64,000 nt of DNA. It comes from Sinimarinibacterium sp. NLF-5-8 (GTDB taxonomy: Bacteria > Pseudomonadota > Gammaproteobacteria > Nevskiales > Nevskiaceae). Both the position numbers and the translations under genes were made by a program. The notes under the pieces are model-generated. The model was given only the letters and a program-made list of their open reading frames with translations. It did not search any database and was not told where the DNA came from. Positions 1-64,000 of the stretch are shown in pieces. Every line of letters starts with the position of its first letter. Positions within the stretch are counted from its first letter, which is position 1. Location of the stretch: the NCBI RefSeq assembly GCF_010092425.1, contig NZ_CP048030.1, positions 3,111,501-3,175,500 of the forward strand. Reading direction: 5' to 3'.

Positions 1-146
1 ATTTCGGCATCGAGCGCCTTCTCGACCAGCAACTTGGTCAGCCGCTTCAGGAGGCCGTTCTCGCCGGTCAGGTCTTCGGGTTTCTGGTAGTCGGCCAGCA
101 GGCTGGTCAACAGGGCGTCAGGTACGTCATGTTTCTTGGTGCTCAT
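1..146 (-). CDS. IS256-family transposase, N-terminal fragment (cut by window edge)
   Basis: The minus strand from ATG at 146 reads [20 protein letters not shown], then a segment ending in a helix rich in Lys and Leu. This matches the N-terminus of IS256-family (Mutator-like, DDE) transposases, which carry out cut-and-paste or copy-out transposition. A GGAG Shine-Dalgarno sits just upstream of the ATG. Only about 48 codons are visible; the catalytic DDE residues would lie outside the window, so activity cannot be judged. It is transcribed away from the adhesin it disrupts. Confidence 0.75.
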
Positions 147-211
147 CGTGTCTCCGGACAAGTCGGCAGTTTCCTGCCAAAGGTCCGTTTACACAAAATT
201 CAGGACACGCC
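1..211 (-). mobile_element. Partial IS256-family insertion sequence, one end
   Basis: The window opens inside an insertion sequence. It contains the 5' end of an IS256-type transposase on the minus strand and a short non-coding end with an AT-rich stretch followed by CAGGACACGC, which resembles the terminal repeats of this family. The outer boundary near position 211 is inferred from where the neighbouring adhesin reading frame resumes. The other end lies left of the window, so inverted repeats and target duplication cannot be checked. Confidence 0.65.
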
Positions 212-214
212 CGC

Positions 215-1630
215 ATGAAGGCACTCACCAGCGTTGCCACAGCGTTGGGCGGGGGTACCACGGTGGATGCCGACGGCAAGCTGACCGGCACCTCGTACAC
301 CATCAATGGCGTTGCCAAAACCTCGGTGGGTGATGCACTGGCCGCTTTGGATCAGGGCTGGACGCTGACGGCGGGTCAATCCGGCAGCGGCACGGTCAGC
401 GGTACCAGCGATGCGGCCATCAAAGCCGGCAGCAAGGTCACTTTCAATGCGGGTGACAACATGGCCATTACCCAGGCCAATGATCAAATCACCTACGGTT
501 TGAATCCGGCGCTGACGGGGATCAACAGTATTGGCTTTACCGGCGGGCCGAGCATCACGGTCACCAAAAATCAGCTCGACTTCAACGGTGGGCGCTTGAC
601 CAATCTTGGCGATGCCAAAGACGCCAAGGATGCCGTGACCCTGGCGCAGGTTCAGACCTTGATTGCAGATGCCGGAACCGGCGGAACGGTTGGTCCTGCG
701 GGGCCACAAGGCCCTGCCGGTCCGCAAGGGTCTGCCGGTGCTGACGGGGCGCCGGGCGCAACCGGTCCTGCCGGTCCGCAAGGGCCTGCGGGTTCGGGCG
801 GCGGCACTGTGCAATTGCCAGACGGCGATACAGTGACAGTGGCGCAGGGCGTGACGCAGGCGATTGCAATGGCCTCCGGGAGCGATGGCCGTGCCTTCTG
901 CAGCCAGGGCGCCGGCGAAAACTCCGTGCGCTGTGGTGCAAACACCACAGACGATGTCACGGCGGCCAACGGCATTGGTATTGGCACCGATGCGCAGGCG
1001 ATGGCGGATGGCGGGATCGCCTTGGGGCATAACTCCACGGCGGTGCAGTCCAACTCGGTGGCGATTGGTTCAGGCGCAACCGCGCGCTCGTCGGTGGCCG
1101 TTGGCACCGGTGCGCAGGCGGTCGGCACCAATACCACGGCTGTCGGTGACAATGCCGAGGCGTCGGGTGATTTGTCCGTGGCCGTTGGCAATAACGCCCA
1201 AGCCACTGCGGATAATTCAGTTGCGCTGGGTAATGGTTCGGTTGCCGATCAGGAAAATACGGTGTCGGTGGGCAGCCAGGATAACCAGCGTCGTGTGACC
1301 AACGTGGCTGCCGGGGTAGATGCCACGGATGCGGTGAATGTGGGTCAATTGCGTGAGCTGGAACAGCGCAACGATATTCGCTTTGATGAGCAGGGCAAGC
1401 GAATCAATGCCGTGGGCGCACTCAGTGCCGCGCTGGCGATGGCGCAGCCTGACTATCGTCTGAAAGGCGACTATCAGGTCAACGTCGGCGTCGGGCATTA
1501 CATCGATACCCAGGCCATCGGTGCCAGCTTCAGTGCCAAGCTGCGCGACAATGTGTCGCTGCGAGTCGGTGGCTCGGTTGCCGAAGGCGGTGAAAACATG
1601 ATCGGTGCTGGCGTAGGCTTCTCGTGGTAA
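215..1630 (+). CDS. Trimeric autotransporter adhesin (YadA/Hia type), 5'-truncated by IS
   Basis: This is the C-terminal part of a trimeric autotransporter, an outer-membrane adhesin. In order it shows beta-rich head/stalk sequence, a collagen-like stretch of about 40 residues (GPAGPQG-type triplets, about residues 157-197), head repeats of the AVG/AIG pattern (about 280-350), a neck motif ([19 protein letters not shown]), a short coiled coil and a C-terminal YadA anchor ending in Phe-Ser-Trp. No signal peptide or extended signal region is present. The frame stays open into the IS end upstream, so the ATG at 215 is only the first convenient Met. It is probably a non-exported remnant. A strong terminator follows. 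Confidence 0.85.
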
Positions 1631-1652
1631 GACCGTAAGCTGTTGTTGAGCA

Positions 1653-1693
1653 AAAGCCGCCATCCCGGGTTGAATCGGGGTGGCGGCTTTTTT
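1653..1693 (+). terminator. Rho-independent terminator of the adhesin remnant
   Basis: GC-rich inverted repeat AGCCGCCATCCC / GGGGTGGCGGCT followed by a T run, 25 bases after the adhesin stop codon. Confidence 0.85.
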
Positions 1694-1720
1694 GTGCATG
1701 CACGCGCAAAGCCTTCCAGC

Positions 1721-1808
1721 CGTCATCCTTGCGCAAGCAAGGATTCAGTGTCCGGGTTCGGCCATTCACCGAAGGTTTTTCTGGATTGCGGCGTTCGCCG
1801 CAATGACG
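1721..1808 (+). repeat. Dispersed ~88-bp repeat, copy 1
   Basis: Starts CGTCATCCTTGCGCAAGCAA and ends TTCGCCGCAATGACG. The outer ends are inverted (CGTCAT/ATGACG), and each half contains its own small palindrome (CCTTGCGCAAGCAAGG and GCGGCGTTCGCCGC). The same unit recurs at 8877, 8974, 48538, 48835, 59112, 59250 and 59388. Confidence 0.9.
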
Positions 1809-1815
1809 GTTTTTT

Positions 1816-3099
1816 TTACCTACCTATCTGCCTGGGTTGTTGCTTGTGCCGTGTCGGCACCGGGCGGCACGCGCGCGTGATCGTGGCAACGATCCGGGCG
1901 GCGTGGAGCAACCCTGCCGGGGCAAAAGTCTTGCCGTTGTTGAGCAGGGCAACCGAAATATCCCGGCTCGGATCGGCCCAGCACAGCACGGTCAAAAAGC
2001 CGATGTGCCCAAACGCGCCCTTGCTGTGCGCGCCCCACAGGCCGACGGGGTTTTCTCCCAGCATGAAGCCCGGCGAAAAACGCATCGGGATGTGCAGCAT
2101 CCGATCCATGACCAACCGCCCCGGACGGGTCGCTGCGGCAATGGTCTGGGGCTTGAGTACGCGCACGCCGTCAAGCTCGCCGCCGTTGAGCATCATCTGC
2201 AAGACGCGGCAGGCGTCGTCTGCGGTTGCGTACATGTTGCCCGCAGGGACGATGGCGCTGAGAAACTCATCCGTATTGGATGCGGCCACCACGGTTTCAA
2301 AGTCCACCCCGAGAATCTGCTTTGACACTGCCGTGATCGGCCAGAAGGCTTTGGGGCCGGTGCGGTAGTTGTGCGCGCCCTGCGCCCGTTGCGCCGGTTC
2401 AAAGCCATACCGCGTGTGTTGCAGCCCCAGCGGTTTGGCCAGCCATTGATCGAGCGCGTCCGGCAGTTCGATCTTGCCCACCTGACGTACCAGTTCACCG
2501 ACGATGAAGCCGCCGGTCAGGGCGTGGTAGGCCTGGTGCTTGAACTTGCCCGGCATCGGCGGACAACTGCACAGCAAGTCGATGACCGCATCCCAGTGCT
2601 TGAGCAGCACCGGATCAGGATGTGTGACCGGCAACTGCGGAATCCCGGCGCGGTGAGACAGCAGATCCAGGATCGTCACCGAGCCTTTGCCGTTTTTGGC
2701 AAAGCGCGGCAAATAGTCGGCCACGCGATCGTTCAGGCTCAGCTTGCCGTCTTCGGCGAGCTTGTGGATCAGCAGTGAACTGATGGCCTTGGAAGCCGAA
2801 AACAGGCAACTCGGCGTATCCGGCGTCATCACCTCGGGCGCGATCTCCTCGCCCGGCATCGCCCCGTGCACATGCCCGATCGAACGCTTGATCAGCACCC
2901 GGCCATGACGCCGTACCACCAGCGTGATTGCCGGTTGCAACCCGGTGCGATAAAAATCCTCGACACTGCGCCAGATGCGCGCAACATCGGCAGCTTCAAC
3001 GCCGACATCCTGAGGGTCTGTTTCCGCTGCATGGTCAATGCGGCTGATTGCGGCCAGATCCTGGGGCACGTTGACGCGACGGTCATCTAACAAATTCAT
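1816..3099 (-). CDS. Serine beta-lactamase-fold hydrolase / esterase (class C-like)
   Basis: A 427-residue protein of the beta-lactamase/EstB family, which covers esterases and D-aminopeptidases as well as true beta-lactamases. The nucleophile motif S-x-x-K is SASK at residues 101-104. A Tyr in a HQAYHALTGG segment fits the second motif, and GHIG near the C-terminus fits the third. No signal peptide is visible, so a cytoplasmic esterase is more likely than an antibiotic-resistance enzyme. It ends only eight bases past repeat copy 1. It is the last gene of a minus-strand run, but a terminator separates it from the flavoprotein upstream. The substrate is unknown. Confidence 0.8.
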   Translation of the reverse strand: MNLLDDRRVNVPQDLAAISRIDHAAETDPQDVGVEAADVARIWRSVEDFYRTGLQPAITLVVRRHGRVLIKRSIGHVHGAMPGEEIAPEVMTPDTPSCLFSASKAISSLLIHKLAEDGKLSLNDRVADYLPRFAKNGKGSVTILDLLSHRAGIPQLPVTHPDPVLLKHWDAVIDLLCSCPPMPGKFKHQAYHALTGGFIVGELVRQVGKIELPDALDQWLAKPLGLQHTRYGFEPAQRAQGAHNYRTGPKAFWPITAVSKQILGVDFETVVAASNTDEFLSAIVPAGNMYATADDACRVLQMMLNGGELDGVRVLKPQTIAAATRPGRLVMDRMLHIPMRFSPGFMLGENPVGLWGAHSKGAFGHIGFLTVLCWADPSRDISVALLNNGKTFAPAGLLHAARIVATITRACRPVPTRHKQQPRQIGR

Positions 3100-3123
3100 T
3101 GCAGCTCCCTGAAGTCAAAACCC

Positions 3124-3157
3124 AGGCCGTGCAGCCCCCGCCGCACGGCCTGTGCGA
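3124..3157 (-). terminator. Terminator after the ferredoxin-reductase-like gene
   Basis: Inverted repeat AGGCCGTGC / GCACGGCCT (3124-3132 and 3143-3151). On the minus strand it is followed by GGGTTTTGAC, 18 bases after the stop codon. Confidence 0.7.
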
Positions 3158-3168
3158 ATGCGCTGTGC

Positions 3169-4398
3169 TTACGCGGCGGCGGTGGTCAGCATTTTCAGCG
3201 GCAGCGTTTCGTCGGCCAGTTTGGCTGGGTCGATGACGGCACCTTCAGCCACCAGCTTTTTGGCATGCATGAAGTCCTGCGGGCGGCTGACGGCATCTGC
3301 GGCAATCATCTTGCCGCCCTTCAGATAAAACACGGCAAAGTTGCGTTCGGTTTGCGGGTTGCCGCGCACCACCACCTGATCGTGACCGGCCGACACGCCC
3401 ACCATTTGCAGCTTGAGATCAAATTGATCGGACCAGAACCACGGCACCATGTGATACGGCTCGTTTTTGCCGGCCAGATTGCGGCCTACCGCGCGCCCTT
3501 GTTCCAGTGCGTTTTGAACCGACTCCAGACGCACATTGCCGCCCAAAAACACGTTGGGGTGATTGGTGCAGTCCCCGGCGGCGTAAATATCCGGGTCGGA
3601 CGTTGCACAGTATTGATTGACGACGATGCCGTTATCCACCGTCAGCCCGGCATCCTGCGCCAGCTCGACGTTGGCGACCAGACCGATGCCGACCACGACA
3701 AAATCGGTTTCGATGCGCTCGCCGCCTTCCAGCGTGATGGCGGTGACCGGATTGCCTTCAAAACCGGCGATCTTGACGTTGGTGCGCAAGTCCACGCCGG
3801 CTTCACGGTGCGCGCGCTCAAAAAACTCTGACATCAGTGGCACCGTGACGCGCGCGAGCACACGCGGCAAGCCTTCGAGCAGGGTGACGTGAACGCCGAG
3901 TTTGGTCATCGACGCTGCACCTTCCAGGCCAATGAAACCGCCGCCGATGATTACCGCGCGCTTGCCGGGTTGGCAATGGGCTTTGATCGCTTCGATGTCG
4001 GCAATCGTGCGCAGCACAAACACGTTGGACGCATCGGCACCGGGCATCGGCAGCGCGCGCGCGCGCCCGCCGGTGGCCAGCACCAGCTTGTCGTAACTTT
4101 GGCTGCGGCCATCGGCCAGGGTAATGGTCTTGGCCGCGCGGTCGATTTTGGTGACGCGCGCGTTGCCGACAAACTCGATCTGGTGCTTTTCCATCACCGC
4201 CGGTTTCATCACATACAGGCTTTCTTCGGTGGCAGTACCGGCCAGATACGCCTTGGACAGCGGCGGACGCTTGTACGGTGGCTGCGGTTCTTCACCGTAA
4301 ATCACGACACGACCGGTAAAACCTTGGCGGCGTGCTTCGGCGGCGGCTTCAATGCCGGCCTGTCCGGCGCCAACGACGACGATGGTTTGTTCACTCAT
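3169..4398 (-). CDS. FAD-dependent ferredoxin/rubredoxin reductase-like oxidoreductase
   Basis: A 409-residue pyridine-nucleotide-disulfide-type flavoprotein. The FAD site VVVGAGQAG is at the N-terminus, a second Rossmann motif IIGGGFIGLE binds NAD(P)H mid-protein, and DIYAAGDC near residue 270 completes the FAD site. This layout matches reductases that pass electrons from NADH to ferredoxins of P450s or Rieske oxygenases (ThcD/CamA type). ATG at 4398 is chosen because AGGAAC lies about ten bases upstream; the longer frame would need TTG. No ferredoxin or oxygenase gene is adjacent, so the partner is unknown. Confidence 0.88.
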   Translation of the reverse strand: MSEQTIVVVGAGQAGIEAAAEARRQGFTGRVVIYGEEPQPPYKRPPLSKAYLAGTATEESLYVMKPAVMEKHQIEFVGNARVTKIDRAAKTITLADGRSQSYDKLVLATGGRARALPMPGADASNVFVLRTIADIEAIKAHCQPGKRAVIIGGGFIGLEGAASMTKLGVHVTLLEGLPRVLARVTVPLMSEFFERAHREAGVDLRTNVKIAGFEGNPVTAITLEGGERIETDFVVVGIGLVANVELAQDAGLTVDNGIVVNQYCATSDPDIYAAGDCTNHPNVFLGGNVRLESVQNALEQGRAVGRNLAGKNEPYHMVPWFWSDQFDLKLQMVGVSAGHDQVVVRGNPQTERNFAVFYLKGGKMIAADAVSRPQDFMHAKKLVAEGAVIDPAKLADETLPLKMLTTAAA

Positions 4399-4417
4399 AG
4401 TTGCTTGTTCCTGTTTC

Positions 4418-4451
4418 AAACAAAGGCGATTGCCGCAGTTGCGGCAATCGC
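4418..4451 (-). terminator. Hairpin after the lipase lipoprotein gene
   Basis: Perfect 11-bp stem GCGATTGCCGC / GCGGCAATCGC with a four-base loop. On the minus strand it is followed by CTTTGTTTG. It separates the lipase gene from the flavoprotein gene. Confidence 0.65.
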
Positions 4452-4497
4452 GTCATGGATCAGACGCCAGGGGTGCGACCTGCGTTTCGTCTTTTGA

Positions 4498-5646
4498 TTA
4501 TGGCGTGTCTGGCGCTGCCGGGGCATTGGACTCGGCCTCATCCAGCGCCGCTTGCGCGTAAGGCTTGAGGGGCGGCTCCTGCGTTGCCAAGTGTAGACGC
4601 GGGATGCTGTCCACCCCTTCGCTGGCCAGGGTGCGCAGCAAACCGGCCACGCTCTGCGGCCCCAGAATTACATTCGGTAACGGTGCCACGGCGCTGCACA
4701 AGTCCGCACCACCCGCGCGCTCAACGTTCGCCGGGCCGGGATGGTCGATCGCATCCATCGTCAGCGTAAAGGTCAGCCGATCGGTCAGGCCGATGGTGAC
4801 GTGATCGGCGATGTAACCGGGACAAATATCCTGCAACTTGATGTTGGTGACCTTGGGGTTTTCGATGCCCCAATCCAGTGCGGCAGTGGGGATCGGGTTG
4901 GTGGGCTGCACCAGCTCATCAAACTGGGTGTAGATGGCGGTGTAATCCACCGCGCCCGGGGTTTCATCCACGGTATTCACCGCGCGGGTGAAGTTGGCGT
5001 CGATCCCGAACTGATAGACCCCTTCAGGCAGCAGGCGTAATCCGCCGAGGACTTGCGTCCACTGCGTCACATTGCCCAGCAACACTCCATGATTGGGGCC
5101 GGCGTGCAGCACAAAATCATCGACTGCCGCGCGCGCGGACGGCCAGAATCGCAACGCCCAGCGCGGCATCGACGCCCCCTGGCTGTGGCCGATCATCGCC
5201 ACTTTTTGGCCCGTGCGCGCGTGCATTCGGCGCAGGGCATTGACGACGTACTCCGCCGAAATCTGCTGATCGCCTAAGCCGCGGTCGGGATAGGTGATCA
5301 CGCACACGTCATGGCCACGCTCGGCCAACTGCGGAATGTAGTTCCATTCGTACTGTTCCTGACCGCGCGTAAAGGTGCCGTGCACCAGCAGCACGGCAGG
5401 CTTGTCGGGATGCTCAAAGTCGCTGCAATGCAGCGCCGCGTCCAGTGTTTCCTGGTCGGTTTCCAGCGGGATTTCCTGCGGAAACTCGACCTTGGCGCCG
5501 GTGACGGCGGGCGTACTGGGGGCGTCCAGCAGAATCGGCGTGCCATCATTCCCCGGCGTTTCGCTGCCCGTGCAGGCCAGCAGCGCGGTGGCCGTGATCA
5601 CGCCAAGCGACCATTGAACCCCTTGTTTGAATCTTGAATTGATCAT
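4498..5646 (-). CDS. Secreted lipase-like alpha/beta hydrolase lipoprotein
   Basis: A 382-residue alpha/beta hydrolase related to triacylglycerol lipases. A hydrophobic signal ends in a lipobox (LLAC, Cys about 25), so it is probably a lipoprotein. The oxyanion region reads VLLVHGTF and the nucleophile elbow is GHSQGAS. ATG at 5646 is preferred over GTG at 5649 because AAGGAG is then eight bases upstream. Its position next to propionyl-CoA synthetase, an HSL esterase and a wax synthase fits a lipid/ester-use neighbourhood, though the actual substrate is not visible. The last 15 residues are Ala/Pro-rich. Confidence 0.85.
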   Translation of the reverse strand: MINSRFKQGVQWSLGVITATALLACTGSETPGNDGTPILLDAPSTPAVTGAKVEFPQEIPLETDQETLDAALHCSDFEHPDKPAVLLVHGTFTRGQEQYEWNYIPQLAERGHDVCVITYPDRGLGDQQISAEYVVNALRRMHARTGQKVAMIGHSQGASMPRWALRFWPSARAAVDDFVLHAGPNHGVLLGNVTQWTQVLGGLRLLPEGVYQFGIDANFTRAVNTVDETPGAVDYTAIYTQFDELVQPTNPIPTAALDWGIENPKVTNIKLQDICPGYIADHVTIGLTDRLTFTLTMDAIDHPGPANVERAGGADLCSAVAPLPNVILGPQSVAGLLRTLASEGVDSIPRLHLATQEPPLKPYAQAALDEAESNAPAAPDTP

Positions 5647-5699
5647 CACCTTTGCTCCTTGGCATTAGCATTGCGCGCGCTTGCAACCTTTTAGCGGCT

Positions 5700-7610
5700 T
5701 TAGCCGCAGCCACCATTGGCCTGGCGCGTCTGCGCATTGCCGATCAGCGCGCCAATTTCATCGAGCACGCGCGGATCGTCAATGGTTGCGGGCGTCACAA
5801 ACTCTTTGCCCTCGGCAATGGAGCGCATCGTTGCGCGCAAAACCTTGCCGGAGCGGGTCTTGGGCAGGCGCGGCACGATCAGCACGGTTTTGAATGCAGC
5901 GACCGCGCCGATGTGCTCCCGCACGCGCGCAATCAGCTCGTTTTGAATCTGCGCGGCGGGGCGCTCTACGCCGGATTTGAGCACCACCATGCCCAGCGGC
6001 AACTGGCCTTTGAGCGTATCGGCCACGCCGATCACCGCGCACTCGGCCACATCGGCATGACCGGCCAGCACTTCTTCCATCGCGCCGGTGGACAGACGAT
6101 GACCGGCGACGTTGATGATGTCGTCGATGCGCGACATGATCCACACATAGCCGTCGGCGTCGATATAACCCGCATCGCCGGTCAAGTAATAGCCCGGATA
6201 GCGCGACAGATAACCGTCGATATAACCCTGCTCGTTGTTCCACAGGGTTGATAGCGTGCCCGGCGGCAGCGGCAGTTTGATCACCAGATTGCCGATCTCA
6301 CCGTCCGGCACGGGCGCGCCGTCGTTATCCAGGGCCTGCATTTCATAGCCCGGCACTGGCACCGTGGACGATCCGGCTTTCACCGGCATCGATTCAATGC
6401 CCTGGCAATTGGCAATCGCCGGCCAGCCCAGCTCGGTTTGCCACCAGTTATCCACCACCGGCACCTTGAGCAGGTTTTCGGCCCAGTGAATCGTGTCGGG
6501 GTCGGAACGCTCACCGGCCAAAAACAGGGTGCGCAGGCTGGATAAATCGTAGTTTTTCACCCGCGTGCCGTTGGGGTCTTCTTTTTTGATCGCGCGAAAC
6601 GCGGTGGGCGCGGTAAAAAACGCATTGACCTTGTATTGGCTGATCACCCGCCAAAACGCCCCGGCATCGGGCGTGCCCACCGGCTTACCTTCATACATCA
6701 CCGTGGTGCAGCCCAGCAGCAGCGGCCCGTAAACAATATAAGAGTGGCCGACGACCCAGCCCACGTCCGACGCCGCCCAGTACACATCGCCCGGTTTGCA
6801 GCCAAACACCGCGCGCATGGAGTAATGCAGCGCCACCGCGTGACCGCCGTTATCGCGCACCACGCCCTTGGGCTTGCCGGTGGTGCCAGAGGTGTAGAGC
6901 ACATACAGCGGATCGGTGGCCGCGCGCGGCACGCAATCGGCGGGCTTGGCTTGCGCCACCGCCGCCGCCCAATCCACATCGCGCCCGGCCACCAGCGTGG
7001 CGGTGCATTGCGGGCGTTGCAAAATGATGCAGCGCGCGGGTTTGTGCGCGCTAATTTCAATCGCCTCATCCAGCATCGGCTTGTATTCAATGGTGCGATT
7101 CGGCTCGATGCCGCAAGAGGCCGAAATCACCAGCACCGGCTCGGCAGCGTCAATGCGCTTGGCCAGTTCGCGCGGGGCAAAGCCGCCAAACACCACCGAA
7201 TGCACCGCGCCAATGCGCGCGCAGGCCAGCATGGCCACTGCCGCTTCCGGCACCATCGGCATGTAAATCACCACGCGATCACCGGGTTTGACGCCCTGAT
7301 CGAGCAGCGCACCGGCAAAGTGCGCGACTTCATCGCGCAGCTGGGCAAAGGTGAGCTGGCGCGCGCTGCCGGTCACGGGGCTGTCGTAAATCAGTGCCAG
7401 TTGATCGGCGCGGCCATTTTCAACGTGTCGATCCAGTGCGTTGTAGCAGGTGTTGAACTGCGCACCGGCAAACCACTGCATCAGCGGCGCGCGCGATGAA
7501 TCCAGCACCTGATCCCACTTTTTGTGCCAATGCAGGTGCTCGGCTTGCTCGGCCCAAAATGCCTGCGGGTCGCGCTGCGCGCGCGCATATTGATCTTGGT
7601 AACGTCCCAT
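5700..7610 (-). CDS. prpE: Propionyl-CoA synthetase (acyl-CoA synthetase, PrpE type)
   Basis: A 636-residue AMP-forming acyl-CoA synthetase of the acetyl/propionyl subgroup. It ligates propionate (or acetate) to CoA using ATP. The N-terminal domain typical of Acs/PrpE is present, followed by the AMP-binding P-loop YTSGTTGKPKG, an acyl-pocket region, WWQTELGWP, and the C-terminal catalytic Lys motif RSGKVLR, which is the lysine acetylated by Pat in relatives. ATG at 7610 has AGGAG upstream; the longer frame has no matching signal. It is followed closely by the lipase gene. Propionate specificity over acetate is judged from overall sequence resemblance only. Confidence 0.85.
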   Translation of the reverse strand: MGRYQDQYARAQRDPQAFWAEQAEHLHWHKKWDQVLDSSRAPLMQWFAGAQFNTCYNALDRHVENGRADQLALIYDSPVTGSARQLTFAQLRDEVAHFAGALLDQGVKPGDRVVIYMPMVPEAAVAMLACARIGAVHSVVFGGFAPRELAKRIDAAEPVLVISASCGIEPNRTIEYKPMLDEAIEISAHKPARCIILQRPQCTATLVAGRDVDWAAAVAQAKPADCVPRAATDPLYVLYTSGTTGKPKGVVRDNGGHAVALHYSMRAVFGCKPGDVYWAASDVGWVVGHSYIVYGPLLLGCTTVMYEGKPVGTPDAGAFWRVISQYKVNAFFTAPTAFRAIKKEDPNGTRVKNYDLSSLRTLFLAGERSDPDTIHWAENLLKVPVVDNWWQTELGWPAIANCQGIESMPVKAGSSTVPVPGYEMQALDNDGAPVPDGEIGNLVIKLPLPPGTLSTLWNNEQGYIDGYLSRYPGYYLTGDAGYIDADGYVWIMSRIDDIINVAGHRLSTGAMEEVLAGHADVAECAVIGVADTLKGQLPLGMVVLKSGVERPAAQIQNELIARVREHIGAVAAFKTVLIVPRLPKTRSGKVLRATMRSIAEGKEFVTPATIDDPRVLDEIGALIGNAQTRQANGGCG

Positions 7611-7674
7611 GATGTTCTCCTCTTGTATGGGCTGCGCGCGGCGCGCGCGAAGGGTTTTAGGCAAAAATTAAAAC

Positions 7675-8697
7675 TCAGTGCAAATGCTCTCGGATAAACG
7701 CCAGCATCTCCGCGCGCACCTGTTTGACCTCGGCAAACAAGCTGCCAAACAGCGGAAACGCATGGGGCAGCTTGGGCCACACCACACAGCGTGCGTCCAC
7801 GCCATGCGCCTTGGCGCGGCGGGTGAACATCACCGTGTCGTCCATCAACACTTCTGAATCGCTGGTGAGCAAATACAGCGGCGGAAAGCCGGAACAATCG
7901 GCGTAAATGGGCGATAGCTCAGGATCGGACGCATCCCACTCCCCGGCATACATTTCATCAATGCGTTGCAACACCGCAATCGGCAACACCGGATCGCGGC
8001 CCTTGTTGAGCGTGCGCGACATCGGCGCGTGAATCCGTCCCAGCTCAGTGGCGGGCGAGGCTGGAATCCCGCAGGCCGGCATCGGCAAGCCCTGCTTACG
8101 CAGCCGCTGCAACAGCCCCAGCATCAAATTGCCGCCTGCCGAGTCGCCGCCCAGCACAATCCGATTGGCCGCAAACCCCAGCTCCAGCAAGCTGCGATAC
8201 GCGCGCTCGCAATCATCCAGCGCCGCCGGAAAACGGTTGCGCGGCGCCAGCCGGTAATCGGGCAAATACCCATGCGCGCCCAGCTGCGCGCACAAATCCG
8301 CCACCATTTCCATGTGTGCCACTGGCGCCGCAGGCAAGAAGAACGCGCCGCCATGCAGCCACAAAATCACCGGCTTGGAAGTGTCGCGCAAATCCCCCAA
8401 CACATGCCCCGGCACCTGTCCCACGGCAGTGTATTCCAGCGGCAAGCCGTAGGTGTTGGGGCACTTCAACCCCGAAATCCGCAGCTGGATTTTGGCGATT
8501 TTTTCATCGGAGGCGCGCGTCATCCGTGCCAGCATGGGACGCAAAAACAGGCGAAAAAACCAGGTGATGATGCGGCTGCGCAAACTGATCGTGATCTTTT
8601 TGAACTGCACCACGCCTTCAGCGGGCGCCGGCAACAGTGATGCGCGCGTCAGCTCAAGCGGGGTGACGTCAGGTGGCGGCGGAGTGTCTGGGCTCAT
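7675..8697 (-). CDS. HSL-family alpha/beta hydrolase (esterase)
   Basis: A 340-residue hormone-sensitive-lipase family esterase. The oxyanion-hole motif HGGAFF is in the first half, the nucleophile elbow GDSAGGN carries the catalytic Ser, and the C-terminal region has SDSEVLMDD (acid) and LPHAF (His). Such enzymes hydrolyse short to medium acyl esters, and some relatives act in steroid or wax-ester breakdown. ATG at 8697 is the first Met; the longer frame would need TTG, and no clear Shine-Dalgarno is visible for either. It lies 65 bases upstream of prpE on the same strand, so co-transcription is likely. Confidence 0.85.
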   Translation of the reverse strand: MSPDTPPPPDVTPLELTRASLLPAPAEGVVQFKKITISLRSRIITWFFRLFLRPMLARMTRASDEKIAKIQLRISGLKCPNTYGLPLEYTAVGQVPGHVLGDLRDTSKPVILWLHGGAFFLPAAPVAHMEMVADLCAQLGAHGYLPDYRLAPRNRFPAALDDCERAYRSLLELGFAANRIVLGGDSAGGNLMLGLLQRLRKQGLPMPACGIPASPATELGRIHAPMSRTLNKGRDPVLPIAVLQRIDEMYAGEWDASDPELSPIYADCSGFPPLYLLTSDSEVLMDDTVMFTRRAKAHGVDARCVVWPKLPHAFPLFGSLFAEVKQVRAEMLAFIREHLH

Positions 8698-8876
8698 GAG
8701 CAAATCATCAAAAACGGAGGGCGAAACATCATGTACATATAGTGCCCGATAAGGCGCATCGTCTTGGTCTGTATGAGGGAGTTTTCACCCAGGCGTATGG
8801 TGATCAGTCAAAATCGTCATTCCGGTGAACATCTGAATCCATAAAATCATTCACCGCAGCCCCGTCATTCAAATCC

Positions 8877-9060
8877 CGTCATTGCGGCGAAAGCTGCAAT
8901 CCAGAGAAGCCTTCGGCGATGACCGCAGGCGCGGAACTGGATCCTTGCTTGCGCAAGGATGACGACACTTTCTGTCATTCCGGCGAATGCCGGAATCCAG
9001 AAAAGCCTGCGGTGAATGGCCGAACCCGGGCACTGGATCCTTGCTTGCGCAAGGATGACG
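8877..9060 (-). repeat. Two minus-strand copies of the ~88-bp dispersed repeat
   Basis: Copies at about 8877-8964 (diverged) and 8974-9060, both opposite in orientation to copy 1. Each runs from a GTCATT... start to CTTGCGCAAGGATGACG, and they are separated by only about ten bases. Confidence 0.85.
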
Positions 9061-9076
9061 GCTGGTGGATTTTGCG

Positions 9077-9123
9077 CACAGACACAAAAAACGCGGGGGG
9101 TGCCCGCGTTTTTTGTGTCTGTG
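9077..9123. terminator. Bidirectional terminator with 21-bp perfect stem
   Basis: CACAGACACAAAAAACGCGGG is mirrored by CCCGCGTTTTTTGTGTCTGTG around a five-base loop. The A and T runs lie inside the stem, so termination could work on either strand. It lies just after the wax synthase stop codon. Confidence 0.85.
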
Positions 9124-9134
9124 AATCATCCGCG

Positions 9135-10565
9135 TCAGCAGCTTTCTTCAGTTTTGGTTTTTTTTCGGGATGTGGTCTTTTTGGGGGCACGCGCCTGTGC
9201 AGCCGCCATTGCCTGTTCCATCTCGCCCAGTGCCTCGCCGGTGTAAACGGCCAGACGCTGCAAGCTGGGAATGGCTTCACGACATCCCAGAAAGCCAACG
9301 GCGACACGGTCACGGTAACCCACCACCGTCACGTTCAGGCCGTAACCGTCGAACAGGAATGACACCGGGTACATGGCTTCAAGCTCGGCGCCCATCAGGT
9401 ACAGCGGGTCTTTTGAAAGCACCACGTTGGAGACGACAAAGTTAAACAGAGGCGGCAGCTTGGGCAGAATGCCCAGAACCTGGCCGACCAGAATCGGCGC
9501 GATGCCCATCAGGGCAAATTGTGACTGGGCGGTGGGATGCAGTTCGTTGAGTTCACGTTTGGCGCGCGTGGTGATGCGATGAATCCAGTGCAGGCGCGCG
9601 ACCGGGTCGTCGATATCGGTTCCAATCGGGGTAATGAAACCGGCAGCGGCGGTGCCGGTCTGTGCATCGCCACGACTCAGGCCGATGGGTACCGAGGCGA
9701 TGATGCTGCGTTCGGGCATCGCATTTTGTTCGAGCAGATAGCGGCGCACGCCACCGCCGATCACGGCCAGAAGGACGTCGTTGACCGAGGTGTTGGAGGC
9801 CTTGCATACCGCGCGCAGGCGGCTCAGATCGAGAATCTGCGTGCCCAGGCGGCGCTGTTGTGAAATGCGTTGGTTGAACAGGCTGCGCGGCACTTCCAGT
9901 GCCAGGCGTGCGGAGCTGTCTTCGCCGCGCATCATCTCGTTGAGTCCCTTGGCCAGCTCGCGCAAGCCGACGAGTTGTTCGCCTGCGGCGCGGGCAACCT
10001 TGCCCAGGCGTGTGCGCAAAGAGCGTGCGTTTGGCTCGGACTTGGGCGGTTTTTCGGCCAGCACCCACGGTCCCGGCGTGTCCTGGCTGGCGGGATCGGT
10101 GGATAACCACTTTTGCACCATCTTCATTGCACCCATGCCGTCGATGGCGCAATGGTGAGCCTTGAAGTACAGCGCAAAACGGTTGTTTTCCAGCCCTTCG
10201 ATGACGTGCGCCTCCCACAGCGGACGGGTCAGATCCAGCGGGTGCGAGTGCATGCGCGCCACCAGCACGCCCAGTTCCTTTTCGCCGCCCGGATGCGGCA
10301 GCGCCGAGTGGCGCAGGTGATATTCCATATCGACCTTGGATTCCACCCACTGCGGCTTGGGCTTGCCGGTGCGGGTTTGTGCCAGGCAGCAGTTGAACGG
10401 TTCTGGCATGAACGGCTGTTCGCGCATTTTGGCGACCAGGCGTTGGCAGAAATCGGCGGGGGCATCATCTGGCAGTTTGAAGGTCATCAACGCGCCGACG
10501 TGCATCGGTGTGCGAGTGGACTCCATGCGCAGGAATGCGGCATCTATGGCGCTGAGTTTGCTCAT
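9135..10565 (-). CDS. Wax ester synthase / diacylglycerol acyltransferase (WS/DGAT)
   Basis: A 476-residue bifunctional O-acyltransferase. It esterifies fatty alcohols or diacylglycerol with acyl-CoA to form storage lipid at the membrane. The active-site motif HHxxxDG is HHCAIDG at residues 137-143, and the C-terminal half carries the NDVLLA motif and a PLFNFVVSNV segment typical of the family. The C-terminal tail is Lys-rich. ATG at 10565 is set by GGAGGAG directly upstream. It is divergent from a DUF1302 outer-membrane protein, with about 317 bases between. Confidence 0.92.
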   Translation of the reverse strand: MSKLSAIDAAFLRMESTRTPMHVGALMTFKLPDDAPADFCQRLVAKMREQPFMPEPFNCCLAQTRTGKPKPQWVESKVDMEYHLRHSALPHPGGEKELGVLVARMHSHPLDLTRPLWEAHVIEGLENNRFALYFKAHHCAIDGMGAMKMVQKWLSTDPASQDTPGPWVLAEKPPKSEPNARSLRTRLGKVARAAGEQLVGLRELAKGLNEMMRGEDSSARLALEVPRSLFNQRISQQRRLGTQILDLSRLRAVCKASNTSVNDVLLAVIGGGVRRYLLEQNAMPERSIIASVPIGLSRGDAQTGTAAAGFITPIGTDIDDPVARLHWIHRITTRAKRELNELHPTAQSQFALMGIAPILVGQVLGILPKLPPLFNFVVSNVVLSKDPLYLMGAELEAMYPVSFLFDGYGLNVTVVGYRDRVAVGFLGCREAIPSLQRLAVYTGEALGEMEQAMAAAQARAPKKTTSRKKTKTEESC

Positions 10566-10882
10566 TGTTCTCCTCCCTTTGGATTGGGCTGTGTCATGTT
10601 GCGTGAGTTGAGAGTGCATATTCGGTTACGGTGCCTGAAATGGCGGGATTGCACCAGCACCTTTTGGGTGAGAAATATACGGCAGCCGGGGTGTTCAAGC
10701 CGATTTTTGCAGCCCCGCAGCGGCGCCATTGCAGAGCCGTGTGGGGGTGTCACACTGTTGCTGCGGCCGATATGGCGCTGTTTTTTTCAGGTGTCGTCAG
10801 TTTGGGTGACTTTTCTGGACTGGCTTTTCATTTACGATGAGCCTTTAGTTTTCATAACAGTGCGTGATAGAGGGGAGTTGCG
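10566..10882. other. Divergent promoter region between WS/DGAT and DUF1302 genes
   Basis: Non-coding, 317 bases. A small palindrome GTGTCACAC lies near 10747. No convincing sigma-70 or sigma-54 promoter was identified, and no small gene is apparent. Confidence 0.5.
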
Positions 10883-12940
10883 ATGGTGCACGACATGTTG
10901 GCGGGGCGTTTTGCAAAGGCGCGCGCGGGTGTGGGATCGGTTGCGTTGGCTGCGGCATTTTTGGGGGCTTCGGGCGTGGCTCATGCCGGTTCGACGACGT
11001 TGTTCGGCGTTGATACCACCTATCAGTTGCAAGCCACCTATTCTGCGGCAATGCGTCTGCAGGCACCGGCAGATGGCATCATCAATACGCCGACCAAGCA
11101 GGATGTGCTGCTGCCGGATTCCTTCAAGTTTCAGGAGTCCAACAACTTTGACGACGGCGATCGCAACTTTGCCAAGCACTCGCTGATCAACAACCGCATC
11201 ACCTTGCTCGGAGAGCTGGAGTTCACCAAAGGTGATTACGGGGTGATGCTGCGCGGCGATGCGTTCTACGATCATGTTTATCGGCGCAAGAACGACTTTA
11301 CCCAGCACTTCAGCCGTCAGGGGGCTGGCAAGAATGGGCCCGTCGGCAATGAGCCGCTGAGTATCAACCGCACCGAAGGCAATACCAGCGATGTATTCAT
11401 CGGCGATGCTGATGCGTTCTCCAACGATGCTGCGTTTTTCGCCGGTCGGCGCGCGCGCGTTCTCGATGCTTATGCTTATGGCTCCTGGTATTTTGGCGAT
11501 GAGATGGCGCTGAACGTGCGCGTCGGTCGGCATATTGCGGCGTGGGGCGAGAGTCTGTTCATGTCGGGGGTGGCGCTGGCGCAGTCTCCGGCGGACGCCA
11601 CCAAGGCCAATCTGCCGGGCGCCGATGTCAAGAGCATCCTGTTGCCGGTGAACCAGATTTCGTTCCAGTTTGCCCTCAACTACGACTGGACCATCGTGGG
11701 TCAGTACAAGCTCGAATACAAATCAGTTGAACTCAATCCGGTGGGCGAATACTTCTCGCCGGCCGACGTGGTCGGCCCCGGCGCGCAATTCATCTGGGGG
11801 ATCAAGAATCCGCTGAAGTTCGACAACCTCGATCAACCCCTGCTCAGCGACGACACGGCTGAAATCGTCAAGGTTCTGGTCGATCTGCTGGGGGCAAACG
11901 TCGGGGCAGCGCCCGGTATTGCCGATGGGCTGACGCGGCCACTCGGCAACCTGCTCAACGCACTCAACAATGGCCTGAATCAGGTGCCGGGGCTGGGCGG
12001 TCTGCTGAGCAACCTCAGCATTTCCGATCTGGTGGGTTTCATCGACCTGCGCAATGCGCCGATGTACGTCAACGTTGCGCGCGCGCCCGACATCACCCCC
12101 AGCGATCATGGCCAGTGGGGATTGGGTGTCAAATGGCAGGCCACCGGCTCGACCAGTTTTGGCCTGTACCGCCTGCGCTACCACAACACCACGCCTGCGC
12201 CGATCCAGAACTTTGGCACCGCGCCTCTGGGATTGATCGGCAGCCAGGGCGCGCTGGTGACCACCGCGACCCTGGGGCTGTCGGTGCCGACGACCTACAA
12301 CATCCGCTACTTTGACGGGATCGACCTGAGTGCGCTGACCTTTTCAACCACGATGTTTGGCATGAACTTTGGCGGTGAGCTGATCTACCGTCAGGGCATC
12401 GACATGCTGGTGGATGTGGATTACGGCCTGATGGGGCCGATCCCCACGCCATCGCGCGGCGATGTGGTGCAGGGTTTGTTCTCGGTGCTGAGCACGATTG
12501 CGGCATCGCCGTTGTGGGATACGCTGACCATCGTTGGCGAGGGGGGCTATGTGCATGCCCTCGACGTTGATGAAATCTGCCGTATCGACGAAGGCGTCAG
12601 CTTTGGCACCAACTGCTCGACCAAGCTCAAAAACAGCAAAGACGCCTGGGGCTATGCGTTTTTGATGATGCTGGATTACCGCAACATCATGAGCGGCTGG
12701 GATGCGCAGATTCCGATTTTCTATTCCGGCATCGGCAGTGGTCAGTCGGCATTTGCCGGTGGACTGGGATCGTTGTTCGGCCCCGGCGATCGTCGGTTCA
12801 GCATTGGCTACAACATGACGTATTTGCAGAAGCTGACCTTTGGCGTGAGCGCCAACTACTTCCTCGGCAGTGCCGAATTTACCGATCGTCCATTTGCCGA
12901 TCGTGACTTTGTCGGGTTCACCGTCAAATACCTGTTCTAA
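10883..12940 (+). CDS. DUF1302 family outer-membrane protein (long form)
   Basis: A 685-residue DUF1302 protein. A Sec signal peptide ends AHA at residue 35; the rest is beta-strand-like with many aromatic positions and ends in ...VKYLF, a C-terminal Phe as in beta-barrel outer-membrane proteins. Family members are often found with DUF1329 proteins and lipid or steroid metabolism genes and are proposed to help take up hydrophobic compounds; the function is not proven. A hydrophobic Gly/Leu/Asn-rich insert at about residues 330-390 is absent from the shorter paralogue at 54810. GAGGGGAG precedes the ATG. A terminator follows. Confidence 0.88.
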   Translation: MVHDMLAGRFAKARAGVGSVALAAAFLGASGVAHAGSTTLFGVDTTYQLQATYSAAMRLQAPADGIINTPTKQDVLLPDSFKFQESNNFDDGDRNFAKHSLINNRITLLGELEFTKGDYGVMLRGDAFYDHVYRRKNDFTQHFSRQGAGKNGPVGNEPLSINRTEGNTSDVFIGDADAFSNDAAFFAGRRARVLDAYAYGSWYFGDEMALNVRVGRHIAAWGESLFMSGVALAQSPADATKANLPGADVKSILLPVNQISFQFALNYDWTIVGQYKLEYKSVELNPVGEYFSPADVVGPGAQFIWGIKNPLKFDNLDQPLLSDDTAEIVKVLVDLLGANVGAAPGIADGLTRPLGNLLNALNNGLNQVPGLGGLLSNLSISDLVGFIDLRNAPMYVNVARAPDITPSDHGQWGLGVKWQATGSTSFGLYRLRYHNTTPAPIQNFGTAPLGLIGSQGALVTTATLGLSVPTTYNIRYFDGIDLSALTFSTTMFGMNFGGELIYRQGIDMLVDVDYGLMGPIPTPSRGDVVQGLFSVLSTIAASPLWDTLTIVGEGGYVHALDVDEICRIDEGVSFGTNCSTKLKNSKDAWGYAFLMMLDYRNIMSGWDAQIPIFYSGIGSGQSAFAGGLGSLFGPGDRRFSIGYNMTYLQKLTFGVSANYFLGSAEFTDRPFADRDFVGFTVKYLF

Positions 12941-12958
12941 GTTCACTTGGATCGTGGT

Positions 12959-12994
12959 ACGAACGCCCCGCACGATCGGGGCGTTCGTCATTTT
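12959..12994 (+). terminator. Rho-independent terminator after DUF1302 gene
   Basis: Stem ACGAACGCCCCG / CGGGGCGTTCGT with a six-base loop, then CATTTTG. Confidence 0.85.
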
Positions 12995-13097
12995 GGGTGA
13001 TGCCCGGCACCGTTTGCGCCGGTAGCGTGACGGGCTGATGACGCATCCCGTGTAAAGTGCATGTCACCGCGCATGCCCGACCATAAGGATAACAACC

Positions 13098-14096
13098 GTG
13101 ACGACACAAACCCTGCATTCGTCTGCACCCTCGCAGGCATTCGATCCCATGGAATTTCGCAAGGCACTGGGCAGCTTTGCCACGGGCGTTACCATCATCA
13201 CCACCCGGACCGCCGACGGGCATCCTGTGGGGTTGACGGCCAACAGCTTCAACTCGGTTTCGCTGGATCCGCCGCTGGTGCTGTGGAGTCTTGCCAACAA
13301 CTCGGGCAGTTTTGATGCTTTCAAACAGGCCAGGCACTGGGCCGTGCACATTCTGGGCGCCGATCAGGAGGAGCTGTCAGGGCGCTTTGCCCGCAGGGGA
13401 GAAGACAAGTTTGCCGGCCTGGAGGTTGGCAACGGGCAGGGCGATGTGCCTTTGCTCAAAGGCTGCGCAGCTCATTTTGAGTGCCGTACGGTGTCGCAGT
13501 ATCAGGGGGGGGATCATCTGATCTTCATTGGCGAAGTGCTGGATTTTTCGCGCGATGAAGCGGCGCCGCTGGTTTTTCATGGCGGCAAGTACGCGCACGC
13601 CACGCGCCGCGATCCGCCGACTCAAAAGCCGCGCAGCGCGCACTTGGCGGGCAGCTTTGGCGAAGATTTTCTGGGTTATCTGCTGGGGCGCAGCCACTTT
13701 CGCTTTTTCTCCCAGATTCGTCCGTTCCTGCAGCGCGAACAGCTTGATGACATGGAGTTTTACGTCCTGTCCACGCTGACCCTCAAGCCCTTGCTCAGCG
13801 ACGATCAGATTGCCGAAGGCATGGCCGGCGTTCTCGATGAGCGCCGCCAGCGCGCGCTCGATGGTTTGGTCGAGCGCGGTTTTGCCCAGCGCAGCGATGG
13901 CGGTTATGCCCTGACGCCCAATGGCCGCGAGGCCGCCCTGCATCTGATTGCCGAGGCCAAGGCAATCGAATCACAGGTTCTCGAACGCCTGGGCGATGCC
14001 GACGCCGCCATTCTCAAAACCATTCTCAATCGCCTGCTCGGCGTGGTTGATCCCAACGCTGCCAACGTGCTCTGGCAGCAGAATGGATCGGTCTGA
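13098..14096 (+). CDS. Flavin reductase with C-terminal MarR-like winged-helix domain
   Basis: A 332-residue two-domain protein. Residues about 18-170 form a flavin-reductase-like FMN-binding split barrel (FATGVTIITT, GLTANSFNSVSLDPPL), the small component that supplies reduced flavin to two-component aromatic or steroid monooxygenases (HsaB/HpaC type). Residues about 195-320 resemble a MarR-type winged helix, which in relatives lets flavin or ligand state affect regulation. GTG at 13098 is preceded by TAAGGAT. No partner oxygenase gene is adjacent. The next gene overlaps its 3' end by 14 bases, suggesting coupling. Confidence 0.85.
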   Translation: MTTQTLHSSAPSQAFDPMEFRKALGSFATGVTIITTRTADGHPVGLTANSFNSVSLDPPLVLWSLANNSGSFDAFKQARHWAVHILGADQEELSGRFARRGEDKFAGLEVGNGQGDVPLLKGCAAHFECRTVSQYQGGDHLIFIGEVLDFSRDEAAPLVFHGGKYAHATRRDPPTQKPRSAHLAGSFGEDFLGYLLGRSHFRFFSQIRPFLQREQLDDMEFYVLSTLTLKPLLSDDQIAEGMAGVLDERRQRALDGLVERGFAQRSDGGYALTPNGREAALHLIAEAKAIESQVLERLGDADAAILKTILNRLLGVVDPNAANVLWQQNGSV

Positions 14097-14652
14097 GGTG
14101 GTGCAGGCGCGCGCCGAGGTCACTCCGGCCACGGTCAACCGTTTCTGGCGGCAAGCCGGTGCGGCGCGCTGGTTCAACGGCGGTGCTGAGTTTGATCAGG
14201 CGTGCCGACAGGCGCTGGGGGCTGCGCATCATGCCGCCGCGCGCAATGAATACAGCGCCTGGATGGCAAGCGCCGAGGGCGCGCTGGCGCTGCTGATTTT
14301 GCTCGACCAGATTCCGCGCAATCTTTATCGCGGCAGCGCGCACGCCTTTGCCACCGATGCGCTGGCGTTACAGTACGCCGAGCGCGCGCTACAGCAGCGG
14401 TTGGATCAACAGATTGAGCCGGAGCTGCGCGCGTTCATTTATTTGCCGTTCGAGCATTCCGAGGCGCTGGCCGATCAGCAGCGTAGCGTCGCCCTGTTTA
14501 CGGCACTCGGCATCAAGCATTACCGCGACTACGCACAGGCACATCTGGAAGTGATCGAGCGCTTTGGGCGGTTTCCACACCGCAATGCGGCGCTGGGGCG
14601 GATCAGCACCGCCGCCGAGCAGGCCTGGCTGGAGGCCGGCGGCGGGTTTTAG
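14083..14652 (+). CDS. DUF924 family protein
   Basis: A 189-residue alpha-helical protein of the DUF924 family (TPR-like fold; biochemical role unknown). Family hallmarks are the LLILLDQIPRNLYRGSA motif, the LPFEHSE segment and RFGRFPHRN near the C-terminus. ATG at 14083 lies inside the end of the flavin reductase gene, so translation is probably coupled; a later GTG at 14098 is possible. Codons upstream of 14083 in this frame are out-of-frame reductase sequence and not part of the protein. Confidence 0.85.
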   Translation: MDRSEVVQARAEVTPATVNRFWRQAGAARWFNGGAEFDQACRQALGAAHHAAARNEYSAWMASAEGALALLILLDQIPRNLYRGSAHAFATDALALQYAERALQQRLDQQIEPELRAFIYLPFEHSEALADQQRSVALFTALGIKHYRDYAQAHLEVIERFGRFPHRNAALGRISTAAEQAWLEAGGGF

Positions 14653-14688
14653 CGTTGCCAGATCAGCGTGTCCCTGATGCCGGATGGG

Positions 14689-15630
14689 CTATGGCGTGAC
14701 GGGCTTGAGCGCGCGCGCTTCAAAAGCGGGAAACAGGTGCGCCAGTGAGCGGGCAAATTCGGCGTTGAACACCGCCAGGGGGCCGATGTCGGGGGGCGGA
14801 TGGTCGAGCAGCTCGGCCAGATCCTGTCCTTGTTCGGCCGCCGATTGCAGGGTGGTCTGAAGCCAGACCAGATAAGCACGGGTTTGCCTGAGCGCGCGCG
14901 CGTCGCTGACCACCGCGCCATGTCCCGGCACCCAGATGTTGGCGTCGAGGGTGGCCAGAACATCGAGCTGGTCGAGCCAGCGGCGGATATCGGCGTGCGG
15001 GGTGGTGGGCGTGCGCTCAAAGAACAGCAGATCGCCGGCGAATACGGTTTGGCTGGCGGTATCGACGATGACCAGATCGGCTGAGGTGTGTCCCGCCCCG
15101 GCCATCAGCCTGAGCGTGCGGCCGCCGATGTCGATGGTGTCGGCTTCGGCCCTGTGATCGGGCACGGCGCTGCGGGTGCCGGACAGGGCGCTGCCGATCA
15201 GGCGTGAAAGATTGTCCACCAGTGCGGCACCGTCTTCACTGATCTGGCGGCGGGTGGCTTCGAGCGCATAAACCGGAATCCCCGCTTCGATGAACGCCTG
15301 GGTACCCAGAAAATGGTCGGGATGGGCGTGCGTCACATAGGCGCGCAGCACCGAACCATGACCGAGTCTTTTGGCCTGTTCGATCAGCTGTTCGGCATAA
15401 CTGTGAGTGGGGCCGGGGTCGATGACGATGCTGCCTGCGGGCGTGGTGATGATCGCGGTATTGACGATGTTGCCGCCGTTGCTGCGGTTGAAATGGTCGG
15501 TTTGACCGGTCAGGACGTAGATATCGTCGGTGATTTTCTGCGGCGCCAGTGCATAGTCGAATGCGCGCGCGCCGGGAGCGGTGACGCAGATCAACGCCGT
15601 TGCCAGCAGGCTCATCAGTGCGCGCATCAT
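14689..15630 (-). CDS. Quinoprotein relay system zinc metallohydrolase (SoxH-like)
   Basis: A 313-residue exported metallo-beta-lactamase-fold protein with signal peptide ending ARA at residue 23. Zinc ligands are seen in HAHPDH (101-106), AGHTSAD and the later FAGD and PGHG motifs. This subgroup, related to SoxH, is encoded beside PQQ alcohol dehydrogenases and is thought to support their periplasmic electron relay; the reaction is not known. Its ATG overlaps the stop codon of the SoxYZ-like gene by four bases (ATGA). It is the last gene of the cytochrome operon. Confidence 0.88.
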   Translation of the reverse strand: MMRALMSLLATALICVTAPGARAFDYALAPQKITDDIYVLTGQTDHFNRSNGGNIVNTAIITTPAGSIVIDPGPTHSYAEQLIEQAKRLGHGSVLRAYVTHAHPDHFLGTQAFIEAGIPVYALEATRRQISEDGAALVDNLSRLIGSALSGTRSAVPDHRAEADTIDIGGRTLRLMAGAGHTSADLVIVDTASQTVFAGDLLFFERTPTTPHADIRRWLDQLDVLATLDANIWVPGHGAVVSDARALRQTRAYLVWLQTTLQSAAEQGQDLAELLDHPPPDIGPLAVFNAEFARSLAHLFPAFEARALKPVTP

Positions 15631-16418
15631 GGTGCGATCTCGGCCACAAACGGATTGCCCTGGGTATCGCGCGCGCGCAGTTCGACGGCGCCGTTGCCGG
15701 GCAGGTCCAGGGTGATGACAGGGTTTTCGGCGACCGGCTCGAACAGTTCCAGCTCGGCCAGAGTCTGCCCGTGCTCATCCATCACCTGTGCGCGCTCGAT
15801 ATAAAACGCGGGGATGCCGTCGGCCAGCCCCGTATCCATCGGGTGCATGATCTGAAAGCGCAGGCGGCGGTGATCGGTGCGTGGCCACAAGCGGGCCGAT
15901 ATTTCCCCCAGACGATCTGACCACTGGGCATCGCCACTGGCGATGCTGGGCGCAGTGCAGCCGCCACCGGCGGCGTCGATCCAGGCGCCGCCAATATGCC
16001 AAACGCCATCTGCGGTGCGCGCGGCAGCGCGTACCGGCGTGCCTTGCTGCACCTTGAAACGAAACGACAGCGCCGGGTGTGCGTGGATCGGGCGATAGCG
16101 CAGCACGGTGGTAATCGGATTGAGATCGGCAAACACCAGAATTTCTGTCACCGGCTGCGCCAGCGCGCGCGCGTCTACCTGTACGGGGACGTTGAGGGCA
16201 TCTTCGGCTGAGGTCGGCAGCTTGACCTGCACGCGCGCGTCGAACTCGATCGGCGCGCCGCTGAAATAGCGTGTGGCCATCCAGCGCCAGCCGGGGGAAC
16301 GCAGCGGATCGGCATCGCGCGCCACCGCCGGGGCCTGTGCATGGTTTGCCATCGGCGCCAACACCGCCGTACCGGCGAGTGCGGCGATCAGGCCGAGCAG
16401 GGCCGCGCGCGCGCCCAC
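15627..16418 (-). CDS. Quinoprotein dehydrogenase-associated SoxYZ-like carrier
   Basis: A 263-residue exported protein. The N-terminal half is SoxY-like and holds GGGC at residues 151-154, with a carrier Cys at 154 as in the swinging-arm motif of SoxY; the C-terminal half is SoxZ-like. Such fusions occur with PQQ dehydrogenases in Pseudomonas and methylotrophs, presumably carrying an intermediate or assisting the redox relay. GTG at 16418 is preferred because it starts directly before the hydrophobic signal and has GGACGAG upstream; a longer frame overlaps the cytochrome gene. It lies four bases after that gene. Confidence 0.85.
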   Translation of the reverse strand: MGARAALLGLIAALAGTAVLAPMANHAQAPAVARDADPLRSPGWRWMATRYFSGAPIEFDARVQVKLPTSAEDALNVPVQVDARALAQPVTEILVFADLNPITTVLRYRPIHAHPALSFRFKVQQGTPVRAAARTADGVWHIGGAWIDAAGGGCTAPSIASGDAQWSDRLGEISARLWPRTDHRRLRFQIMHPMDTGLADGIPAFYIERAQVMDEHGQTLAELELFEPVAENPVITLDLPGNGAVELRARDTQGNPFVAEIAP

Positions 16419-16422
16419 CGGC

Positions 16423-16878
16423 TTACTCGTCCACCGCGATGCGGTCCAGGTAACTGCGGACTGCCCACATCGCTTCTTCGCTGAAAATACCTTCAAAAGC
16501 CGGCATGTAAGTCACGCCGTTGCGCACCACGCCGTGCGCGATGCGGCCATGAAAATACTCATCGCCCATCTCGCCTTGCGGCAGGTAACGCAAATCGGGG
16601 GCAATCCCGCCGGAGACGCCCTCCAGCCCGTGGCAGCGCGCACAGTTCTGGTTGTAGGCGGAGGCGCCGATATCGGCCGCATGTTCGTGCAGTTTGGCTT
16701 CGGCACGGTAAGGGTTGACGGTCAGATTGGCGTCAACCGCAGGCAAATCCTTGGTGTCAAAGCCGTGGGGCACGACATCACCGTGTGCTGCGACGGTGGC
16801 CGCGCAGCCGAGCAGGCCGAGGGCGGCCACGCTGCGGGCAAGACGCAATGGGTGCGAAAAAACGGGAATGATGTTCAT
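16423..16878 (-). CDS. pedF: Periplasmic cytochrome c-550 (PedF type)
   Basis: A 151-residue monohaem c-type cytochrome. A signal peptide ends near residue 31, the haem motif is CARCH (79-83), and a Met in VTYMPAF is the likely distal ligand. It matches the PedF group, the electron acceptor of PQQ-dependent alcohol dehydrogenases in the periplasm. ATG at 16878 follows GAGGAG. It is the first gene of a three-gene operon driven by the sigma-54-type promoter at 16943-16958. The symbol follows Pseudomonas usage by similarity. Confidence 0.85.
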   Translation of the reverse strand: MNIIPVFSHPLRLARSVAALGLLGCAATVAAHGDVVPHGFDTKDLPAVDANLTVNPYRAEAKLHEHAADIGASAYNQNCARCHGLEGVSGGIAPDLRYLPQGEMGDEYFHGRIAHGVVRNGVTYMPAFEGIFSEEAMWAVRSYLDRIAVDE

Positions 16879-16942
16879 GGGGTGGTCTCCTCGATTGTGG
16901 GGTCGCGTGATCATGGTGAAGACGCGACTGCGAAAATAAAAA

Positions 16943-16958
16943 AGCAAGAACGATGCCA
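16943..16958 (-). promoter_or_regulatory. Sigma-54 (-24/-12) promoter of the cytochrome c550 operon
   Basis: The minus strand reads TGGCATCGTTCTTGCT. This matches TGGCAC-N5-TTGCW except C to T at one -24 position, with the required GG-N10-GC spacing. It lies 65 bases upstream of the start codon. Confidence 0.8.
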
Positions 16959-17070
16959 ATTGAAGTCAGCTGAAAATAAATTTTAAAGCCATGAAATTGA
17001 ACAATTATTTCTGATGGCAGCGGCGCTTTGTCCGCATATGCGCAAGGCTGTGACACCTTGCAGGCGTGAC

Positions 17071-17088
17071 TGTCACATGCGTGTGACA
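17071..17088. promoter_or_regulatory. Inverted repeat TGTCACA-N4-TGTGACA, likely activator site
   Basis: Perfect 7-bp arms about 120 bp upstream of the -24 element of the cytochrome operon, the distance expected of a sigma-54 enhancer. Extra TGACA half-sites lie within 30 bases on each side (TGTGACACC near 17050, GATGACACA near 17098). Confidence 0.7.
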
Positions 17089-17107
17089 GATTGTCTCGAT
17101 GACACAT

Positions 17108-17131
17108 AAAAATGGGCCGGCGAACCGGCCC
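17108..17131 (-). terminator. Terminator of the porin gene
   Basis: Stem GGGCCGG / CCGGCCC with CGAA loop. On the minus strand it is followed by ATTTTTATG, about 54 bases after the porin stop codon. Confidence 0.75.
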
Positions 17132-17184
17132 AATCGGTGCAATGCGCCGCTGTCACAGCGCACCGGAGAGCTCTTGAAGTGGCG

Positions 17185-18384
17185 TCAGAACGATAAAAAA
17201 GCGCCAACGTTGAAGCTGTTGCTGTCGTTTTTGCTGTTGTCATGAGCCTTGCTTTGCACATCGCTGAACTCCGCCACCAACATCAGGTTGGCGGTGAGGC
17301 TGTGATACACCCCCACCGTGACCTTGCTGTTGGATTTGACCAGCGCAGAAGCGGCCTCGCCCGAGGCGCGATCAAGGTTGCTCTTGCCGTAGTTCACGCC
17401 CAGTTTGGTGTCGGCGATCTGGTACGTCGCCTGAGCGATAAAGCCATCCGAATCGCGCGTATTGCCTGCGGCGTCATACCCCAGCAGGTACAGCGCCGTG
17501 GTGCCAACGCCCTTGGCGTTGTAGTAATACGCCATCAGCGCCAGATCACCGACACTGAACTTGCCGCCCACATCAAATGCGTGGCTGGTGTATTCGGCCA
17601 CGCCGGGGTCATTCACCTTTTGGGTCAACCCCGCCGCCGACAGATACAGGCCGCCCGCCGTATACGCCAGCTTGCCGTGAAAACCGGGTGCGCTCTTGGG
17701 GGTGGCCGCCGCCCCGATCGGCTCCAGTGGATCAAACACGCCAAGGGTGGCGGTCAGGCCGCCAAAACTCGGCGTGGTGTAATTCATCTGTCCCAGCGTA
17801 TCGGTGTAGATGTAGCCCATGCCAATGGAGCCCAGCGAAGTGTTGGCCGGACTGGCGTAGTTGCCATTGCCCGCGCCGACGCCGGGGATGGTCATGTCAT
17901 TGATGATGGCGTCAAATCCAAACAGGCCAAAATTACGCCCCAGGGTGAATGTGCCCATGTCGTTATTGCCAAAGGTCATGAACACCTGGCGCACGTCCAG
18001 TCCGGTGGTGCCCAGGCCGGTGTTGGTGCCGCCGAGGTTGGGGCTGCCGCCGTCATTGGTGCTGATGCCCGGATACAGGCCAAAATGAACGGCCAGGTCA
18101 TAGCCATTCTGCGTCGTGCTCGCGCCCAGCGACAGCGCCGCCGGCAGCAGCCCGTTACTCACCGATGACGACTTGTCCTCCCCGCCTGCCGCAAGGCAGG
18201 CCGTGCCGCCGGCCACCGGGGCGGCAGCGTCCTCGCAACTGGACATGATGTAGTGCACGTTGATATTGCCGCTGAATGAAAACGTCCAGTCACCCGCATC
18301 CATTTCAATGGCGTGAGCCGTGCTCATTGCCGCCAGACTGCAGGCACCGATGGCGCAGGCCAAAGCTGTTTTACGCATGTTCAT
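17185..18384 (-). CDS. Outer-membrane porin
   Basis: A 399-residue Gram-negative general porin. A Sec signal ends AHA at residue 25, then beta-strand repeats follow with a Gly/Asn-rich loop 3 region and a C-terminal ...NVGAFLSF ending in Phe for the BAM machinery. Two Cys in an early loop may form a disulfide. ATG at 18384 follows a GGGG-containing leader; a longer frame would need TTG. Its own sigma-54 promoter and inverted-repeat site place it in the alcohol-oxidation regulon, so it probably admits the alcohol or its products. Confidence 0.88.
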   Translation of the reverse strand: MNMRKTALACAIGACSLAAMSTAHAIEMDAGDWTFSFSGNINVHYIMSSCEDAAAPVAGGTACLAAGGEDKSSSVSNGLLPAALSLGASTTQNGYDLAVHFGLYPGISTNDGGSPNLGGTNTGLGTTGLDVRQVFMTFGNNDMGTFTLGRNFGLFGFDAIINDMTIPGVGAGNGNYASPANTSLGSIGMGYIYTDTLGQMNYTTPSFGGLTATLGVFDPLEPIGAAATPKSAPGFHGKLAYTAGGLYLSAAGLTQKVNDPGVAEYTSHAFDVGGKFSVGDLALMAYYYNAKGVGTTALYLLGYDAAGNTRDSDGFIAQATYQIADTKLGVNYGKSNLDRASGEAASALVKSNSKVTVGVYHSLTANLMLVAEFSDVQSKAHDNSKNDSNSFNVGAFLSF

Positions 18385-18498
18385 AAATATCCCCAAAAAG
18401 TCCTCTCTCGCATGATTTAAAACCGCTGATCAACACGGTTCGTGGTGCTGAAAACCGCGCGCGCGGTAGCGCGTGTGTGTTTCAGTCACTCCAGCTAA

Positions 18499-18514
18499 AG
18501 CAAGCGTTGTGCCA
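18499..18514 (-). promoter_or_regulatory. Sigma-54 promoter of the porin gene
   Basis: The minus strand reads TGGCACAACGCTTGCT, a full match to TGGCAC-N5-TTGCW, 115 bases upstream of the start codon. Confidence 0.88.
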
Positions 18515-18594
18515 GTTTTATTTTTATCTAATTTATTGTTTTTAAATGAAGTTTTAATGAATATCCGGCGTGCGCAACCACACCGCGCAAAGGC

Positions 18595-18610
18595 TGACAC
18601 AGTGCTGTCA
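18595..18610. promoter_or_regulatory. Inverted repeat TGACA-N6-TGTCA upstream of porin promoter
   Basis: TGACACAGTGCTGTCA, about 90 bp upstream of the -24 element. The right arm also begins TGTCA-N8-GGACG, a diverged version of the arrangement seen at 17071, so the true binding unit could be the latter. Confidence 0.6.
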
Positions 18611-18764
18611 CAAAACAGGGACGGGGTGTTGCGATGAAAGTGCCGTGAGCCGGCGCGCGCGACTTGGGCAAGGCGGCTGCGCAGTGAGTACAAGGGGTTG
18701 ATCAATCTTTCGCCGCGGACGGTGACGGGGGCTGGCGAAGTTCGTTGCTGGCAGCACGCCGGAA

Positions 18765-18789
18765 TAAAAAAACCCGCACGGGGTGCGGG
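18765..18789 (-). terminator. Terminator of the pentapeptide-repeat gene
   Basis: Stem CCCGCAC / GTGCGGG with a three-base loop followed on the minus strand by seven T residues. Confidence 0.85.
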
Positions 18790-18811
18790 GAGTGGGAGGC
18801 AAACGATGCGC

Positions 18812-19492
18812 TCATGGCAGCTCGGGCGGATGTTCCCAGGTGGTTGGGCAGGCGGTGCAATCGACCATATTGGCGCCTTGAAACAGGGCAAAGCGGATAT
18901 GGGTGCCCTGCAGATCGGCACCTTTGAAGTTGGCAAAGTTGAGCTTGGCTTCCTGCAGATCGGCGTTGGTGAGTTTGGCCCCAACAAACTGGGCTTTATT
19001 GAGCCAGGCTTTTTCAACGGTGGCGGCGGTGAGATCGGCGCCGTTGAAGTGGCTGCCGCTGGCGCGCGCAAAAACCAGATTGGCGCCACGCAGGCTGGCG
19101 TTATCAAAGCGCGCGCCGGCGGCAAAAACCATGGTCAGATTGGCGCCGTCGAGGTTGGCGCCGGTTAAGTTGGCGCCGGTTAAATTGGCATGACGCAAAT
19201 CTGCGCGCGCGAGTTGGGCGCCGCGCAGATCGGCGCCGGTCAAATCCACGTCATGCAGGACGGCGTGGCGCAGATCCGCGCCCTGGCATTGGGTCTTGGG
19301 TGCGATTTTGCAGCCGTTGACCTGTGTGGGGGGTGACCATTCCGGTTCGTCGCCGGAAAGGGTGATTCCGGGTGATGTATCCGCATCTTCTGCCTGTGCG
19401 CCCAGGGGCAGGGCGAGGCTGCCAAGCAGCACAGCGGCCAGTGCCAGGTGCGCGCGCGCGGCTGAAGATGGGAGGGGTTGAGCAAGCTTCAT
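18812..19492 (-). CDS. Exported pentapeptide-repeat protein of the PQQ dehydrogenase locus
   Basis: A 226-residue protein with a signal peptide ending AQA at about residue 34. From about residue 70 to 205 it consists of A(D/N)Lxx pentapeptide repeats, which fold as a right-handed quadrilateral beta-helix. Two Cys pairs flank the repeats (CKIAPKTQC, and C-TAC near the end) and could be disulfide-bonded in the periplasm. A similar gene sits beside pedE in Pseudomonas putida; no function is established. ATG at 19492 follows AGGAGAG. It lies 106 bases downstream of the dehydrogenase gene, with a strong hairpin between. Confidence 0.88.
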   Translation of the reverse strand: MKLAQPLPSSAARAHLALAAVLLGSLALPLGAQAEDADTSPGITLSGDEPEWSPPTQVNGCKIAPKTQCQGADLRHAVLHDVDLTGADLRGAQLARADLRHANLTGANLTGANLDGANLTMVFAAGARFDNASLRGANLVFARASGSHFNGADLTAATVEKAWLNKAQFVGAKLTNADLQEAKLNFANFKGADLQGTHIRFALFQGANMVDCTACPTTWEHPPELP

Positions 19493-19544
19493 CGTGTCTC
19501 TCCTTTGCAGGTCTGAGTCGGTCGTGGCTCAGTTTTTTGTGGTG

Positions 19545-19582
19545 CCCGCTGCGTCCAATCCTGAGGGATTGGACGCAGCGGG
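19545..19582. terminator. 17-bp hairpin between dehydrogenase and pentapeptide genes
   Basis: CCCGCTGCGTCCAATCC is mirrored by GGATTGGACGCAGCGGG. On the minus strand no T run follows directly, so it may act as a partial terminator or mRNA 3'-end stabiliser that keeps the dehydrogenase message above the pentapeptide message. Confidence 0.6.
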
Positions 19583-19598
19583 GTGCCGCCGTCAGAGG

Positions 19599-21458
19599 TT
19601 ATTGACTGAGTTTGAATACCCAGTACGAGCCCCCTTGGGTGACGCGACGGGTCAAATCCGCCATATCGCCACCCCACAGCGGAACTGCGCCGCCGTAACC
19701 CGAGGCAATGCCAAGGTACTGCTCGCCGTCCATGGTCCAGGTGACGGGGATTGATACCACGCCGGAGCCGGTCTGGAATTTCCACAGTTCGGCGCCGGTC
19801 TTGGCGTCAAATGCCTTGACGTAGCCATCGCTGGTGCCGGTAAAGACGAGGTTGCCAGCGGTGGTCAAAGTTCCCGACCACAGCGGCAGCTCCTCTTTGT
19901 GCTCCCACACGATTTTGCCGGTGGTGGGATCGAGCGCGCGCAGCGTGCCGACGTGATCGTCGAACAGGCGCTTGATGCGGAAGCCCATGCCCAGATACGC
20001 CGCGCCGGGGTTGTAGCTGATGTTTTCCGTCCAGTAATCCATCGCCCAGTGATTGGCGGGGATGTAGAACAGATTGGTCTTCGGGTTGTAGGACATCGGC
20101 GTCCAGTTCTTGCCGCCGAGGAAGGGAGGCGAGACGAAGATGGAGTCGCCTTTTTCCTGACCGGGCTTGAGTGGCGGCGGGATTTGCGAACGCACTTTGT
20201 TGGGATAGCCGGTTTTCAGATCAAAGCCGGTTGCCCAGGTGATGCCATCAACGAACGGATACGCTTGCAACAGGGCATTTTGGCGATGGATCTTGCCGCC
20301 GGCCTTGGAGAGCTTTTCGCGGTCGGTGATGAAGAAAAAGCCATTGCGGTCGGCATGCGCGCCGGCCTTGATGGTTTTGCCGTCTTTCTGGTAGTCGAAC
20401 AGGATGATTTCGTTGTTACCGGAAAAATCCCAGCCATCGTTGGGCGTGTGTGCCAGAAAGCCTTTGAGCTCGCCGGTACCCGGATCCACATAGGCTTGTC
20501 CGGAGGTGTAGAGGCTGTCCCACTTCATGGGATCGCCGCCTTCGGGGGTGCGCTGCCAGGTATTCCATGGCGCGGGGTTGCCGGTGCCCACGACGATGGT
20601 GTTGTTGACCACGTCGAATGACGGCGTCTGCCACGGTGCACCGCCGCCCTGGCTCCAGGCTTCGACCTTGCCGGTGGGACGGTTTTTGTCGTCTGGCCAT
20701 GAGGGCGCTTTGATGTCACCGGTGGTTGTGCTGTCTTTGCCGTTGAGTCGGCCCATGTGACCTTCGACCATGGGGCGCATCCAGATTTCTTCGCCGGTGT
20801 CGGGGTCGCGCGCGTAGAGCTTGCCGACGACGCCGAATTCATCGCCCGAGGAACCGTGGACGAGCATGACGCGTCCCGATTTTTGATCCTTGATGATCGC
20901 CGGAGCGCCGGTCATCGTGTAACCGACCTTGTGATCGCCAAACTTCTTGCTCCATACCACTTTGCCGGTTTTGCGATCCAGCGCCACCACGGCGGCATCG
21001 AGCGTGCCGAAGAACACCTTGTCGCCATAAATGGCGGCGCCCCGGTTGACCACGTCACAGCAGGGGCGGATGTCATCGGGCAGGCGGTGCTGGTATGACC
21101 ACAGGCGCTTGCCGGTTCTGGCGTCCAGTGCCCACAGCCGCGAATAGGAGCCGGTCACATAGATCACGCCGTCATACACCAGCGCCTGTGATTCCTGCCC
21201 ACGCTGTTTTTCGTCCCCGAACGAGAACGACCACACCGGAGACAGCTTGGATACGGTATTGGTGTTGATCTGCTCCAGCGTACTGAATCGCTGGGCCTGC
21301 ACACCCATCCCGTAGGTCAGGATGTTTTCGGGGGTTTTCTCGTCGTTGACGATGTCATCCCAGGTCACGCCGGAGGCGGCATAGCCCAGCCCCGGCAGCG
21401 TCATCGCCAGCGCGGCGGCGAACGAGGTTCGCACAGCGCGTTTGATGTGTTTGTTCAT
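19599..21458 (-). CDS. PQQ-dependent alcohol dehydrogenase (quinoprotein, Ca-type)
   Basis: A 619-residue periplasmic type I quinoprotein alcohol dehydrogenase (ExaA/PedE class). It oxidises alcohols to aldehydes and passes electrons to cytochrome c550. A signal peptide covers about residues 1-28. The propeller shows repeated tryptophan-docking motifs (ALDARTGKRLW, ALDRKTGKVVW, ALDPTTGKIVWE), the vicinal disulfide CC at 133-134 over PQQ, GNPAPWN at 294-299, and the catalytic Asp 344 in WDFSG. The residue two after that Asp is Ser, not the Asp that lanthanide-dependent enzymes carry, so calcium is the likely metal. ATG at 21458 follows GAGGAG. Confidence 0.93.
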   Translation of the reverse strand: MNKHIKRAVRTSFAAALAMTLPGLGYAASGVTWDDIVNDEKTPENILTYGMGVQAQRFSTLEQINTNTVSKLSPVWSFSFGDEKQRGQESQALVYDGVIYVTGSYSRLWALDARTGKRLWSYQHRLPDDIRPCCDVVNRGAAIYGDKVFFGTLDAAVVALDRKTGKVVWSKKFGDHKVGYTMTGAPAIIKDQKSGRVMLVHGSSGDEFGVVGKLYARDPDTGEEIWMRPMVEGHMGRLNGKDSTTTGDIKAPSWPDDKNRPTGKVEAWSQGGGAPWQTPSFDVVNNTIVVGTGNPAPWNTWQRTPEGGDPMKWDSLYTSGQAYVDPGTGELKGFLAHTPNDGWDFSGNNEIILFDYQKDGKTIKAGAHADRNGFFFITDREKLSKAGGKIHRQNALLQAYPFVDGITWATGFDLKTGYPNKVRSQIPPPLKPGQEKGDSIFVSPPFLGGKNWTPMSYNPKTNLFYIPANHWAMDYWTENISYNPGAAYLGMGFRIKRLFDDHVGTLRALDPTTGKIVWEHKEELPLWSGTLTTAGNLVFTGTSDGYVKAFDAKTGAELWKFQTGSGVVSIPVTWTMDGEQYLGIASGYGGAVPLWGGDMADLTRRVTQGGSYWVFKLSQ

Positions 21459-21484
21459 AATCAATCTCCTCAACATTTTGCAAA

Positions 21485-21500
21485 TGCAGCACGGTTGCCG
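21485..21500 (-). promoter_or_regulatory. Possible weak sigma-54 promoter of the alcohol dehydrogenase
   Basis: The minus strand reads CGGCAACCGTGCTGCA, which keeps GG-N10-GC but departs from consensus elsewhere. The predicted leader would be only about 16 bases, and no TGTCA inverted repeat was found upstream, so this is tentative. Confidence 0.35.
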
Positions 21501-21567
21501 TGAATCGGCGCGTTGAATCCCCATCTCTCCCCAACATGTCCCAACGCAAAGCGCGGCACTCATTGAA

Positions 21568-21606
21568 GTTGGTCAAAACAGCCGCCGGCCGGGGGTGCCG
21601 GCGGCC
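21568..21606 (-). terminator. Terminator of the aldehyde dehydrogenase gene
   Basis: On the minus strand a GC-rich stem GGCCGCCGGC / GGCCGGCGGC is followed by TGTTTTGACC. It separates the aldehyde dehydrogenase and alcohol dehydrogenase transcripts. Confidence 0.75.
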
Positions 21607-21666
21607 TGTCTGCACCTTGCGTGCGTGCAGGGTGTCGCGCGCGCAAGGTGCAAACCTTGTTACCCC

Positions 21667-23178
21667 TTAACCCAGGCCGACGCAGACGGATTTGGTTTCC
21701 AGGTAGTTGTTGAACACCTCAACCCCCATCTCGCGGCCCCAGCCGGATTGCTTGAAGCCGCCAAACGGCATCGACGCATCAAAGATGTTGTAGGTGTTGA
21801 TCCAGACAGTGCCGGTACGAATACGCGCGGCAATTTTGTGAGCCTTGCTGATGTCACGGGTATATACGCCGCCGCCGAGACCATAAATGGTGTCGTTGGC
21901 CATGCGCAGCAGCTCATCGTCGGCGTCTTTGAAGCGGGTGGCGGTGACCACCGGGCCAAAGATTTCTTCCTGATAAACCTTCATGTCCTCGCGCACGTTG
22001 GTGATCACGGTGGGCGCAACGAAGTAGCCCTTGTCACCGACGCGGGCGCCGCCCGCAGCAAAACTGGCGCCCTGGTCAATGCCGGACTTCAAAAAGCCAC
22101 TGACGCGATCAAACTGCACCTGCGATACCAGCGGGCCCATTTCAGTGGTGGGATCAAGCCCCGGGCCCACTTTCATATTGCGCGCGATCTCGGCAATGCC
22201 GGCCACCACTTCGTCGTACACGCCTTCCTGGATGAACAAGCGTGACCCGGCGCAGCAGCACTGGCCGTGATTAAAGAAGATGGCGTTGGCGGCGCTGGGG
22301 ATGGCGATATTCAGATCGGCATCGTTGAGGATGATGTTGGGCGATTTGCCGCCCAGCTCCAGTGTGACTTTTTTCAGATCATTGGAGGCTGCGCGTGCAA
22401 TCAGCTTGCCAACCTCGGTGGAGCCGGTAAACGCCACCTTGGCCACATCGGGGTGCGCAGCCAGTGGTGCGCCACAGGTTTCGCCAAAGCCGGTGATGAT
22501 GTTGACCGCGCCATCGGGGACGCCGGCTTCCTGCATGATCTCGGCCAGCTTGAGGCCGGAGAGCGGGGTTTCTTCGGCCAGCTTCATCACCACCGTGCAG
22601 CCGGAGGCCAGCGCCGGGCCGAGCTTCCATGCCGCCATCAGCAGCGGAAAGTTCCACGGAATGATCTGCGCCACTACGCCAACCGGCTCACGGCGGGTGT
22701 AGGCGTGATATTCCACACCCGGGGTGTACGGCACCGACAGATTGAGGACACGGCCATCGAGTTTGGTACACCAGCCGGCCATGTATTGAAACAGTTCAGC
22801 GGCCAACACCACATCGGCGGCGCGCGCCACCGAAATCGGCTTGCCGTTATCCAGTGCTTCGAGCTGCGCCAGCTCCTCCTGGTATTTCATGATCAGATCA
22901 CCGATGCGCCAGATGATCTTGCCACGCTCGGCAGGGGTGATCTTGCCCCAGGGGCCGCTTTCAAACGCACGCTTGGCTGCGGCAACGGCCGCATCCACGT
23001 CGGCTTTGCCGCCGGAGGGGGCGTGTGCAATCACCTCGCCGGTGGCCGGGTTGACAACCTCGAAAAACTCGCCGCTTTTGGCTGTGACCCATTTACCGTC
23101 GATCAGCATTTTGCGCTTCTCGCCAATGAAGGCTTTGACGTTGGGTAACAGTTCGACTAATGGTGCATCCGTGGTCAT
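21667..23178 (-). CDS. NAD(P)-dependent aldehyde dehydrogenase
   Basis: A 503-residue ALDH-superfamily enzyme that oxidises the aldehyde made by the neighbouring quinoprotein to the acid. Visible motifs are the NAD-binding PWNFP and GSTEVG segments, the general base Glu 274 in LELGGKSP, and the catalytic Cys 308 in GQCCCAGSR. The sequence resembles the phenylacetaldehyde/PedI-like branch more than ExaC, but specificity cannot be fixed from sequence. ATG at 23178 has GAGGAG upstream. It is transcribed from a near-consensus sigma-54 promoter and diverges from the AcoR-like regulator gene. Confidence 0.9.
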   Translation of the reverse strand: MTTDAPLVELLPNVKAFIGEKRKMLIDGKWVTAKSGEFFEVVNPATGEVIAHAPSGGKADVDAAVAAAKRAFESGPWGKITPAERGKIIWRIGDLIMKYQEELAQLEALDNGKPISVARAADVVLAAELFQYMAGWCTKLDGRVLNLSVPYTPGVEYHAYTRREPVGVVAQIIPWNFPLLMAAWKLGPALASGCTVVMKLAEETPLSGLKLAEIMQEAGVPDGAVNIITGFGETCGAPLAAHPDVAKVAFTGSTEVGKLIARAASNDLKKVTLELGGKSPNIILNDADLNIAIPSAANAIFFNHGQCCCAGSRLFIQEGVYDEVVAGIAEIARNMKVGPGLDPTTEMGPLVSQVQFDRVSGFLKSGIDQGASFAAGGARVGDKGYFVAPTVITNVREDMKVYQEEIFGPVVTATRFKDADDELLRMANDTIYGLGGGVYTRDISKAHKIAARIRTGTVWINTYNIFDASMPFGGFKQSGWGREMGVEVFNNYLETKSVCVGLG

Positions 23179-23285
23179 GGTGACTCTCCTCATCAGATTT
23201 ATGACTGAAAAACGGGTATCAAAACCGAATCCAGGCCGCTGTTCAGGGGGCTGTGATGGCAGTGCCTGATTCGCAGCAGAGCATT

Positions 23286-23301
23286 CGCAAGACCTGTGCC
23301 A
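23286..23301 (-). promoter_or_regulatory. Sigma-54 promoter of the aldehyde dehydrogenase gene
   Basis: The minus strand reads TGGCACAGGTCTTGCG, matching TGGCAC-N5-TTGC exactly, 108 bases upstream of the start codon. Confidence 0.88.
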
Positions 23302-23408
23302 GAACCTGTTTTTTCAGTAACTTGATGATTTTGAATCGGTTGTTTTTGTAATCGAATGAGCCTTGCGCTGTCGGTGTCACCGTCTCGAAGCAGCCTCATC
23401 TGACGAAC

Positions 23409-23424
23409 TGTCACGGATATGACA
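23409..23424. promoter_or_regulatory. Inverted repeat TGTCA-N6-TGACA, likely activator site
   Basis: TGTCACGGATATGACA, about 118 bp upstream of the -24 element of the aldehyde dehydrogenase, in the divergent region next to the regulator gene. Confidence 0.7.
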
Positions 23425-23573
23425 CATCCCCGCCGAAGGTGCGCGAGCGCTTTTGTTTGACCGCGCCCAAGCACATCGGTAGCGTGCAAGTCAATGGGAC
23501 AAAAACCCGGATGACAAACGCTGCACAGATTGCACAGTGCAGCCGTCTTGCAAATGGCACAGGAGAACGCCGG

Positions 23574-25619
23574 ATGAAACAGCAAGTCAACGCAGTCACG
23601 CACGTCAGCAACGTGATGAACATGGTCTATGAGTTTCCGCGCGTGCCCAGCGATATTGATCGCGCGGTGGCGTATTCATGGCTGCGCTGTGCCAATGAGC
23701 ATCGCATTCGCCCCGACAAGCCGATTGATCCGGCCGTGCTGGAGCGCGCGCAGCTGCGTGAACGCCAGCAGCGCATGGAGGATCTGGTGGCCATTGCGCG
23801 CACCGAGATGGACTCCCTGTATGAGCAAATTTCGGGATCGGGCTATGCCCTGCTGCTGACCGATACCGAAGGCGTGATCCTCAGCGAACGGGTTGATCCG
23901 ACGCTGCGCGAGGACTTTCACAATGCCGGGCTGATGACCGGCGCCAACTGGAGCGAAGCCTACGAAGGCACCAATGGCATCGGCACCTGCATTACCGAGC
24001 GCCGCCCGATCACCATTCACCTGAATGACCACTTCATGAGTCGGCATATCAACCTGAGCTGCTCGGCTTCTCCGATCCGCGATCCCTCGGGCGACATGAT
24101 CGCCGTGCTTGATGCTTCCTGTCTGAGCAACATCGACAGCAAGGCCAGTCGCATGCATTCCGGTGCGCTGGTCAACCTGTCGGCGCGGCTGATCGAAAAA
24201 TGCCTGTTTTTGCGGCGCAATCGCGAACATCGGGTATTGCGTTTTCATAGTCGCCCGGAGTTTGTGAACTTGTTGCACGACGGCGCCCTGGCCGTGGGGC
24301 ACGATGGCCGCATCGTCGCTGCCGACGAGATGGCGGTGATGTTGCTGGCGGCGGAGTCGCGCGCGCAGTTGGTCGGCACAGCCGTCTGGGAGTTGTTTGA
24401 CATCAGTGAGCGTGAACTGGCCGAGTCGCTGCGCACCGGCACGCGCCAGACCATTCTGCCGATCCGCGATGTGGCGCACGGACGCCGTTACTACGGCACT
24501 TTGCAGGGCGCCCAGCACGAGCCTTTGCGCACCCGCCGTGCGCCAACCGAGGTTGTCACCGTCAATGCCCGGCAATCCACCGAGTCCCGGCATTACACCC
24601 TGGCCGAGCTGAGCGGCTCTGACCCGACGATGCTGCGCAACCTGCGCTGTGCCCAGCGCATTGCCAACTCCACGGTCTCGGTTCTGATTCATGGCCCCAC
24701 CGGCTCTGGCAAAGAAGTCTTTGCGCGCGCGGTGCACAACGCCAGCGAGCGCGCGCAAAACAACTTTGTTGCGATCAACTGTGCCGCGATTCCCGAATCG
24801 CTGATCGAAAGCGAACTGTTTGGCTACAAGCCCGGTGCCTTCACTGGCGCGCGCCGCGACGGCATGCGCGGCCGCATTCAGCAATCCAGTGGCGGCACCC
24901 TGTTTCTGGACGAGATCGGCGATATGCCGCTGCAACTGCAAACCCGTCTGTTGCGGGTGCTGGAGGAGCGTGAAGTCACGCCGCTGGGCAGCGAGCTGTC
25001 GGTGCAGGTGGACCTGCGCCTGATCAGTGCCTCGCACCGCAACCTGCGCGAGATGATTGCCGAAGGCAAGTTTCGTGAAGATCTGTACTACCGGCTCAAC
25101 GGCATCACCATGGAACTGCCGGCCCTGAGCGCGCGCGCCGATATCGACGAAATGATTCGCCGCGTGCTCGCCGAAGAAACACTCGATGGGCGTCCCGTCG
25201 GCATTGAAATGTCGGCGTTTGAGCTGTTGATGCAGCATCGCTGGCCGGGCAACCTGCGCGAACTGCGCAACGTCATCCGCACTGCGCTGGCGATTGCCGA
25301 AGGTGGGGTGATCCGCGTCGTGGATCTGCCGCAGGAAGTGCGGACGCCGATGGCAGCGCCCATCGCGCACGCCACATTTGCAAGCGTGGCTTCGCCAAAA
25401 CAGGCGTCCTCTGCCACGGATGCAAGCACCATCGGTACCGGCAACCCCTTGCTGGCCGCCGAGCGCGCGGCGCTGCTGCGTGCCATTGAAACCAACCGCT
25501 GGAACATGACCAACACCGCCCAACAACTGGGGATGAGTCGCAATACCCTGTATCGCAAACTCAAACAGCATGGGATCTCAGCCACTGCCCTGCGCAGTGA
25601 CGGACTGTCACATTTCTAG
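23574..25619 (+). CDS. AcoR-like sigma-54-dependent transcriptional activator
   Basis: A 681-residue enhancer-binding protein. The N-terminal half has a GAF-like sensor (about residues 70-210) with the NGIGTC motif seen in AcoR proteins, then a PAS-like segment (about 225-310). The AAA+ domain has Walker A GPTGSGK (374-380), the sigma-54 contact loop GAFTGA (421-426), Walker B LFLDEIGD and the arginine-finger region. A Fis-type helix-turn-helix is at the C-terminus (NMTNTAQQLGMSRNTLYRKL). ATG at 23574 follows AGGAG; longer frames lack a signal. It is the best candidate for binding the TGTCA/TGACA sites nearby and sensing the alcohol, aldehyde or a derivative. Confidence 0.93.
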   Translation: MKQQVNAVTHVSNVMNMVYEFPRVPSDIDRAVAYSWLRCANEHRIRPDKPIDPAVLERAQLRERQQRMEDLVAIARTEMDSLYEQISGSGYALLLTDTEGVILSERVDPTLREDFHNAGLMTGANWSEAYEGTNGIGTCITERRPITIHLNDHFMSRHINLSCSASPIRDPSGDMIAVLDASCLSNIDSKASRMHSGALVNLSARLIEKCLFLRRNREHRVLRFHSRPEFVNLLHDGALAVGHDGRIVAADEMAVMLLAAESRAQLVGTAVWELFDISERELAESLRTGTRQTILPIRDVAHGRRYYGTLQGAQHEPLRTRRAPTEVVTVNARQSTESRHYTLAELSGSDPTMLRNLRCAQRIANSTVSVLIHGPTGSGKEVFARAVHNASERAQNNFVAINCAAIPESLIESELFGYKPGAFTGARRDGMRGRIQQSSGGTLFLDEIGDMPLQLQTRLLRVLEEREVTPLGSELSVQVDLRLISASHRNLREMIAEGKFREDLYYRLNGITMELPALSARADIDEMIRRVLAEETLDGRPVGIEMSAFELLMQHRWPGNLRELRNVIRTALAIAEGGVIRVVDLPQEVRTPMAAPIAHATFASVASPKQASSATDASTIGTGNPLLAAERAALLRAIETNRWNMTNTAQQLGMSRNTLYRKLKQHGISATALRSDGLSHF

Positions 25620-25623
25620 AACA
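25606..25623. promoter_or_regulatory. Imperfect TGTCA-N8-GAACA site overlapping regulator stop codon
   Basis: A diverged form of the 17071 site with the same 8-base spacing, about 95 bp upstream of the -24 element at 25710. Confidence 0.45.
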
Positions 25624-25709
25624 GATTGTTTGCAGGCCTGATGGGGCTCAGCGCCCTTGCTGTGCCGATGCCCTGCGCGGATCGTTGTTGAACCGCTGTT
25701 GTGGAACGC

Positions 25710-25725
25710 TGGCACGCAAGATGCA
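25710..25725 (+). promoter_or_regulatory. Sigma-54 promoter of the PqqD-like gene
   Basis: TGGCACGCAAGATGCA: a full -24 box and GG-N10-GC spacing, with one change (T to A) in the -12 box. It lies 40 bases upstream of the start codon. Confidence 0.75.
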
Positions 25726-25764
25726 CTCTTTGACTTGAAGATCCCTTCATCAAAGGAGCTGGCA

Positions 25765-26094
25765 ATGGGCATGGGGCGTGGTGATGCGGCAGTTGGCCTT
25801 GGCGTTTCAGGGGCAGCCGATGCGTACATTGCCACTGCGGATCAAACCCGGCTGGTCTGGGAGCCGCGCGGGTCCTGCCACGTCTTGCAGTGTGCCGATG
25901 GTGCGATTCAGCTCAACCCCGGTGCCGTCCAGGTGATCCAGCAGTGCAACGGCGAGCACACCTTGATGCAGATCATCGCGCGGTTGACCCGGGGCGTCGA
26001 GCAGCCGACACAACTGGCGCGCGATATCCAGGAGTTTGTACAAACCGCACTTGCGCGCGGATGGCTGCAAGTGCGGGAGAGGGCGCCGGTGTAA
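25765..26094 (+). CDS. Second PqqD-like protein (RiPP recognition element fold)
   Basis: A 109-residue PqqD-family protein. Compared with the PqqD encoded at 32596, it keeps LVWEPRGSCHVLQCADGAIQ-type strands and the helical C-terminus ending in ARGWLQV. PqqD binds the PqqA precursor peptide and presents it to the radical SAM enzyme PqqE, using a winged-helix RRE fold. ATG at 25765 has AAAGGAG at ideal spacing. It is expressed from its own sigma-54 promoter, away from the pqq operon. It could be an inducible extra PqqA chaperone or have a different peptide partner; none is visible beside it. Confidence 0.8.
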   Translation: MGMGRGDAAVGLGVSGAADAYIATADQTRLVWEPRGSCHVLQCADGAIQLNPGAVQVIQQCNGEHTLMQIIARLTRGVEQPTQLARDIQEFVQTALARGWLQVRERAPV

Positions 26095-26163
26095 TCCCGC
26101 CAAGGAGACGGTTGCGCGGGTGGCGGCATGTCCGATTTGTGCGGGGGCGCCCGTTCGAGCTTT

Positions 26164-26523
26164 TTAGCTCACCAGCGACAGCGCGCCTTCGCTCAGGTAG
26201 TAATCGACGAAAACCTCCAGCGCCTGTGGTCGCTGTAGTCCGGCTTTGAGCATCAACAGCCGACCATCCCGAAATAGCGCCAGGCAGGGGGTGGTGCGTA
26301 CATCAGCGGACAGCGTGGCTTCGGGGTTTTGTTGAAGATTGACTTGCACCACATGCAGGCTGTCGCGGCGCTGCATGGCCAGGCGTTCAAGCAGCGGCAA
26401 TTGGCGATCGCACCAAATGCAATGATCGCGGGTGTACAGCACCAGGGTGGGTAAAGGACTGTGGAGCTGCTGCTGCAGGGCGGCAGAATCGAGACTGGGG
26501 ATGGGCTTGATCATCATCGGCAT
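26164..26523 (-). CDS. Thioredoxin-fold protein with CIWC motif
   Basis: A 119-residue thioredoxin-like protein. The redox motif CIWC is at residues 35-38 after LVLYTRDH, and the cis-Pro region TTPCLALF includes an extra Cys. No signal peptide is seen, so a cytoplasmic thiol reductase or disulfide isomerase is likely. ATG at 26523 has GGAAG upstream; ATGs two and three codons later are possible. It converges on the PqqD-like gene. The nearby cofactor genes suggest, without proof, a role in cofactor or cytochrome maturation. Confidence 0.82.
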   Translation of the reverse strand: MPMMIKPIPSLDSAALQQQLHSPLPTLVLYTRDHCIWCDRQLPLLERLAMQRRDSLHVVQVNLQQNPEATLSADVRTTPCLALFRDGRLLMLKAGLQRPQALEVFVDYYLSEGALSLVS

Positions 26524-26627
26524 GCACTTCCAGGTCGGCGGGGATAAAAACCAAGCAAAATCAATGCCAGCACGCCTGGGCGCCGGGCTGGCGATTGTGG
26601 AGTCGATTCATCGGCCGCGTGCAAAAC

Positions 26628-26651
26628 AAAAGCCGCGCGGTGGCGGCTTTT
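26628..26651. terminator. Terminator between cytochrome P460 and thioredoxin genes
   Basis: AAAAGCCGC / GGCGGCTTTT stem with A and T runs in the stem. It lies downstream of the P460 gene on the minus strand. Confidence 0.7.
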
Positions 26652-26737
26652 GCGAGGCGATGGAAAACGCCTGAAAAAACGATGATCAGCGCGCAGGTGA
26701 AACGCTGGGGCGCGCGCGGCCCGATGTGGCATGCACA

Positions 26738-27226
26738 CTACGGCATGCCCTTGGTGAACAGAAAATGATCGGCTGCCAGCGGCGCGTGGCAGCTGAAGCA
26801 GGCCTTGGCTTTTTCCGGGGTATCGATGACTTGCTGTGCAGGGTCGCCGCCTTTGAATGCGGCAAAGCCCCAGCCGCCGGTGTCTGCGTAGCGTGTGGCG
26901 TCATAGCGCATGACGGCAACGACCTTGCGCGTGGTTTGTGAGGCGCTGTGGTTCCCGTCCACTTCATAGTTGAAGCGATCGACGACAAAGGTTGCGCCGG
27001 TGGCGTACTGCCCGGTTTTCAAGCCTTCCACGGCCAATGGATCGGCATACACATGCTGCATGCCAACGCTGCCCTCGGGGTTGTGGCCGGTCTGGTTGAG
27101 TGTGGAATGGTGGTGCTGCCAGCTGCGATAGCCGTCAGGAAAAGCAATCGCACCACTGTCGGCCGCAATTGCGGTGCCGCACAGTGCGGCGCTGAGCGCC
27201 GCTGAGATGATGAGTGGATGTTGCAT
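26738..27226 (-). CDS. Cytochrome P460-family haem protein
   Basis: A 162-residue exported protein with a signal peptide to about residue 22 and the haem-binding motif CFSCH at 143-147 near the C-terminus, as in cytochrome P460. P460 proteins oxidise hydroxylamine or bind NO in ammonia oxidisers, but many homologues in heterotrophs have no known substrate. The cross-linking Lys of true P460 cannot be assigned with confidence. ATG at 27226 follows GAGGAG. It is inside the PQQ island, so it could be an auxiliary periplasmic redox protein. Confidence 0.82.
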   Translation of the reverse strand: MQHPLIISAALSAALCGTAIAADSGAIAFPDGYRSWQHHHSTLNQTGHNPEGSVGMQHVYADPLAVEGLKTGQYATGATFVVDRFNYEVDGNHSASQTTRKVVAVMRYDATRYADTGGWGFAAFKGGDPAQQVIDTPEKAKACFSCHAPLAADHFLFTKGMP

Positions 27227-27297
27227 GGGGTTCTCCTCGAAAAAAGTCAGGGGTGCTGTAGCGCTGTCGAGCATAGCCATGCGCGCGCGCAAAAGCG

Positions 27298-28503
27298 CTA
27301 CGGAAAATCCTGATTTACCCGCGCGCGCAGCAACGTGTGTCGTTGCAGGGACAGTGCCACGACCAAAAACGCAACACTGGTCGCCGCCCACGCCGACAGC
27401 CAGCCGATCTGGATCAAGCCTCCGGCGATCAGCGGACTCATCAGCATGGCCAGCGATTGCAGCGACTGGCTGATGCCAAAGGTGATGCCCTGGCGCTGTG
27501 GCGGCACGCTGCGTGACAGCAGGCTGAGCAGGCAAGGGCGCAGCAGACTGTTGCCCAGTGCGATCAAGGTCAGGCTGAGCGCCAGCATCGGCAGGGTGAA
27601 GGTTGCGCCGAGCAGGGCGTAACCCAGCAATGTCATCGGCAACGCCCATGCGGTCAGGCGTACCTCGCCAAAGCGGTGCACCAGGCGGCCAATGATCAGC
27701 AGCTGCGTGAGCAGACCCAGGGCGCCGACATAAGCCAGTGCCGCACCCACCTCAAATGCCCCAAAACCGTGTCCGTTCCAGAGCAGGCGGCGTTCGGCAA
27801 ACATGGCAAAACCTGAAGTGAACAGGCTGAACGAGGCCAAAAATGCAAACAGCCGCCACAACTGCGCGCGCACCGGGACATCCTGCGGTGCAGCAATGGC
27901 CGATCGCGCCGGGAGATCGGCTGGCGCGCGTGCGTTGCCAACCTTGCCGCGCGGCAACAGCAGCAGGGTGCACAGCAGGCTGGTCAGGGATAACCCGGCG
28001 GCAATCCACAGTGGCAGCCGCAGGCTGATCGGTGCCAGCGTCGCGGCGCCCGCAGGGCCGACGATCATGCCAAAGCCAAAGGCGGCGCTGATCAGGCCAA
28101 ACGCAGCGGCGCGCTGCGGCGCAGGGGTGATATCGGACAGATACGCGCGCGCGGTGGCCATGTTGCCGGCCGTGATGCCATCGACCATGCGCGCAACAAA
28201 CAGCCACGCCAGATTCGGCGCCAGCGCCATCAGGACAAAGCCCAGCGTGGAGCCTATCTGTGCAATCACCAAAACCGGCTTGCGTCCAAAGCGGTCGGAC
28301 GCGCGCCCCAGCAGCGGCCCGGCGACCAGGGCAAACAGGCCGTAGCTGCCAATCACCATGCCCACAGTGGCCGGGGTGGCACCCAGATGCTGGGCGTAAA
28401 ACGGCAACAGCGGAATCACCACGGCAAAGCCGAGCACGTCGATGAATACGATCAGCAGAATCGGCCACAGCAGCGCGCGCGGCACTTGCAGGCGCGCGCT
28501 CAT
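27298..28503 (-). CDS. MFS transporter of the TetA/multidrug-efflux type
   Basis: A 401-residue 12-helix major facilitator. The loop 2-3 motif is GRASDRFGRKPVL and the conserved helix-5 motif of drug/H+ antiporters appears as GFGMIVGPA. Its ATG overlaps the stop codon of the response regulator (ATGA), making it the last gene of a four-gene coupled operon with the iminopeptidase and two-component system. Export of the alcohol, its aldehyde or acid, or of PQQ itself, would fit this context; that is inference. No close match to a named transporter is claimed. Confidence 0.88.
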   Translation of the reverse strand: MSARLQVPRALLWPILLIVFIDVLGFAVVIPLLPFYAQHLGATPATVGMVIGSYGLFALVAGPLLGRASDRFGRKPVLVIAQIGSTLGFVLMALAPNLAWLFVARMVDGITAGNMATARAYLSDITPAPQRAAAFGLISAAFGFGMIVGPAGAATLAPISLRLPLWIAAGLSLTSLLCTLLLLPRGKVGNARAPADLPARSAIAAPQDVPVRAQLWRLFAFLASFSLFTSGFAMFAERRLLWNGHGFGAFEVGAALAYVGALGLLTQLLIIGRLVHRFGEVRLTAWALPMTLLGYALLGATFTLPMLALSLTLIALGNSLLRPCLLSLLSRSVPPQRQGITFGISQSLQSLAMLMSPLIAGGLIQIGWLSAWAATSVAFLVVALSLQRHTLLRARVNQDFP

Positions 28504-29144
28504 GGATCAATCAGCCCCGCGCGCAGCGCCATGATGGTCAGATCGGCCTGATTGGAGGCCTTGAGTTTTTGCTTGATGTTGTACAGATGCGTGCCAACCG
28601 TGCGCGGCGACAGGTGCAGGGTTTCGGCAATACCGTTGACACTGCCGCCCTTGGCCAGCGCCACAAACACTTCAAACTCGCGCGCCGACAGGATGTCCAC
28701 CGGATGTTGTTCGGGCGCAAGCTGCTGCACCATCATCCGCTGCGCCAGCGTTGCCTGCACATACATCTGACCTGCTGCAATGTGGGTGATGGCCTGGATC
28801 AATTCTTCGGCGGCGCTGCGTTTGGTCAGATACCCGAACGCGCCGGCCTTGAGCGCGCGCCGGGGATGGATGGTGTCTTCATGGGCAGACAGCACGAGGA
28901 TGCGCAGCTCAGGATATTTGCTGTGCAGGCGGCTGATCGCCTCCAGTCCGCCGATGCCGGGCATGGTCAGGTCGATCACCAGCACATCGGGCAGCCCCTG
29001 GGCGCACAGGCGCAGCGCCGATTCGCCGTCTTCGGCTTCGGCACAGATGCGGATGTTGGGCGTGCCCTGCAACAACATGCGAAAGCCCATACGCACCACG
29101 GCGTGGTCGTCCACCAGCATCACATTGATCGGGTTTGGCGTCAT
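28500..29144 (-). CDS. LuxR/NarL-family response regulator (ExaE/AgmR-like)
   Basis: A 214-residue response regulator. The receiver domain has the acidic pair VDDH, phospho-acceptor Asp 58 in VIDLTMPG and the conserved Lys in LTKR; the C-terminal LuxR-type helix-turn-helix reads NGIAETLHLSPRTVGTHLYNI. In Pseudomonas the comparable regulators (ExaE/ErbR, PedR1/AgmR) control quinoprotein ethanol oxidation and pqq genes. The ATG overlaps the sensor kinase stop by four bases, and its own stop overlaps the MFS start, so the three genes are translated together. Confidence 0.9.
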   Translation of the reverse strand: MTPNPINVMLVDDHAVVRMGFRMLLQGTPNIRICAEAEDGESALRLCAQGLPDVLVIDLTMPGIGGLEAISRLHSKYPELRILVLSAHEDTIHPRRALKAGAFGYLTKRSAAEELIQAITHIAAGQMYVQATLAQRMMVQQLAPEQHPVDILSAREFEVFVALAKGGSVNGIAETLHLSPRTVGTHLYNIKQKLKASNQADLTIMALRAGLIDP

Positions 29145-30493
29145 CCCTGTGGCTCCTGACGATACGGCAGCGTGGCATGGATACGGGTGCCACCGCCTGC
29201 GGGGGTTTCAAACTGCAAGTGTCCGCCCAGCCCCTGCGCGCGCTCACGCATGCTGCGCAGGCCGGTCTGGCCGCCGTGGTTGCGGCTGGCATGCAGGCCG
29301 ATGCCATCGTCTTCGATGCACAGTTCAAGCCGGGCGCTGTCGTGGCGCAGGGTAATCTGCAGATGCTGCGCGCGGGCGTGACGGGCGGCGTTGGTGACCG
29401 CTTCCTGGGTGATGCGATACAGCGCGATTTCGGCGTCATCGCCGAGGCGCGGCAGGGTTTGATCCATCGCCAGTTCGATCTGTAGCTGCGGATACAGGGT
29501 GCGCCATTCTTCAACCGCTTCGGCCAGCGTGTCGGCCAGACCCATGCGTTCCAGCGCCATCGGGCGCAGGCGGCGAATGATGCGGTGCATGGCGTCATAA
29601 ATATGGCCTGCGGCGCTGACGATGGTGGCATGGGCGGCGCGCGCGGTGTCATCGGCCTGTTGCTGTGCGCGGTTGGCCTGTGCCTGGGCGAGAGTCTGGA
29701 TTGCGGTCAGGTATTGGCCGATTTCATCGTGCAACTCGCGCGCCAGCAGTTGCCGCTCCTGTTCCAGGTGGCGCTGGATCACCTGGGTCAGTGCACGGTT
29801 TTCGGCCAGCTCGCGCTCGGCGCCGACCGTGCGTTCCAGCACCGCATTCATGTGATTGAAACTCTGGCCGATGGCATGGAATTCCGGCCATGCGAAGGCC
29901 GGCAGGCGCACCGAAAAGTCTCCGGCGCTGCTGCGTGCAAAGCCGCGCACCAGTGCCTTGACCGGTCTGACGCCACGGCTGACCATCGCATACAGCAGGC
30001 CATTGACCAGTGCGAAAAAGCCCAGCGACAACCACCCCAGATGGAGCATGTCCTCCCAGGCATCGAGCACGCTGCGCGAAGCATCCGGGGTAATCAGCAC
30101 AGCAAACTGGCCGGCTTCCAGTCGCACCGGCGGCAGGCGCGGCTCGACCAGTTGCGCAAACCACCGGGGTGCGTGCTGCCCGGCCTTGTACGCCGACGGC
30201 GGTGAGCTGTAGCGCGCGTGTCCTTCCGCGTCGAGCAGGGTGATGGCATTGGCGCGCACCCGCCCCAGCCGCTGCAAAAAATCGTGCACGGTGTGGAGGC
30301 GCTGGCTGCCGCTGCTGATCTGGCCGCTGCTGAACAGTACGGCGGTCATCAATTGCGCGGTGACGCGGTTGGAGGCGTCGATTTCTTCACGGATTTGCTC
30401 GCGGATTTCGGCCACCATCAATCCTGCGCCGATGGTGATAAACAGCAGACTCAGCAGCGTCACCAGCAGGTTGATGCGAAAACGCAGACTCAT
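29141..30493 (-). CDS. Sensor histidine kinase (HisKA_3 / ExaD-like)
   Basis: A 450-residue membrane sensor kinase. Transmembrane helices at about residues 8-28 and 152-170 frame a periplasmic domain of about 125 residues; then come a HAMP linker, the dimerisation/phosphoacceptor box ARELHDEIGQYL with His 255, and an HATPase domain with an N-box EAVTNAARHA and G-box DDGIGL. This is the NarX/UhpB-type kinase class that pairs with LuxR-type regulators. It is coupled by 4-base overlaps to the iminopeptidase upstream and the regulator downstream. The signal is unknown; a periplasmic alcohol or aldehyde would fit the locus. Confidence 0.9.
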   Translation of the reverse strand: MSLRFRINLLVTLLSLLFITIGAGLMVAEIREQIREEIDASNRVTAQLMTAVLFSSGQISSGSQRLHTVHDFLQRLGRVRANAITLLDAEGHARYSSPPSAYKAGQHAPRWFAQLVEPRLPPVRLEAGQFAVLITPDASRSVLDAWEDMLHLGWLSLGFFALVNGLLYAMVSRGVRPVKALVRGFARSSAGDFSVRLPAFAWPEFHAIGQSFNHMNAVLERTVGAERELAENRALTQVIQRHLEQERQLLARELHDEIGQYLTAIQTLAQAQANRAQQQADDTARAAHATIVSAAGHIYDAMHRIIRRLRPMALERMGLADTLAEAVEEWRTLYPQLQIELAMDQTLPRLGDDAEIALYRITQEAVTNAARHARAQHLQITLRHDSARLELCIEDDGIGLHASRNHGGQTGLRSMRERAQGLGGHLQFETPAGGGTRIHATLPYRQEPQG

Positions 30494-31458
30494 GGCTGTG
30501 CCTGCAAGTGTGCAAGCGAGGCAACAATGGCGCGGCTGATCGCCGGTTCAAACCCGCCGTGTCCGGCCTGGGCGACCAGATGCAGGCGTGCCTGCGGCAG
30601 CCGCTGTGCCAGTGCCCACGCGCCGCTGGGCGGGCAGACCGGGTCGAGCGCGCCCTGGATGATGTCGGTGGCAATGGTGTGCAGGGCTTGCAGGTCTTGC
30701 AGCAGTTCGCCGTCACGCAGAAAAAACTGCGCGCGCAGATAGTGCATATAAATCCAGGTGCGCGCGGCCAGCGGCGCCCCCAGAAGCGGTTCGGCGGCGT
30801 TGGCAACGGTCAACTGCATCGCCTGCGCTTCGAGTTGCAGCCAGGCTTGCGCCACGGCGCTGGCCTGCGCGCGCGCGCCGTTGAAAATCACATCGGCACA
30901 GTGCGCGCCGATGTTCGGGATCAGATCCTCGTCATCGGCGGACTTGTTCAGCGCGGTGCACAGCGCCGCCCAGTGCTGCGGCAAGAATTGGCGCAGGTTG
31001 CGGGTGAACAGCGCCACATCCTCGGCGCGCGCCAAAAACGCGCCGCGCAGCAGCAGCGCGCGTACCCGCTGCGGATGGCGCTTGGCATAGGCCAGCGCCA
31101 GCGCCGCGCCCCAGGAGCCGCCGAGCAGGGTCCAGCGCTCGATATTGAGATGCACGCGCAGGCGTTCGATATCGGCGAGCAGGTGTGCGCTGGTGTTGGC
31201 ATGGAGCAGGTCGGCGGCCATGCTGCGGCCGCAGCCCCGCTGGTCGAACAAAATTGCCCGGTCGCGCGCCGGATCAAACAGGCGTCGCTGTTGCGCGGTG
31301 CAGCCGCTGCCGGGGCCGCCATGGATAAACAGCACCGGAATGCCTGCGGGATTGCCGCATTGCTCAAAGTAAATGCGGTGACCATCGCCGCCATCGAGCC
31401 AGTCGTGGTGATACGGCTCAAGCGGGGGATAAAGGCCGTCGGCAGTGGGTGTGTTCAC
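30490..31458 (-). CDS. pip: Proline iminopeptidase-like alpha/beta hydrolase
   Basis: A 322-residue S33-family peptidase that in relatives removes N-terminal proline from peptides. Motifs: IHGGPGSG oxyanion region, DQRGCGRS, nucleophile elbow GGSWGA, and the late Asp and His (DPVCPP; AGHGGFEP). GTG at 31458 is chosen because GGAG lies eight bases upstream and Pip homologues begin near here; the longer frame would start with TTG. Its stop overlaps the kinase start. Divergent from pqqA, it may trim the PQQ precursor peptide, but ordinary peptide turnover is equally possible. Confidence 0.83.
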   Translation of the reverse strand: MNTPTADGLYPPLEPYHHDWLDGGDGHRIYFEQCGNPAGIPVLFIHGGPGSGCTAQQRRLFDPARDRAILFDQRGCGRSMAADLLHANTSAHLLADIERLRVHLNIERWTLLGGSWGAALALAYAKRHPQRVRALLLRGAFLARAEDVALFTRNLRQFLPQHWAALCTALNKSADDEDLIPNIGAHCADVIFNGARAQASAVAQAWLQLEAQAMQLTVANAAEPLLGAPLAARTWIYMHYLRAQFFLRDGELLQDLQALHTIATDIIQGALDPVCPPSGAWALAQRLPQARLHLVAQAGHGGFEPAISRAIVASLAHLQAQP

Positions 31459-31536
31459 AGAAAATGACTCCAAAGGGCGCGCGCAAACATAGCAGTCCTG
31501 CTGTCCGGCGCGCGCGCATCCGCTGATGGCGCCCAA

Positions 31537-31549
31537 GTGACAGTGTCAC
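31537..31549. promoter_or_regulatory. Palindrome GTGACAGTGTCAC between pip and pqqA
   Basis: A perfect 13-base palindrome built from the same GTGACA/TGTCAC halves as the other sites, but with a one-base centre. It lies midway between the two divergent operons and could be an operator for either. Confidence 0.5.
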
Positions 31550-31571
31550 CCGCCAATCATGGTTTTCATTA

Positions 31572-31587
31572 AGGCCGATTGCGTGCT
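31572..31587 (+). promoter_or_regulatory. Possible sigma-54 promoter of pqqA
   Basis: AGGCCGATTGCGTGCT keeps GG-N10-GC and TGC at -12 but is weak elsewhere. It would give a leader of about 100 bases. Confidence 0.35.
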
Positions 31588-31698
31588 TGCGCGCTGTTGT
31601 CCGGCGCGGCGCATCCCAACAATAAGCCTCAGGTCATGCCGATGGGGCGTGACCCGATTGCTCACGCAGTCTTTCATTTTGTTTTGAGGAGAATTGAG

Positions 31699-31773
31699 AT
31701 GGCCTGGACCAAACCTGCTGCGGTTGATCTGCGTTACGGCTTTGAAATCAATCTGTACGTGTCCGCACGCTAA
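31699..31773 (+). CDS. pqqA: PQQ precursor peptide PqqA
   Basis: A 24-residue peptide, [20 protein letters not shown] plus VSAR. Glu 16 and Tyr 20, spaced E-x-x-x-Y, are the residues joined and converted into pyrroloquinoline quinone. GAGGAG lies eight bases upstream of the ATG. It is the first gene of the pqq operon; a pair of hairpins separates it from pqqC, as expected where much more PqqA than enzyme is needed. Confidence 0.97.
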
Positions 31774-31815
31774 ACCCTTCAAAGGGTCAGACCCGATCCG
31801 GGCGCGCGCGCCCGG
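31774..31815 (+). promoter_or_regulatory. Hairpins between pqqA and pqqC (attenuator-like)
   Basis: ACCCTTCAAAGGGT starts directly after the pqqA stop, followed by the 18-base palindrome CCGGGCGCGCGCGCCCGG at 31798-31815. No U run follows, so partial read-through or mRNA protection is more likely than full termination. Confidence 0.6.
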
Positions 31816-31870
31816 TGACGGGTTCAAAAACAAAAAATGCGCGCAATCGCGCGCGCTGGAGCGAGAGCCG

Positions 31871-32599
31871 ATGGATACCCGCACCTTGCCGCCGTGGTCG
31901 GCAGCGGAATTTGAACAGCAGCTGCGCAGCAAGGGGCAGGGCTATCACATCCACCATCCGATCCACCTGATGATGGCCGAAGGCAAGCTCAGCCGCCGCC
32001 AGTTGCAGGGTTGGGTGGCCAATCGTTTTTATTACCAGATCAGCATTCCGCGCAAGGATGCCGCGATCATGGCCAACTGTCCGGATCGCGCGGTACGCCG
32101 CGAGTGGGTGCTGCGGATTCTCGATCACGACGGACACGATCAGGACGCGGGCGGAATCGAAGCCTGGATCGGTCTGGGGCAGGCCGTGGGGCTGAGCCGT
32201 GAAGACATCACTTCGCTGCGGTGGGTGTCACCGGCGGCACGCTTTGCCGTGGATGCCTATGTCAATTTTGCGCGCCAGGCCAGTTGGCACGAGGCGGTGG
32301 CATCGAGCCTGACCGAACTGTTTGCACCGCACATCCACCAGCAACGGCTGGACACCTGGCCGATCCACTATCCGTGGGTGGATGCAGCGGGGTTGCGCTA
32401 CTTTAAAAAACGCCTGAGCGAAGCGCGTCGCGATGTGCAGCATGGGCTGCGCCTGACCCTGGAATACTTCAGCCAGAGCCGCGCGCTGCAACTGCGCGCG
32501 CTGGAAATCGTGCAATTCAAACTCGATGTGCTATGGGCGCTGGCCGATGCGATTTTGCTGCAAACCTGCGAAATCGCGGTGATCGGAGAAAAACCATGA
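31871..32599 (+). CDS. pqqC: Pyrroloquinoline-quinone synthase PqqC
   Basis: A 242-residue cofactorless oxidase that carries out the last step, ring closure and eight-electron oxidation of AHQQ to PQQ. It shows the haem-oxygenase-like helical fold with family segments [30 protein letters not shown] and RILDHDGHD. The ATG at 31871 has GGAG upstream; 5' codons in the same frame overlap pqqA and are not coding. Its stop codon overlaps the pqqD start by four bases. Confidence 0.96.
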
Positions 32600-32871
32600 A
32601 CCCGCTGACCGCAGAGGATGTGCTCAAGATCGCGCGGCTGTTTCGCCTGCAATGGGAGCCGGCACAAAACGCCCATGTGCTGCTCTATCCCGAGGGCATG
32701 GTCAAACTCAATGGCAGCGCCGGTGAAATCCTCAAGCGCCTCGATGGTCAGCGCAATGTTGAACAGGTGGCACAAGACTGCGAAGCCGCGTTTGGCGTCC
32801 ACGGCTTGCTGGCCGACGTACTGGAGTTTTTACACGGCGCGCGTGCGCAAGGCTGGGTCTGTCATGTCTGA
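32596..32871 (+). CDS. pqqD: PqqA-binding chaperone PqqD
   Basis: A 91-residue RRE-fold protein that binds PqqA and delivers it to PqqE. Conserved segments: [34 protein letters not shown], and the C-terminal ARAQGWV. ATG at 32596 overlaps the pqqC stop (ATGA), and its own end overlaps pqqE by eight bases, so the three are translated as a unit. Confidence 0.96.
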
Positions 32872-34150
32872 ACACGCAAGTCCTGCGCCCACGCCCACCG
32901 CTGCCGCCGCTGCCGCCGCTGCGCCCGCGCGCGCAGGCATCAACCCACCGTTGTGGCTGCTGGCGGAGTTGACCTATCGCTGTCCGCTGCATTGCGTGTT
33001 TTGTTACAACCCGATTGATTACGCCAAGCAGCACCAGGAACTTTCCACCGATGAATGGCTGCGGGTGCTGGAGCAGGCGCGCGCGCTGGGTGCCGCACAG
33101 CTGGGGTTGTCCGGCGGGGAGCCGCTGCTGCGCGATGATCTGGAAATCATCGTCCGGCGCGCGCGCGAGCTGGGCTATTACACCAATTTGCTGACCTCCG
33201 GGGTCGGCTTGACCGAGGCGCGCATTGCCGCACTCAAGGACGCCGGGCTGGATCATATTCAGCTGTCGTTTCAGGACTCGACGCGGGAAATGAACGATTT
33301 TTTGTCCAGCACCAAAACCTTCGATCTGAAAAACCGGGTGGCGGCACTGATCAAGCAATACGACTACCCGATGGTGCTCAACTGCGTGCTGCACCGTTAC
33401 AACATTGACCATGTGCAGCAGATTCTGGAAATGGCCGAGCGCATGGGCGCGGAGTATGTGGAGCTGGCCAACACCCAGTTTTATTCCTGGGCCTACCTCA
33501 ACCGTCGGCAGCTGCTGCCCACGTTGGAGCAAATCCAGCACGCCGAAGCGGTCACCGACGCTTTTCGCGCGCGCGTCAAAGACAAAATGCGGCTGCTGTT
33601 TGTGATGCCGGACTACCACAGCAATCGCCCCAAAAAATGCACCAATGGCTGGGGCAATCTGTTCATCACCGTGCAGGCCGACGGCACCCTGCTGCCGTGC
33701 CATGTGGCGGGGATGCTGCCGGGTATCCGTTTTCCCAACGTGCGCGAAGATGCGCTGGAATGGGCGTGGTACGACTCCCCCGGGTTCAACCGTTTTCGGG
33801 GTGATGGCTGGATGAAACAGCCCTGCCGCAGCTGTCCTGAAAAGCACATTGATCTGGGCGGCTGTCGCTGTCAGGCCTACATGCTCACCGGCGATGCCGC
33901 CAACGCCGATCCGGTATGCGACAAATCGGAATATCACCACCTGATTGCCGATGAGGTCGCGCAGGCGCGCGCGCTGGCAATGCAAGGCAAACCCTTGATT
34001 TATCGCACCGATGCGCAATCGCGCGCGCTGATGCAGGCGCCGCTGCGCGCCGAGATGACGCTGGCCGAGCTGCGCTTGCTCGAAGCCGGCGCCAAGCCCA
34101 CGCCCGAAGATCAGCGCGTCGGCCAATGCGCGGCAAAGGCGCCGCACTGA
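32864..34150 (+). CDS. pqqE: PqqA peptide cyclase PqqE (radical SAM)
   Basis: A 428-residue radical SAM/SPASM enzyme that forms the C-C bond between Glu and Tyr of PqqA. The radical SAM cluster is C40-x3-C44-x2-C47 (CPLHCVFC), followed by the GGEPLLR motif; the C-terminal SPASM domain has Cys in KKCTNGWG, LLPCHVAG, PCRSCPEKH and GGCRCQAY. An Ala/Pro-rich stretch at residues 8-24 precedes the conserved part and is unusual in composition. The stop overlaps pqqB by one base. Confidence 0.96.
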   Translation: MSEHASPAPTPTAAAAAAAAPARAGINPPLWLLAELTYRCPLHCVFCYNPIDYAKQHQELSTDEWLRVLEQARALGAAQLGLSGGEPLLRDDLEIIVRRARELGYYTNLLTSGVGLTEARIAALKDAGLDHIQLSFQDSTREMNDFLSSTKTFDLKNRVAALIKQYDYPMVLNCVLHRYNIDHVQQILEMAERMGAEYVELANTQFYSWAYLNRRQLLPTLEQIQHAEAVTDAFRARVKDKMRLLFVMPDYHSNRPKKCTNGWGNLFITVQADGTLLPCHVAGMLPGIRFPNVREDALEWAWYDSPGFNRFRGDGWMKQPCRSCPEKHIDLGGCRCQAYMLTGDAANADPVCDKSEYHHLIADEVAQARALAMQGKPLIYRTDAQSRALMQAPLRAEMTLAELRLLEAGAKPTPEDQRVGQCAAKAPH

Positions 34151-35064
34151 TGCGCGCGGTGGTGCTGGGCGCGGCCGCCGGTGGCGGTTTTCCGCAGTGG
34201 AATTCGCATGCGCCGGGCTGCGTGCGCGCGCGGCGTGGCGATCCGCAAGCCCTGGCGCGCACGCAGGCATCGGTCGCAGTCAGCGCCGACGGCGTGCACT
34301 GGTTTTTACTCAATGCCTCGCCTGATCTGCGCCAGCAAATTCAAGACAACGCCATCCTGCATCCCCGCCACGGCCTGCGCAGCACGCCAATCGCCGGGGT
34401 GGTGTTGAACGGCGGCGATGTGGATGCCATTGCCGGCTTGCTCAATCTGCGTGAGCGGCAGCCATTGTCTGTTTTTGCCAGCGCCCAGGTGCATCAGGTG
34501 CTGGACGACAATCCGATTTTTGAGGTGCTGGCGCGCGATGTGGTGGCGCGGGTGACGGTTGAACTGGATGTGCCGATGGCGTTGCCGCTGCCGGAAGGTG
34601 GCCCCAGTGGCCTGCTGCTGACGCTGTTTGCCGTGCCCGGCAAAGTGCCGTTGTATCTGGAAGGCGAGGCGGTGCCGGGCATCGTCACCGATGGACGCAC
34701 CGTTGGCATGCACCTGCGGCATGCCGATCAGGATCTGTTTTTTATTCCCGGCTGTGCGGCCATGACGCCTGCGCTGGCCGCGCGCCTGCAAGGCGCCGAT
34801 ACCGTGTTGTTTGACGGCACCTTGTTTACCGACGACGAAATGATCCGCGCCGGGCTGGGCGTCAAAACCGGCCTGCGCATGGGACATATGAGCGTCTCCG
34901 GCGCGCACGGCACGCTGGCCGCCTTTGCACCGCTGAATGTGCGGCGCAAGGTGTTTGTTCACATCAACAACTCCAATCCGATGCTGCTGGCCGAAAGCGC
35001 AGAGCGCGCGCAGGTTGAGGCCGCAGGCTGGATCGTTGCGCACGACGGACTGGCGCTGCTGTGA
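34150..35064 (+). CDS. pqqB: PQQ biosynthesis protein PqqB (MBL-fold)
   Basis: A 304-residue metallo-beta-lactamase-fold enzyme, an iron-dependent hydroxylase acting on the Glu-Tyr intermediate. Conserved features are LGAAAGGGFPQWN at the N-terminus, LLNASPDLRQQI, VVLNGGDVDAIAGLL and MGHMSVSG. ATG at 34150 overlaps the pqqE stop (TGATG). It is placed last in the operon (A-C-D-E-B) instead of between A and C as in the classical order. No pqqF/pqqG protease gene is in the window. Confidence 0.95.
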   Translation: MRAVVLGAAAGGGFPQWNSHAPGCVRARRGDPQALARTQASVAVSADGVHWFLLNASPDLRQQIQDNAILHPRHGLRSTPIAGVVLNGGDVDAIAGLLNLRERQPLSVFASAQVHQVLDDNPIFEVLARDVVARVTVELDVPMALPLPEGGPSGLLLTLFAVPGKVPLYLEGEAVPGIVTDGRTVGMHLRHADQDLFFIPGCAAMTPALAARLQGADTVLFDGTLFTDDEMIRAGLGVKTGLRMGHMSVSGAHGTLAAFAPLNVRRKVFVHINNSNPMLLAESAERAQVEAAGWIVAHDGLALL

Positions 35065-35114
35065 ACGGGCATGAGGCTTGCTTGGGCTTGACTCCAAACC
35101 TGCAAGAGCCGGCG

Positions 35115-35537
35115 ATGCGATCCGTGACTTACGCTGTTGTTGTGATGCTGGGATGCAGCGCCTGGACGCGGGTGCCGGCGCATGAACCGGGCAGCGAGCC
35201 GGAGCGCGCGCTGACCCGGTGCCGCGCACAGACACAGGCCGAGGCCAGACTGTCGTGCTATGACGCCATCCCGTTGGCCAGTTCTGCGGCGCAGCGTTGG
35301 CAAGGCCGCAATAACACCGACACGTTTGCATTTGTTGCAACCGCCAACGCCACCCTGGTGATGACCCATGACGATGCGATTTTTGTCGCCGCGCTCAAGG
35401 ACGCCGACGGCAAATTGCTGGAAAACCTGCACCTGGCCGGCCCCGGCAGCCTCAAGGTGCCGCTGCGCGCGGCCGGGGAATATCAAATGTCACTGTCAGC
35501 CACCGGACGCTGGACGGCGCAATTGATCGAACCCTGA
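35115..35537 (+). CDS. Small exported protein of unknown function after pqqB
   Basis: A 140-residue protein with a signal-like N-terminus (MRSVTYAVVVMLGCSAWTRV) and a segment LTRCRAQTQAEARLSCYD, a Cys-x11-Cys pattern shared with many small secreted proteobacterial proteins. The remainder is beta-strand-rich, with alternating hydrophobic residues. I do not recognise a family. A GTG at 35061 overlapping the pqqB stop is an alternative start that would add 18 residues before the signal. Its place directly after pqqB suggests co-expression with PQQ synthesis, perhaps as a periplasmic accessory. Confidence 0.7.
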   Translation: MRSVTYAVVVMLGCSAWTRVPAHEPGSEPERALTRCRAQTQAEARLSCYDAIPLASSAAQRWQGRNNTDTFAFVATANATLVMTHDDAIFVAALKDADGKLLENLHLAGPGSLKVPLRAAGEYQMSLSATGRWTAQLIEP

Positions 35538-35557
35538 ATGACAGGGTGTTGCCTGCC

Positions 35558-35572
35558 TGACACAAGTTGTCA
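35558..35572. promoter_or_regulatory. Inverted repeat TGACA-N5-TGTCA before cytochrome b561
   Basis: TGACACAAGTTGTCA, only 35 bases upstream of the start codon. This close position differs from the distal sites elsewhere and would suit repression or a different regulator. Confidence 0.45.
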
Positions 35573-35606
35573 CGCGCGCGCATCCGTGACCCAAGGAGAC
35601 AACAAC

Positions 35607-36140
35607 ATGAGCATCCCGCGCTACCGCAATTCACTGATCGTTGCGCACTGGCTGATGGCGCTGCTGATCCTGGGGCTGATTGGCCTGGGCTGGTACATGG
35701 TTGAAATCCCGCCCAAAACGCCGGCACGAGGTTATTTTTACAACCTGCATAAAGCGTTTGGGCTGATCGCAATGGGCGTGATCGTGCTGTTTGCACTGCT
35801 GCGCGCGCTGCAGCGGCCACCACCGTTGCCGGATTCGATGCAAAGCTGGGAAAAAACCGCCGCACACTGGGCGCATATGCTGACCTACGGATTGCTGCTG
35901 GTGGTGCCGTTGAGCGGCTATGCAGAAGCCAATCTCAACCCCTATGGCATCAAGTTTTTTGGCCTGCACCTCAAACCGTGGGGGCCTGAAATGGCCGGGC
36001 TGTCGGCTGCGCTCAAAACCGTTCATGTGTATAGCGCCAATGCCTTTGCTGGATTGTTGGGCATCCATATCCTGGCCGCACTCAAGCACGCGTTGATCAA
36101 TCGTGACGGTGTTTTGCGACGGATGTTGCCCGGGCGCTGA
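35607..36140 (+). CDS. Cytochrome b561-family membrane protein
   Basis: A 177-residue di-haem cytochrome b561 of the bacterial YodB/CybB type with four transmembrane helices. Likely haem-ligand His residues are in IVAHWLMA, NLHKAFG, WAHMLTYG and GIHILAALKH. Such proteins pass electrons between quinone and periplasmic acceptors. AAGGAG precedes the ATG at 35607. Its place after the pqq operon suggests a link between the quinoprotein chain and the respiratory quinone pool, although oxidative-stress roles are known for relatives. Confidence 0.88.
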   Translation: MSIPRYRNSLIVAHWLMALLILGLIGLGWYMVEIPPKTPARGYFYNLHKAFGLIAMGVIVLFALLRALQRPPPLPDSMQSWEKTAAHWAHMLTYGLLLVVPLSGYAEANLNPYGIKFFGLHLKPWGPEMAGLSAALKTVHVYSANAFAGLLGIHILAALKHALINRDGVLRRMLPGR

Positions 36141-36216
36141 AGCGGCTTGGGGCACGTCCGGCAAAGCCCCCGTCATTCGCAAGGCTGACGGCTGGCGGAT
36201 TGCGGCGCGCGCGCAA

Positions 36217-36254
36217 CAAAAAACCTTTCGCCGCGCGTGCAGCGAAAGGTTTTT
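36217..36254. terminator. Bidirectional terminator between cytochrome b561 and acyl-CoA dehydrogenase
   Basis: AAAAAACCTTTCGC is mirrored by GCGAAAGGTTTTTT around a ten-base loop; it serves both converging genes. Confidence 0.88.
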
Positions 36255-36275
36255 TAAAACAGCGCGACAGAAGTT

Positions 36276-37418
36276 TTAACGACCCACCAGCGAACGGGCG
36301 ATGACTTCTTTCATGATCTCGGAGGTGCCGCCGTAGATGCGCTGAATGCGCGCGTCGCAGTAGAAGCGTGAGATCGGGTACTCAACCATGTAGCCGTAGC
36401 CGCCGAACAGCTGCAGGCAGGCGTCGGTGACGCGGCCTTCCATTTCGGTGGTGGCCAGCTTGAGCATGGCGGCGGTGGGCACGTCCAGTGCCTTGCTGTC
36501 GTACAGCGCCGTGCATTTTTCGGCAAAGGCGCGGTGGACTTCGATATCGGTTTTGACCTTGGCCAGCTCAAAGCGGGTGTTCTGGAAGCTGGCGATTGGC
36601 GTGCCGAAGGCTTTGCGCGTGGTGACGTATTCAATGGTTTTTTCCAACGCACCGAGGGCGTGATAAACCGCCGAGGTGGACAGGATCAAACGTTCGCGTG
36701 GCAGCTCGTCGATGAGGTGACCAAAGCCGCCGCCGAGTTTGCCGAGCACTTCATCTTTGCTCACGCGCAGGTTGTCGAAGAACAGCTCCGAGGTATCGGC
36801 GGCATGCAGACCGATTTTTTCCAGGTTGCGGCCGCGCTGAAAGCCGGGCAGGGACGTGTCCACGGTGAACAGGGTGATGCCCTTGGCACCGGCCTTGGGA
36901 TCGGTCTTGGTGGCCAGCACCACCACGCCGGCGTTCTGGCCGTTGGTGATGAAGGTTTTGGAGCCGTTGATGAGGTAGTCATCGCCATCGGCAATGGCCG
37001 AGGTTTTCATCCCTTGCAGGTCGGAACCGGCACCGGGTTCGGTCATGCCGATGGCGCCGATGCACTCCCCGCGCGCCATGCGCGGCAGGTATTTCTGGCG
37101 CTGCGCTTCGGTGCCCAGATGCAGGATGTAGGGCGCGGCAATGTCGGAGTGCACCGACAGGTTGGACGCCAGCGCCAGAAAGCCAAAGCGGCTGGCTTCT
37201 TCCACCACCACCGAGCTGAACTGGAAGGTTGCGCCCATGCCGCCGTATTCCTCCGGCAGATCGACGCACAGCAATCCGGCTTCACCCATTTGCAGGTACA
37301 GCTCTTTGGGAAAAATGCCTTCGCGTTCCCACTTTTCATAATGCGGCTCGACGTTATCGGCCAAAAAGCGGCGCACGGTGTCGCGGAACAGTTCCAATTC
37401 TTCGTTGTGTTGAGTCAT
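36276..37418 (-). CDS. Acyl-CoA dehydrogenase
   Basis: A 380-residue FAD-dependent acyl-CoA dehydrogenase, catalysing the first oxidation step of beta-oxidation or branched acyl-CoA breakdown. The N-terminal helical domain is followed by the FAD/substrate segment IGMTEPGAGSDLQGM, FITNGQNAG, and the C-terminal QLFGGYGYMVEYPISRFYCDARIQRIYGGTSEIMK with the usual Glu of IYGGTSE. It resembles the long-chain/FadE-like, citronellyl-type branch. ATG at 37418 has only a weak upstream signal. It stands alone, convergent with cytochrome b561, and its chain-length preference cannot be read from sequence. Confidence 0.92.
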   Translation of the reverse strand: MTQHNEELELFRDTVRRFLADNVEPHYEKWEREGIFPKELYLQMGEAGLLCVDLPEEYGGMGATFQFSSVVVEEASRFGFLALASNLSVHSDIAAPYILHLGTEAQRQKYLPRMARGECIGAIGMTEPGAGSDLQGMKTSAIADGDDYLINGSKTFITNGQNAGVVVLATKTDPKAGAKGITLFTVDTSLPGFQRGRNLEKIGLHAADTSELFFDNLRVSKDEVLGKLGGGFGHLIDELPRERLILSTSAVYHALGALEKTIEYVTTRKAFGTPIASFQNTRFELAKVKTDIEVHRAFAEKCTALYDSKALDVPTAAMLKLATTEMEGRVTDACLQLFGGYGYMVEYPISRFYCDARIQRIYGGTSEIMKEVIARSLVGR

Positions 37419-37541
37419 GGCGGATCAAAAGGTTGGTATTAAAAAAGGGCGCGTATTGTAAGAGCTTGTGCCCGCGCTGCCAGAAACGGCGCGCGCGGCA
37501 AAAACTCCCCAAGACCGCCATCGTGCAGGGATAATGGGCAA

Positions 37542-38777
37542 ATGACACCACCCCAACCTTCTCGCATCAGCCCGGCCTGGGTCTTGATGGGCATTTTGCT
37601 GGCGGCCGTGAATCTGCGCACCGCCGTGACTTCACTGACGCCGCTGCTCGATCAGTTGGCCGCCACCTTTGGCTTTGGCGCGGTGCTGATGGGCGTGTTC
37701 GGCATGTTGCCTACCGCCGCGTTTGCGTTGTTTGGGGTGATGACGCCGCGCGTGGCACAGCGCATGGGGCTTGAGCGCGCGATCCTGCTGGCGATGGCGC
37801 TCACCGCCGTGGGGCTGTTGGCGCGCGCGCTGGCAGGCGGCGTGGCGGGACTGTTGATCGGCTCGATTGTGGCGCTGGCGGGCGGCGGCATTGGCAACGT
37901 GGTACTGCCGCCGCTGGTCAAACGCTATTTTCCGCAGCGCATTGGCGGCGTCAGTGCGCTGTATATCACCGTGCTGCAAATCGGCACGGCGATTCCGGCG
38001 TTTACTGCCGTGCCGATTGCCCAGGCGGTCGGCTGGCGGGCTTCACTGGGGCTGTGGGCGGCCTTGGGCGTCTTCGCTGCCGTGCCGTGGCTGTGGTTGA
38101 TCACCGCTCATCGCCGGGCACTGGCGCGCGCGCCGCACATCACCGCCCCGGCTGTTCCGACATCCACAGCCCCTGCCGCCGTGCGCGCGCGCCTGCCGGT
38201 GTGGCGCAGCACACTGGCCTGGGGCATGGCGCTGATGTTTGGCGTGACTTCGCTGATCACTTACGCGCTGTTTACCTGGCTGCCGAGTTATCTGGTGCAA
38301 GTCGGAACCACGCCCGCACAGGCCGGCGTGTTGCTGGGCGTGTTCTCCGCGCTGGGCTTGGTGGGTGCCCTGGGCATGCCGCTGGTTGCGGTGCGGCTGC
38401 GCAATCCGTTTGCCCTGGTGGTGCTGTGTGCGCTGCTCTACAGCGGTGGCTTTGCCGGGCTGCTGTGGTCACCGCTGCATCCGACGCTGCTGTGGGTGAT
38501 CTTGCTCGGACTGGGCGGCAACACGTTTCCGCTGTCGCTGACCCTGATCAACCTGCGCACGCGCGGTGCGGCAGGATCGGCGGCGCTGTCCGGCTTCATG
38601 CAAGGGGTGGGTTACGCGCTGAGCTGCCTTGGGCCGCTGCTGCTGGGCGTGCTGCGTGATCTCACCGGCGGCTGGAACGTGCCGCTGGCGTTTTTATGGA
38701 GCTGCGTGATTTTGATGCTGATCGGCGGCTGGCAAGCCTGCAAACCGCGCGCGCTGGAAGATGAGCGGGTGCGGTAA
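37542..38777 (+). CDS. MFS transporter of the CynX/NimT type
   Basis: A 411-residue 12-helix major facilitator related to cyanate/nitroimidazole transporters (CynX/NimT/YeaN). The N-terminus has the helix VLMGILLAAVNLRTAVTSL, in which an Arg in helix 1 (NLR) is typical of this group; a cytoplasmic Ala/Pro-rich loop sits at mid-protein. ATG at 37542 follows a weakly purine-rich leader. It is divergent from the acyl-CoA dehydrogenase gene with 123 bases between. The substrate is unknown. Confidence 0.88.
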   Translation: MTPPQPSRISPAWVLMGILLAAVNLRTAVTSLTPLLDQLAATFGFGAVLMGVFGMLPTAAFALFGVMTPRVAQRMGLERAILLAMALTAVGLLARALAGGVAGLLIGSIVALAGGGIGNVVLPPLVKRYFPQRIGGVSALYITVLQIGTAIPAFTAVPIAQAVGWRASLGLWAALGVFAAVPWLWLITAHRRALARAPHITAPAVPTSTAPAAVRARLPVWRSTLAWGMALMFGVTSLITYALFTWLPSYLVQVGTTPAQAGVLLGVFSALGLVGALGMPLVAVRLRNPFALVVLCALLYSGGFAGLLWSPLHPTLLWVILLGLGGNTFPLSLTLINLRTRGAAGSAALSGFMQGVGYALSCLGPLLLGVLRDLTGGWNVPLAFLWSCVILMLIGGWQACKPRALEDERVR

Positions 38778-38982
38778 ACGCCAGCACCCAGACGGCCATT
38801 GTTGCCAGATGCCGGCGTGATGTATCGGCGTTTGGCCAAACCGATGGATCGCCCTTGCAGGGGGGCGATTGCTGCGGTTGCGCGCGCAGTGACGCGGCGC
38901 AAGGGTCATAACGTCGCGGCAGCGTCGTCCAACACCAATCGCGCATGCTGAGCGGTTTCGACGTTCTTCGTTCGAATAAAAA

Positions 38983-39885
38983 CTAGCCTGCGACCACACC
39001 ATGTGCCTGCATGTCGGCGTGATAGCTGGAGCGCACCATCGGCCCGCTGGCGACGTGTTTGAAGCCCATTTGCTCGCCGAGGACGCGCAGCCGTTCAAAT
39101 TCATCGGGATGCACATAGCGCGTCACGGGCAGGTGATTGCGTGAAGGTTGCAGGTATTGACCGAGCGTCAGCATATCGACGTTGTGCGCGCGCAGGTCGC
39201 GCATGACCTGCTCGATTTCTTCGATTTCTTCACCCAGACCCAACATCAAGCCCGATTTGGTCGGAACCTCCGGGTGCATGGCCTTGAAGCGTTCCAGCAG
39301 ATCCAGCGACCACTCGTAATCCGAGCCGGGGCGTGCCTGTTTATACAGGCGCGGCACGGTTTCCAGATTGTGATTGAACACATCGGGCGGGTGATCTTTG
39401 AAGATGGTCAGTGCCGGATCCATGCGGCCGCGAAAATCGGGCACCAGCACTTCGATGGTCAGGTTGGGTGATTGCGCGCGCGCTTCAACAATGCACGCGG
39501 CAAAGTGAGCGGCGCCGCCATCCAGCAGATCATCGCGATCAACGGACGTAATCACCACATAGCGCAGACCCATCGCGCGGATGGTTTGTGCCAGATGCTT
39601 GGGTTCGTTGGGATCGAGCGCGTTGGGGCGGCCATGTGCGACATCGCAGAACGGGCAGCGTCGTGTGCAAATGTCACCCATGATCATGAACGTGGCGGTG
39701 CCCTTGCCAAAGCATTCACCCAGATTCGGGCAGCTGGCTTCTTCACAGACCGTATGCAAATGGTTTTCGCGCAGCACCTGTTTGAGTTTGATCACCTCCG
39801 GGGTGCCGGGGAACTTGGCGCGAATCCAGGACGGTTTGCGCAACGGCGTCACAGTTGGTTCGATCTTGACCGGAATCCGCGCCAT
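38983..39885 (-). CDS. lipA: Lipoyl synthase LipA (5' end apparently frameshifted)
   Basis: Radical SAM enzyme that inserts two sulfurs into octanoyl groups. The auxiliary cluster Cys are in [12 protein letters not shown] and the radical SAM triad in CTRRCPFC; the C-terminus has the conserved RSSYHAD serine. ATG at 39885 is the first Met in frame, giving 300 residues, but homologous sequence ([17 protein letters not shown]) continues upstream of it. An ATG at 39962 with GGAG seven bases before it opens a different frame, [11 protein letters not shown], that runs into a C5 run at 39930-39934. One extra C there would join both into a normal-length protein of about 326 residues. lipB is not adjacent. 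Confidence 0.93.
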
Positions 39886-40004
39886 TTTTTCTGCGCCGCG
39901 CAGTTTTTCACCGGCAATCAGACGCTTCAGGGGGATGGCAGGGTGGAGGGAGAATCGCTCATGACAGCTCCAGATGAATACGGTCGCAGGGGGATGCGCC
40001 CATA

Positions 40005-40031
40005 AAAAAGCGGACGCATTGTAGCGTCCGC
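40005..40031 (-). terminator. Terminator of the Roadblock/GTPase operon
   Basis: Stem GCGGACGC / GCGTCCGC; on the minus strand it is followed by TTTTTTATG, upstream of lipA. Confidence 0.82.
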
Positions 40032-40076
40032 CGATGTTGTCATGCTGCGGTGATCAAAAGATCACTGCTATGGCGC

Positions 40077-40436
40077 TCAGACTTCCAGCGCGGATTCGAC
40101 CTCGGCAATTTTGCGGCGTGCCAACGCGAGGTTGGAGCGAGACTTGTCGAGTACCAGATATAAAAACAGTCCCGGATGACCATTGACCAGGCGAATGATG
40201 TGATATTGCTGGCTGAGCGTAATCAGGATGTCTTCGATTTTGTCGCTGAGCTTCAATGAAGCCATGGTTTTGAGCTTGGCGCGCACCACTTCGGTGTTAC
40301 CGGCCGCGGCCAGCTCAAGATCGAGACCGGACCCGGCTTGACCCAGCATCATGCCGCTATTGGCATCGACCAGTGCGCTGCACATGGCACCGTCGAGGGT
40401 CAGCAGGGTTTCGAGAGAAGGTTGAATGTTGCTCAT
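40077..40436 (-). CDS. Roadblock/LC7-domain protein (second copy in cluster)
   Basis: A 119-residue Roadblock/LC7 protein. Residues about 8-115 show the alternating alpha/beta pattern of the fold (LLTLDGAMCSALVDANSGMM, then IEDILITLSQQYHIIRLV, then FLYLVLDKSRSNLALAR). MglB-like proteins of this fold act as GTPase-activating dimers for MglA-like small GTPases and set cell polarity or membrane dynamics. AAGGA precedes ATG at 40436. It is the fourth and last gene of the GTPase cluster, 25 bases after the first Roadblock gene. It shares little direct similarity with that copy, suggesting different roles. Confidence 0.85.
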   Translation of the reverse strand: MSNIQPSLETLLTLDGAMCSALVDANSGMMLGQAGSGLDLELAAAGNTEVVRAKLKTMASLKLSDKIEDILITLSQQYHIIRLVNGHPGLFLYLVLDKSRSNLALARRKIAEVESALEV

Positions 40437-40461
40437 TGGGATTTTCCTTTGGGTTGTGGGG

Positions 40462-40836
40462 TTAAAGCGTGAGTTGTTGAACGCATTGGCGTGCTGCCCA
40501 AAGCAGTGCGCCAGTGACGGTGTCATCAGAGCCGACCAGTGCCAGTACCAGTGGCTGATCGGGGTGAGGCACTTCGATGAGTAAAACTTTGCCTTGACGA
40601 CCTTCGACAAGGACGCTGCCGCAGTCGCCGAGTGCCAGCTCTCCCAGCGTGGCCTGGCCGAGTGCCAGCATCGAGCTGGCCATAGCCGACAGGCGGGACG
40701 CGGAAAAATCGTGCTGACTGGCGCTGGCAACGGCAAAACCGTCAGTGCGCGCCAGCACAGCGCCGCGCAGGGTCGGTAACTGGGTCAGCAGTCGTTGCAG
40801 TGCCGCTTGGCGGAGGTGGTCGGTTGGGTTAGACAT
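40462..40836 (-). CDS. Roadblock/LC7-domain protein (first copy in cluster)
   Basis: A 124-residue Roadblock/LC7 protein with the pattern LRGAVLARTDGFAVAS, then SSMLALGQATLGELALGDCGSVLVEG, then VLLIEVPHPDQPLVLALVG, close to the MglB/dynein LC7 fold. It starts two bases after the GTPase stop codon, so co-translation is likely. A GAP or scaffold role for the adjacent GTPase is the natural reading from the family; it has not been shown for this cluster. Confidence 0.86.
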   Translation of the reverse strand: MSNPTDHLRQAALQRLLTQLPTLRGAVLARTDGFAVASASQHDFSASRLSAMASSMLALGQATLGELALGDCGSVLVEGRQGKVLLIEVPHPDQPLVLALVGSDDTVTGALLWAARQCVQQLTL

Positions 40837-40838
40837 AG

Positions 40839-41402
40839 TCAGGCTGTGGAGGTGGAAAAAGTTTTGAGCAGGTTGTGGGCTTCGATTTGGCTGAGGAGCG
40901 CGTCAAGCAGTAGCAGAACGTCATCGCGCTGGCGCACGTCAACGCTGAAAACCGGCAGCCGTAAGTCGCGACGTTCCAGCCAGTCGAGGTAGTCATCCAG
41001 CGTGGTCGTGCCTTCGTTGCTGCGATTGATGCCAATCACCATCGCGGCACTCTGCGCCAGATCGGCGAACGCCTCGATGTATGGGGCGAGATCAGCCAGC
41101 GGGTCGGGGCGTGAGTTATCGGACAGCAGCACCACGCCCAAAGCGCCTTTACTGCTTATTTTCCACATGAAATCAAAGCGTTCCTGGCCGGGCATGCCGT
41201 ACAGGCGGAGCTGCTCGCCGCCGGGCAGCGCAATCTCGCCGTAATCCATCGCAACGGTGGTATGCGTTTTGCCGTGACGTTCCAGATCGGTGTTACGGGC
41301 TTCGGTGGATACCGGCGGGATATCACTGATCGTGCTGATCGCTGTGGTTTTGCCCGCGCCCATCGGACCGGAAAACAGCAGTTTGAACTCGACCGGCTTC
41401 AT
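40839..41402 (-). CDS. Small Ras-like GTPase of a Roadblock cluster
   Basis: A 187-residue small GTPase. G1 is GPMGAGKT (12-19), the switch I Thr may be in KTHTTVAMDYG, and G3 is changed to YGMPGQERF (the usual D-x-x-G Asp is Tyr). G4 is degenerate (GINRSN in place of N-K-x-D). Similar deviations occur in MglA-like and Roadblock-associated bacterial GTPases. ATG at 41402 overlaps the stop of the upstream gene (ATGA). It is expected to switch at the membrane or with cytoskeletal partners; the effector is unknown. Confidence 0.87.
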   Translation of the reverse strand: MKPVEFKLLFSGPMGAGKTTAISTISDIPPVSTEARNTDLERHGKTHTTVAMDYGEIALPGGEQLRLYGMPGQERFDFMWKISSKGALGVVLLSDNSRPDPLADLAPYIEAFADLAQSAAMVIGINRSNEGTTTLDDYLDWLERRDLRLPVFSVDVRQRDDVLLLLDALLSQIEAHNLLKTFSTSTA

Positions 41403-42385
41403 GACAGATTCAGTGCCAGTGCAGAACGAATCCGGCTGAGCATGCCAAAGATGCCGCTGCGCGGCGTGGCGATCTCTGCCGGAGGCGGGGTTTGTGATGT
41501 GGCCGTTGCAGACGCAGCAGGCATCAGCGCGCCGCACAGTGCCGCTGCATTCAGATAGTTGCCGATCACACTCAGCGGAATGGTCGAAACACGCGACAGC
41601 TCCAGCGGTGAAAGATCGGACTGCATCAGCAATGACGTGCAGCGCAGGTCAGAGGTGCGGCGACCGATCAGGCCGAAATCAGGCCAGCGGCGCAGCCGAT
41701 AGCGACGTTCAGCGTCGATGGCGCGCAACAGTGTGTTGTCGGAACGGGTGATGCCCAGTCCCCACAGCAACGGTTCTGCCGATTGCGCGACATGCTCGCG
41801 ATACGCGGTCAGTCGTGCCTCTACTGCGGTTTGCGCGCGTATTTGCAGATCGTCGGCGGCCAGCAGTTGCGCCAGATCGTCGATCGACAGGCGCTGATGC
41901 CAGAACAGTTGGCGTTTGCTGATGTCGATCCAGCCCTGATGCGCACCGCTATGGATATGGACGATTTTTGCGCCAGGTGTATGCAGCGCGTCATACAACT
42001 GCTGGCACAGGCTGTCGCTTTGCGCCGCTGCACGTGGGAATGCGGGTTGACCCGCCAGCCGTTGTGATGCGGCATCAAGGCAGGCAATCAGGCGGCTGGC
42101 GCCAAACGGATATTTGAGTGTCAGCGCTTCGGGCTGATCTTCGCTGGCAACGGAGGCAACGAAAACCTGACGGCGCGCATCACTGCGCCTGAGCATTGCC
42201 AGTGCCAGCGTGTTGCTGGCGTCGTAGACGACAACATCGGCAGTCAGTTCATCGGAATACTGCCAAGTGTCGATCGTTCTGCCGCGCAACAGTCCGAGCG
42301 TTTCGCGCAGCGAGACTTCTGCGCGCCAGTCAAACCCGATGCAGGTCAGACGGCGGGGCGAGGCGGGCAAGTTGAGTGCAGTCAT
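41399..42385 (-). CDS. Uncharacterised protein at the head of the GTPase/Roadblock operon
   Basis: A 328-residue protein I do not recognise. The first 115 residues alternate beta strands and helices (CIGFDWRAEVS, DVVVYDASN, QVFVASVASED, KYPFGASRLIACLDAA), reminiscent of a receiver-like fold without clear phosphorylation residues. The C-terminal third (SDLSPLELSRVSTIPLSVIG, about 255-290) looks like a small winged-helix or effector-binding domain, followed by a Pro/Thr-rich linker and a short amphipathic tail. Its stop overlaps the GTPase start, so it is probably the dedicated input or effector of that switch. Confidence 0.75.
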   Translation of the reverse strand: MTALNLPASPRRLTCIGFDWRAEVSLRETLGLLRGRTIDTWQYSDELTADVVVYDASNTLALAMLRRSDARRQVFVASVASEDQPEALTLKYPFGASRLIACLDAASQRLAGQPAFPRAAAQSDSLCQQLYDALHTPGAKIVHIHSGAHQGWIDISKRQLFWHQRLSIDDLAQLLAADDLQIRAQTAVEARLTAYREHVAQSAEPLLWGLGITRSDNTLLRAIDAERRYRLRRWPDFGLIGRRTSDLRCTSLLMQSDLSPLELSRVSTIPLSVIGNYLNAAALCGALMPAASATATSQTPPPAEIATPRSGIFGMLSRIRSALALNLS

Positions 42386-42512
42386 GGCATTCAGAAAGAC
42401 GTGGGGACAACTGCAGTGTCCCCGAGTTACCGGTGCTGCCAGACTGCTTCAGGGATGAATGGTCAACGGTGCATGACAATAGGCATAAAAGACTGATTAC
42501 CGCTCACATCTA

Positions 42513-43151
42513 TCAATTTTCTTCGGTGAATTGCATGAACAAAGGGCGCATTTTGTTGATGATCAGGCAAAACAAATCGGCGGTTTGTTCGGCGTCGTAA
42601 ATCGCCGAGTGTGCCGATTCGGCATCGTGCTCAATCCCGCAGACTTGTAGCGCGCGTGCCAGCACGGTTTGTCCCAGCGCGGCACCCGCCAGAGTGGCGG
42701 TATCAAACACGCTGAACGGATGGAATGGATTGCGCTTGTATTGCGTGCGCGCCACTGCGGCGTTGATGAAACCAAGATCAAAGTGAGCGTTATGACCGAC
42801 CAGTACCGCGCGCTTGCAGCCGTTATCAGAAACCGCTTTGCGGATCGGCTTGAAAATATGCTCAAGCGCATCGCGCTCCTGCATCGCCAGCCGTAAAGGG
42901 TTGTCGATCTTGATGCCGTTGACTTCCAGCGCCGCTTTTTCGATGTTGGCGCCTTCAAACGGCGTGACATGCGCAAACACCGTTTGCCGCCGCACCAGCG
43001 TGCCGTCTTCTTCCAGCCCCAGAATCACCGCCGCAACCTCAAGCAAGGCATCGGTCTGCGCTGAAAAGCCGCCGGTTTCAACATCCACCACCACCGGCAG
43101 AAAGCCACGAAAACGATGACCAATCTTGTGCAGCGGGGTGGGGTTATCCAT
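42513..43151 (-). CDS. rnt: Ribonuclease T
   Basis: A 212-residue DEDDh 3'-5' exoribonuclease that trims tRNA and stable RNA 3' ends. Exo [10 protein letters not shown] (Asp 23, Glu 25), Exo [12 protein letters not shown] and Exo [13 protein letters not shown] are all intact, and basic/aromatic substrate-binding residues are present ([15 protein letters not shown]). ATG at 43151 gives the family's usual length. It is divergent from argG across a 319-base spacer. Confidence 0.93.
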
Positions 43152-43187
43152 TACGACTCTAAGGATATGAAAGGGCGGCAAGGATAC

Positions 43188-43301
43188 TCAAAAATGTGCA
43201 GCGCATCGCCGCGCGGCGTGATCCAGTGCGGCAAAATCGCCTTTGGTGACCCATGCAAACGCGCAACGTCCATCTTTGCCAATCCAGGTGAGCTTGGGCA
43301 C
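43188..43301 (-). CDS. Possible 37-residue ORF, maybe a methyltransferase remnant
   Basis: GTG at 43301 with AGGAAC upstream opens a frame beginning MPKLTWIGKDG and ending ...AARRCAAHF. The first ten residues resemble the N-terminus of Mod-type site-specific DNA methyltransferases (xxLxWIGKDxV); the rest does not. It may be a decayed fragment or a chance ORF. Confidence 0.3.
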   Translation of the reverse strand: MPKLTWIGKDGRCAFAWVTKGDFAALDHAARRCAAHF

Positions 43302-43425
43302 GGCGGGTTCCTGTGTTTGGGATAGGTGGGTTTGGGCGTGTTGAACAGCGGGGATGTTGGGTAAAAGTGCGGCAGTTTAACGGCGGCGTGCGTGGCCGTT
43401 ACAACCTTGGCGGGGTGGTCAGTCG

Positions 43426-43431
43426 TATAAT
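43426..43431 (+). promoter_or_regulatory. Likely -10 box of argG
   Basis: TATAAT in an otherwise GC-rich region, 40 bases upstream of the argG start. No well-spaced -35 hexamer is obvious. Confidence 0.5.
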
Positions 43432-43470
43432 CCGCGCCCCTTTGGTTATTTGAATGTAGGTCGCAAGGCG

Positions 43471-44682
43471 ATGAGCAAACCGCGCAAGATTGCGCTCGCG
43501 TATTCCGGCGGGCTGGATACCTCGGTCATCCTCAAGTGGTTGCAGGATGTGTACGACGCGGAGGTGGTGACGTTCACTGCTGACGTCGGGCAGGGTGAGG
43601 AACTCGACCATGTGCGTCCCAAGGCGCAGCAGTTTGGCGTCAAGGAAATCTTCATTGACGATCTGCGCGAAGAATTTGTCCGCGATTTTGTCTTTCCGAT
43701 GTTTCGCGCCAATGCGATTTATGAAGGTGAATACCTGCTGGGCACGTCGATCGCGCGCCCCTTGATTGCCAAGCGCCTGGTAGAGATCGCGCGCCAGACC
43801 GGCTGCGATGCGATTGCCCACGGTGCCACCGGCAAGGGTAATGACCAGGTGCGTTTTGAGCTGGGCGCGTATGCGCTGTGGCCGGAGGCCAAGGTGATTG
43901 CGCCGTGGCGCGAATGGGATCTGAACTCGCGCGAAAAACTGCTGGCCTACGCCGAACAGCACAACATCCCCATCGCCAAGAAAAAAGACGGCGGCTCACC
44001 GTATTCGATGGACGCCAACGCGCTGCACATCAGCTACGAAGGCGGCGGTCTGGAAGATCCGTGGTGGTATCCGTCCGATGACATCTGGCGCTTGACGGTG
44101 AATCCGGAAGATGCGCCCAACGAGGCACAGTACATCACCATTGGCTTTGAAAACGGTGATGCGGTGTCGGTGGACGGCCAGCGGATGACGCCGTTTGAGG
44201 TGCTTGATACCTTGAACAAGGTGGCTGGCAAGCACGGCATTGGTCGGCTGGATATTGTTGAAAACCGCTACGTGGGCATCAAATCGCGCGGCTGTTACGA
44301 AACCCCCGGCGGTACGATTTTGCTCAAGGCGCACCGCGCGATCGAGTCGATCTGCCTGGATCGTGAGCAAGCGCATCTCAAGGACGAGATCATGCCGCGC
44401 TACGCCAAGCTGATTTACAACGGCTACTGGTTCAGCCCCGAGCGGCGCGCGCTGCAAGCCTTGATTGACGATACGCAAACCAAGGTCAACGGCGAAGTGC
44501 GGCTCAAGCTCTACAAGGGCGCGATTTACAACGCCGGTCGGCGTTCTGCCGATTCGTTGTTTGACGCCAGCTTGTCCACGTTTGAAGACGACCATGGCGC
44601 GTACAACCAAAAAGACGCTGAAGGCTTTATTCGCCTGAACGGCCTGCGTCTGCGCACCGCGGCCAAGCGCGACGCGCGCTGA
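43471..44682 (+). CDS. argG: Argininosuccinate synthase
   Basis: A 403-residue ATP-dependent ligase joining citrulline and aspartate in arginine synthesis. The N-terminal PP-loop [11 protein letters not shown] binds ATP; further family blocks are [35 protein letters not shown] and [15 protein letters not shown] at 43471 is taken; a TTG seven codons upstream is in frame but gives no better signal. It is monocistronic, with a strong terminator. No other arg genes are near. Confidence 0.96.
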
Positions 44683-44698
44683 TTGTTGTTCTCTGTGC

Positions 44699-44733
44699 AA
44701 AAGCCGACTTCTGGTACAGAAGTCGGCTTTTTT
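44699..44733 (+). terminator. Terminator of argG
   Basis: AAAAGCCGACTTCT / AGAAGTCGGCTTTTTT with a four-base loop. Confidence 0.9.
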
Positions 44734-44758
44734 GTGGGCGCAGCCCTCGCGCCACAAA

Positions 44759-44821
44759 CTTCGCGGCTCAAGCCGCTCCCGCAAGTTTGATTGTGCGTGG
44801 GCGCAGCTCAAGCCGCGAAGC
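44759..44821. repeat. REP-like inverted pair
   Basis: CTTCGCGGCTCAAGCCGCTC and, in opposite orientation, GAGC...AGCCGCGAAG about 50 bases apart. This is the common GCGGCT-AAGCCGC palindromic motif of gammaproteobacterial REP elements. A related copy lies at about 48665-48685. Confidence 0.6.
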
Positions 44822-44859
44822 TGTTCCCTCTACCGCTTGCGGGCAAGGGCGCTTGCCAA

Positions 44860-45630
44860 TCACCCGCGATAATCGGCCAGATAGGCAACGATGCGCCGCA
44901 CCAGTGCCGTTGGCGCAACGCCAACAAAACTTTGAAAAATATGGGTTTGCATGCCCACCGGCGTGTGTACCGGCGGCTTGCGTTGCTGCGCCAGTTTGAA
45001 CAAGGCGGCGGCCACATCCTCGGGCTTGAGCGAGACGCCCATTTTGCTGGCGGCTTTCATGTCGGGGGCATCAGCGACCATTCGGGTGGCGACAAAAATC
45101 GGCCACACGCTGCAAACCTTGATGCCGTAATCCGCCCATTCGATGTTGAGCGCCTCGGTCCAGCCGCGCACAAAAAACTTGCTGGCTGAATAGCTGGCAA
45201 TCGACGGCTGGCCGTAAATTGCGGAGGCCGAGCACAGGTTGAGGACGCGCGCGCTGGCGCTGCGGCGCAGATAGGGCAGCGCGGCTTGCGAGCCGGCGAC
45301 GATGCCTTTGGTGTTGATGTCGATCAGGCGCGCGTGCTGTTCAAACGGGATTTGCTCAACACGGCCTGCGTACAAAATCCCGGCGTTGTTGATGAGCACA
45401 TCCAGCGTGCCGCCTTCGCCGCAAAACGCTTGCAGCGCCGCTTGCCACTGCTGCGGTTCGCGCACGTCCAGTGCAAAGCCCTGGCTGCTGGGGCCGATGT
45501 CGGCGGTGGCTTGCGCCAGTGCATCAGCGTTGATGTCGCCAATGCCAACGGCATACCCTGCGGCGGCAAACTGGCGCGCGGTGGCCAGGCCGATGCCGGC
45601 GGCGGCACCGCTGATAAAAACACGTTTCAT
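44860..45630 (-). CDS. Short-chain dehydrogenase/reductase
   Basis: A 256-residue classical SDR. The cofactor motif is GAAAGIG at residues 8-14, NNAG is in the middle, and the catalytic Ser-Tyr-Lys is visible as SASAIYGQPSIASYSASK. An acidic Asp at the end of beta-2 (GDIN) suggests NAD(H). CGGAGA precedes ATG at 45630. The substrate is unknown; the C-terminal half resembles SDRs annotated for hydroxyacyl or steroid substrates. It is divergent from the tandem CoA transferase gene. Confidence 0.88.
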   Translation of the reverse strand: MKRVFISGAAAGIGLATARQFAAAGYAVGIGDINADALAQATADIGPSSQGFALDVREPQQWQAALQAFCGEGGTLDVLINNAGILYAGRVEQIPFEQHARLIDINTKGIVAGSQAALPYLRRSASARVLNLCSASAIYGQPSIASYSASKFFVRGWTEALNIEWADYGIKVCSVWPIFVATRMVADAPDMKAASKMGVSLKPEDVAAALFKLAQQRKPPVHTPVGMQTHIFQSFVGVAPTALVRRIVAYLADYRG

Positions 45631-45858
45631 CGAAAGTCTCCGAAAATGTCAAAAAGCCGGCGTTATTGTGGTGATTTGTGCGGCAAGCTCACCACCCGCC
45701 CCAAAAAGCCACGGTGATCAACAGCTAACCCATTTGAAGCAAGCCGGAATTGCGCGCATTTGGGTAAGGTCAATCATTATTGTGCCTGCGCTGATCTGCG
45801 TGGGGCATCTTTATCCACTGCGCGCGCCGCGCGCAATGATCAACGCAAAGGACGAGAT

Positions 45859-48363
45859 ATGGCGGGCGTACTGAATCAACTCAAAGTTTTGGATTTGACC
45901 TCCGGCATCGCCGGGCCGATGACGACGATGCTGTTGGGCGACAACGGCGCGGATGTGATCAAGATTGAACCCCCCGGCGGCGATCCTGAGCGCCATCTGG
46001 ATGGTCCGCAAAAGCTTGGCTATGCGGTGTGGCAGCGTGGCAAGCGCAGCGCCTTTTTGGATTTGACCAACGCCGCCGATAAAGACGTGCTGCTGGCGCT
46101 GGTGAAAACCGCCGATATTCTGGTGGAAACCTACGCCCCTGGCGAAGCCGCCAAACTCGGCCTGGATTACGACAGCCTGAGCAAAATCAACCCGCGTTTG
46201 ATTGTGTGCTCCATCACCGGCTATGGCCGCAACAACCCGCACAGCAACCGTCCGGCGCTGGATTCGCTGGTGCAGGCGCGCAGTGGTTTGATGTTTGAGC
46301 AACGCGGCTGGGCGGAAGGCGCGCTCAACCACATCAGCGGCTTGCCCGATCCGTATCCCGATCTGGAAATCCCGCAAGAAGACGTGCAGGGCGCCGACCG
46401 CGAAGGGCCGCTGTTCACCGCTTCGCAGTGGCCGAGCCTGGGCGCATTTTTTAACGCCAGCCTTGCCATTGCCGCTGCCGTGCGCGCGCGCGAAATCACC
46501 GGCAAAGGCCAGTGGGTCGAAACCTCGCTGATCCAGGGCGCTATGGCCGGTGCCATGGGCGTGTGGCAGCGCGCGGAAAAACCGGAAAGCCCCGGATTCG
46601 ACACTTGGATTTTGAACAGCAAGTCCTCCAAAGGACACTTTCAGGCCAAAGACGGCAAATGGCTGCATAACTGGGTGCCCAACCCGCGCTTTATTCTGCA
46701 AGCCGCCGCGGGCGACCGCATCAACGCCACGCCTGATCTGACCGTACAAAACGACCCCGATCGCTTTGGCACTGGCCCGGAAGAAATCCTGGTGATGTCG
46801 TTCTACCAGCCGCAGCTGGCCGAGGCCGTGGCCAAGTTCCCGGTGCAAGACTGGATTGACGCCGCCGCCACCGCTGAGATGACCATGCAGCCGGTGCGCA
46901 GCATTGAAGAATCGCTGGCCGATCCGATGTTCCTCAAAGACGGCTGCGTGACCGAAATGCAGCACCCTGAACTGGGCACGATCCGCTGCGTCGGCAACGC
47001 CTACAACATGAGCGCCACCCAGGGTGCGCCGGGCGCAGCCCCCGTTGCACCCGGTGCCAATACCGACGAAATCAAGGCCGAAGCTGCCAGGATCATCGCC
47101 GACGCCAAAGCCGCACAAGCCAGCGCCACCGGCAAAACGCTCAAGGCGCCGCTGGACGGCATCGTCGTACTCGACCTCGGCCTGGCGATTGCCGGCCCGT
47201 TTGGCACCCAGTTGCTGTCGGACCTGGGCGCTACCGTGATCAAGATCAACGGCCTGTTCGATCTGTTCTGGCACCGCGTGCACATTGCCTACATGGCCAA
47301 CCGTGGCAAGCAGAGCATCACGCTCAACCTTAAAGACCCGCGCGCGATGAAGATTTTGCTGGAGCTGGTCAAGCAGGCCGACGTGGTGCAGCACAACATG
47401 CGCTATGACGCCGCCGAACGCCTCAAGATCGACTACGAATCCCTGAAGCAAATCAACCCCACGCTGATCTACGCCCATTCGCGCGGGTTTGAGCGCGGCG
47501 AACGCTCCAAGCTGCCGGGCAACGACCAGACCGGCGCCTGCCTCACCGGCATCCAGTTTGAAGACGGCGGCATGGGGCGCGAAGGCTTTAATGGCGAAAT
47601 TGGCCGTCCGCTGTGGAGCTTCACCAGCTTTGGCGATACCGGCAACGGCTACCTCTCCGCCACCTCGATCGTGCAAGCGATCTACCACCGCGACCGCACC
47701 GGCGAAGGTCAGTTTGTGGATACCTCCATCGTCAACGCCGGCCTGCTCAACACCAGCTATGCGGTGGCCAAACCCGATGGCAGCGGCTTTGAGCGCCCGC
47801 GCATCGGCGGCGATCAGCTCGGCTACAGCGCCTACCACCGCATCTACAAAACCGCTGATTTGTGGCTCTGCGTGGTCGCGCGCAGCGATGCGCAGCGCAG
47901 CGCCCTGCTCAGCACCCTGGGCGCGGCAGACGCCACGCAAATCGGTGACAAACTCGCCGCCCTGGGCGCGCAAGACGCCTTTGCCAAGCTCGATGCCGCT
48001 GGCGTGCCGGTTGAGATCGTCGATCCTGAGTTCTCCCGCCGCCTGCACGATCAAGACTACGCACAAGCGCAGAAATGGGTTGTGTCCTATCCGCATCCGC
48101 ACATCGGCAAACTCGACCAGATCGGGCTGCTCTACTCGCTGTCGGATACCCCGGCAGTGGTGCAAGGCCGGCCGCTGATCGTTGGCGAAAATACCCAGGA
48201 GATCATGGCGCGTCTGGGCTACAGCGAAGACGAAATCAACACCATGGAAGCGCAAATGGCCGTTGGTTTTGCCGGTATGCCGCGCATGCCCGCGCGCCCT
48301 GCACCGGGCGATGCGCCCAAAAAAGGGGTGGCCGGCATGATTGAAAAAGAAGCCAATAAATAA
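45859..48363 (+). CDS. Tandem family III CoA transferase (two CaiB/BaiF domains)
   Basis: An 834-residue fusion of two CaiB/BaiF-type CoA transferase domains, about residues 1-400 and 433-834, linked by an Ala-rich helix. Both halves begin with the strand-loop VLDLTSGIAGPMTTMLLGD or VLDLGLAIAGPFGTQLLSDL. Each keeps the RGKR/RGKQS segment, and the glycine-rich FTS.GDTGNGYLSA part is in the second half. Single-domain enzymes work as interlocked dimers, so the fusion could form the pair in one chain. Relatives move CoA between carboxylic acids, including bile-acid-like or terpenoid substrates. AAGGACGAG precedes the ATG. A terminator follows. Confidence 0.9.
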   Translation: MAGVLNQLKVLDLTSGIAGPMTTMLLGDNGADVIKIEPPGGDPERHLDGPQKLGYAVWQRGKRSAFLDLTNAADKDVLLALVKTADILVETYAPGEAAKLGLDYDSLSKINPRLIVCSITGYGRNNPHSNRPALDSLVQARSGLMFEQRGWAEGALNHISGLPDPYPDLEIPQEDVQGADREGPLFTASQWPSLGAFFNASLAIAAAVRAREITGKGQWVETSLIQGAMAGAMGVWQRAEKPESPGFDTWILNSKSSKGHFQAKDGKWLHNWVPNPRFILQAAAGDRINATPDLTVQNDPDRFGTGPEEILVMSFYQPQLAEAVAKFPVQDWIDAAATAEMTMQPVRSIEESLADPMFLKDGCVTEMQHPELGTIRCVGNAYNMSATQGAPGAAPVAPGANTDEIKAEAARIIADAKAAQASATGKTLKAPLDGIVVLDLGLAIAGPFGTQLLSDLGATVIKINGLFDLFWHRVHIAYMANRGKQSITLNLKDPRAMKILLELVKQADVVQHNMRYDAAERLKIDYESLKQINPTLIYAHSRGFERGERSKLPGNDQTGACLTGIQFEDGGMGREGFNGEIGRPLWSFTSFGDTGNGYLSATSIVQAIYHRDRTGEGQFVDTSIVNAGLLNTSYAVAKPDGSGFERPRIGGDQLGYSAYHRIYKTADLWLCVVARSDAQRSALLSTLGAADATQIGDKLAALGAQDAFAKLDAAGVPVEIVDPEFSRRLHDQDYAQAQKWVVSYPHPHIGKLDQIGLLYSLSDTPAVVQGRPLIVGENTQEIMARLGYSEDEINTMEAQMAVGFAGMPRMPARPAPGDAPKKGVAGMIEKEANK

Positions 48364-48403
48364 GGCGCAAGCCCAGCCTGACTGAAGGATGGGATTTCAG
48401 ACA

Positions 48404-48435
48404 CCGCGCGATGCCTTGGCATCGCGCGGTTTTTT
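48404..48435 (+). terminator. Terminator of the CoA transferase gene
   Basis: CCGCGCGATGCC / GGCATCGCGCGG then TTTTTT. Confidence 0.9.
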
Positions 48436-48537
48436 GTGGGGGCAGGTGGATTTGAATGGCAGTTGTGGTCTGATTTGCGCGCCGATTCACGACTGAAGCC
48501 GCGAAGCTGTCTGAATGCGCGCGCAAAGTCCCCCAGC

Positions 48538-48625
48538 CGTCATCCTTGCGCACGCAAGGATCCAGTGCCCGGTTCGGCTATTTACTGAAGGCTTTTCTGG
48601 ATTGCGGCTTTCGCCGCAATGACGG
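48538..48625 (+). repeat. Dispersed ~88-bp repeat, full copy
   Basis: Begins CGTCATCCTTGCGCACGCAA and ends TTCGCCGCAATGACGG, the same orientation as copy 1. Confidence 0.9.
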
Positions 48626-48834
48626 GGTGGGTTTGAATGGTGGTTGTGGTTTGATTTGCGCGCCGATTCGCGGCTTCAGCCGTGAATGGCTGCGCGATGT
48701 ACTCGCAGCCTCCCCGGCACAGCACTGTGCACACAGTTGCCACAGAGACCACCAGTTGGGGGCGCGACGCCTTTGCCGCGATGGTTGGGGCAAGGCCGTT
48801 TTGATGAAGCCGCGCGCGCGACTCAACTCACCGT

Positions 48835-48899
48835 CGTCATCCTTGCGCACGCAAGGGTCCCGTGCTGGGCTTGGGGTGACTGATGACGGTTTTTCTGAT
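48835..48899 (+). repeat. Dispersed repeat, degenerate copy
   Basis: CGTCATCCTTGCGCACGCAA is intact, but the rest is diverged and shortened (GGGTGACTGATGACGG, then TTTTTCTGATTTC). Confidence 0.65.
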
Positions 48900-48913
48900 T
48901 TCAGTGCCCGGCA

Positions 48914-49606
48914 TCACGCCGCTTCGGCTTCGTCCGAGAGTTTGATTTGCACCGGGTCGCCTAAAAAACGGGGTTGGGTGCGCAAAAAAAACAGGTCGAG
49001 TACGGCTTTGACGCGGGCGAAGATTTCGCGTGGGGGATTGCGCCGCCCCATGCCGCCGTCGGAGGTGGCGGGGGCGAGGTAGCCGACGGCGTTGATGCCG
49101 AGTTTGCGGGCGAGGAATACCGAACGGTAGCTGTGGTAGCGCTGGGTGATCAGCGTCACCCGCGACAGGCCAAACACGGCTTGCGCGCGTACCATCGAGT
49201 CAAAGGTGCGAAACCCGGCAAAGTCCATGGTGATGGCAGAATCCGGCACGCCGAGCTTGACCAGCGCGCGGTACATCTGGCGCGGTTCGTTGTAGCTGTC
49301 GTCGGGATTGGCGCCGCTGACGATCAGGTGTTTGACCTTGCCGGCTTCGTAGAGCTGGGCGGCGGCGCTGATACGTCCCTTGAATTCGGGACTGGGTTTG
49401 CCGTTTTGCAGGTAGCGGCTGGTGCCGAGCACGATGCCGACATCGTTGAAGGGCAGCAGCGCCCAGTCGGTGTAGATGTAGGCATCGGTGCTGTTGATCA
49501 CCCAGCGGTTGCTCAGCACCACCGTCAGAATGAAGAAAAAGACGGTGGCGCCAAGGCCGCGTTTGAGTTTTCGGCGGGTTGAGGGGGTCAAGCGAGCAGG
49601 CTCCAC
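48914..49606 (-). CDS. SanA/YdcF-family membrane protein (DUF218)
   Basis: A protein of about 225-230 residues, with one transmembrane helix (about residues 17-33) and a DUF218 domain containing GIVLGTS, LIVSGANPDD and ITQRYHSYRS. E. coli SanA of this family supports envelope barrier function (vancomycin exclusion). GTG at 49606 overlaps the MAPEG gene by 19 bases; a TTG at 49591 has a better-placed GGAG and would overlap by four bases, so the true start is uncertain. Co-translation with the MAPEG gene is likely. Confidence 0.87.
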   Translation of the reverse strand: MEPARLTPSTRRKLKRGLGATVFFFILTVVLSNRWVINSTDAYIYTDWALLPFNDVGIVLGTSRYLQNGKPSPEFKGRISAAAQLYEAGKVKHLIVSGANPDDSYNEPRQMYRALVKLGVPDSAITMDFAGFRTFDSMVRAQAVFGLSRVTLITQRYHSYRSVFLARKLGINAVGYLAPATSDGGMGRRNPPREIFARVKAVLDLFFLRTQPRFLGDPVQIKLSDEAEAA

Positions 49607-49992
49607 AGCAGGTAGGCGAACAGAGCAACCTGGATAAAGTAAAACGTGGCGCGCACCAATACCATCCAGTGGTTGACGGCAATGATATGCGCCGAGCTTT
49701 GGGCGATGCGCGCGTACAGCACAAATGCCGCCACACCATCGACCACGGCGCTTTTGCCCAGGGCGTGTGCGACCAGCACGATGACGGCAAAAATCGGCAG
49801 GTTTTCCAGCGCATTGGCGTGGGCGTGCGCCATCCGGGTCACAATGCCAGGCGAGGCAGCTTTTTCGGCGTTGCGCGTCCAGCTGTCGGCGGGCACGCCA
49901 CGCAAAATCTCAATGCCGCGCCAGAGCACGACCAACACAATCAATAGCAGCGTCCACGCTGCAAAACCGAGTAACGCCGTCATTGCCGTCAT
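49588..49992 (-). CDS. MAPEG-family membrane protein
   Basis: A 134-residue four-helix membrane protein of the MAPEG superfamily (glutathione/eicosanoid-type membrane proteins). The conserved AHANALENLPIF motif and ARIAQSSAHI follow the family pattern. Bacterial members are of unknown function, some being glutathione transferases. GGAGCAGTG precedes ATG at 49992. It lies 88 bases after the VWA gene on the same strand and overlaps the SanA-like gene. Confidence 0.88.
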   Translation of the reverse strand: MTAMTALLGFAAWTLLLIVLVVLWRGIEILRGVPADSWTRNAEKAASPGIVTRMAHAHANALENLPIFAVIVLVAHALGKSAVVDGVAAFVLYARIAQSSAHIIAVNHWMVLVRATFYFIQVALFAYLLWSLLA

Positions 49993-50079
49993 CGCACTGC
50001 TCCATTGGATTGGGGTTGAATTTGCATTCTAGCGGGCTATTGGCGGGTTTTTGGGTAGGGTGCGTTTTTTGCGCGCGTT

Positions 50080-51258
50080 TTAGCGCGCGAGGCGCTTCAT
50101 CGCTTGTTCCAGGCCTGCCAGCGTCATCGGGAACATGCGATCAGGGCCGAGCAACTCCTGGGTGACTTTGATCGAGGCGGTGTAATCCCAGGTGTGTTCC
50201 GGTTCGGGGTTGAGCCAGACCAGATGCGGAAAAGCGTCGTAAATGCGCTTGAACCATACCGAGCCGGCTTCTTCGTTCCAGTGTTCGATGCTGCCGCCGG
50301 GGTGGACGATTTCATACGGGCTCATCGTCGCATCGCCAACAAAAATCACTTTGTAGTCAGCCGTGTATTTATGCAACACGTCAAAGATGGAGATTTTTTC
50401 ACCGTGACGGCGCGCGTTGTCTTTCCACACGGCTTCGTAGACGAAGTTGTGAAAGTAAAAATATTCCAGGTGTTTGAACTCGGTTTTGGTCGCCGAGAAC
50501 AGTTCTTCACACACTTTGATGTGCGGGTCCATGCTGCCGCCCACATCAAAAAACAGCAGCACTTTGACTGCGTTGTGGCGCTCCGGCACCATTTTGATGT
50601 CCAGATACCCGGCATTGCGCGCGGTGGCGCTGATGGTGTCATCCAGATCCAGCACCTCAGGTGCGCCTTCGCGGGCAAAGCGGCGCAGGCGGCGCAGGGC
50701 CACTTTGATGTTGCGGGTGCCCAGTTCGAGGGTGTCATCCAGATTGCGAAACTCGCGTTTTTCCCAGACCTTGACCGCCGATTTTTGCCCGCCGGGGCCG
50801 CCGATGCGGATGCCTTCGGGGTTGTAGCCGCCGTGCCCAAACGGCGAGGTGCCGCCGGTGCCGACCCATTTGTTGCCGCCTTCGTGGCGCTCTTTTTGTT
50901 CGGCGAGACGCTGACGCAGCGTTTCCATCAGTTTGTCCAGTCCGCCAAGCGCCTGGATTTTTTGTTTTTCTTCTTCGCTGAAATGGCGCTCCACCATCTT
51001 GCGCAGCCAGGCGTCGGGAATCTCGCCAAACAGCTCGCCGGTGACGGCTTCCACGCCTTTGAAGTACGCCGCAAACGCGCGATCAAAGCGATCAAACTGG
51101 CTTTCGTCCTTGACCAGCGCCGTGCGTGAAAGGTGATAAAAATCGTCCAGCGAAAAAATCGCAACGTGTTTGGACAGCGCCTCCAGCAGCGTCAAGAACT
51201 CGCTCAGACTGACTTTGAGTCCAGCGGCGCGCAAGGTAAAAAAGAAGGTAAACAGCAC
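50080..51258 (-). CDS. CoxE-like VWA-domain protein
   Basis: A 392-residue protein of the CoxE/YehP-like VWA group. An N-terminal helical part starts FTLRAAGLKVSLSEFLTLLEAL, a Gly-rich GTGGTSPFGHGG linker follows, and the C-terminal VWA domain has a MIDAS variant FDVGGSMDPH (a Gly where the first Ser is usual) and VGDATMSPYE. These proteins normally work with a MoxR-type AAA+ ATPase in metal-centre insertion or complex assembly, but no such ATPase gene is adjacent. GTG at 51258 fits the conserved N-terminus; TTG at 51264 is the only longer option. Confidence 0.86.
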   Translation of the reverse strand: MLFTFFFTLRAAGLKVSLSEFLTLLEALSKHVAIFSLDDFYHLSRTALVKDESQFDRFDRAFAAYFKGVEAVTGELFGEIPDAWLRKMVERHFSEEEKQKIQALGGLDKLMETLRQRLAEQKERHEGGNKWVGTGGTSPFGHGGYNPEGIRIGGPGGQKSAVKVWEKREFRNLDDTLELGTRNIKVALRRLRRFAREGAPEVLDLDDTISATARNAGYLDIKMVPERHNAVKVLLFFDVGGSMDPHIKVCEELFSATKTEFKHLEYFYFHNFVYEAVWKDNARRHGEKISIFDVLHKYTADYKVIFVGDATMSPYEIVHPGGSIEHWNEEAGSVWFKRIYDAFPHLVWLNPEPEHTWDYTASIKVTQELLGPDRMFPMTLAGLEQAMKRLAR

Positions 51259-51395
51259 GGGCAATCAGCACGGTAAGGGCTTGTAAGCTGGGCATTGTAG
51301 CGGGCGGGGGGATTTGACACGGATGAGTTGTCGGCGCGCGCTCGGCCCGGCTTATGATCGCGGCATCAATCAAGTGAACCAGGGGGATGTGAGAC

Positions 51396-51614
51396 ATGGA
51401 TTCACCGGAGTTTTTGGCTTTGGCGCAGGTGCTGGGGCGGCCGGCGCAGAGTTTGCGCGGCTGGGCGCAGTTGACGCCCGCCCAGCTCACGCAAGTGACT
51501 GAGGCGATTGCGCGCGCGCAGCAGGCGGAGCGCGCCCGATTGATGCAGGCGTTTGCGCAGTTATGGCCGCGCGCGCTGGCGGTGCGCTTGATGGCGCCTG
51601 GGGAGGCGCCATGA
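51396..51614 (+). CDS. Small hypothetical protein, coupled to the next gene
   Basis: A 72-residue, Ala/Gln/Arg-rich helical protein (MDSPEFLALAQVLGRPAQSL...). A purine-rich leader GGGGATGTGAG precedes the ATG. Its stop overlaps the next start (ATGA), so the two form an operon. No family is recognised, and the helix-rich sequence could form a coiled coil with its neighbour's soluble part. Confidence 0.65.
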   Translation: MDSPEFLALAQVLGRPAQSLRGWAQLTPAQLTQVTEAIARAQQAERARLMQAFAQLWPRALAVRLMAPGEAP

Positions 51615-52786
51615 GCCGGCTGAGCGCGCGCGCGGAGTGGATCAAGCTGTGCCAGTTTTTAAATGTGCCGGCGGATGAGTTTGCGTTTTTGACTGATCTG
51701 CCCAGCGCGGAGCTGCGCAGCGCGCGGGTGGCGTTGCAGGAGCAGTGGGTGGCAGTGGCGCGCGCGCGCTTCGTGCGATTGGCGCGCTGGCTGCGCTGGT
51801 TGCCGATTGTGGTGCTGGCTTTTTTTGCGCAGCGCTGGTTGGGCGCGGTTCTGGTGGCGCGCATTGCCAGCGAATTGCCCAGTGCGCGCGCGGCGGTGGT
51901 GGCACGGCGACTGCCGGCTGATTTTTTGGCGCAGGTGGCGCCGCTGCTTGATCCCCGGCGCGCGCGCGATCTGATCCGTCAGCTTGAGCACGCGCAAATC
52001 GTGGCGATTGCGCTGGCGTTGCTGCAACGCGGTGATCATCAAACCATGGGGCGGTTTGTCGATTACATGGAGGACGACGCGGTGCGCACGGTCATTGACC
52101 ATATCGACGATGACGCCGACCTGCTGCGCGCGGTGTTTTTTGTCGAATCGCGCAACCGGCTCGATCACCTGGTGCGGCTGCTGCCCGCCGAGCGCCTGCA
52201 ACGGGCGATTTTGCTGTTGGCAGATGTGAATTGCCCGGTACTGGTTGAAATCATGGCGCTGGTGGTGGGGGTGAGCTACAGCCTCAAACGCACGCTGGGG
52301 GATTTGGCGGCTGAACAAGGTGCGCCGGTGTTGACCCAGATTGTGCAGACCACACAAGCCTTGCAGTGCTGGGCCGATGTGCTGCCCGTGGTGGCGGCGA
52401 TGTCGGTGGATAGCCAGCGCAAGGTTTGTGCGCTGCCGGTGTTGCAGCAGCAGCCGCAGATTCTGGATGCGATCTTGCAGGCCGCCGATGCCGAAGGACT
52501 CTGGCCGCAGGTGTTGCCGCTGATTGCGATGCTGCCGCAGGCGTTGCGGCGGCACGTTGCGCGCGCCGCCGAAGCCCTTTCGCAGGACACGCTCTTTCGG
52601 ATTGCCGATGCTACGTTGCTGACCGAGCAGTGGTCAGCGGTGCTGGAAATCGTGGTGCATTTTTCGCCGGCAAAGCAGCAGGCGGTGCTGGCGATCGTAC
52701 GCGGTTACGCTGCGGTGGATGCCGAGTTGTCCGGGCGCTTGCTGGCGCTGGCCGCCGCTGCGGACATCAACACGGGGCTGTCGTGA
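51611..52786 (+). CDS. Uncharacterised helical-repeat membrane-associated protein
   Basis: A 391-residue protein. One likely transmembrane or amphipathic helix lies at about residues 60-80 (WLRWLPIVVLAFFAQRWLGAVL). The rest is a long run of helices resembling MgtE-N/HEAT-like repeats (LPADFLAQVAPLLDPRRARDLIRQ, MGRFVDYMEDDAVRTVIDHIDDD, LVRLLPAERLQRAILLL). I do not recognise a named family. It is coupled to the 72-residue gene. Its last 82 bases overlap the end of the opposing patatin gene. Confidence 0.72.
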   Translation: MSRLSARAEWIKLCQFLNVPADEFAFLTDLPSAELRSARVALQEQWVAVARARFVRLARWLRWLPIVVLAFFAQRWLGAVLVARIASELPSARAAVVARRLPADFLAQVAPLLDPRRARDLIRQLEHAQIVAIALALLQRGDHQTMGRFVDYMEDDAVRTVIDHIDDDADLLRAVFFVESRNRLDHLVRLLPAERLQRAILLLADVNCPVLVEIMALVVGVSYSLKRTLGDLAAEQGAPVLTQIVQTTQALQCWADVLPVVAAMSVDSQRKVCALPVLQQQPQILDAILQAADAEGLWPQVLPLIAMLPQALRRHVARAAEALSQDTLFRIADATLLTEQWSAVLEIVVHFSPAKQQAVLAIVRGYAAVDAELSGRLLALAAAADINTGLS

Positions 52787-54570
52787 GATGCGGGGTCTTG
52801 CAGTGTGCTGCGCAGCGGTGAGAGCGTTTTGATTGCGTGCTGATAGCCCAGATCAATCAGCCGATCGAGACTGCCCCAGTCAAACATCCCCACCGTTTCA
52901 ACCGGCATGCCGATAAAAATATCGGCGCGTGCGACGGATTCGCGTTGAATCAGGGTATCGGCGGTGAGCGTGGCGGTGCGCATCAGGATCTCGCCAAAGC
53001 TGGGGCGCGCGCGCGGCGAGCGCCATTGCAGTAACGCCTCGGGATCGGGTTTTTGCAGCCCCGCACCGGGGGCATGCAGATCATCGGCGGCGCTGACGCT
53101 GCAAGCGATGATGGTGCCGCGATCCAGGCCTTGCATCACATCGGTCGGCAAGTTGTCCACCACTCCGCCATCGCACAGCAGTTGCCCCCGCCAGGCCACC
53201 GGCGGCGCCACGCCGGGCACGGCCATGCTGGTGGCCACCCAGGTTGCCAGCTCGCCGTGGTCGTGCACCATCGCCTGGCCGGTGGAAAGATTGGTGGACA
53301 TGCAGTAATAGCTGCGCGGTAAATCTTCAATCTGGCGCGCGCCAAAAATCTCGCGCAGCCGCGCCACGAACTTGCGCCCCCGAATCAGCGACACCCGGGG
53401 CAGGGTGTAGTCGTTCAGGTGGTTGCGGTTGACAAAGGTTTCGCGCGCGATCTGCGCCATTTCAACCGGATCAAAGCGACACGCCAGCAGCGCCGCCACA
53501 AATGCGCCCATGCTGGTGCCGCCACTGACATCCACCGGAATCTGTAGCTCATCGAGTGCGCGAATCAGCCCGATATGGGCAAAGCCGCGCGCGCCACCAC
53601 CGCCGAGTACCAGCCCCACACCGCGCGCGCTGGTCTGGCGGATCAGCGCTTGTAAATCCTGCGGCTCCCAGGGGTGAACAAAGTAATGCGCGCGCGCCCG
53701 CGCCAGCGCCCGCCATTGCATGGTGTAGGGCGAAGGATCGCCCTCGCTGCGCAGCAGCACCAGCTCGATCGGCGCCAGGGTCGCATCGGTGCGCACCTGC
53801 GTGAGTGCCGGGATCGGTGCCGGTGCCACGCTGGCCTCGGCCAGCAGCAGCACCCGGTCGGCGCGCCGCAGACAGCGTGTGCTCCAATGCGTATCGCCCG
53901 GGTCTGCGGCATAAATCACCAGCTCGTGCAGTGTTTCCAGATGCCCCAGCCAATCGGTCAGACGCTGGTGCGCGCGCGCATCGTCAAACGCGGTTTGCGC
54001 CGTCCCTGTGCCCAGTGCCGCATCAACGTGCGCCGCCGTGATCAAACGCGCGCGCGGCCAGCCGCCAAAACCGTGCACCAGTGTTTGCGCCAAATGCGTC
54101 ACCGGCACGCCTGCATGTGCCGGGATCAAGGCAAACGTTCCACGCCGTCTGTGCTCATGGCTGCTGTGCAGGCTTTGACTTTGCCGCGCGCGCGTGGCGA
54201 TCAGCTGGGTCAGGCGCAGCAAGGTCGGCGCTTGCTGTTCCAGCAGCGCCATCAATGCAGGACGGGCGATGCGGATCAGCACGCTGTCGCGCACGGCATC
54301 CACATCAGCATTGCGGGGTTGCCGGGTGACCACGCTCATCTCCCCCACCGGCTGCAAGCGATCGACATGACCCAGGGTGCGCCCCAGACGGCTGACCCGC
54401 AGCCGTCCACTGGCCACCATGTAAAAGTCATCCGCAGAATCCCCCTGCGAATACAAACGCTGTCCGCAGGCCAGATCTTGTCGGTGGGCCAAAGCCGCCA
54501 GCCGCGCCAGGGCATCGGCCTCCAGGGTTGAAAACAGCGGTGTTTGTTGCAGAACAGTGGCGATGTTCAT
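52705..54570 (-). CDS. Patatin-like phospholipase with cyclic-nucleotide-binding domain
   Basis: A 621-residue protein of the neuropathy-target-esterase type. Residues about 1-120 form a cNMP-binding domain (FYMVASGRLRV, PVGEMSVVTRQPRNADVDAV), a middle region of about 170 residues follows, and the patatin domain has the oxyanion motif GGGGARGFAHIG (near 322), nucleophile GGTSMGA (near 348) and catalytic Asp in CDGGVVDN (near 466). Enzymes of this type deacylate phospholipids at the membrane. The tail after about residue 590 is Ser/Ala-rich and overlaps the convergent gene. ATG at 54570 is the first Met. Confidence 0.9.
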   Translation of the reverse strand: MNIATVLQQTPLFSTLEADALARLAALAHRQDLACGQRLYSQGDSADDFYMVASGRLRVSRLGRTLGHVDRLQPVGEMSVVTRQPRNADVDAVRDSVLIRIARPALMALLEQQAPTLLRLTQLIATRARQSQSLHSSHEHRRRGTFALIPAHAGVPVTHLAQTLVHGFGGWPRARLITAAHVDAALGTGTAQTAFDDARAHQRLTDWLGHLETLHELVIYAADPGDTHWSTRCLRRADRVLLLAEASVAPAPIPALTQVRTDATLAPIELVLLRSEGDPSPYTMQWRALARARAHYFVHPWEPQDLQALIRQTSARGVGLVLGGGGARGFAHIGLIRALDELQIPVDVSGGTSMGAFVAALLACRFDPVEMAQIARETFVNRNHLNDYTLPRVSLIRGRKFVARLREIFGARQIEDLPRSYYCMSTNLSTGQAMVHDHGELATWVATSMAVPGVAPPVAWRGQLLCDGGVVDNLPTDVMQGLDRGTIIACSVSAADDLHAPGAGLQKPDPEALLQWRSPRARPSFGEILMRTATLTADTLIQRESVARADIFIGMPVETVGMFDWGSLDRLIDLGYQHAIKTLSPLRSTLQDPASHDSPVLMSAAAASASKRPDNSASTAA

Positions 54571-54689
54571 GACGCGGCTTCCGTGGACTTGAGTGGCTTG
54601 CGGTGCCCCGGTCTGGGGATGAGGTGATTCTAGTCAGGATCGGGACTGCGCCTGCACTGATGGCGTGATCGGCAGCACGTCCGCCTCAT

Positions 54690-54702
54690 CTGATCAGATC
54701 AG
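54690..54702. promoter_or_regulatory. Palindrome CTGATCAGATCAG upstream of DUF1302 gene 2
   Basis: Nested palindromes in the 239-base region before the DUF1302/DUF1329 operon. Such symmetry suits a dimeric repressor (TetR- or GntR-like), but no known site is matched. Confidence 0.4.
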
Positions 54703-54809
54703 GTTATACGAGTGGCTTGCGGCCACGATCAAGAACCGCGATGCCCCTCATGCAAGGGGTGGTTTTAAACAGGTGGAATTTGTGTGCTGCGATCAATCGA
54801 GGAGAAAAA

Positions 54810-56474
54810 ATGACCCATTTTTCAAACGTTTCACCCTCGCGCCGCCGCTGGGCTTTGTGCCCGCTGGCGGCAGTGATGCTGGGCTTGAGCGGTGGCGCTC
54901 AGGCCGGCACGGTGGCCTTTAATCAGGAAGCCGGGCTGGATTACGCCTTTACCCTGACCTATAGCGCGGCCATGCGAACCGAGCGGCAGTCTGATGCGCT
55001 CATCGGCGCGGCCAATGCGCAGGGCGATGATGGCAACAGCAACTTTGCGCGCGGCGCCTTCATCAATAACCGGGGCAGTGCGCTGGGTGAGATCAACTTT
55101 CACTACCGCAACATGGGGGTGATGGTGCGCGGCAATGGTTTTTATGACCATGCATATCGGCGCAAAAACGATAACGACGGCAGCACGGTCAACCATGACG
55201 GCGCCGCCGATGAGTTCACCCGTGCGGCGCGGCGCAGGCTGGGGGCCGATGGGCGCCTGCTCGATGCCTATGCCTACATCACCCTGCCGCTGGCCAGTAC
55301 CACGCTGAATCTGCGCGCGGGGCGGCAGGTGGTTTCGTGGGGCGAGAGCTTGTATTTCCCCAATATGAGTGGTGCGCAGGCGCCAGCCGATGCCACCAAG
55401 TCCACGGTGCCGGGGGTGGAGGTCAAGGATATTTTGATGCCGACCGGCCAGGTTTATGGCAACTGGGTCATCAGCGATCGCCTGAGCGCGATGGCTTACT
55501 GGCAATGGGAATGGAACGATACCGAGCTGGTGCCGGTGGGCGGCTATTTCAGCAGCACCGATCTGGTGGGGCCGGGCGCCGAGTATCTGAATGCCATCCC
55601 GGCGCTCAATGCGATGGGGCTGGGCAAGATCACCAACGCCGGCGACATCACCCCCGGCAACAACGGACAGTGGGGGGTGGGGCTGACGTATCAGCTGGGT
55701 GATGCCACCGAGATTGGCCTGTACCGTCTCACCTATCACGATAAAAACCCAGCGGCGGGTGTGGTCTTTGGCGCGCCGGGGCCTGAGATCACCCTGCCGC
55801 AGGCAACCATTCAACTGCCGCAGGATTACCGCGCGTTTTATGCCGATCACATTCGCATGACGGCGGCGAGTTTCAGCACCGAGCTGCTCGGCACGGCCAT
55901 GGCCGGCGAAGTCAGCTATCGGCAAAACGCCGGCATTGTGGTGTACGCGCCCAACGGCATTCTGGGCGTGTTGCCCAGTGTCACCCGGGGGGATGTGTGG
56001 CAGGCCAACCTGAATGCAACCAAGCTGTTCATGCCCAGCGCGCTGTGGGATACCTTGATTCTGGTCGGTGAGGTGTCGTGGATGCACACCGGCGCGGTGG
56101 CGCCGATTCAGGCCCAGGGCGGCAGCTTTGCCGAGGTCGCCACCGGACGCGATGCGGGGGCGTATCAATTCATGATTCAGCCCGGTTACCGGCAGGTTTT
56201 CCCCGGTTGGGATGTGGCGTTTTCGCTGATTCATGCGCAGCAGTTCAAAAACCGCGCGCCAGTGTCGGGCGCGCTGGGCAGTTTGTTTGGCGAGGGCGAC
56301 AAGCGCGTGAGCGTGGGGCCCAACTTCAAATATCTGTCCAATCTGGAATTGCAGCTGCTGTACACCGGCTATTACGGCTCGGCCAAAAGTGGCAGCGCGG
56401 CGGGTGAGTTTGCCCATGCGCGGCCGCTGGCCGATCGCAGCTATGTCTCGGTCAGCGCCAAGTACAGCTTCTAA
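54810..56474 (+). CDS. DUF1302 family outer-membrane protein (short form)
   Basis: A 554-residue DUF1302 protein. The signal peptide ends AQA at residue 32; the mature part has beta-barrel character and ends ...SVSAKYSF with a terminal Phe. It shares long stretches with the paralogue at 10883, for example GVMVRGNGFYDHAYRRKND, WGESLY and PADATKSTVPGVEVK, but lacks the hydrophobic insert. GAGGAG lies before ATG at 54810. It is followed after 19 bases by a DUF1329 gene, the usual partner pair thought to move hydrophobic compounds across the envelope. Confidence 0.9.
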   Translation: MTHFSNVSPSRRRWALCPLAAVMLGLSGGAQAGTVAFNQEAGLDYAFTLTYSAAMRTERQSDALIGAANAQGDDGNSNFARGAFINNRGSALGEINFHYRNMGVMVRGNGFYDHAYRRKNDNDGSTVNHDGAADEFTRAARRRLGADGRLLDAYAYITLPLASTTLNLRAGRQVVSWGESLYFPNMSGAQAPADATKSTVPGVEVKDILMPTGQVYGNWVISDRLSAMAYWQWEWNDTELVPVGGYFSSTDLVGPGAEYLNAIPALNAMGLGKITNAGDITPGNNGQWGVGLTYQLGDATEIGLYRLTYHDKNPAAGVVFGAPGPEITLPQATIQLPQDYRAFYADHIRMTAASFSTELLGTAMAGEVSYRQNAGIVVYAPNGILGVLPSVTRGDVWQANLNATKLFMPSALWDTLILVGEVSWMHTGAVAPIQAQGGSFAEVATGRDAGAYQFMIQPGYRQVFPGWDVAFSLIHAQQFKNRAPVSGALGSLFGEGDKRVSVGPNFKYLSNLELQLLYTGYYGSAKSGSAAGEFAHARPLADRSYVSVSAKYSF

Positions 56475-56493
56475 AAACATAAGGAGAACCACC

Positions 56494-57861
56494 ATGATTC
56501 ATCTCAAAAAGCTGGTTTTAACCACGGCTGCTATGGGGCTGCTGACGCCGGCTCTGGCACTGGCCGCCGTCAGCGCCGAACAAGCCGCCGAGCTGGGCAA
56601 AAGCCTGACGCCGATGGGCGCCGAAGCCGCCGCCAACGCCGATGGCAGCATCCCCGCTTACGAAGGCAAATGGCTGGGCGCACCGCCAACGGTCAACTAC
56701 GACGGCCGCTTTAACCCCGACCCGTATGCCGACGAAAAGCCGCTGTTTTCAATCACCGCCGACAACCTGAAAAACTACGCCGATAAGCTGGGCGAAGGAC
56801 AAAAAGCCCTGTTTGCCAAATATCCCAAAACCTATCGGATTGACGTTTATCCCACCCACCGTGATTTTCGCCACAGCGATGAGGTCAACGCCCATGTGCG
56901 GCAAAACGCCACAGCGGCCGAGCTGTCCAACGACGGCTTGACCCTCAAGGGCGCTTACGGCGGCGTGGCGTTTCCGATTCCGCAATCGGGGATCGAGCTG
57001 GTTTACAACATCCTCACCACCAACGCGCCGTGGATGGTTGAAGCGCCCAACGTCAGTGCCTATGTGCAGTCCAGCGGGGCGATTGCGTGGATTCGCAACA
57101 CGCTGCGTGCCTACAACACCTATCACCGGGGCAACGACCGCGCGGGTTGGAATGACGGCATCAGCGCCTACGCCATCACCAACCAGAAAGCGCCGCCGCG
57201 CGAAGCGGGCAAGGGCACGTTTACCGTCAACTCTTACGATTTTGTCGGCTACCCGCGCCAATCGTGGCAGTACGATCCCGGCACCCGTCGCCTGCGCAAA
57301 ACCCCGGACGTGGGCTTTGACTACCCGATGGATTCCGGCCCGCGCGTGGTCGATGAGCAAAACGGCCTGAACGGCTCGCCCGAGCGTTTTGATTGGCAAT
57401 TGATCGGCAAAAAAGAGGTTTATGTGCCGTTTAACACCTTCAAGCTGGAAGATCGCGCGCTCAAATACAAAGACGTCACCGCCACCCGTGGCCACCCCAA
57501 TCCCGACGTGTTGCGCTACGAGCTGCGGCGTGTCTGGGTGGTGGAAGGCACGCTCAAAAAAGGCATTCGTCACGTTTACGGCAAGCGCCGCTTTTATGTG
57601 GAAGAAGACAGTTGGCAAGTGGCGATGGCGGATAACTACGACGTGCGCGGCCAGCTCTGGCGCGTGACCGAAAACGGCATTGCCTATGCCTACGACGCCA
57701 AGGTGCACTACCTCAATGCCAGCTTCTATCAAGATCTGGTGTCGGGCGCCTACAGCGCCGAAAACATCACCTCGGAAGAACCCACTGCGGCACAGTTCAA
57801 CCGCCGTGAACCGCTGCCCAACGAGTTCACGCCGGCGGGGATGCGCAGCAGCGGACTGTAA
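56494..57861 (+). CDS. DUF1329 family exported protein
   Basis: A 455-residue DUF1329 protein with signal peptide ending ALA at residue 24. The mature protein begins with the typical LTPMGAEAAANADGSIPAYEGK segment and has a LolA/LolB-like barrel pattern (YGKRRFYVEEDSWQVAMADNYD). Members accompany DUF1302 barrels and RND-type exporters and may carry lipid or sterol-like ligands in the periplasm; this is inference from context in related genomes. AAGGAG precedes ATG at 56494. A terminator follows, so the operon is two genes. Confidence 0.92.
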   Translation: MIHLKKLVLTTAAMGLLTPALALAAVSAEQAAELGKSLTPMGAEAAANADGSIPAYEGKWLGAPPTVNYDGRFNPDPYADEKPLFSITADNLKNYADKLGEGQKALFAKYPKTYRIDVYPTHRDFRHSDEVNAHVRQNATAAELSNDGLTLKGAYGGVAFPIPQSGIELVYNILTTNAPWMVEAPNVSAYVQSSGAIAWIRNTLRAYNTYHRGNDRAGWNDGISAYAITNQKAPPREAGKGTFTVNSYDFVGYPRQSWQYDPGTRRLRKTPDVGFDYPMDSGPRVVDEQNGLNGSPERFDWQLIGKKEVYVPFNTFKLEDRALKYKDVTATRGHPNPDVLRYELRRVWVVEGTLKKGIRHVYGKRRFYVEEDSWQVAMADNYDVRGQLWRVTENGIAYAYDAKVHYLNASFYQDLVSGAYSAENITSEEPTAAQFNRREPLPNEFTPAGMRSSGL

Positions 57862-57890
57862 GCTGCAATCACTGTGGTAAAGGCGGGGTC

Positions 57891-57932
57891 TTGCCGCTGC
57901 GTCTGATCATCAGGCGCAGCGGCAATGTTTTT
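57891..57932 (+). terminator. Terminator of the DUF1302/DUF1329 operon
   Basis: TTGCCGCTGCG / CGCAGCGGCAA around a 13-base loop, then TGTTTTTG. Confidence 0.85.
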
Positions 57933-58037
57933 GTTGCAAGCAAAAACCGTGGCGCGCGCGCTTTTGTGCAGGGGGCGAGCTTTATCCGAGCCATCCTTCT
58001 TAAAATGCGTCGGCAATTGAACCCAATAATTTTGAAT

Positions 58038-58967
58038 ATGAGCCTACGCATTGGCATTGATCTGGGCGGCACCAAAATCGAAGGCGTGGTGATGGATGCG
58101 GCGTCGCAAATTTTGGCGCGGCGGCGGCTGGCAACGCCGCAAACCGATTACCCCGCCACCGTGCGCGCGATTGTTGAATTGGTTGCCGCGCTAGAGGCCG
58201 AGGTGGGCGCGCGCGCCTTGCCGGTGGGCATGGGCACGCCGGGTGCGATTTCGGCGCGAACGGGGCGGATGAAAAACTGCAATTCCACCTGCCTGAACGG
58301 CCAGCCGTTGCTGGAGGATGTGCAGGCGCAGCTGGGCGCGCGCGTGCGCATCGCCAACGATGCCGATTGCCTGGCGCTGTCGGAAAGCCATGACGGCGCA
58401 GCGCACGGCGCGCGCTCGGTGTTTGCGGTGATTATCGGCACCGGCGTGGGCGGTGGCGTGGTTATCAACGGCCAACTGCTCACCGGTCCGAACGCCATCG
58501 CTGGCGAGTGGGGGCACAACCCACTGCCGTGGCCGCGTTTGGATTGGGACGAAGTGCCGGGGCCGCTGGGCTGGGATGGTCGTCATGGTGCGATTGAAGA
58601 CTGGTGCAGCGGCCCGGCGCTGGCGGCGGATTATGCGCGCCGTTTTGGCGCACAGATCAGCGCGCGCGAAATCGCCGCGCGCGCCGAGCAGGGCGAAGCC
58701 GCTGCACAAGATGCGCTGGCACGTTGGCAAGATCGCCTGGCGCGCGCGCTGGCGACGGTGATCAACATGCTCGATCCGGAGGTCATTGTGCTCGGCGGCG
58801 GCCTGTCGCAAATCACCCGCGTCTACCGCAGCGTGCCCCAGCTTTGGCGCGCGTGGGTGTTCAGCGATGAAGTGCAAACCCGACTGCTGCGCGCGCAGCA
58901 CGGCGATGCCAGCGGCGTGCGCGGTGCGGCCTGGCTGTGGCCGGCGCAATCAAAGGCGCCAGGGTGA
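58038..58967 (+). CDS. ROK-family sugar kinase lacking the zinc-site cysteines
   Basis: A 309-residue ROK kinase, ATP-dependent for a hexose or amino sugar. The phosphate motif is IGIDLGGTKIEG, the second nucleotide motif GTGVGGGVVING, and the sugar-binding part GEWGHNPLPWP includes the usual Glu and His. In most ROK kinases a C-x-C-G-x2-G-C zinc motif follows; here that stretch reads GWDGRHGAIEDW, so all three Cys are gone. The catalytic Asp (in IANDADC) is kept. No Shine-Dalgarno is obvious before ATG at 58038. Fructokinase/NagK-like function is likely, but stability may rely on other contacts. Confidence 0.87.
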   Translation: MSLRIGIDLGGTKIEGVVMDAASQILARRRLATPQTDYPATVRAIVELVAALEAEVGARALPVGMGTPGAISARTGRMKNCNSTCLNGQPLLEDVQAQLGARVRIANDADCLALSESHDGAAHGARSVFAVIIGTGVGGGVVINGQLLTGPNAIAGEWGHNPLPWPRLDWDEVPGPLGWDGRHGAIEDWCSGPALAADYARRFGAQISAREIAARAEQGEAAAQDALARWQDRLARALATVINMLDPEVIVLGGGLSQITRVYRSVPQLWRAWVFSDEVQTRLLRAQHGDASGVRGAAWLWPAQSKAPG

Positions 58968-59105
58968 CGCAACATCGGGCTGTTTTTTGCGGCCTGCCCG
59001 GCAGCGGCAAAACCACGCTGTCGCTGGAGGTGTGGGCGAAGGGTGAGTGGTGGTTGGTAGTTGGTGATGAGGCTTGCGTCATCCACAACCCGCGTGCGCA
59101 AACCT
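58964..59105 (+). pseudogene. Truncated P-loop ATPase/kinase fragment
   Basis: GTG at 58964 overlaps the ROK stop (GTGA) and opens a frame with RAVFCGLPGSGKTTLSLEV, a clear Walker A motif as in AAA/shikimate-kinase-like proteins of unknown role. After about 45 codons the sequence runs straight into the tandem repeat array at 59112; the codons after that (SSSLRKQGSSVRG...) are repeat-derived. Walker B and the rest of the domain are missing. It appears to have been cut by repeat expansion or insertion. Confidence 0.65.
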
Positions 59106-59111
59106 CGCCGT

Positions 59112-59476
59112 CGTCATCCTTGCGCAAGCAAGGATCCAGTGTCCGGGGTCGGCTGTTCACTGAAGGCTTTTCTGGATTGCGGCTTTCGCCGCAATGACGG
59201 GGTGGGTTTGAATGGTGGTTTTGCGTACCGACATCCAAAATCCACTGGCCGTCATCCTTGCGCACGCAAGGATCCAGTATCCGGGTTCGGCCATTCACTG
59301 AAGGCTTTTCTGGATTGCGGCTTTCGCCGCAATGACGGAGTGGGTTTGAATGGTGGTTTTGCGTACCGACATCCAAAATCCACTGGCCGTCATCCTTGCG
59401 CAAGCAAGGATCCAGTATCCGGGTTCGGCCATTCACTGAAGGCTTTTCTGGATTGCGGCTTTCGCCACAATGACGG
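59112..59476 (+). repeat. Tandem array: three 138-bp units of the dispersed repeat
   Basis: Full copies at 59112-59199, 59250-59338 and 59388-59476, each separated by the same approximately 50-base spacer (GGTGGGTTTGAATGGTGGTT, then TTGCGTACCGACATCC...). The exact 138-base period shows that the unit plus spacer was duplicated as a block. Confidence 0.92.
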
Positions 59477-59497
59477 GGTGGATTTGGATGGCTGTCC

Positions 59498-59854
59498 CTA
59501 ACCCGGCATGGACTGCCCATTGCTATATGCAATCAAGCCGCGAATGACGCGGTAGTACCACCAGAGGGTGACGGCAATCAGTCCCAGGTAGCCCACCAGA
59601 ATCAGCAGCAAAATACTGGAGATGCCGACCCACAGCAGGCTCCACCAAAACGTGCGGATCAGCCAGCGGTGATGGCTGCGAATCAGCGGGCTGGGTGTTT
59701 CTGCGGCTTTGATGTGACTGATGATCACGCTGATGATGCCGAACAGATACCCGGTAAACGGCGCGATCAGATCCAGCACATACGCCACCACCAGGGTGGT
59801 GCGCTCGCCTTGGGTGGGTTCTGGCGTGCCGTGGTTGTCGTAGACGGTGGTCAT
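59498..59854 (-). CDS. Small membrane protein (DUF4870-like)
   Basis: A 118-residue membrane protein with about three transmembrane helices (at about 22-45, 68-92 and 93-108). The pattern VVAYVLDLIAPFTGYLFGIISVIISHI, followed by a polar HHRWLIRTF loop, resembles DUF4870/TM2-like small membrane proteins, whose function is unknown. ATG at 59854 is the first Met. It lies 84 bases after the pyrophosphatase gene on the same strand, with a terminator between. Confidence 0.78.
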   Translation of the reverse strand: MTTVYDNHGTPEPTQGERTTLVVAYVLDLIAPFTGYLFGIISVIISHIKAAETPSPLIRSHHRWLIRTFWWSLLWVGISSILLLILVGYLGLIAVTLWWYYRVIRGLIAYSNGQSMPG

Positions 59855-59881
59855 GTTTTTGCCTCACTCAGGGTTGCAACA

Positions 59882-59922
59882 AAAAACGCCCCCGCGTGCT
59901 GAGCGCAGGAGCGTTGCGAGGG
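59882..59922 (-). terminator. Terminator of the pyrophosphatase gene
   Basis: On the minus strand CGCTCCTGCG pairs (two G-U) with CGCGGGGGCG, followed by TTTTTTG. Confidence 0.7.
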
Positions 59923-59938
59923 GGTAAAGCGCAGGTTT

Positions 59939-60469
59939 TTAGCCTTTGTACGCTTTGATGCCCTCGGTGATCTCCGCGCGCGCGGCAGCGGCGTCGCGCC
60001 AGCCGGAGATTTTGACCCACTTGCCTTTTTCCAGCGCTTTATAAGAGCTATAGAAGTGGTGGATTTCGTTCTTCACGCGCTCCGGCACGTCGGCCAGATC
60101 GCGCAGGTTGTCGTAAGCGTTGTTGCTGACTTTATCCACCGGCACGGCCAGCAGTTTGGCGTCGGTGCCTTTTTCGTCTTCGGTGTCGAGCACGGCCACT
60201 GCGCGGCATTTGATCACCGAGCCGGCCACGACCGGATGCGGGGTGATCACCAGCACGTCTACCGGATCGCCGTCGCCAGCCAGGGTTTGGGGCACAAAGC
60301 CGTAGTTGGCCGGATAGCTCATCGCCACGTTCATGAAGCGATCGACCATCAGCAGGCCAGTGTCTTTGTCCACTTCATATTTGACCGGCGGGCCATAGGC
60401 CGGGATTTCGATGACGACATAAAACTCATCCGGTGCTTTGCTGCCCGGACCCAGTGCTTCCATACCCAT
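59939..60469 (-). CDS. ppa: Inorganic pyrophosphatase (family I)
   Basis: A 176-residue soluble family I pyrophosphatase that hydrolyses PPi to phosphate. Signature GDGDPVDVLV with three metal-binding Asp is intact, as are the KYEVDK and YPANYGFVP segments of the active site and YKALEKGKWVKI. ATG at 60469 has AGGA upstream; an ATG two codons later is possible. It is divergent from adk. Length and motifs are normal for E. coli-type enzymes. Confidence 0.95.
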   Translation of the reverse strand: MGMEALGPGSKAPDEFYVVIEIPAYGPPVKYEVDKDTGLLMVDRFMNVAMSYPANYGFVPQTLAGDGDPVDVLVITPHPVVAGSVIKCRAVAVLDTEDEKGTDAKLLAVPVDKVSNNAYDNLRDLADVPERVKNEIHHFYSSYKALEKGKWVKISGWRDAAAARAEITEGIKAYKG

Positions 60470-60711
60470 ATGTGTTCCTCTGCGGTGTGGCTGTGAGAAA
60501 AAAGTGTGTCAGGCGCGAAACAATGGTCAGCCACCCACAACCGTGCGGCGAGACATTGTGTGCAAACAAGCTGTGCAGTGTACGGGAAAACGCCGCCATT
60601 TCGAAGATTTTGCATTGACGCCAGCGCGCGCAAACGGTTACTTTCCCGCCCCGCGCGCCCGACACCTTGGCTGTGCAGCGCATCCTGATATGACTGAGGT
60701 CACTGACAAAC

Positions 60712-61275
60712 ATGAGAATGATTCTGCTGGGAGCCCCCGGCTCCGGTAAGGGCACACAGGGCGAAAAGCTGGTTGCACACTATGGCATCCCCAAAATCTC
60801 CACCGGCGACGCCTTGCGTGCAGCGGTGGCCGCAGGCACCGAGCTGGGCAAGCAAGCCAAGGCGACGATGGACGCTGGCGGCCTGGTCGCCAATGAAATC
60901 GTCATCGGCATCGTCGAAGAGCGTCTGGGTCAGGACGACGCGCGCAAAGGCTTTATTCTGGACGGCTTTCCGCGCAACACCGCGCAGGCGCAGGTGCTGG
61001 ATGACATGCTCAAGCGTCTCGGCCAGCCCGCTGTGGACAAGGCCGTGCATCTGGCGGTGGACGACGAAGAAATCATCAAGCGCCTGCTGGATCGCGCGCA
61101 AAAAGAAGGCCGCGCCGACGACAAGGAAGATGTGATCCGCAAGCGCATCGAGGTCTACAACGCCGAAACCCATCCGCTGCTCGATTACTACCGCGCGCAG
61201 GGCAAGGTGATGACGGTTGATGGCGTCGGTTCACTGGATGACATCTTCAATCGCATCATCAAGGCCCTGGGATAA
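60712..61275 (+). CDS. adk: Adenylate kinase, short form
   Basis: A 187-residue adenylate kinase (ATP + AMP to 2 ADP). The P-loop GAPGSGKGT is at residues 7-15, the AMP site ISTGDALRAAV follows, and GFPRNTAQAQ is next. The LID is short (RAQKEGRADDKEDVIRKR) and has no zinc-finger Cys, as in the short-type enzymes of Xanthomonadales and related groups; E. coli Adk has a long LID. No strong Shine-Dalgarno is seen before ATG at 60712. A long symmetrical terminator follows. Confidence 0.95.
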   Translation: MRMILLGAPGSGKGTQGEKLVAHYGIPKISTGDALRAAVAAGTELGKQAKATMDAGGLVANEIVIGIVEERLGQDDARKGFILDGFPRNTAQAQVLDDMLKRLGQPAVDKAVHLAVDDEEIIKRLLDRAQKEGRADDKEDVIRKRIEVYNAETHPLLDYYRAQGKVMTVDGVGSLDDIFNRIIKALG

Positions 61276-61289
61276 GTTTTTAAACAACC

Positions 61290-61347
61290 CCGCGTCCACA
61301 AAAAAGCAGGCTGGATTGACTTTCAGCCTGCTTTTTTGTGGACGCGG
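61290..61347. terminator. Bidirectional terminator with 24-bp perfect stem
   Basis: Arms begin CCGCGTCCACAAAAAAGCAG and end GTGGACGCGG around a ten-base loop. A and T runs are inside the stem, as in the hairpin at 9077. It serves adk and the convergent small membrane protein. Confidence 0.88.
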
Positions 61348-61361
61348 AACCAAGGTGCGCG

Positions 61362-61625
61362 TCACTCGTCGCGCGTGACCCTGACCTGGCGCGCGCGCTG
61401 GCGGTGGACGCTGAGATTGTCGCCGCTGATGTGGCTGTTGCGGGTGCCGGTGATGTTGCCGGTTTTCAGATCGTTGCCGGTGATCGGTTGGGCGCTGATA
61501 CGGGTTTCGCGTTCAAAGGCGTGCGATTTATCGGTATTGCGATAGTAGCGATACAGCATCCAGTACAGCGCAGCAGCGCCTGTGGGGCCGAGCGCCAGCA
61601 GCAGCCATAGGCCGTCGTCTTCCAT
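61362..61625 (-). CDS. Small single-pass membrane protein after the zinc-ribbon gene
   Basis: An 87-residue protein with one transmembrane helix (about residues 6-24) and a basic, polar tail rich in Arg, Asn and Thr. Its ATG overlaps the stop of the zinc-ribbon gene (TAATG read on the minus strand), so it is translated with it. No family is recognised. It probably belongs to the SPFH module as a membrane anchor or partner. Confidence 0.7.
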   Translation of the reverse strand: MEDDGLWLLLALGPTGAAALYWMLYRYYRNTDKSHAFERETRISAQPITGNDLKTGNITGTRNSHISGDNLSVHRQRARQVRVTRDE

Positions 61626-62926
61626 TACAACCCGCTCCCGATCAGATACAGGGCGATGCCTTCGAGAAAGGTGCCAACGGTGAGCGCGGCCAGCAGCAGC
61701 TTCCAGTGCTGCACCGGCACGCTGCCCATGGTTTCACCGGTGCGGCCATTGACGGCGATGTAATGCAGCATGCCGCCGTTCTTGCCGGGCTGATGGTAGG
61801 AATACAGCCACACCGGCAGGTACATCGACACCCAGCGCGTGCCGTGGACGTGCAATTGCTCCTGTTCCCAGCGCACGCCACGGTCGTAGCGTTTGGCCGA
61901 GGGCTGCACCTGCGCGCGCGCAATCGACAGCAGTTGATCGTCCATGCGCGGAAACAGGTTTTCCACGTTGAGATCGCGCTTTTCCGAGGTAAACCCATAC
62001 AGGTAGGACGCATTCCATTTGACGGCGTTTTGGGTATCGAACGGCAAAATGGTGTTGATGATGTTGTGGGTGTTGACGTGCGTGTTGAGGTTGCCGCGCT
62101 CAAGGGACGCTTCCAGCGGCAGATCGTCAACGGTGAAGTCGATGTGGCGGCTGACCCGATACACGTCGGCGTCGTAGTAGGTGGTTTTGTTGTTGTCGCT
62201 GCCCCGGGTGTAGCGGCGGGTTTCGATTTGCCCCTCACCGGCAAGATCGGCGCTGACGTTGGCGTCCACGATCAGATACGGCAGATACACGCCGACGACG
62301 TTTTCGGGCGTGAACTGTTCCTTGAACGCCTTGAGCGCAAACAGTCGTCGTTTGCCCACGAACTGACGGATGCGCGCGACCGCATCATCCTGCGTGATGC
62401 GGAAGGGCAGCAGCGCATCCGGCACCGCGCCGTTGGCGATTTGCTCGTTGACGCCAAAGACGTGACGGCACCAGTGACAGCGCGCGGTCATCGCGTTTTC
62501 GGTGTTGATCGTCACCTCCGCGCCGCAGCCGTCGCATTTGAAGCTGCGCAGATGTTCCGCATCGGCGTCGATGTTCTGCGCGCCCGACGCGATGACCGTG
62601 CCGCGCAGTTCATCAATGCCTTCACCGAGTCCAAACGCTTCTTCGACGCGCGCGCCATGCCACTGGTGGCGGCAGTACAGGCACATCAGTACATCGCCGC
62701 CAGGGCGGTGACGCACTTCGGTTGCGCCGCATTTGGGGCAGTGGTTCAGGCCGTCGCGCAGTTCTTTGGCGGACGTGTCGAGCGCCACCGGATCGGGTGC
62801 CAGCAGCTCATCGCGGATCGCGTCCGGCAGCGTGGCCGGGTCTATAGGCCATGATGTTGATGGGGCGCCTGGCAACGGCGGTACGTCCTGTGGCGATCCG
62901 GGGCCGAGTGGGGGAGACGTGGACAT
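61625..62926 (-). CDS. Double zinc-ribbon membrane protein (YdjG-like) of SPFH module
   Basis: A 433-residue protein. Two zinc ribbons: Cys 63/66 with 82/85 (CPKC...CLYC) and Cys 131/134 with 150/153 (CDGC...CHWC). The middle is a beta-rich domain, and a C-terminal hydrophobic helix sits at about 410-430 (LLLAALTVGTFLEGIALYLIG). The layout resembles Bacillus YdjG, a zinc-ribbon membrane protein encoded with the SPFH protein YdjI. It starts ten bases after the SPFH gene. The role is unknown; involvement in envelope stress or membrane microdomains is inferred from that comparison. Confidence 0.83.
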   Translation of the reverse strand: MSTSPPLGPGSPQDVPPLPGAPSTSWPIDPATLPDAIRDELLAPDPVALDTSAKELRDGLNHCPKCGATEVRHRPGGDVLMCLYCRHQWHGARVEEAFGLGEGIDELRGTVIASGAQNIDADAEHLRSFKCDGCGAEVTINTENAMTARCHWCRHVFGVNEQIANGAVPDALLPFRITQDDAVARIRQFVGKRRLFALKAFKEQFTPENVVGVYLPYLIVDANVSADLAGEGQIETRRYTRGSDNNKTTYYDADVYRVSRHIDFTVDDLPLEASLERGNLNTHVNTHNIINTILPFDTQNAVKWNASYLYGFTSEKRDLNVENLFPRMDDQLLSIARAQVQPSAKRYDRGVRWEQEQLHVHGTRWVSMYLPVWLYSYHQPGKNGGMLHYIAVNGRTGETMGSVPVQHWKLLLAALTVGTFLEGIALYLIGSGL

Positions 62927-62936
62927 GAAACGACTC

Positions 62937-64000
62937 TTACAGACCCAGCGCCTTGTTCTTCAGCGCGTCGTAATCGTCCTGCGTAATCAGGCCAAGGTCG
63001 AGCATCTCTTTGGCTTTTTTGAGCTTGGCAATCGGATCATCCGCAGCGGGTGCCGCAGGTGCCACGGGCTGTTGCAGATTGCCCAGACCGCCCATCATCC
63101 CGGAGGCCATGCCGATGCCCATCATGCCTGCCGCGCCGCCGTTTTCGCCTGCCGCCTGCATCCCCGCCGCCACGCTGGCTTGCAGATTGGAATTGCCGCG
63201 CGCACCCGCCAGCGCATCGGCGCGTTGCACGGTCTTGAGCAACTCGCGCGTGTTGGCGTCGTACTCAATCGACACGATGGCGGTTTTGACGATGGCAAGG
63301 CCGCGATCCGAGCGCCACTGATACGCCTGTTCCACCGCGCCCGACAGGCTGTGTGCAAAGCCCACCGAATCCTGCTGGATGCGGGTGATGCGATTGCCCT
63401 TGGCCGGATCATTCGTGTACAGACTGAACGCGGGTGCCAGCGAGCCGACCACTTCGTTGAACAACTGGCTGGCCGCGTCGTTGTCCAGATCGGTAAAGTC
63501 GAACACCTTGCCGGGTTGCAGATACGCCGCCGGGACGAAGTTCTTCACGAACAGGATCGGATCGACGATTTTGAGCGTGTACGAGCCGCGCGTGATGGCA
63601 CCGACCTGCGTGCCGAGAAAACCGTCGTCCCAATAGATTTCCGACTGCGTGCCAAAGCGATTATTGGGCAGTTCCTTGAGCGACACGAAAAACGCCTGCT
63701 GCTGCGCGCCCGGTTGCCCGCCAAACTTGAACCGCTCCCAGCTTTGCCAGATCAGCGTGTCCACCAAGCCATCGCCTGCAAAGATCGACTTGGAATGGAT
63801 GTCATCCGAGCGCCACTCATAGCCGCCCGGCTCGGCGGCAAAGCCGGTGATCGCGCCATCCTGGAACAGCAACAGACCGTAGCCTTCCGGCACCACGATC
63901 TTCGAGCCGTTGGTGATGACGTTGGACGAACCCTTGGTGTTGGACCCGCGTCCGGCGTTGGTGCCGCGCGGCACCGCCGCAAACAGCGCCGCCGTGGGCG
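62937..64000 (-). CDS. SPFH-domain protein with C-terminal SHOCT (YdjI-like), cut by window edge
   Basis: At least 354 residues; the frame stays open to the right edge (…[18 protein letters not shown]), so the N-terminus is missing. An SPFH/band-7-like domain ([19 protein letters not shown], then [15 protein letters not shown], then [15 protein letters not shown]) is followed by a Gly/Met/Ala-rich linker. A C-terminal SHOCT segment closes the protein ([33 protein letters not shown] region). It matches the YdjI/virion-core-P4a-like group. The first visible GTG near 63974 is not the true start. Confidence 0.85.

Follow-up and report, generated by a model that had tools for sequence, protein, structure and literature searches.

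The architecture of the sigma-54 activator AcoR is GAF-AAA+-Fis, as in the activator described here. Its targets, unlike the genes of the present cluster, are acetoin genes, according to the available text of two papers (PMC6615313, PMC3543383). EatR (PA4021) is the sigma-54 activator of ethanolamine catabolism in Pseudomonas aeruginosa and senses acetaldehyde, as stated in the available part of PMC5821096. BmoR of Thauera butanivorans, an alcohol-responsive sigma-54 enhancer-binding protein (EBP), has an upstream inverted repeat and a UAS 193 bp upstream (PMC8899819, available text), and its target, unlike those here, is alkane monooxygenase (PMC6366067, available text). The Pseudomonas ped/exa system contains a set of genes similar to ours (porin, quinoprotein alcohol dehydrogenase (ADH), cytochrome c550, pentapeptide protein and two-component regulators; PMC12997753), and in the available text is under LuxR-type and two-component control (AgmR/PedR1, PedS2-PedR2), CbrB being the only sigma-54 regulator named. 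The earlier note on this DNA had contrasted a sigma-54 scheme with the mainly two-component control of Pseudomonas, which is fair for that genus in the available parts of PMC12997753, PMC6115532 and PMC13390443; however, Azospirillum already provides an example of a quinoprotein ADH under sigma-54 control, its exaA being controlled together with a LuxR-type regulator, with no mention of a GAF-AAA+ activator in the available text (PMC6115532). Among the literature matches listed, no title or abstract opening described control of quinoprotein ADH or pqq genes by an activator of the AcoR/EatR type.

We analysed a window of 64,000 nucleotides from Sinimarinibacterium sp. NLF-5-8, the whole stretch of DNA under study, which contains the following features:

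14689–15630, minus strand: quinoprotein relay zinc metallohydrolase 1 (TIGR04558)
15627–16496, minus strand: quinoprotein-associated SoxYZ-like carrier, the gene after cytochrome c550 in the same direction (TIGR04557)
16423–16914, minus strand: cytochrome c550, PedF family (TIGR04494, 172 bits, cut-off 122)
16943–16958, minus strand: predicted cytochrome c550 -24/-12 promoter, TGGCATCGTTCTTGCT
17071–17088: putative cytochrome c550 enhancer, TGTCA-N8-TGACA, exact pair
17185–18381, minus strand: porin (PF13609)
18499–18514, minus strand: predicted porin -24/-12 promoter, TGGCACAACGCTTGCT
18595–18610: putative porin enhancer, TGACA-N6-TGTCA (everted), exact pair
19599–21461, minus strand: PQQ alcohol dehydrogenase with the calcium-type serine, WDFSG (TIGR03075)
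21667–23178, minus strand: aldehyde dehydrogenase, ALDH (PF00171)
23286–23301, minus strand: predicted ALDH -24/-12 promoter, TGGCACAGGTCTTGCG
23409–23424: putative ALDH enhancer, TGTCA-N6-TGACA, exact pair
23574–25619, plus strand: EatR/AcoR-type sigma-54 activator with GAF, AAA+ and Fis HTH domains, ATG at 23574 (Pfam and EatR alignment)
24834–24851, plus strand: codons of the GAFTGA loop, intact (read from the sequence)
25536–25562, plus strand: HTH segment SRNTLYRKL, with the letters of EatR (alignment)
25606–25623: imperfect putative enhancer at the 3' end of the activator gene, TGTCA-N8-GAACA, right half mismatched
25710–25725, plus strand: predicted -24/-12 promoter of the PqqD-like unit, TGGCACGCAAGATGCA
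25765–26094, plus strand: second PqqD-like gene (TIGR03859, 64.5 bits, cut-off 46)
28500–30493, minus strand: LuxR-type response regulator and HisKA_3 histidine kinase (domain matches)

The window thus holds both a sigma-54 activator and a LuxR-type/HisKA_3 pair, the coexistence proposed in the earlier note. In a profile search that matched 12 families, the activator showed GAF (PF01590, 38.8 bits, residues 70–183), Sigma54_activat (PF00158, 227.8 bits), AAA_lid_14 and HTH_8 (PF02954, 45.8 bits) domains and no receiver domain among the 12, as expected for an EBP of the AcoR/EatR type. The sigma-54 interaction domain retains GPTGSGKE, LFLDEIGDM and the GAFTGA loop that had been reported as intact. 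The label AcoR-like, given to it earlier, agrees with the GAF, AAA+ and Fis HTH domains, but in the plasmid records searched the closest named match was EatR, with 46% identity over 642 aa. Nine proteins in the genome matched the activator (E ≤ 0.001), of which only its own match covered the full length, the other eight aligning within residues 342–672 or less; no second full-length protein of this type was found in the genome, which also encodes sigma-54 (PF04552).

The EatR locus resembles ours in that an ALDH gene, 41% identical in product to the one here, diverges from the activator gene and has a -24/-12 site (score 15.1); its promoter region contains TGTCAC and cGTGACAG half-sites, 21 bp apart as compared with 6–8 bp here. 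Conversely, EatR lies at the eut operon, and the annotation of the stretch seen shows neither pqq genes nor genes for a quinoprotein, a porin or cytochrome c550; here the activator is flanked by ALDH, quinoprotein, porin and cytochrome c550 genes, with no eut operon beside it, unlike what is expected for an EatR orthologue.

The four -24/-12 promoters with GG-N10-GC spacing, and the TGTCA/TGACA repeat (one imperfect) claimed upstream of each, were all recovered. The promoters are motif-based predictions, scored with a matrix based on the general sigma-54 consensus. From repeat centre to the -24 GG, the distance is 123 bp for cytochrome c550, 90 bp for the porin, 117 bp for ALDH and 97.5 bp for the PqqD-like unit. 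Matching putative landing sites precede at least three alcohol-oxidation genes. The PqqD-like unit is the weaker member, because the right half of its repeat is imperfect, the left half lies inside the coding end of the activator gene and it has no AT-rich spacer, the GC content of the 60 bp before -24 being 63% as compared with 25–33% at the other three; its promoter has ATGC at -12. No sigma-54 site was found upstream of this genome's quinoprotein ADH (best score 7.6). A fifth promoter before a thioredoxin-like gene, TGGCATTGATTTTGCT at 26554–26569, was excluded, having no repeat (best with 3 mismatches), and the region upstream of pqqA (31531–31720) has TGACAgTGTCA at 31538 yet no sigma-54 site (best 3.7).

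As the earlier note had suggested, we scanned the genome and related genomes. The genome contains 46 TGGCAY-N5-TTGC sites, and only three of them are preceded by an exact repeat pair, namely the cytochrome c550, porin and ALDH promoters, all in this cluster; the PqqD-like promoter falls outside the 46, and the other 43 do not have even a one-mismatch pair. Shuffling gave a mean of 0.0185 and a maximum of 1 in 2000 trials, a comparison in which the three repeat geometries had been picked after seeing the window. In the other direction, the repeat occurs at 14 places in the genome (10 inverted with N6–8, four everted with N6), and exactly this cluster's three have a sigma-54-like site scoring ≥13 at 30–250 bp; four of the remaining 11 have weak sites (8.1–11.8) and seven none. 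One of these places (G000:C1:1944011, site score 11.8) was rejected because the promoter-like site falls inside an ORF. It is the pairing of repeat and promoter that stands out, not either motif singly: the repeat occurs at 11 places without a strong sigma-54 promoter, two TGGCAC-N5-TTGC matches in 64 kb were equalled by 8 of 100 shuffles, and a pattern with different spacing, TGTCAC-N5-GTGACA, had three matches, a number reached by 48 of 100 shuffles.

The half-site excess recurs in the clusters of relatives. Upstream of 20 cluster promoters, from 10 of the 11 loci L115–L125, we counted 43 half-sites, versus 3.1 after shuffling (0/300), and upstream of 30 promoters, from 11 of 12 loci fetched later (L213–L224, many from genomes of one genus and hence not independent), 47 versus 5.5 (0/300). 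In contrast, 41 other promoters of the same genome, used as control, showed no excess (9 versus 6.4; 72/300), and neither did the more diverged homologues L126–L134, 43–52% identical (2 versus 0.7; 57/300). One-mismatch pairs in L115–L125 fall at the window's own geometries (inverted N6, five; inverted N8, five; everted N6, three of 20), with one at inverted N4 and none at 14 others. The later loci contained no exact pair (0/12); their one-mismatch pairs were inverted N6 (nine of 30), inverted N8 (two) and everted N6 (one), besides inverted N4 and everted N11 (two each) and inverted N10, everted N7 and everted N9 (one each).

The earlier note had left the binding unit unsettled, and in the closest relatives each geometry recurs in a gene-specific manner, with inverted N6 at ALDH, everted N6 at the porin and inverted N8 at the quinoprotein operon. 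The N6 site between ALDH and activator has the same geometry in L115 and L116, the only two relatives where it was seen together with ALDH; in L117, L121 and L122 it lies upstream of the activator with no ALDH beside it, and L123 has an N8 pair by the activator instead. The everted site upstream of the porin is preserved in L115, L116 and L117. The slot after the porin, with its N8 site, fronts cytochrome c550 here and a quinoprotein ADH in L115 and L116, at a promoter scoring only 11.4. Where the activator gene ends, L115 and L116 also have an N8 pair with one mismatch, and the promoter slot of the PqqD-like unit precedes pqqA in L115 and L118.

Because the pairing is confined to the cluster, recurs beside activator homologues and is absent from loci that have diverged further but retain the two-component pair, the regulon tied to the mid-cluster activator, as first proposed in the earlier note, is the best reading. 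These sequence comparisons make it very likely that the single EatR/AcoR-type EBP switches on a sigma-54 regulon that serves PQQ-dependent alcohol oxidation in the periplasm.

A competing model, in which the response regulator of the LuxR-type/HisKA_3 pair binds the repeats and works with sigma-54, as reported for the LuxR-type regulator of Azospirillum exaA, is unlikely. This pair is nearby and sits within the cluster in several relatives, but the response regulator is unmatched in the fetched stretch of four of the six relative loci with exact pairs (L117, L121, L122 and L123), with the caveat that contig ends truncate L121 and L123 and that a kinase match is present in L117 and L121. Conversely, L126–L131 have the response regulator (43–47%) but lack exact pairs, and their cluster promoters have no one-mismatch pair either. 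Moreover, sigma-54 needs an AAA+ ATPase, and the window's response regulator consists of receiver and LuxR domains only. We consider it very improbable that the sites serve one of the genome's other eight AAA+ proteins. The ALDH site does contain TGT-N10-ACA, the NifA consensus, but the N8 and everted sites do not resemble it, the sites recur around this activator's gene in relatives, and a NifA-like activator was rejected because none of the nine matches reached the TIGR01817 cut-off. That the repeats reflect chance or another role (e.g., repressor binding), the promoters being active without them, is hardly credible: most repeat places lack a strong sigma-54 site and BmoR still responded like wild type after removal of its similar repeat (PMC8899819, available text), indicating that a repeat need not be a binding site, but neither the confinement of the pairing nor the half-site excess in relatives fits this explanation.

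Should the EatR/AcoR-type EBP control the regulon, its Fis-type HTH would bind GTGWCA/TGWCAC half-sites, in gene-specific arrangement, about 90–125 bp upstream of -24/-12, the AT-rich stretch would permit DNA looping, and the GAFTGA/AAA+ domain would open the sigma-54 polymerase complex. The activator is probably aldehyde-sensing, with acetaldehyde as a candidate effector given its identity to EatR, and the likely signal would be the aldehyde formed by alcohol oxidation. We infer positive regulation, with aldehyde jointly inducing ALDH, the outer-membrane porin, cytochrome c550 as electron acceptor and the PQQ-related gene. If true, a cytoplasmic, probably aldehyde-sensing sigma-54 activator amounts to a product-feedback design, as opposed to the LuxR-type/two-component control described in the available Pseudomonas literature. 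The site model is precise enough for testing, the circuit suggests where to seek the ATPase that accounts of Azospirillum exaA control still lack, and the activator and its promoters are a potential sensor for short alcohols or aldehydes.

A composite pattern searched in 58 family genomes occurred no more than about 7 kb from an activator gene at eight of 21 places, and elsewhere at 13, versus four for a reversed-pattern control; seven of these 13 were in genomes without an activator at the threshold used. In wider taxa, at least 49 among the 80 loci listed hold an activator match >550 aa, 12 of the 49 with a quinoprotein ADH match in the same stretch; only three have an N6–N8 repeat pair, none with alcohol genes, and the site model is therefore not claimed outside the family.

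We tentatively raise a broader possibility, itself doubtful, that an EatR-type aldehyde-sensing EBP is the ATPase behind sigma-54 control of quinoprotein alcohol oxidation on a broader scale, the family's lanthanide-type enzyme included, and is also the missing Azospirillum partner of the LuxR-type regulator; here, the lanthanide-type gene would have been lost, leaving enhancer and promoter on the cytochrome and the calcium-type enzyme outside the regulon. An aspartate versus a serine separates lanthanide- from calcium-type PQQ ADHs (PMC5487730, available text). This genome's ADH has the serine, as does that of L125. The quinoprotein fronted by the N8 site in relatives carries the lanthanide-type aspartate, and this gene is missing here, where the site precedes cytochrome c550. 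Across 19 loci of relatives, 17 ADHs have the aspartate and one was unread, and 13 of these 17 ADHs are 53–56% identical to the window's ADH and four only 36–38%.

The earlier note had read this DNA as the sigma-54 regulon of an AcoR-like activator with four transcription units, and its coordinates for four -24/-12 elements and four repeats proved correct on re-reading:

16943-16958 (-), -24/-12 element of cytochrome c550, GG-N10-GC
18499-18514 (-), -24/-12 element of the porin, GG-N10-GC
23286-23301 (-), -24/-12 element of the aldehyde dehydrogenase, GG-N10-GC
25710-25725 (+), -24/-12 element of the PqqD-like gene, GG-N10-GC
17071, repeat TGTCA-N8-TGACA, upstream of the cytochrome c550 promoter
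18595, repeat TGACA-N6-TGTCA, upstream of the porin promoter
23409, repeat TGTCA-N6-TGACA, upstream of the aldehyde dehydrogenase promoter
25606, imperfect repeat TGTCA-N8-GAACA, upstream of the PqqD-like promoter
23574-25619 (+), activator with GAF, AAA+ (with GAFTGA) and Fis HTH

The four promoters precede genes for cytochrome c550 PedF, a porin, an aldehyde dehydrogenase (ALDH) and a PqqD-like protein, with repeat centres 123, 90, 117 and 97.5 bp, respectively, from the -24 GG. GC content by the first three is 25-33% over 60 bp, versus 61% window-wide; the fourth is not AT-rich (63% over 60 bp). The genome contains a sigma-54 gene.

Taken singly, repeat and promoter motif are unremarkable. 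A genome scan with a hand-set sigma-54 promoter matrix found 14 repeat pairs in 3.2 Mb (10 inverted N6-8 and 4 everted N6), and a promoter-like site scoring at least 13 lay within 30-250 bp of three of them, exactly the three of this cluster; the remaining 11 have weak promoter-like sites (four pairs, 8.1-11.8) or none (seven). Independently of the matrix, we counted 46 TGGCAY-N5-TTGC sites in the genome (7 for the reversed control pattern), outside which the fourth promoter falls. An exact pair occurs 30-200 bp upstream of three, the other 43 showing at least two mismatches each to the pair with nine geometries allowed. Dinucleotide shuffles (2000) of the 46 upstream stretches gave a mean of 0.0185 and a maximum of one exact pair, for three geometries picked after the window was seen.

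Relatives contain homologues of the activator; for those with 43-69% identity, 20 surrounding stretches were retrieved. The everted N6 pair lies upstream of the porin in the three closest relatives (L115-L117, activator 67-69%), and L115 and L116 also have the inverted N6 pair between ALDH and activator and the inverted N8 pair at a quinoprotein alcohol dehydrogenase (ADH); in L117, L121 and L122 the inverted N6 pair is upstream of the activator, with no adjoining ALDH. The three arrangements that the earlier note left unsettled thus each recur at a given gene in two or three of the relatives. By eye, and read towards the promoter, the ALDH (GTGTCA-N5-GTGACA) and porin (GTGACA-N5-GTGTCA) sites can be interpreted as one shared 11-bp GTGWCA repeat; 'inverted' and 'everted' may then be a single arrangement with a degenerate centre base.

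The 20 cluster promoters of L115-L125 have 43 upstream half-sites versus 3.1 when shuffled (reached in 0/300), and 11 of 12 loci fetched later gave 30 promoters with 47 half-sites versus 5.5 (0/300). The corresponding values were 9 versus 6.4 (72/300) for 41 other promoters of the own genome, as a control, and 2 versus 0.7 (57/300) for the more diverged loci L126-L134, which supplied eight promoters. Against the site model, none of the 12 later-fetched loci has an exact pair, off-geometry one-mismatch pairs there reach up to 2/30 per geometry, and several of these loci come from one genus. Across 58 family genomes, 24 with the activator at E <= 1e-160, repeat plus promoter occurs in 21 places (8 within ~7 kb of an activator gene, 13 elsewhere) and its reversed control in 4. 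We found no earlier report of such a regulon among the matches listed in searches of open-licence papers.

In several relatives (L119, L120, L123, L214, L216-L221) a sigma-54 site with upstream half-sites precedes the activator gene itself, which suggests self-activation there; none was found upstream of the window's activator gene. Distant homologues (38-40%) in other Proteobacteria (L050, L054, L055) are divergent from a neighbouring cytochrome c550 match and have strong sigma-54 sites (16.1-18.3) without exact repeats; L054 additionally holds pqqC, pqqE and quinoprotein ADH matches.

Nine proteins of the genome match the activator at E <= 0.001, one full-length, and none reaches the NifA cut-off. 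A real alternative as putative user of the sites is the LuxR-type response regulator encoded with its kinase at 28500-30493, a type with a precedent in Azospirillum (PMC6115532, in excerpt). However, four of six relative loci with exact pairs contain no response-regulator match in the stretch (two stretches are limited by contig ends), whereas six loci (L126-L131) have the regulator and lack the pairs. This leaves the activator as the better candidate.

Among plasmid records, the activator's best named match is the Pseudomonas aeruginosa regulator EatR (46.4% identity, 94% of the protein covered); solved structures match the activator's AAA+ part, a few including the HTH. Both share the HTH letters SRNTLYRKL and a divergent ALDH gene, and the EatR locus has a promoter site scoring 15.1 and TGTCAC/cGTGACAG half-sites 21 bp apart. 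The window's activator appears to work like EatR but, with no eut genes adjoining it, is by target no EatR orthologue. Since EatR responds to acetaldehyde, not ethanolamine (PMC5821096, in excerpt), an aldehyde is proposed, by homology to EatR only, as the activator's signal.

In L115 and L118 the promoter past the activator precedes pqqA, at distances of 75 and 79 bp; the window has the PqqD-like gene in that slot. The window's pqqA (31699-31773) heads pqqACDEB, and no sigma-54 site was found upstream of it; a TGACAgTGTCA palindrome (31538-31548), likewise without sigma-54 site, lies ~150 bp upstream.

Elsewhere, TGGCATTGATTTTGCT at 26554-26569 (-), ~31 bp ahead of a thioredoxin-like gene (26164-26523), is a good -24/-12 match lacking the TGTCA/TGACA repeat and may be under a different activator. 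TGACA-N5-TGTCA at 35558-35572, with no strong sigma-54 site adjoining among the window sites listed, is close to the start of a 200-aa ORF (35538-36140) that, by eye, reads like a membrane cytochrome b.

Gene order in L115 and L116 is porin, enhancer plus promoter (score 11.4), quinoprotein ADH and cytochrome c550; in the window it is porin, enhancer plus promoter and cytochrome c550. The only full-length quinoprotein ADH of its family in this genome (19599-21461) is elsewhere in the cluster, and no sigma-54 site was found upstream (best 7.6). It has the calcium-type serine (WDFSG), as does L125; there the serine-type ADH comes after the porin and has a promoter site scoring 13.8 together with an N8 pair of one mismatch. 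In 17 of 19 relative loci (serine in one, one unread) the ADH has instead the aspartate associated with lanthanide use (PMC5487730, in excerpt), 13 of the 17 being 53-56% identical to the window's ADH and 4 only 36-38%; the motif reads WDFDG in L115-L118, L120-L122, L214, L216-L219 and L221. The simplest reading of these comparisons is that a lanthanide-type ADH gene was lost from this genome, which looks like a change of metal type together with loss of the ADH from the enhancer-controlled operon.
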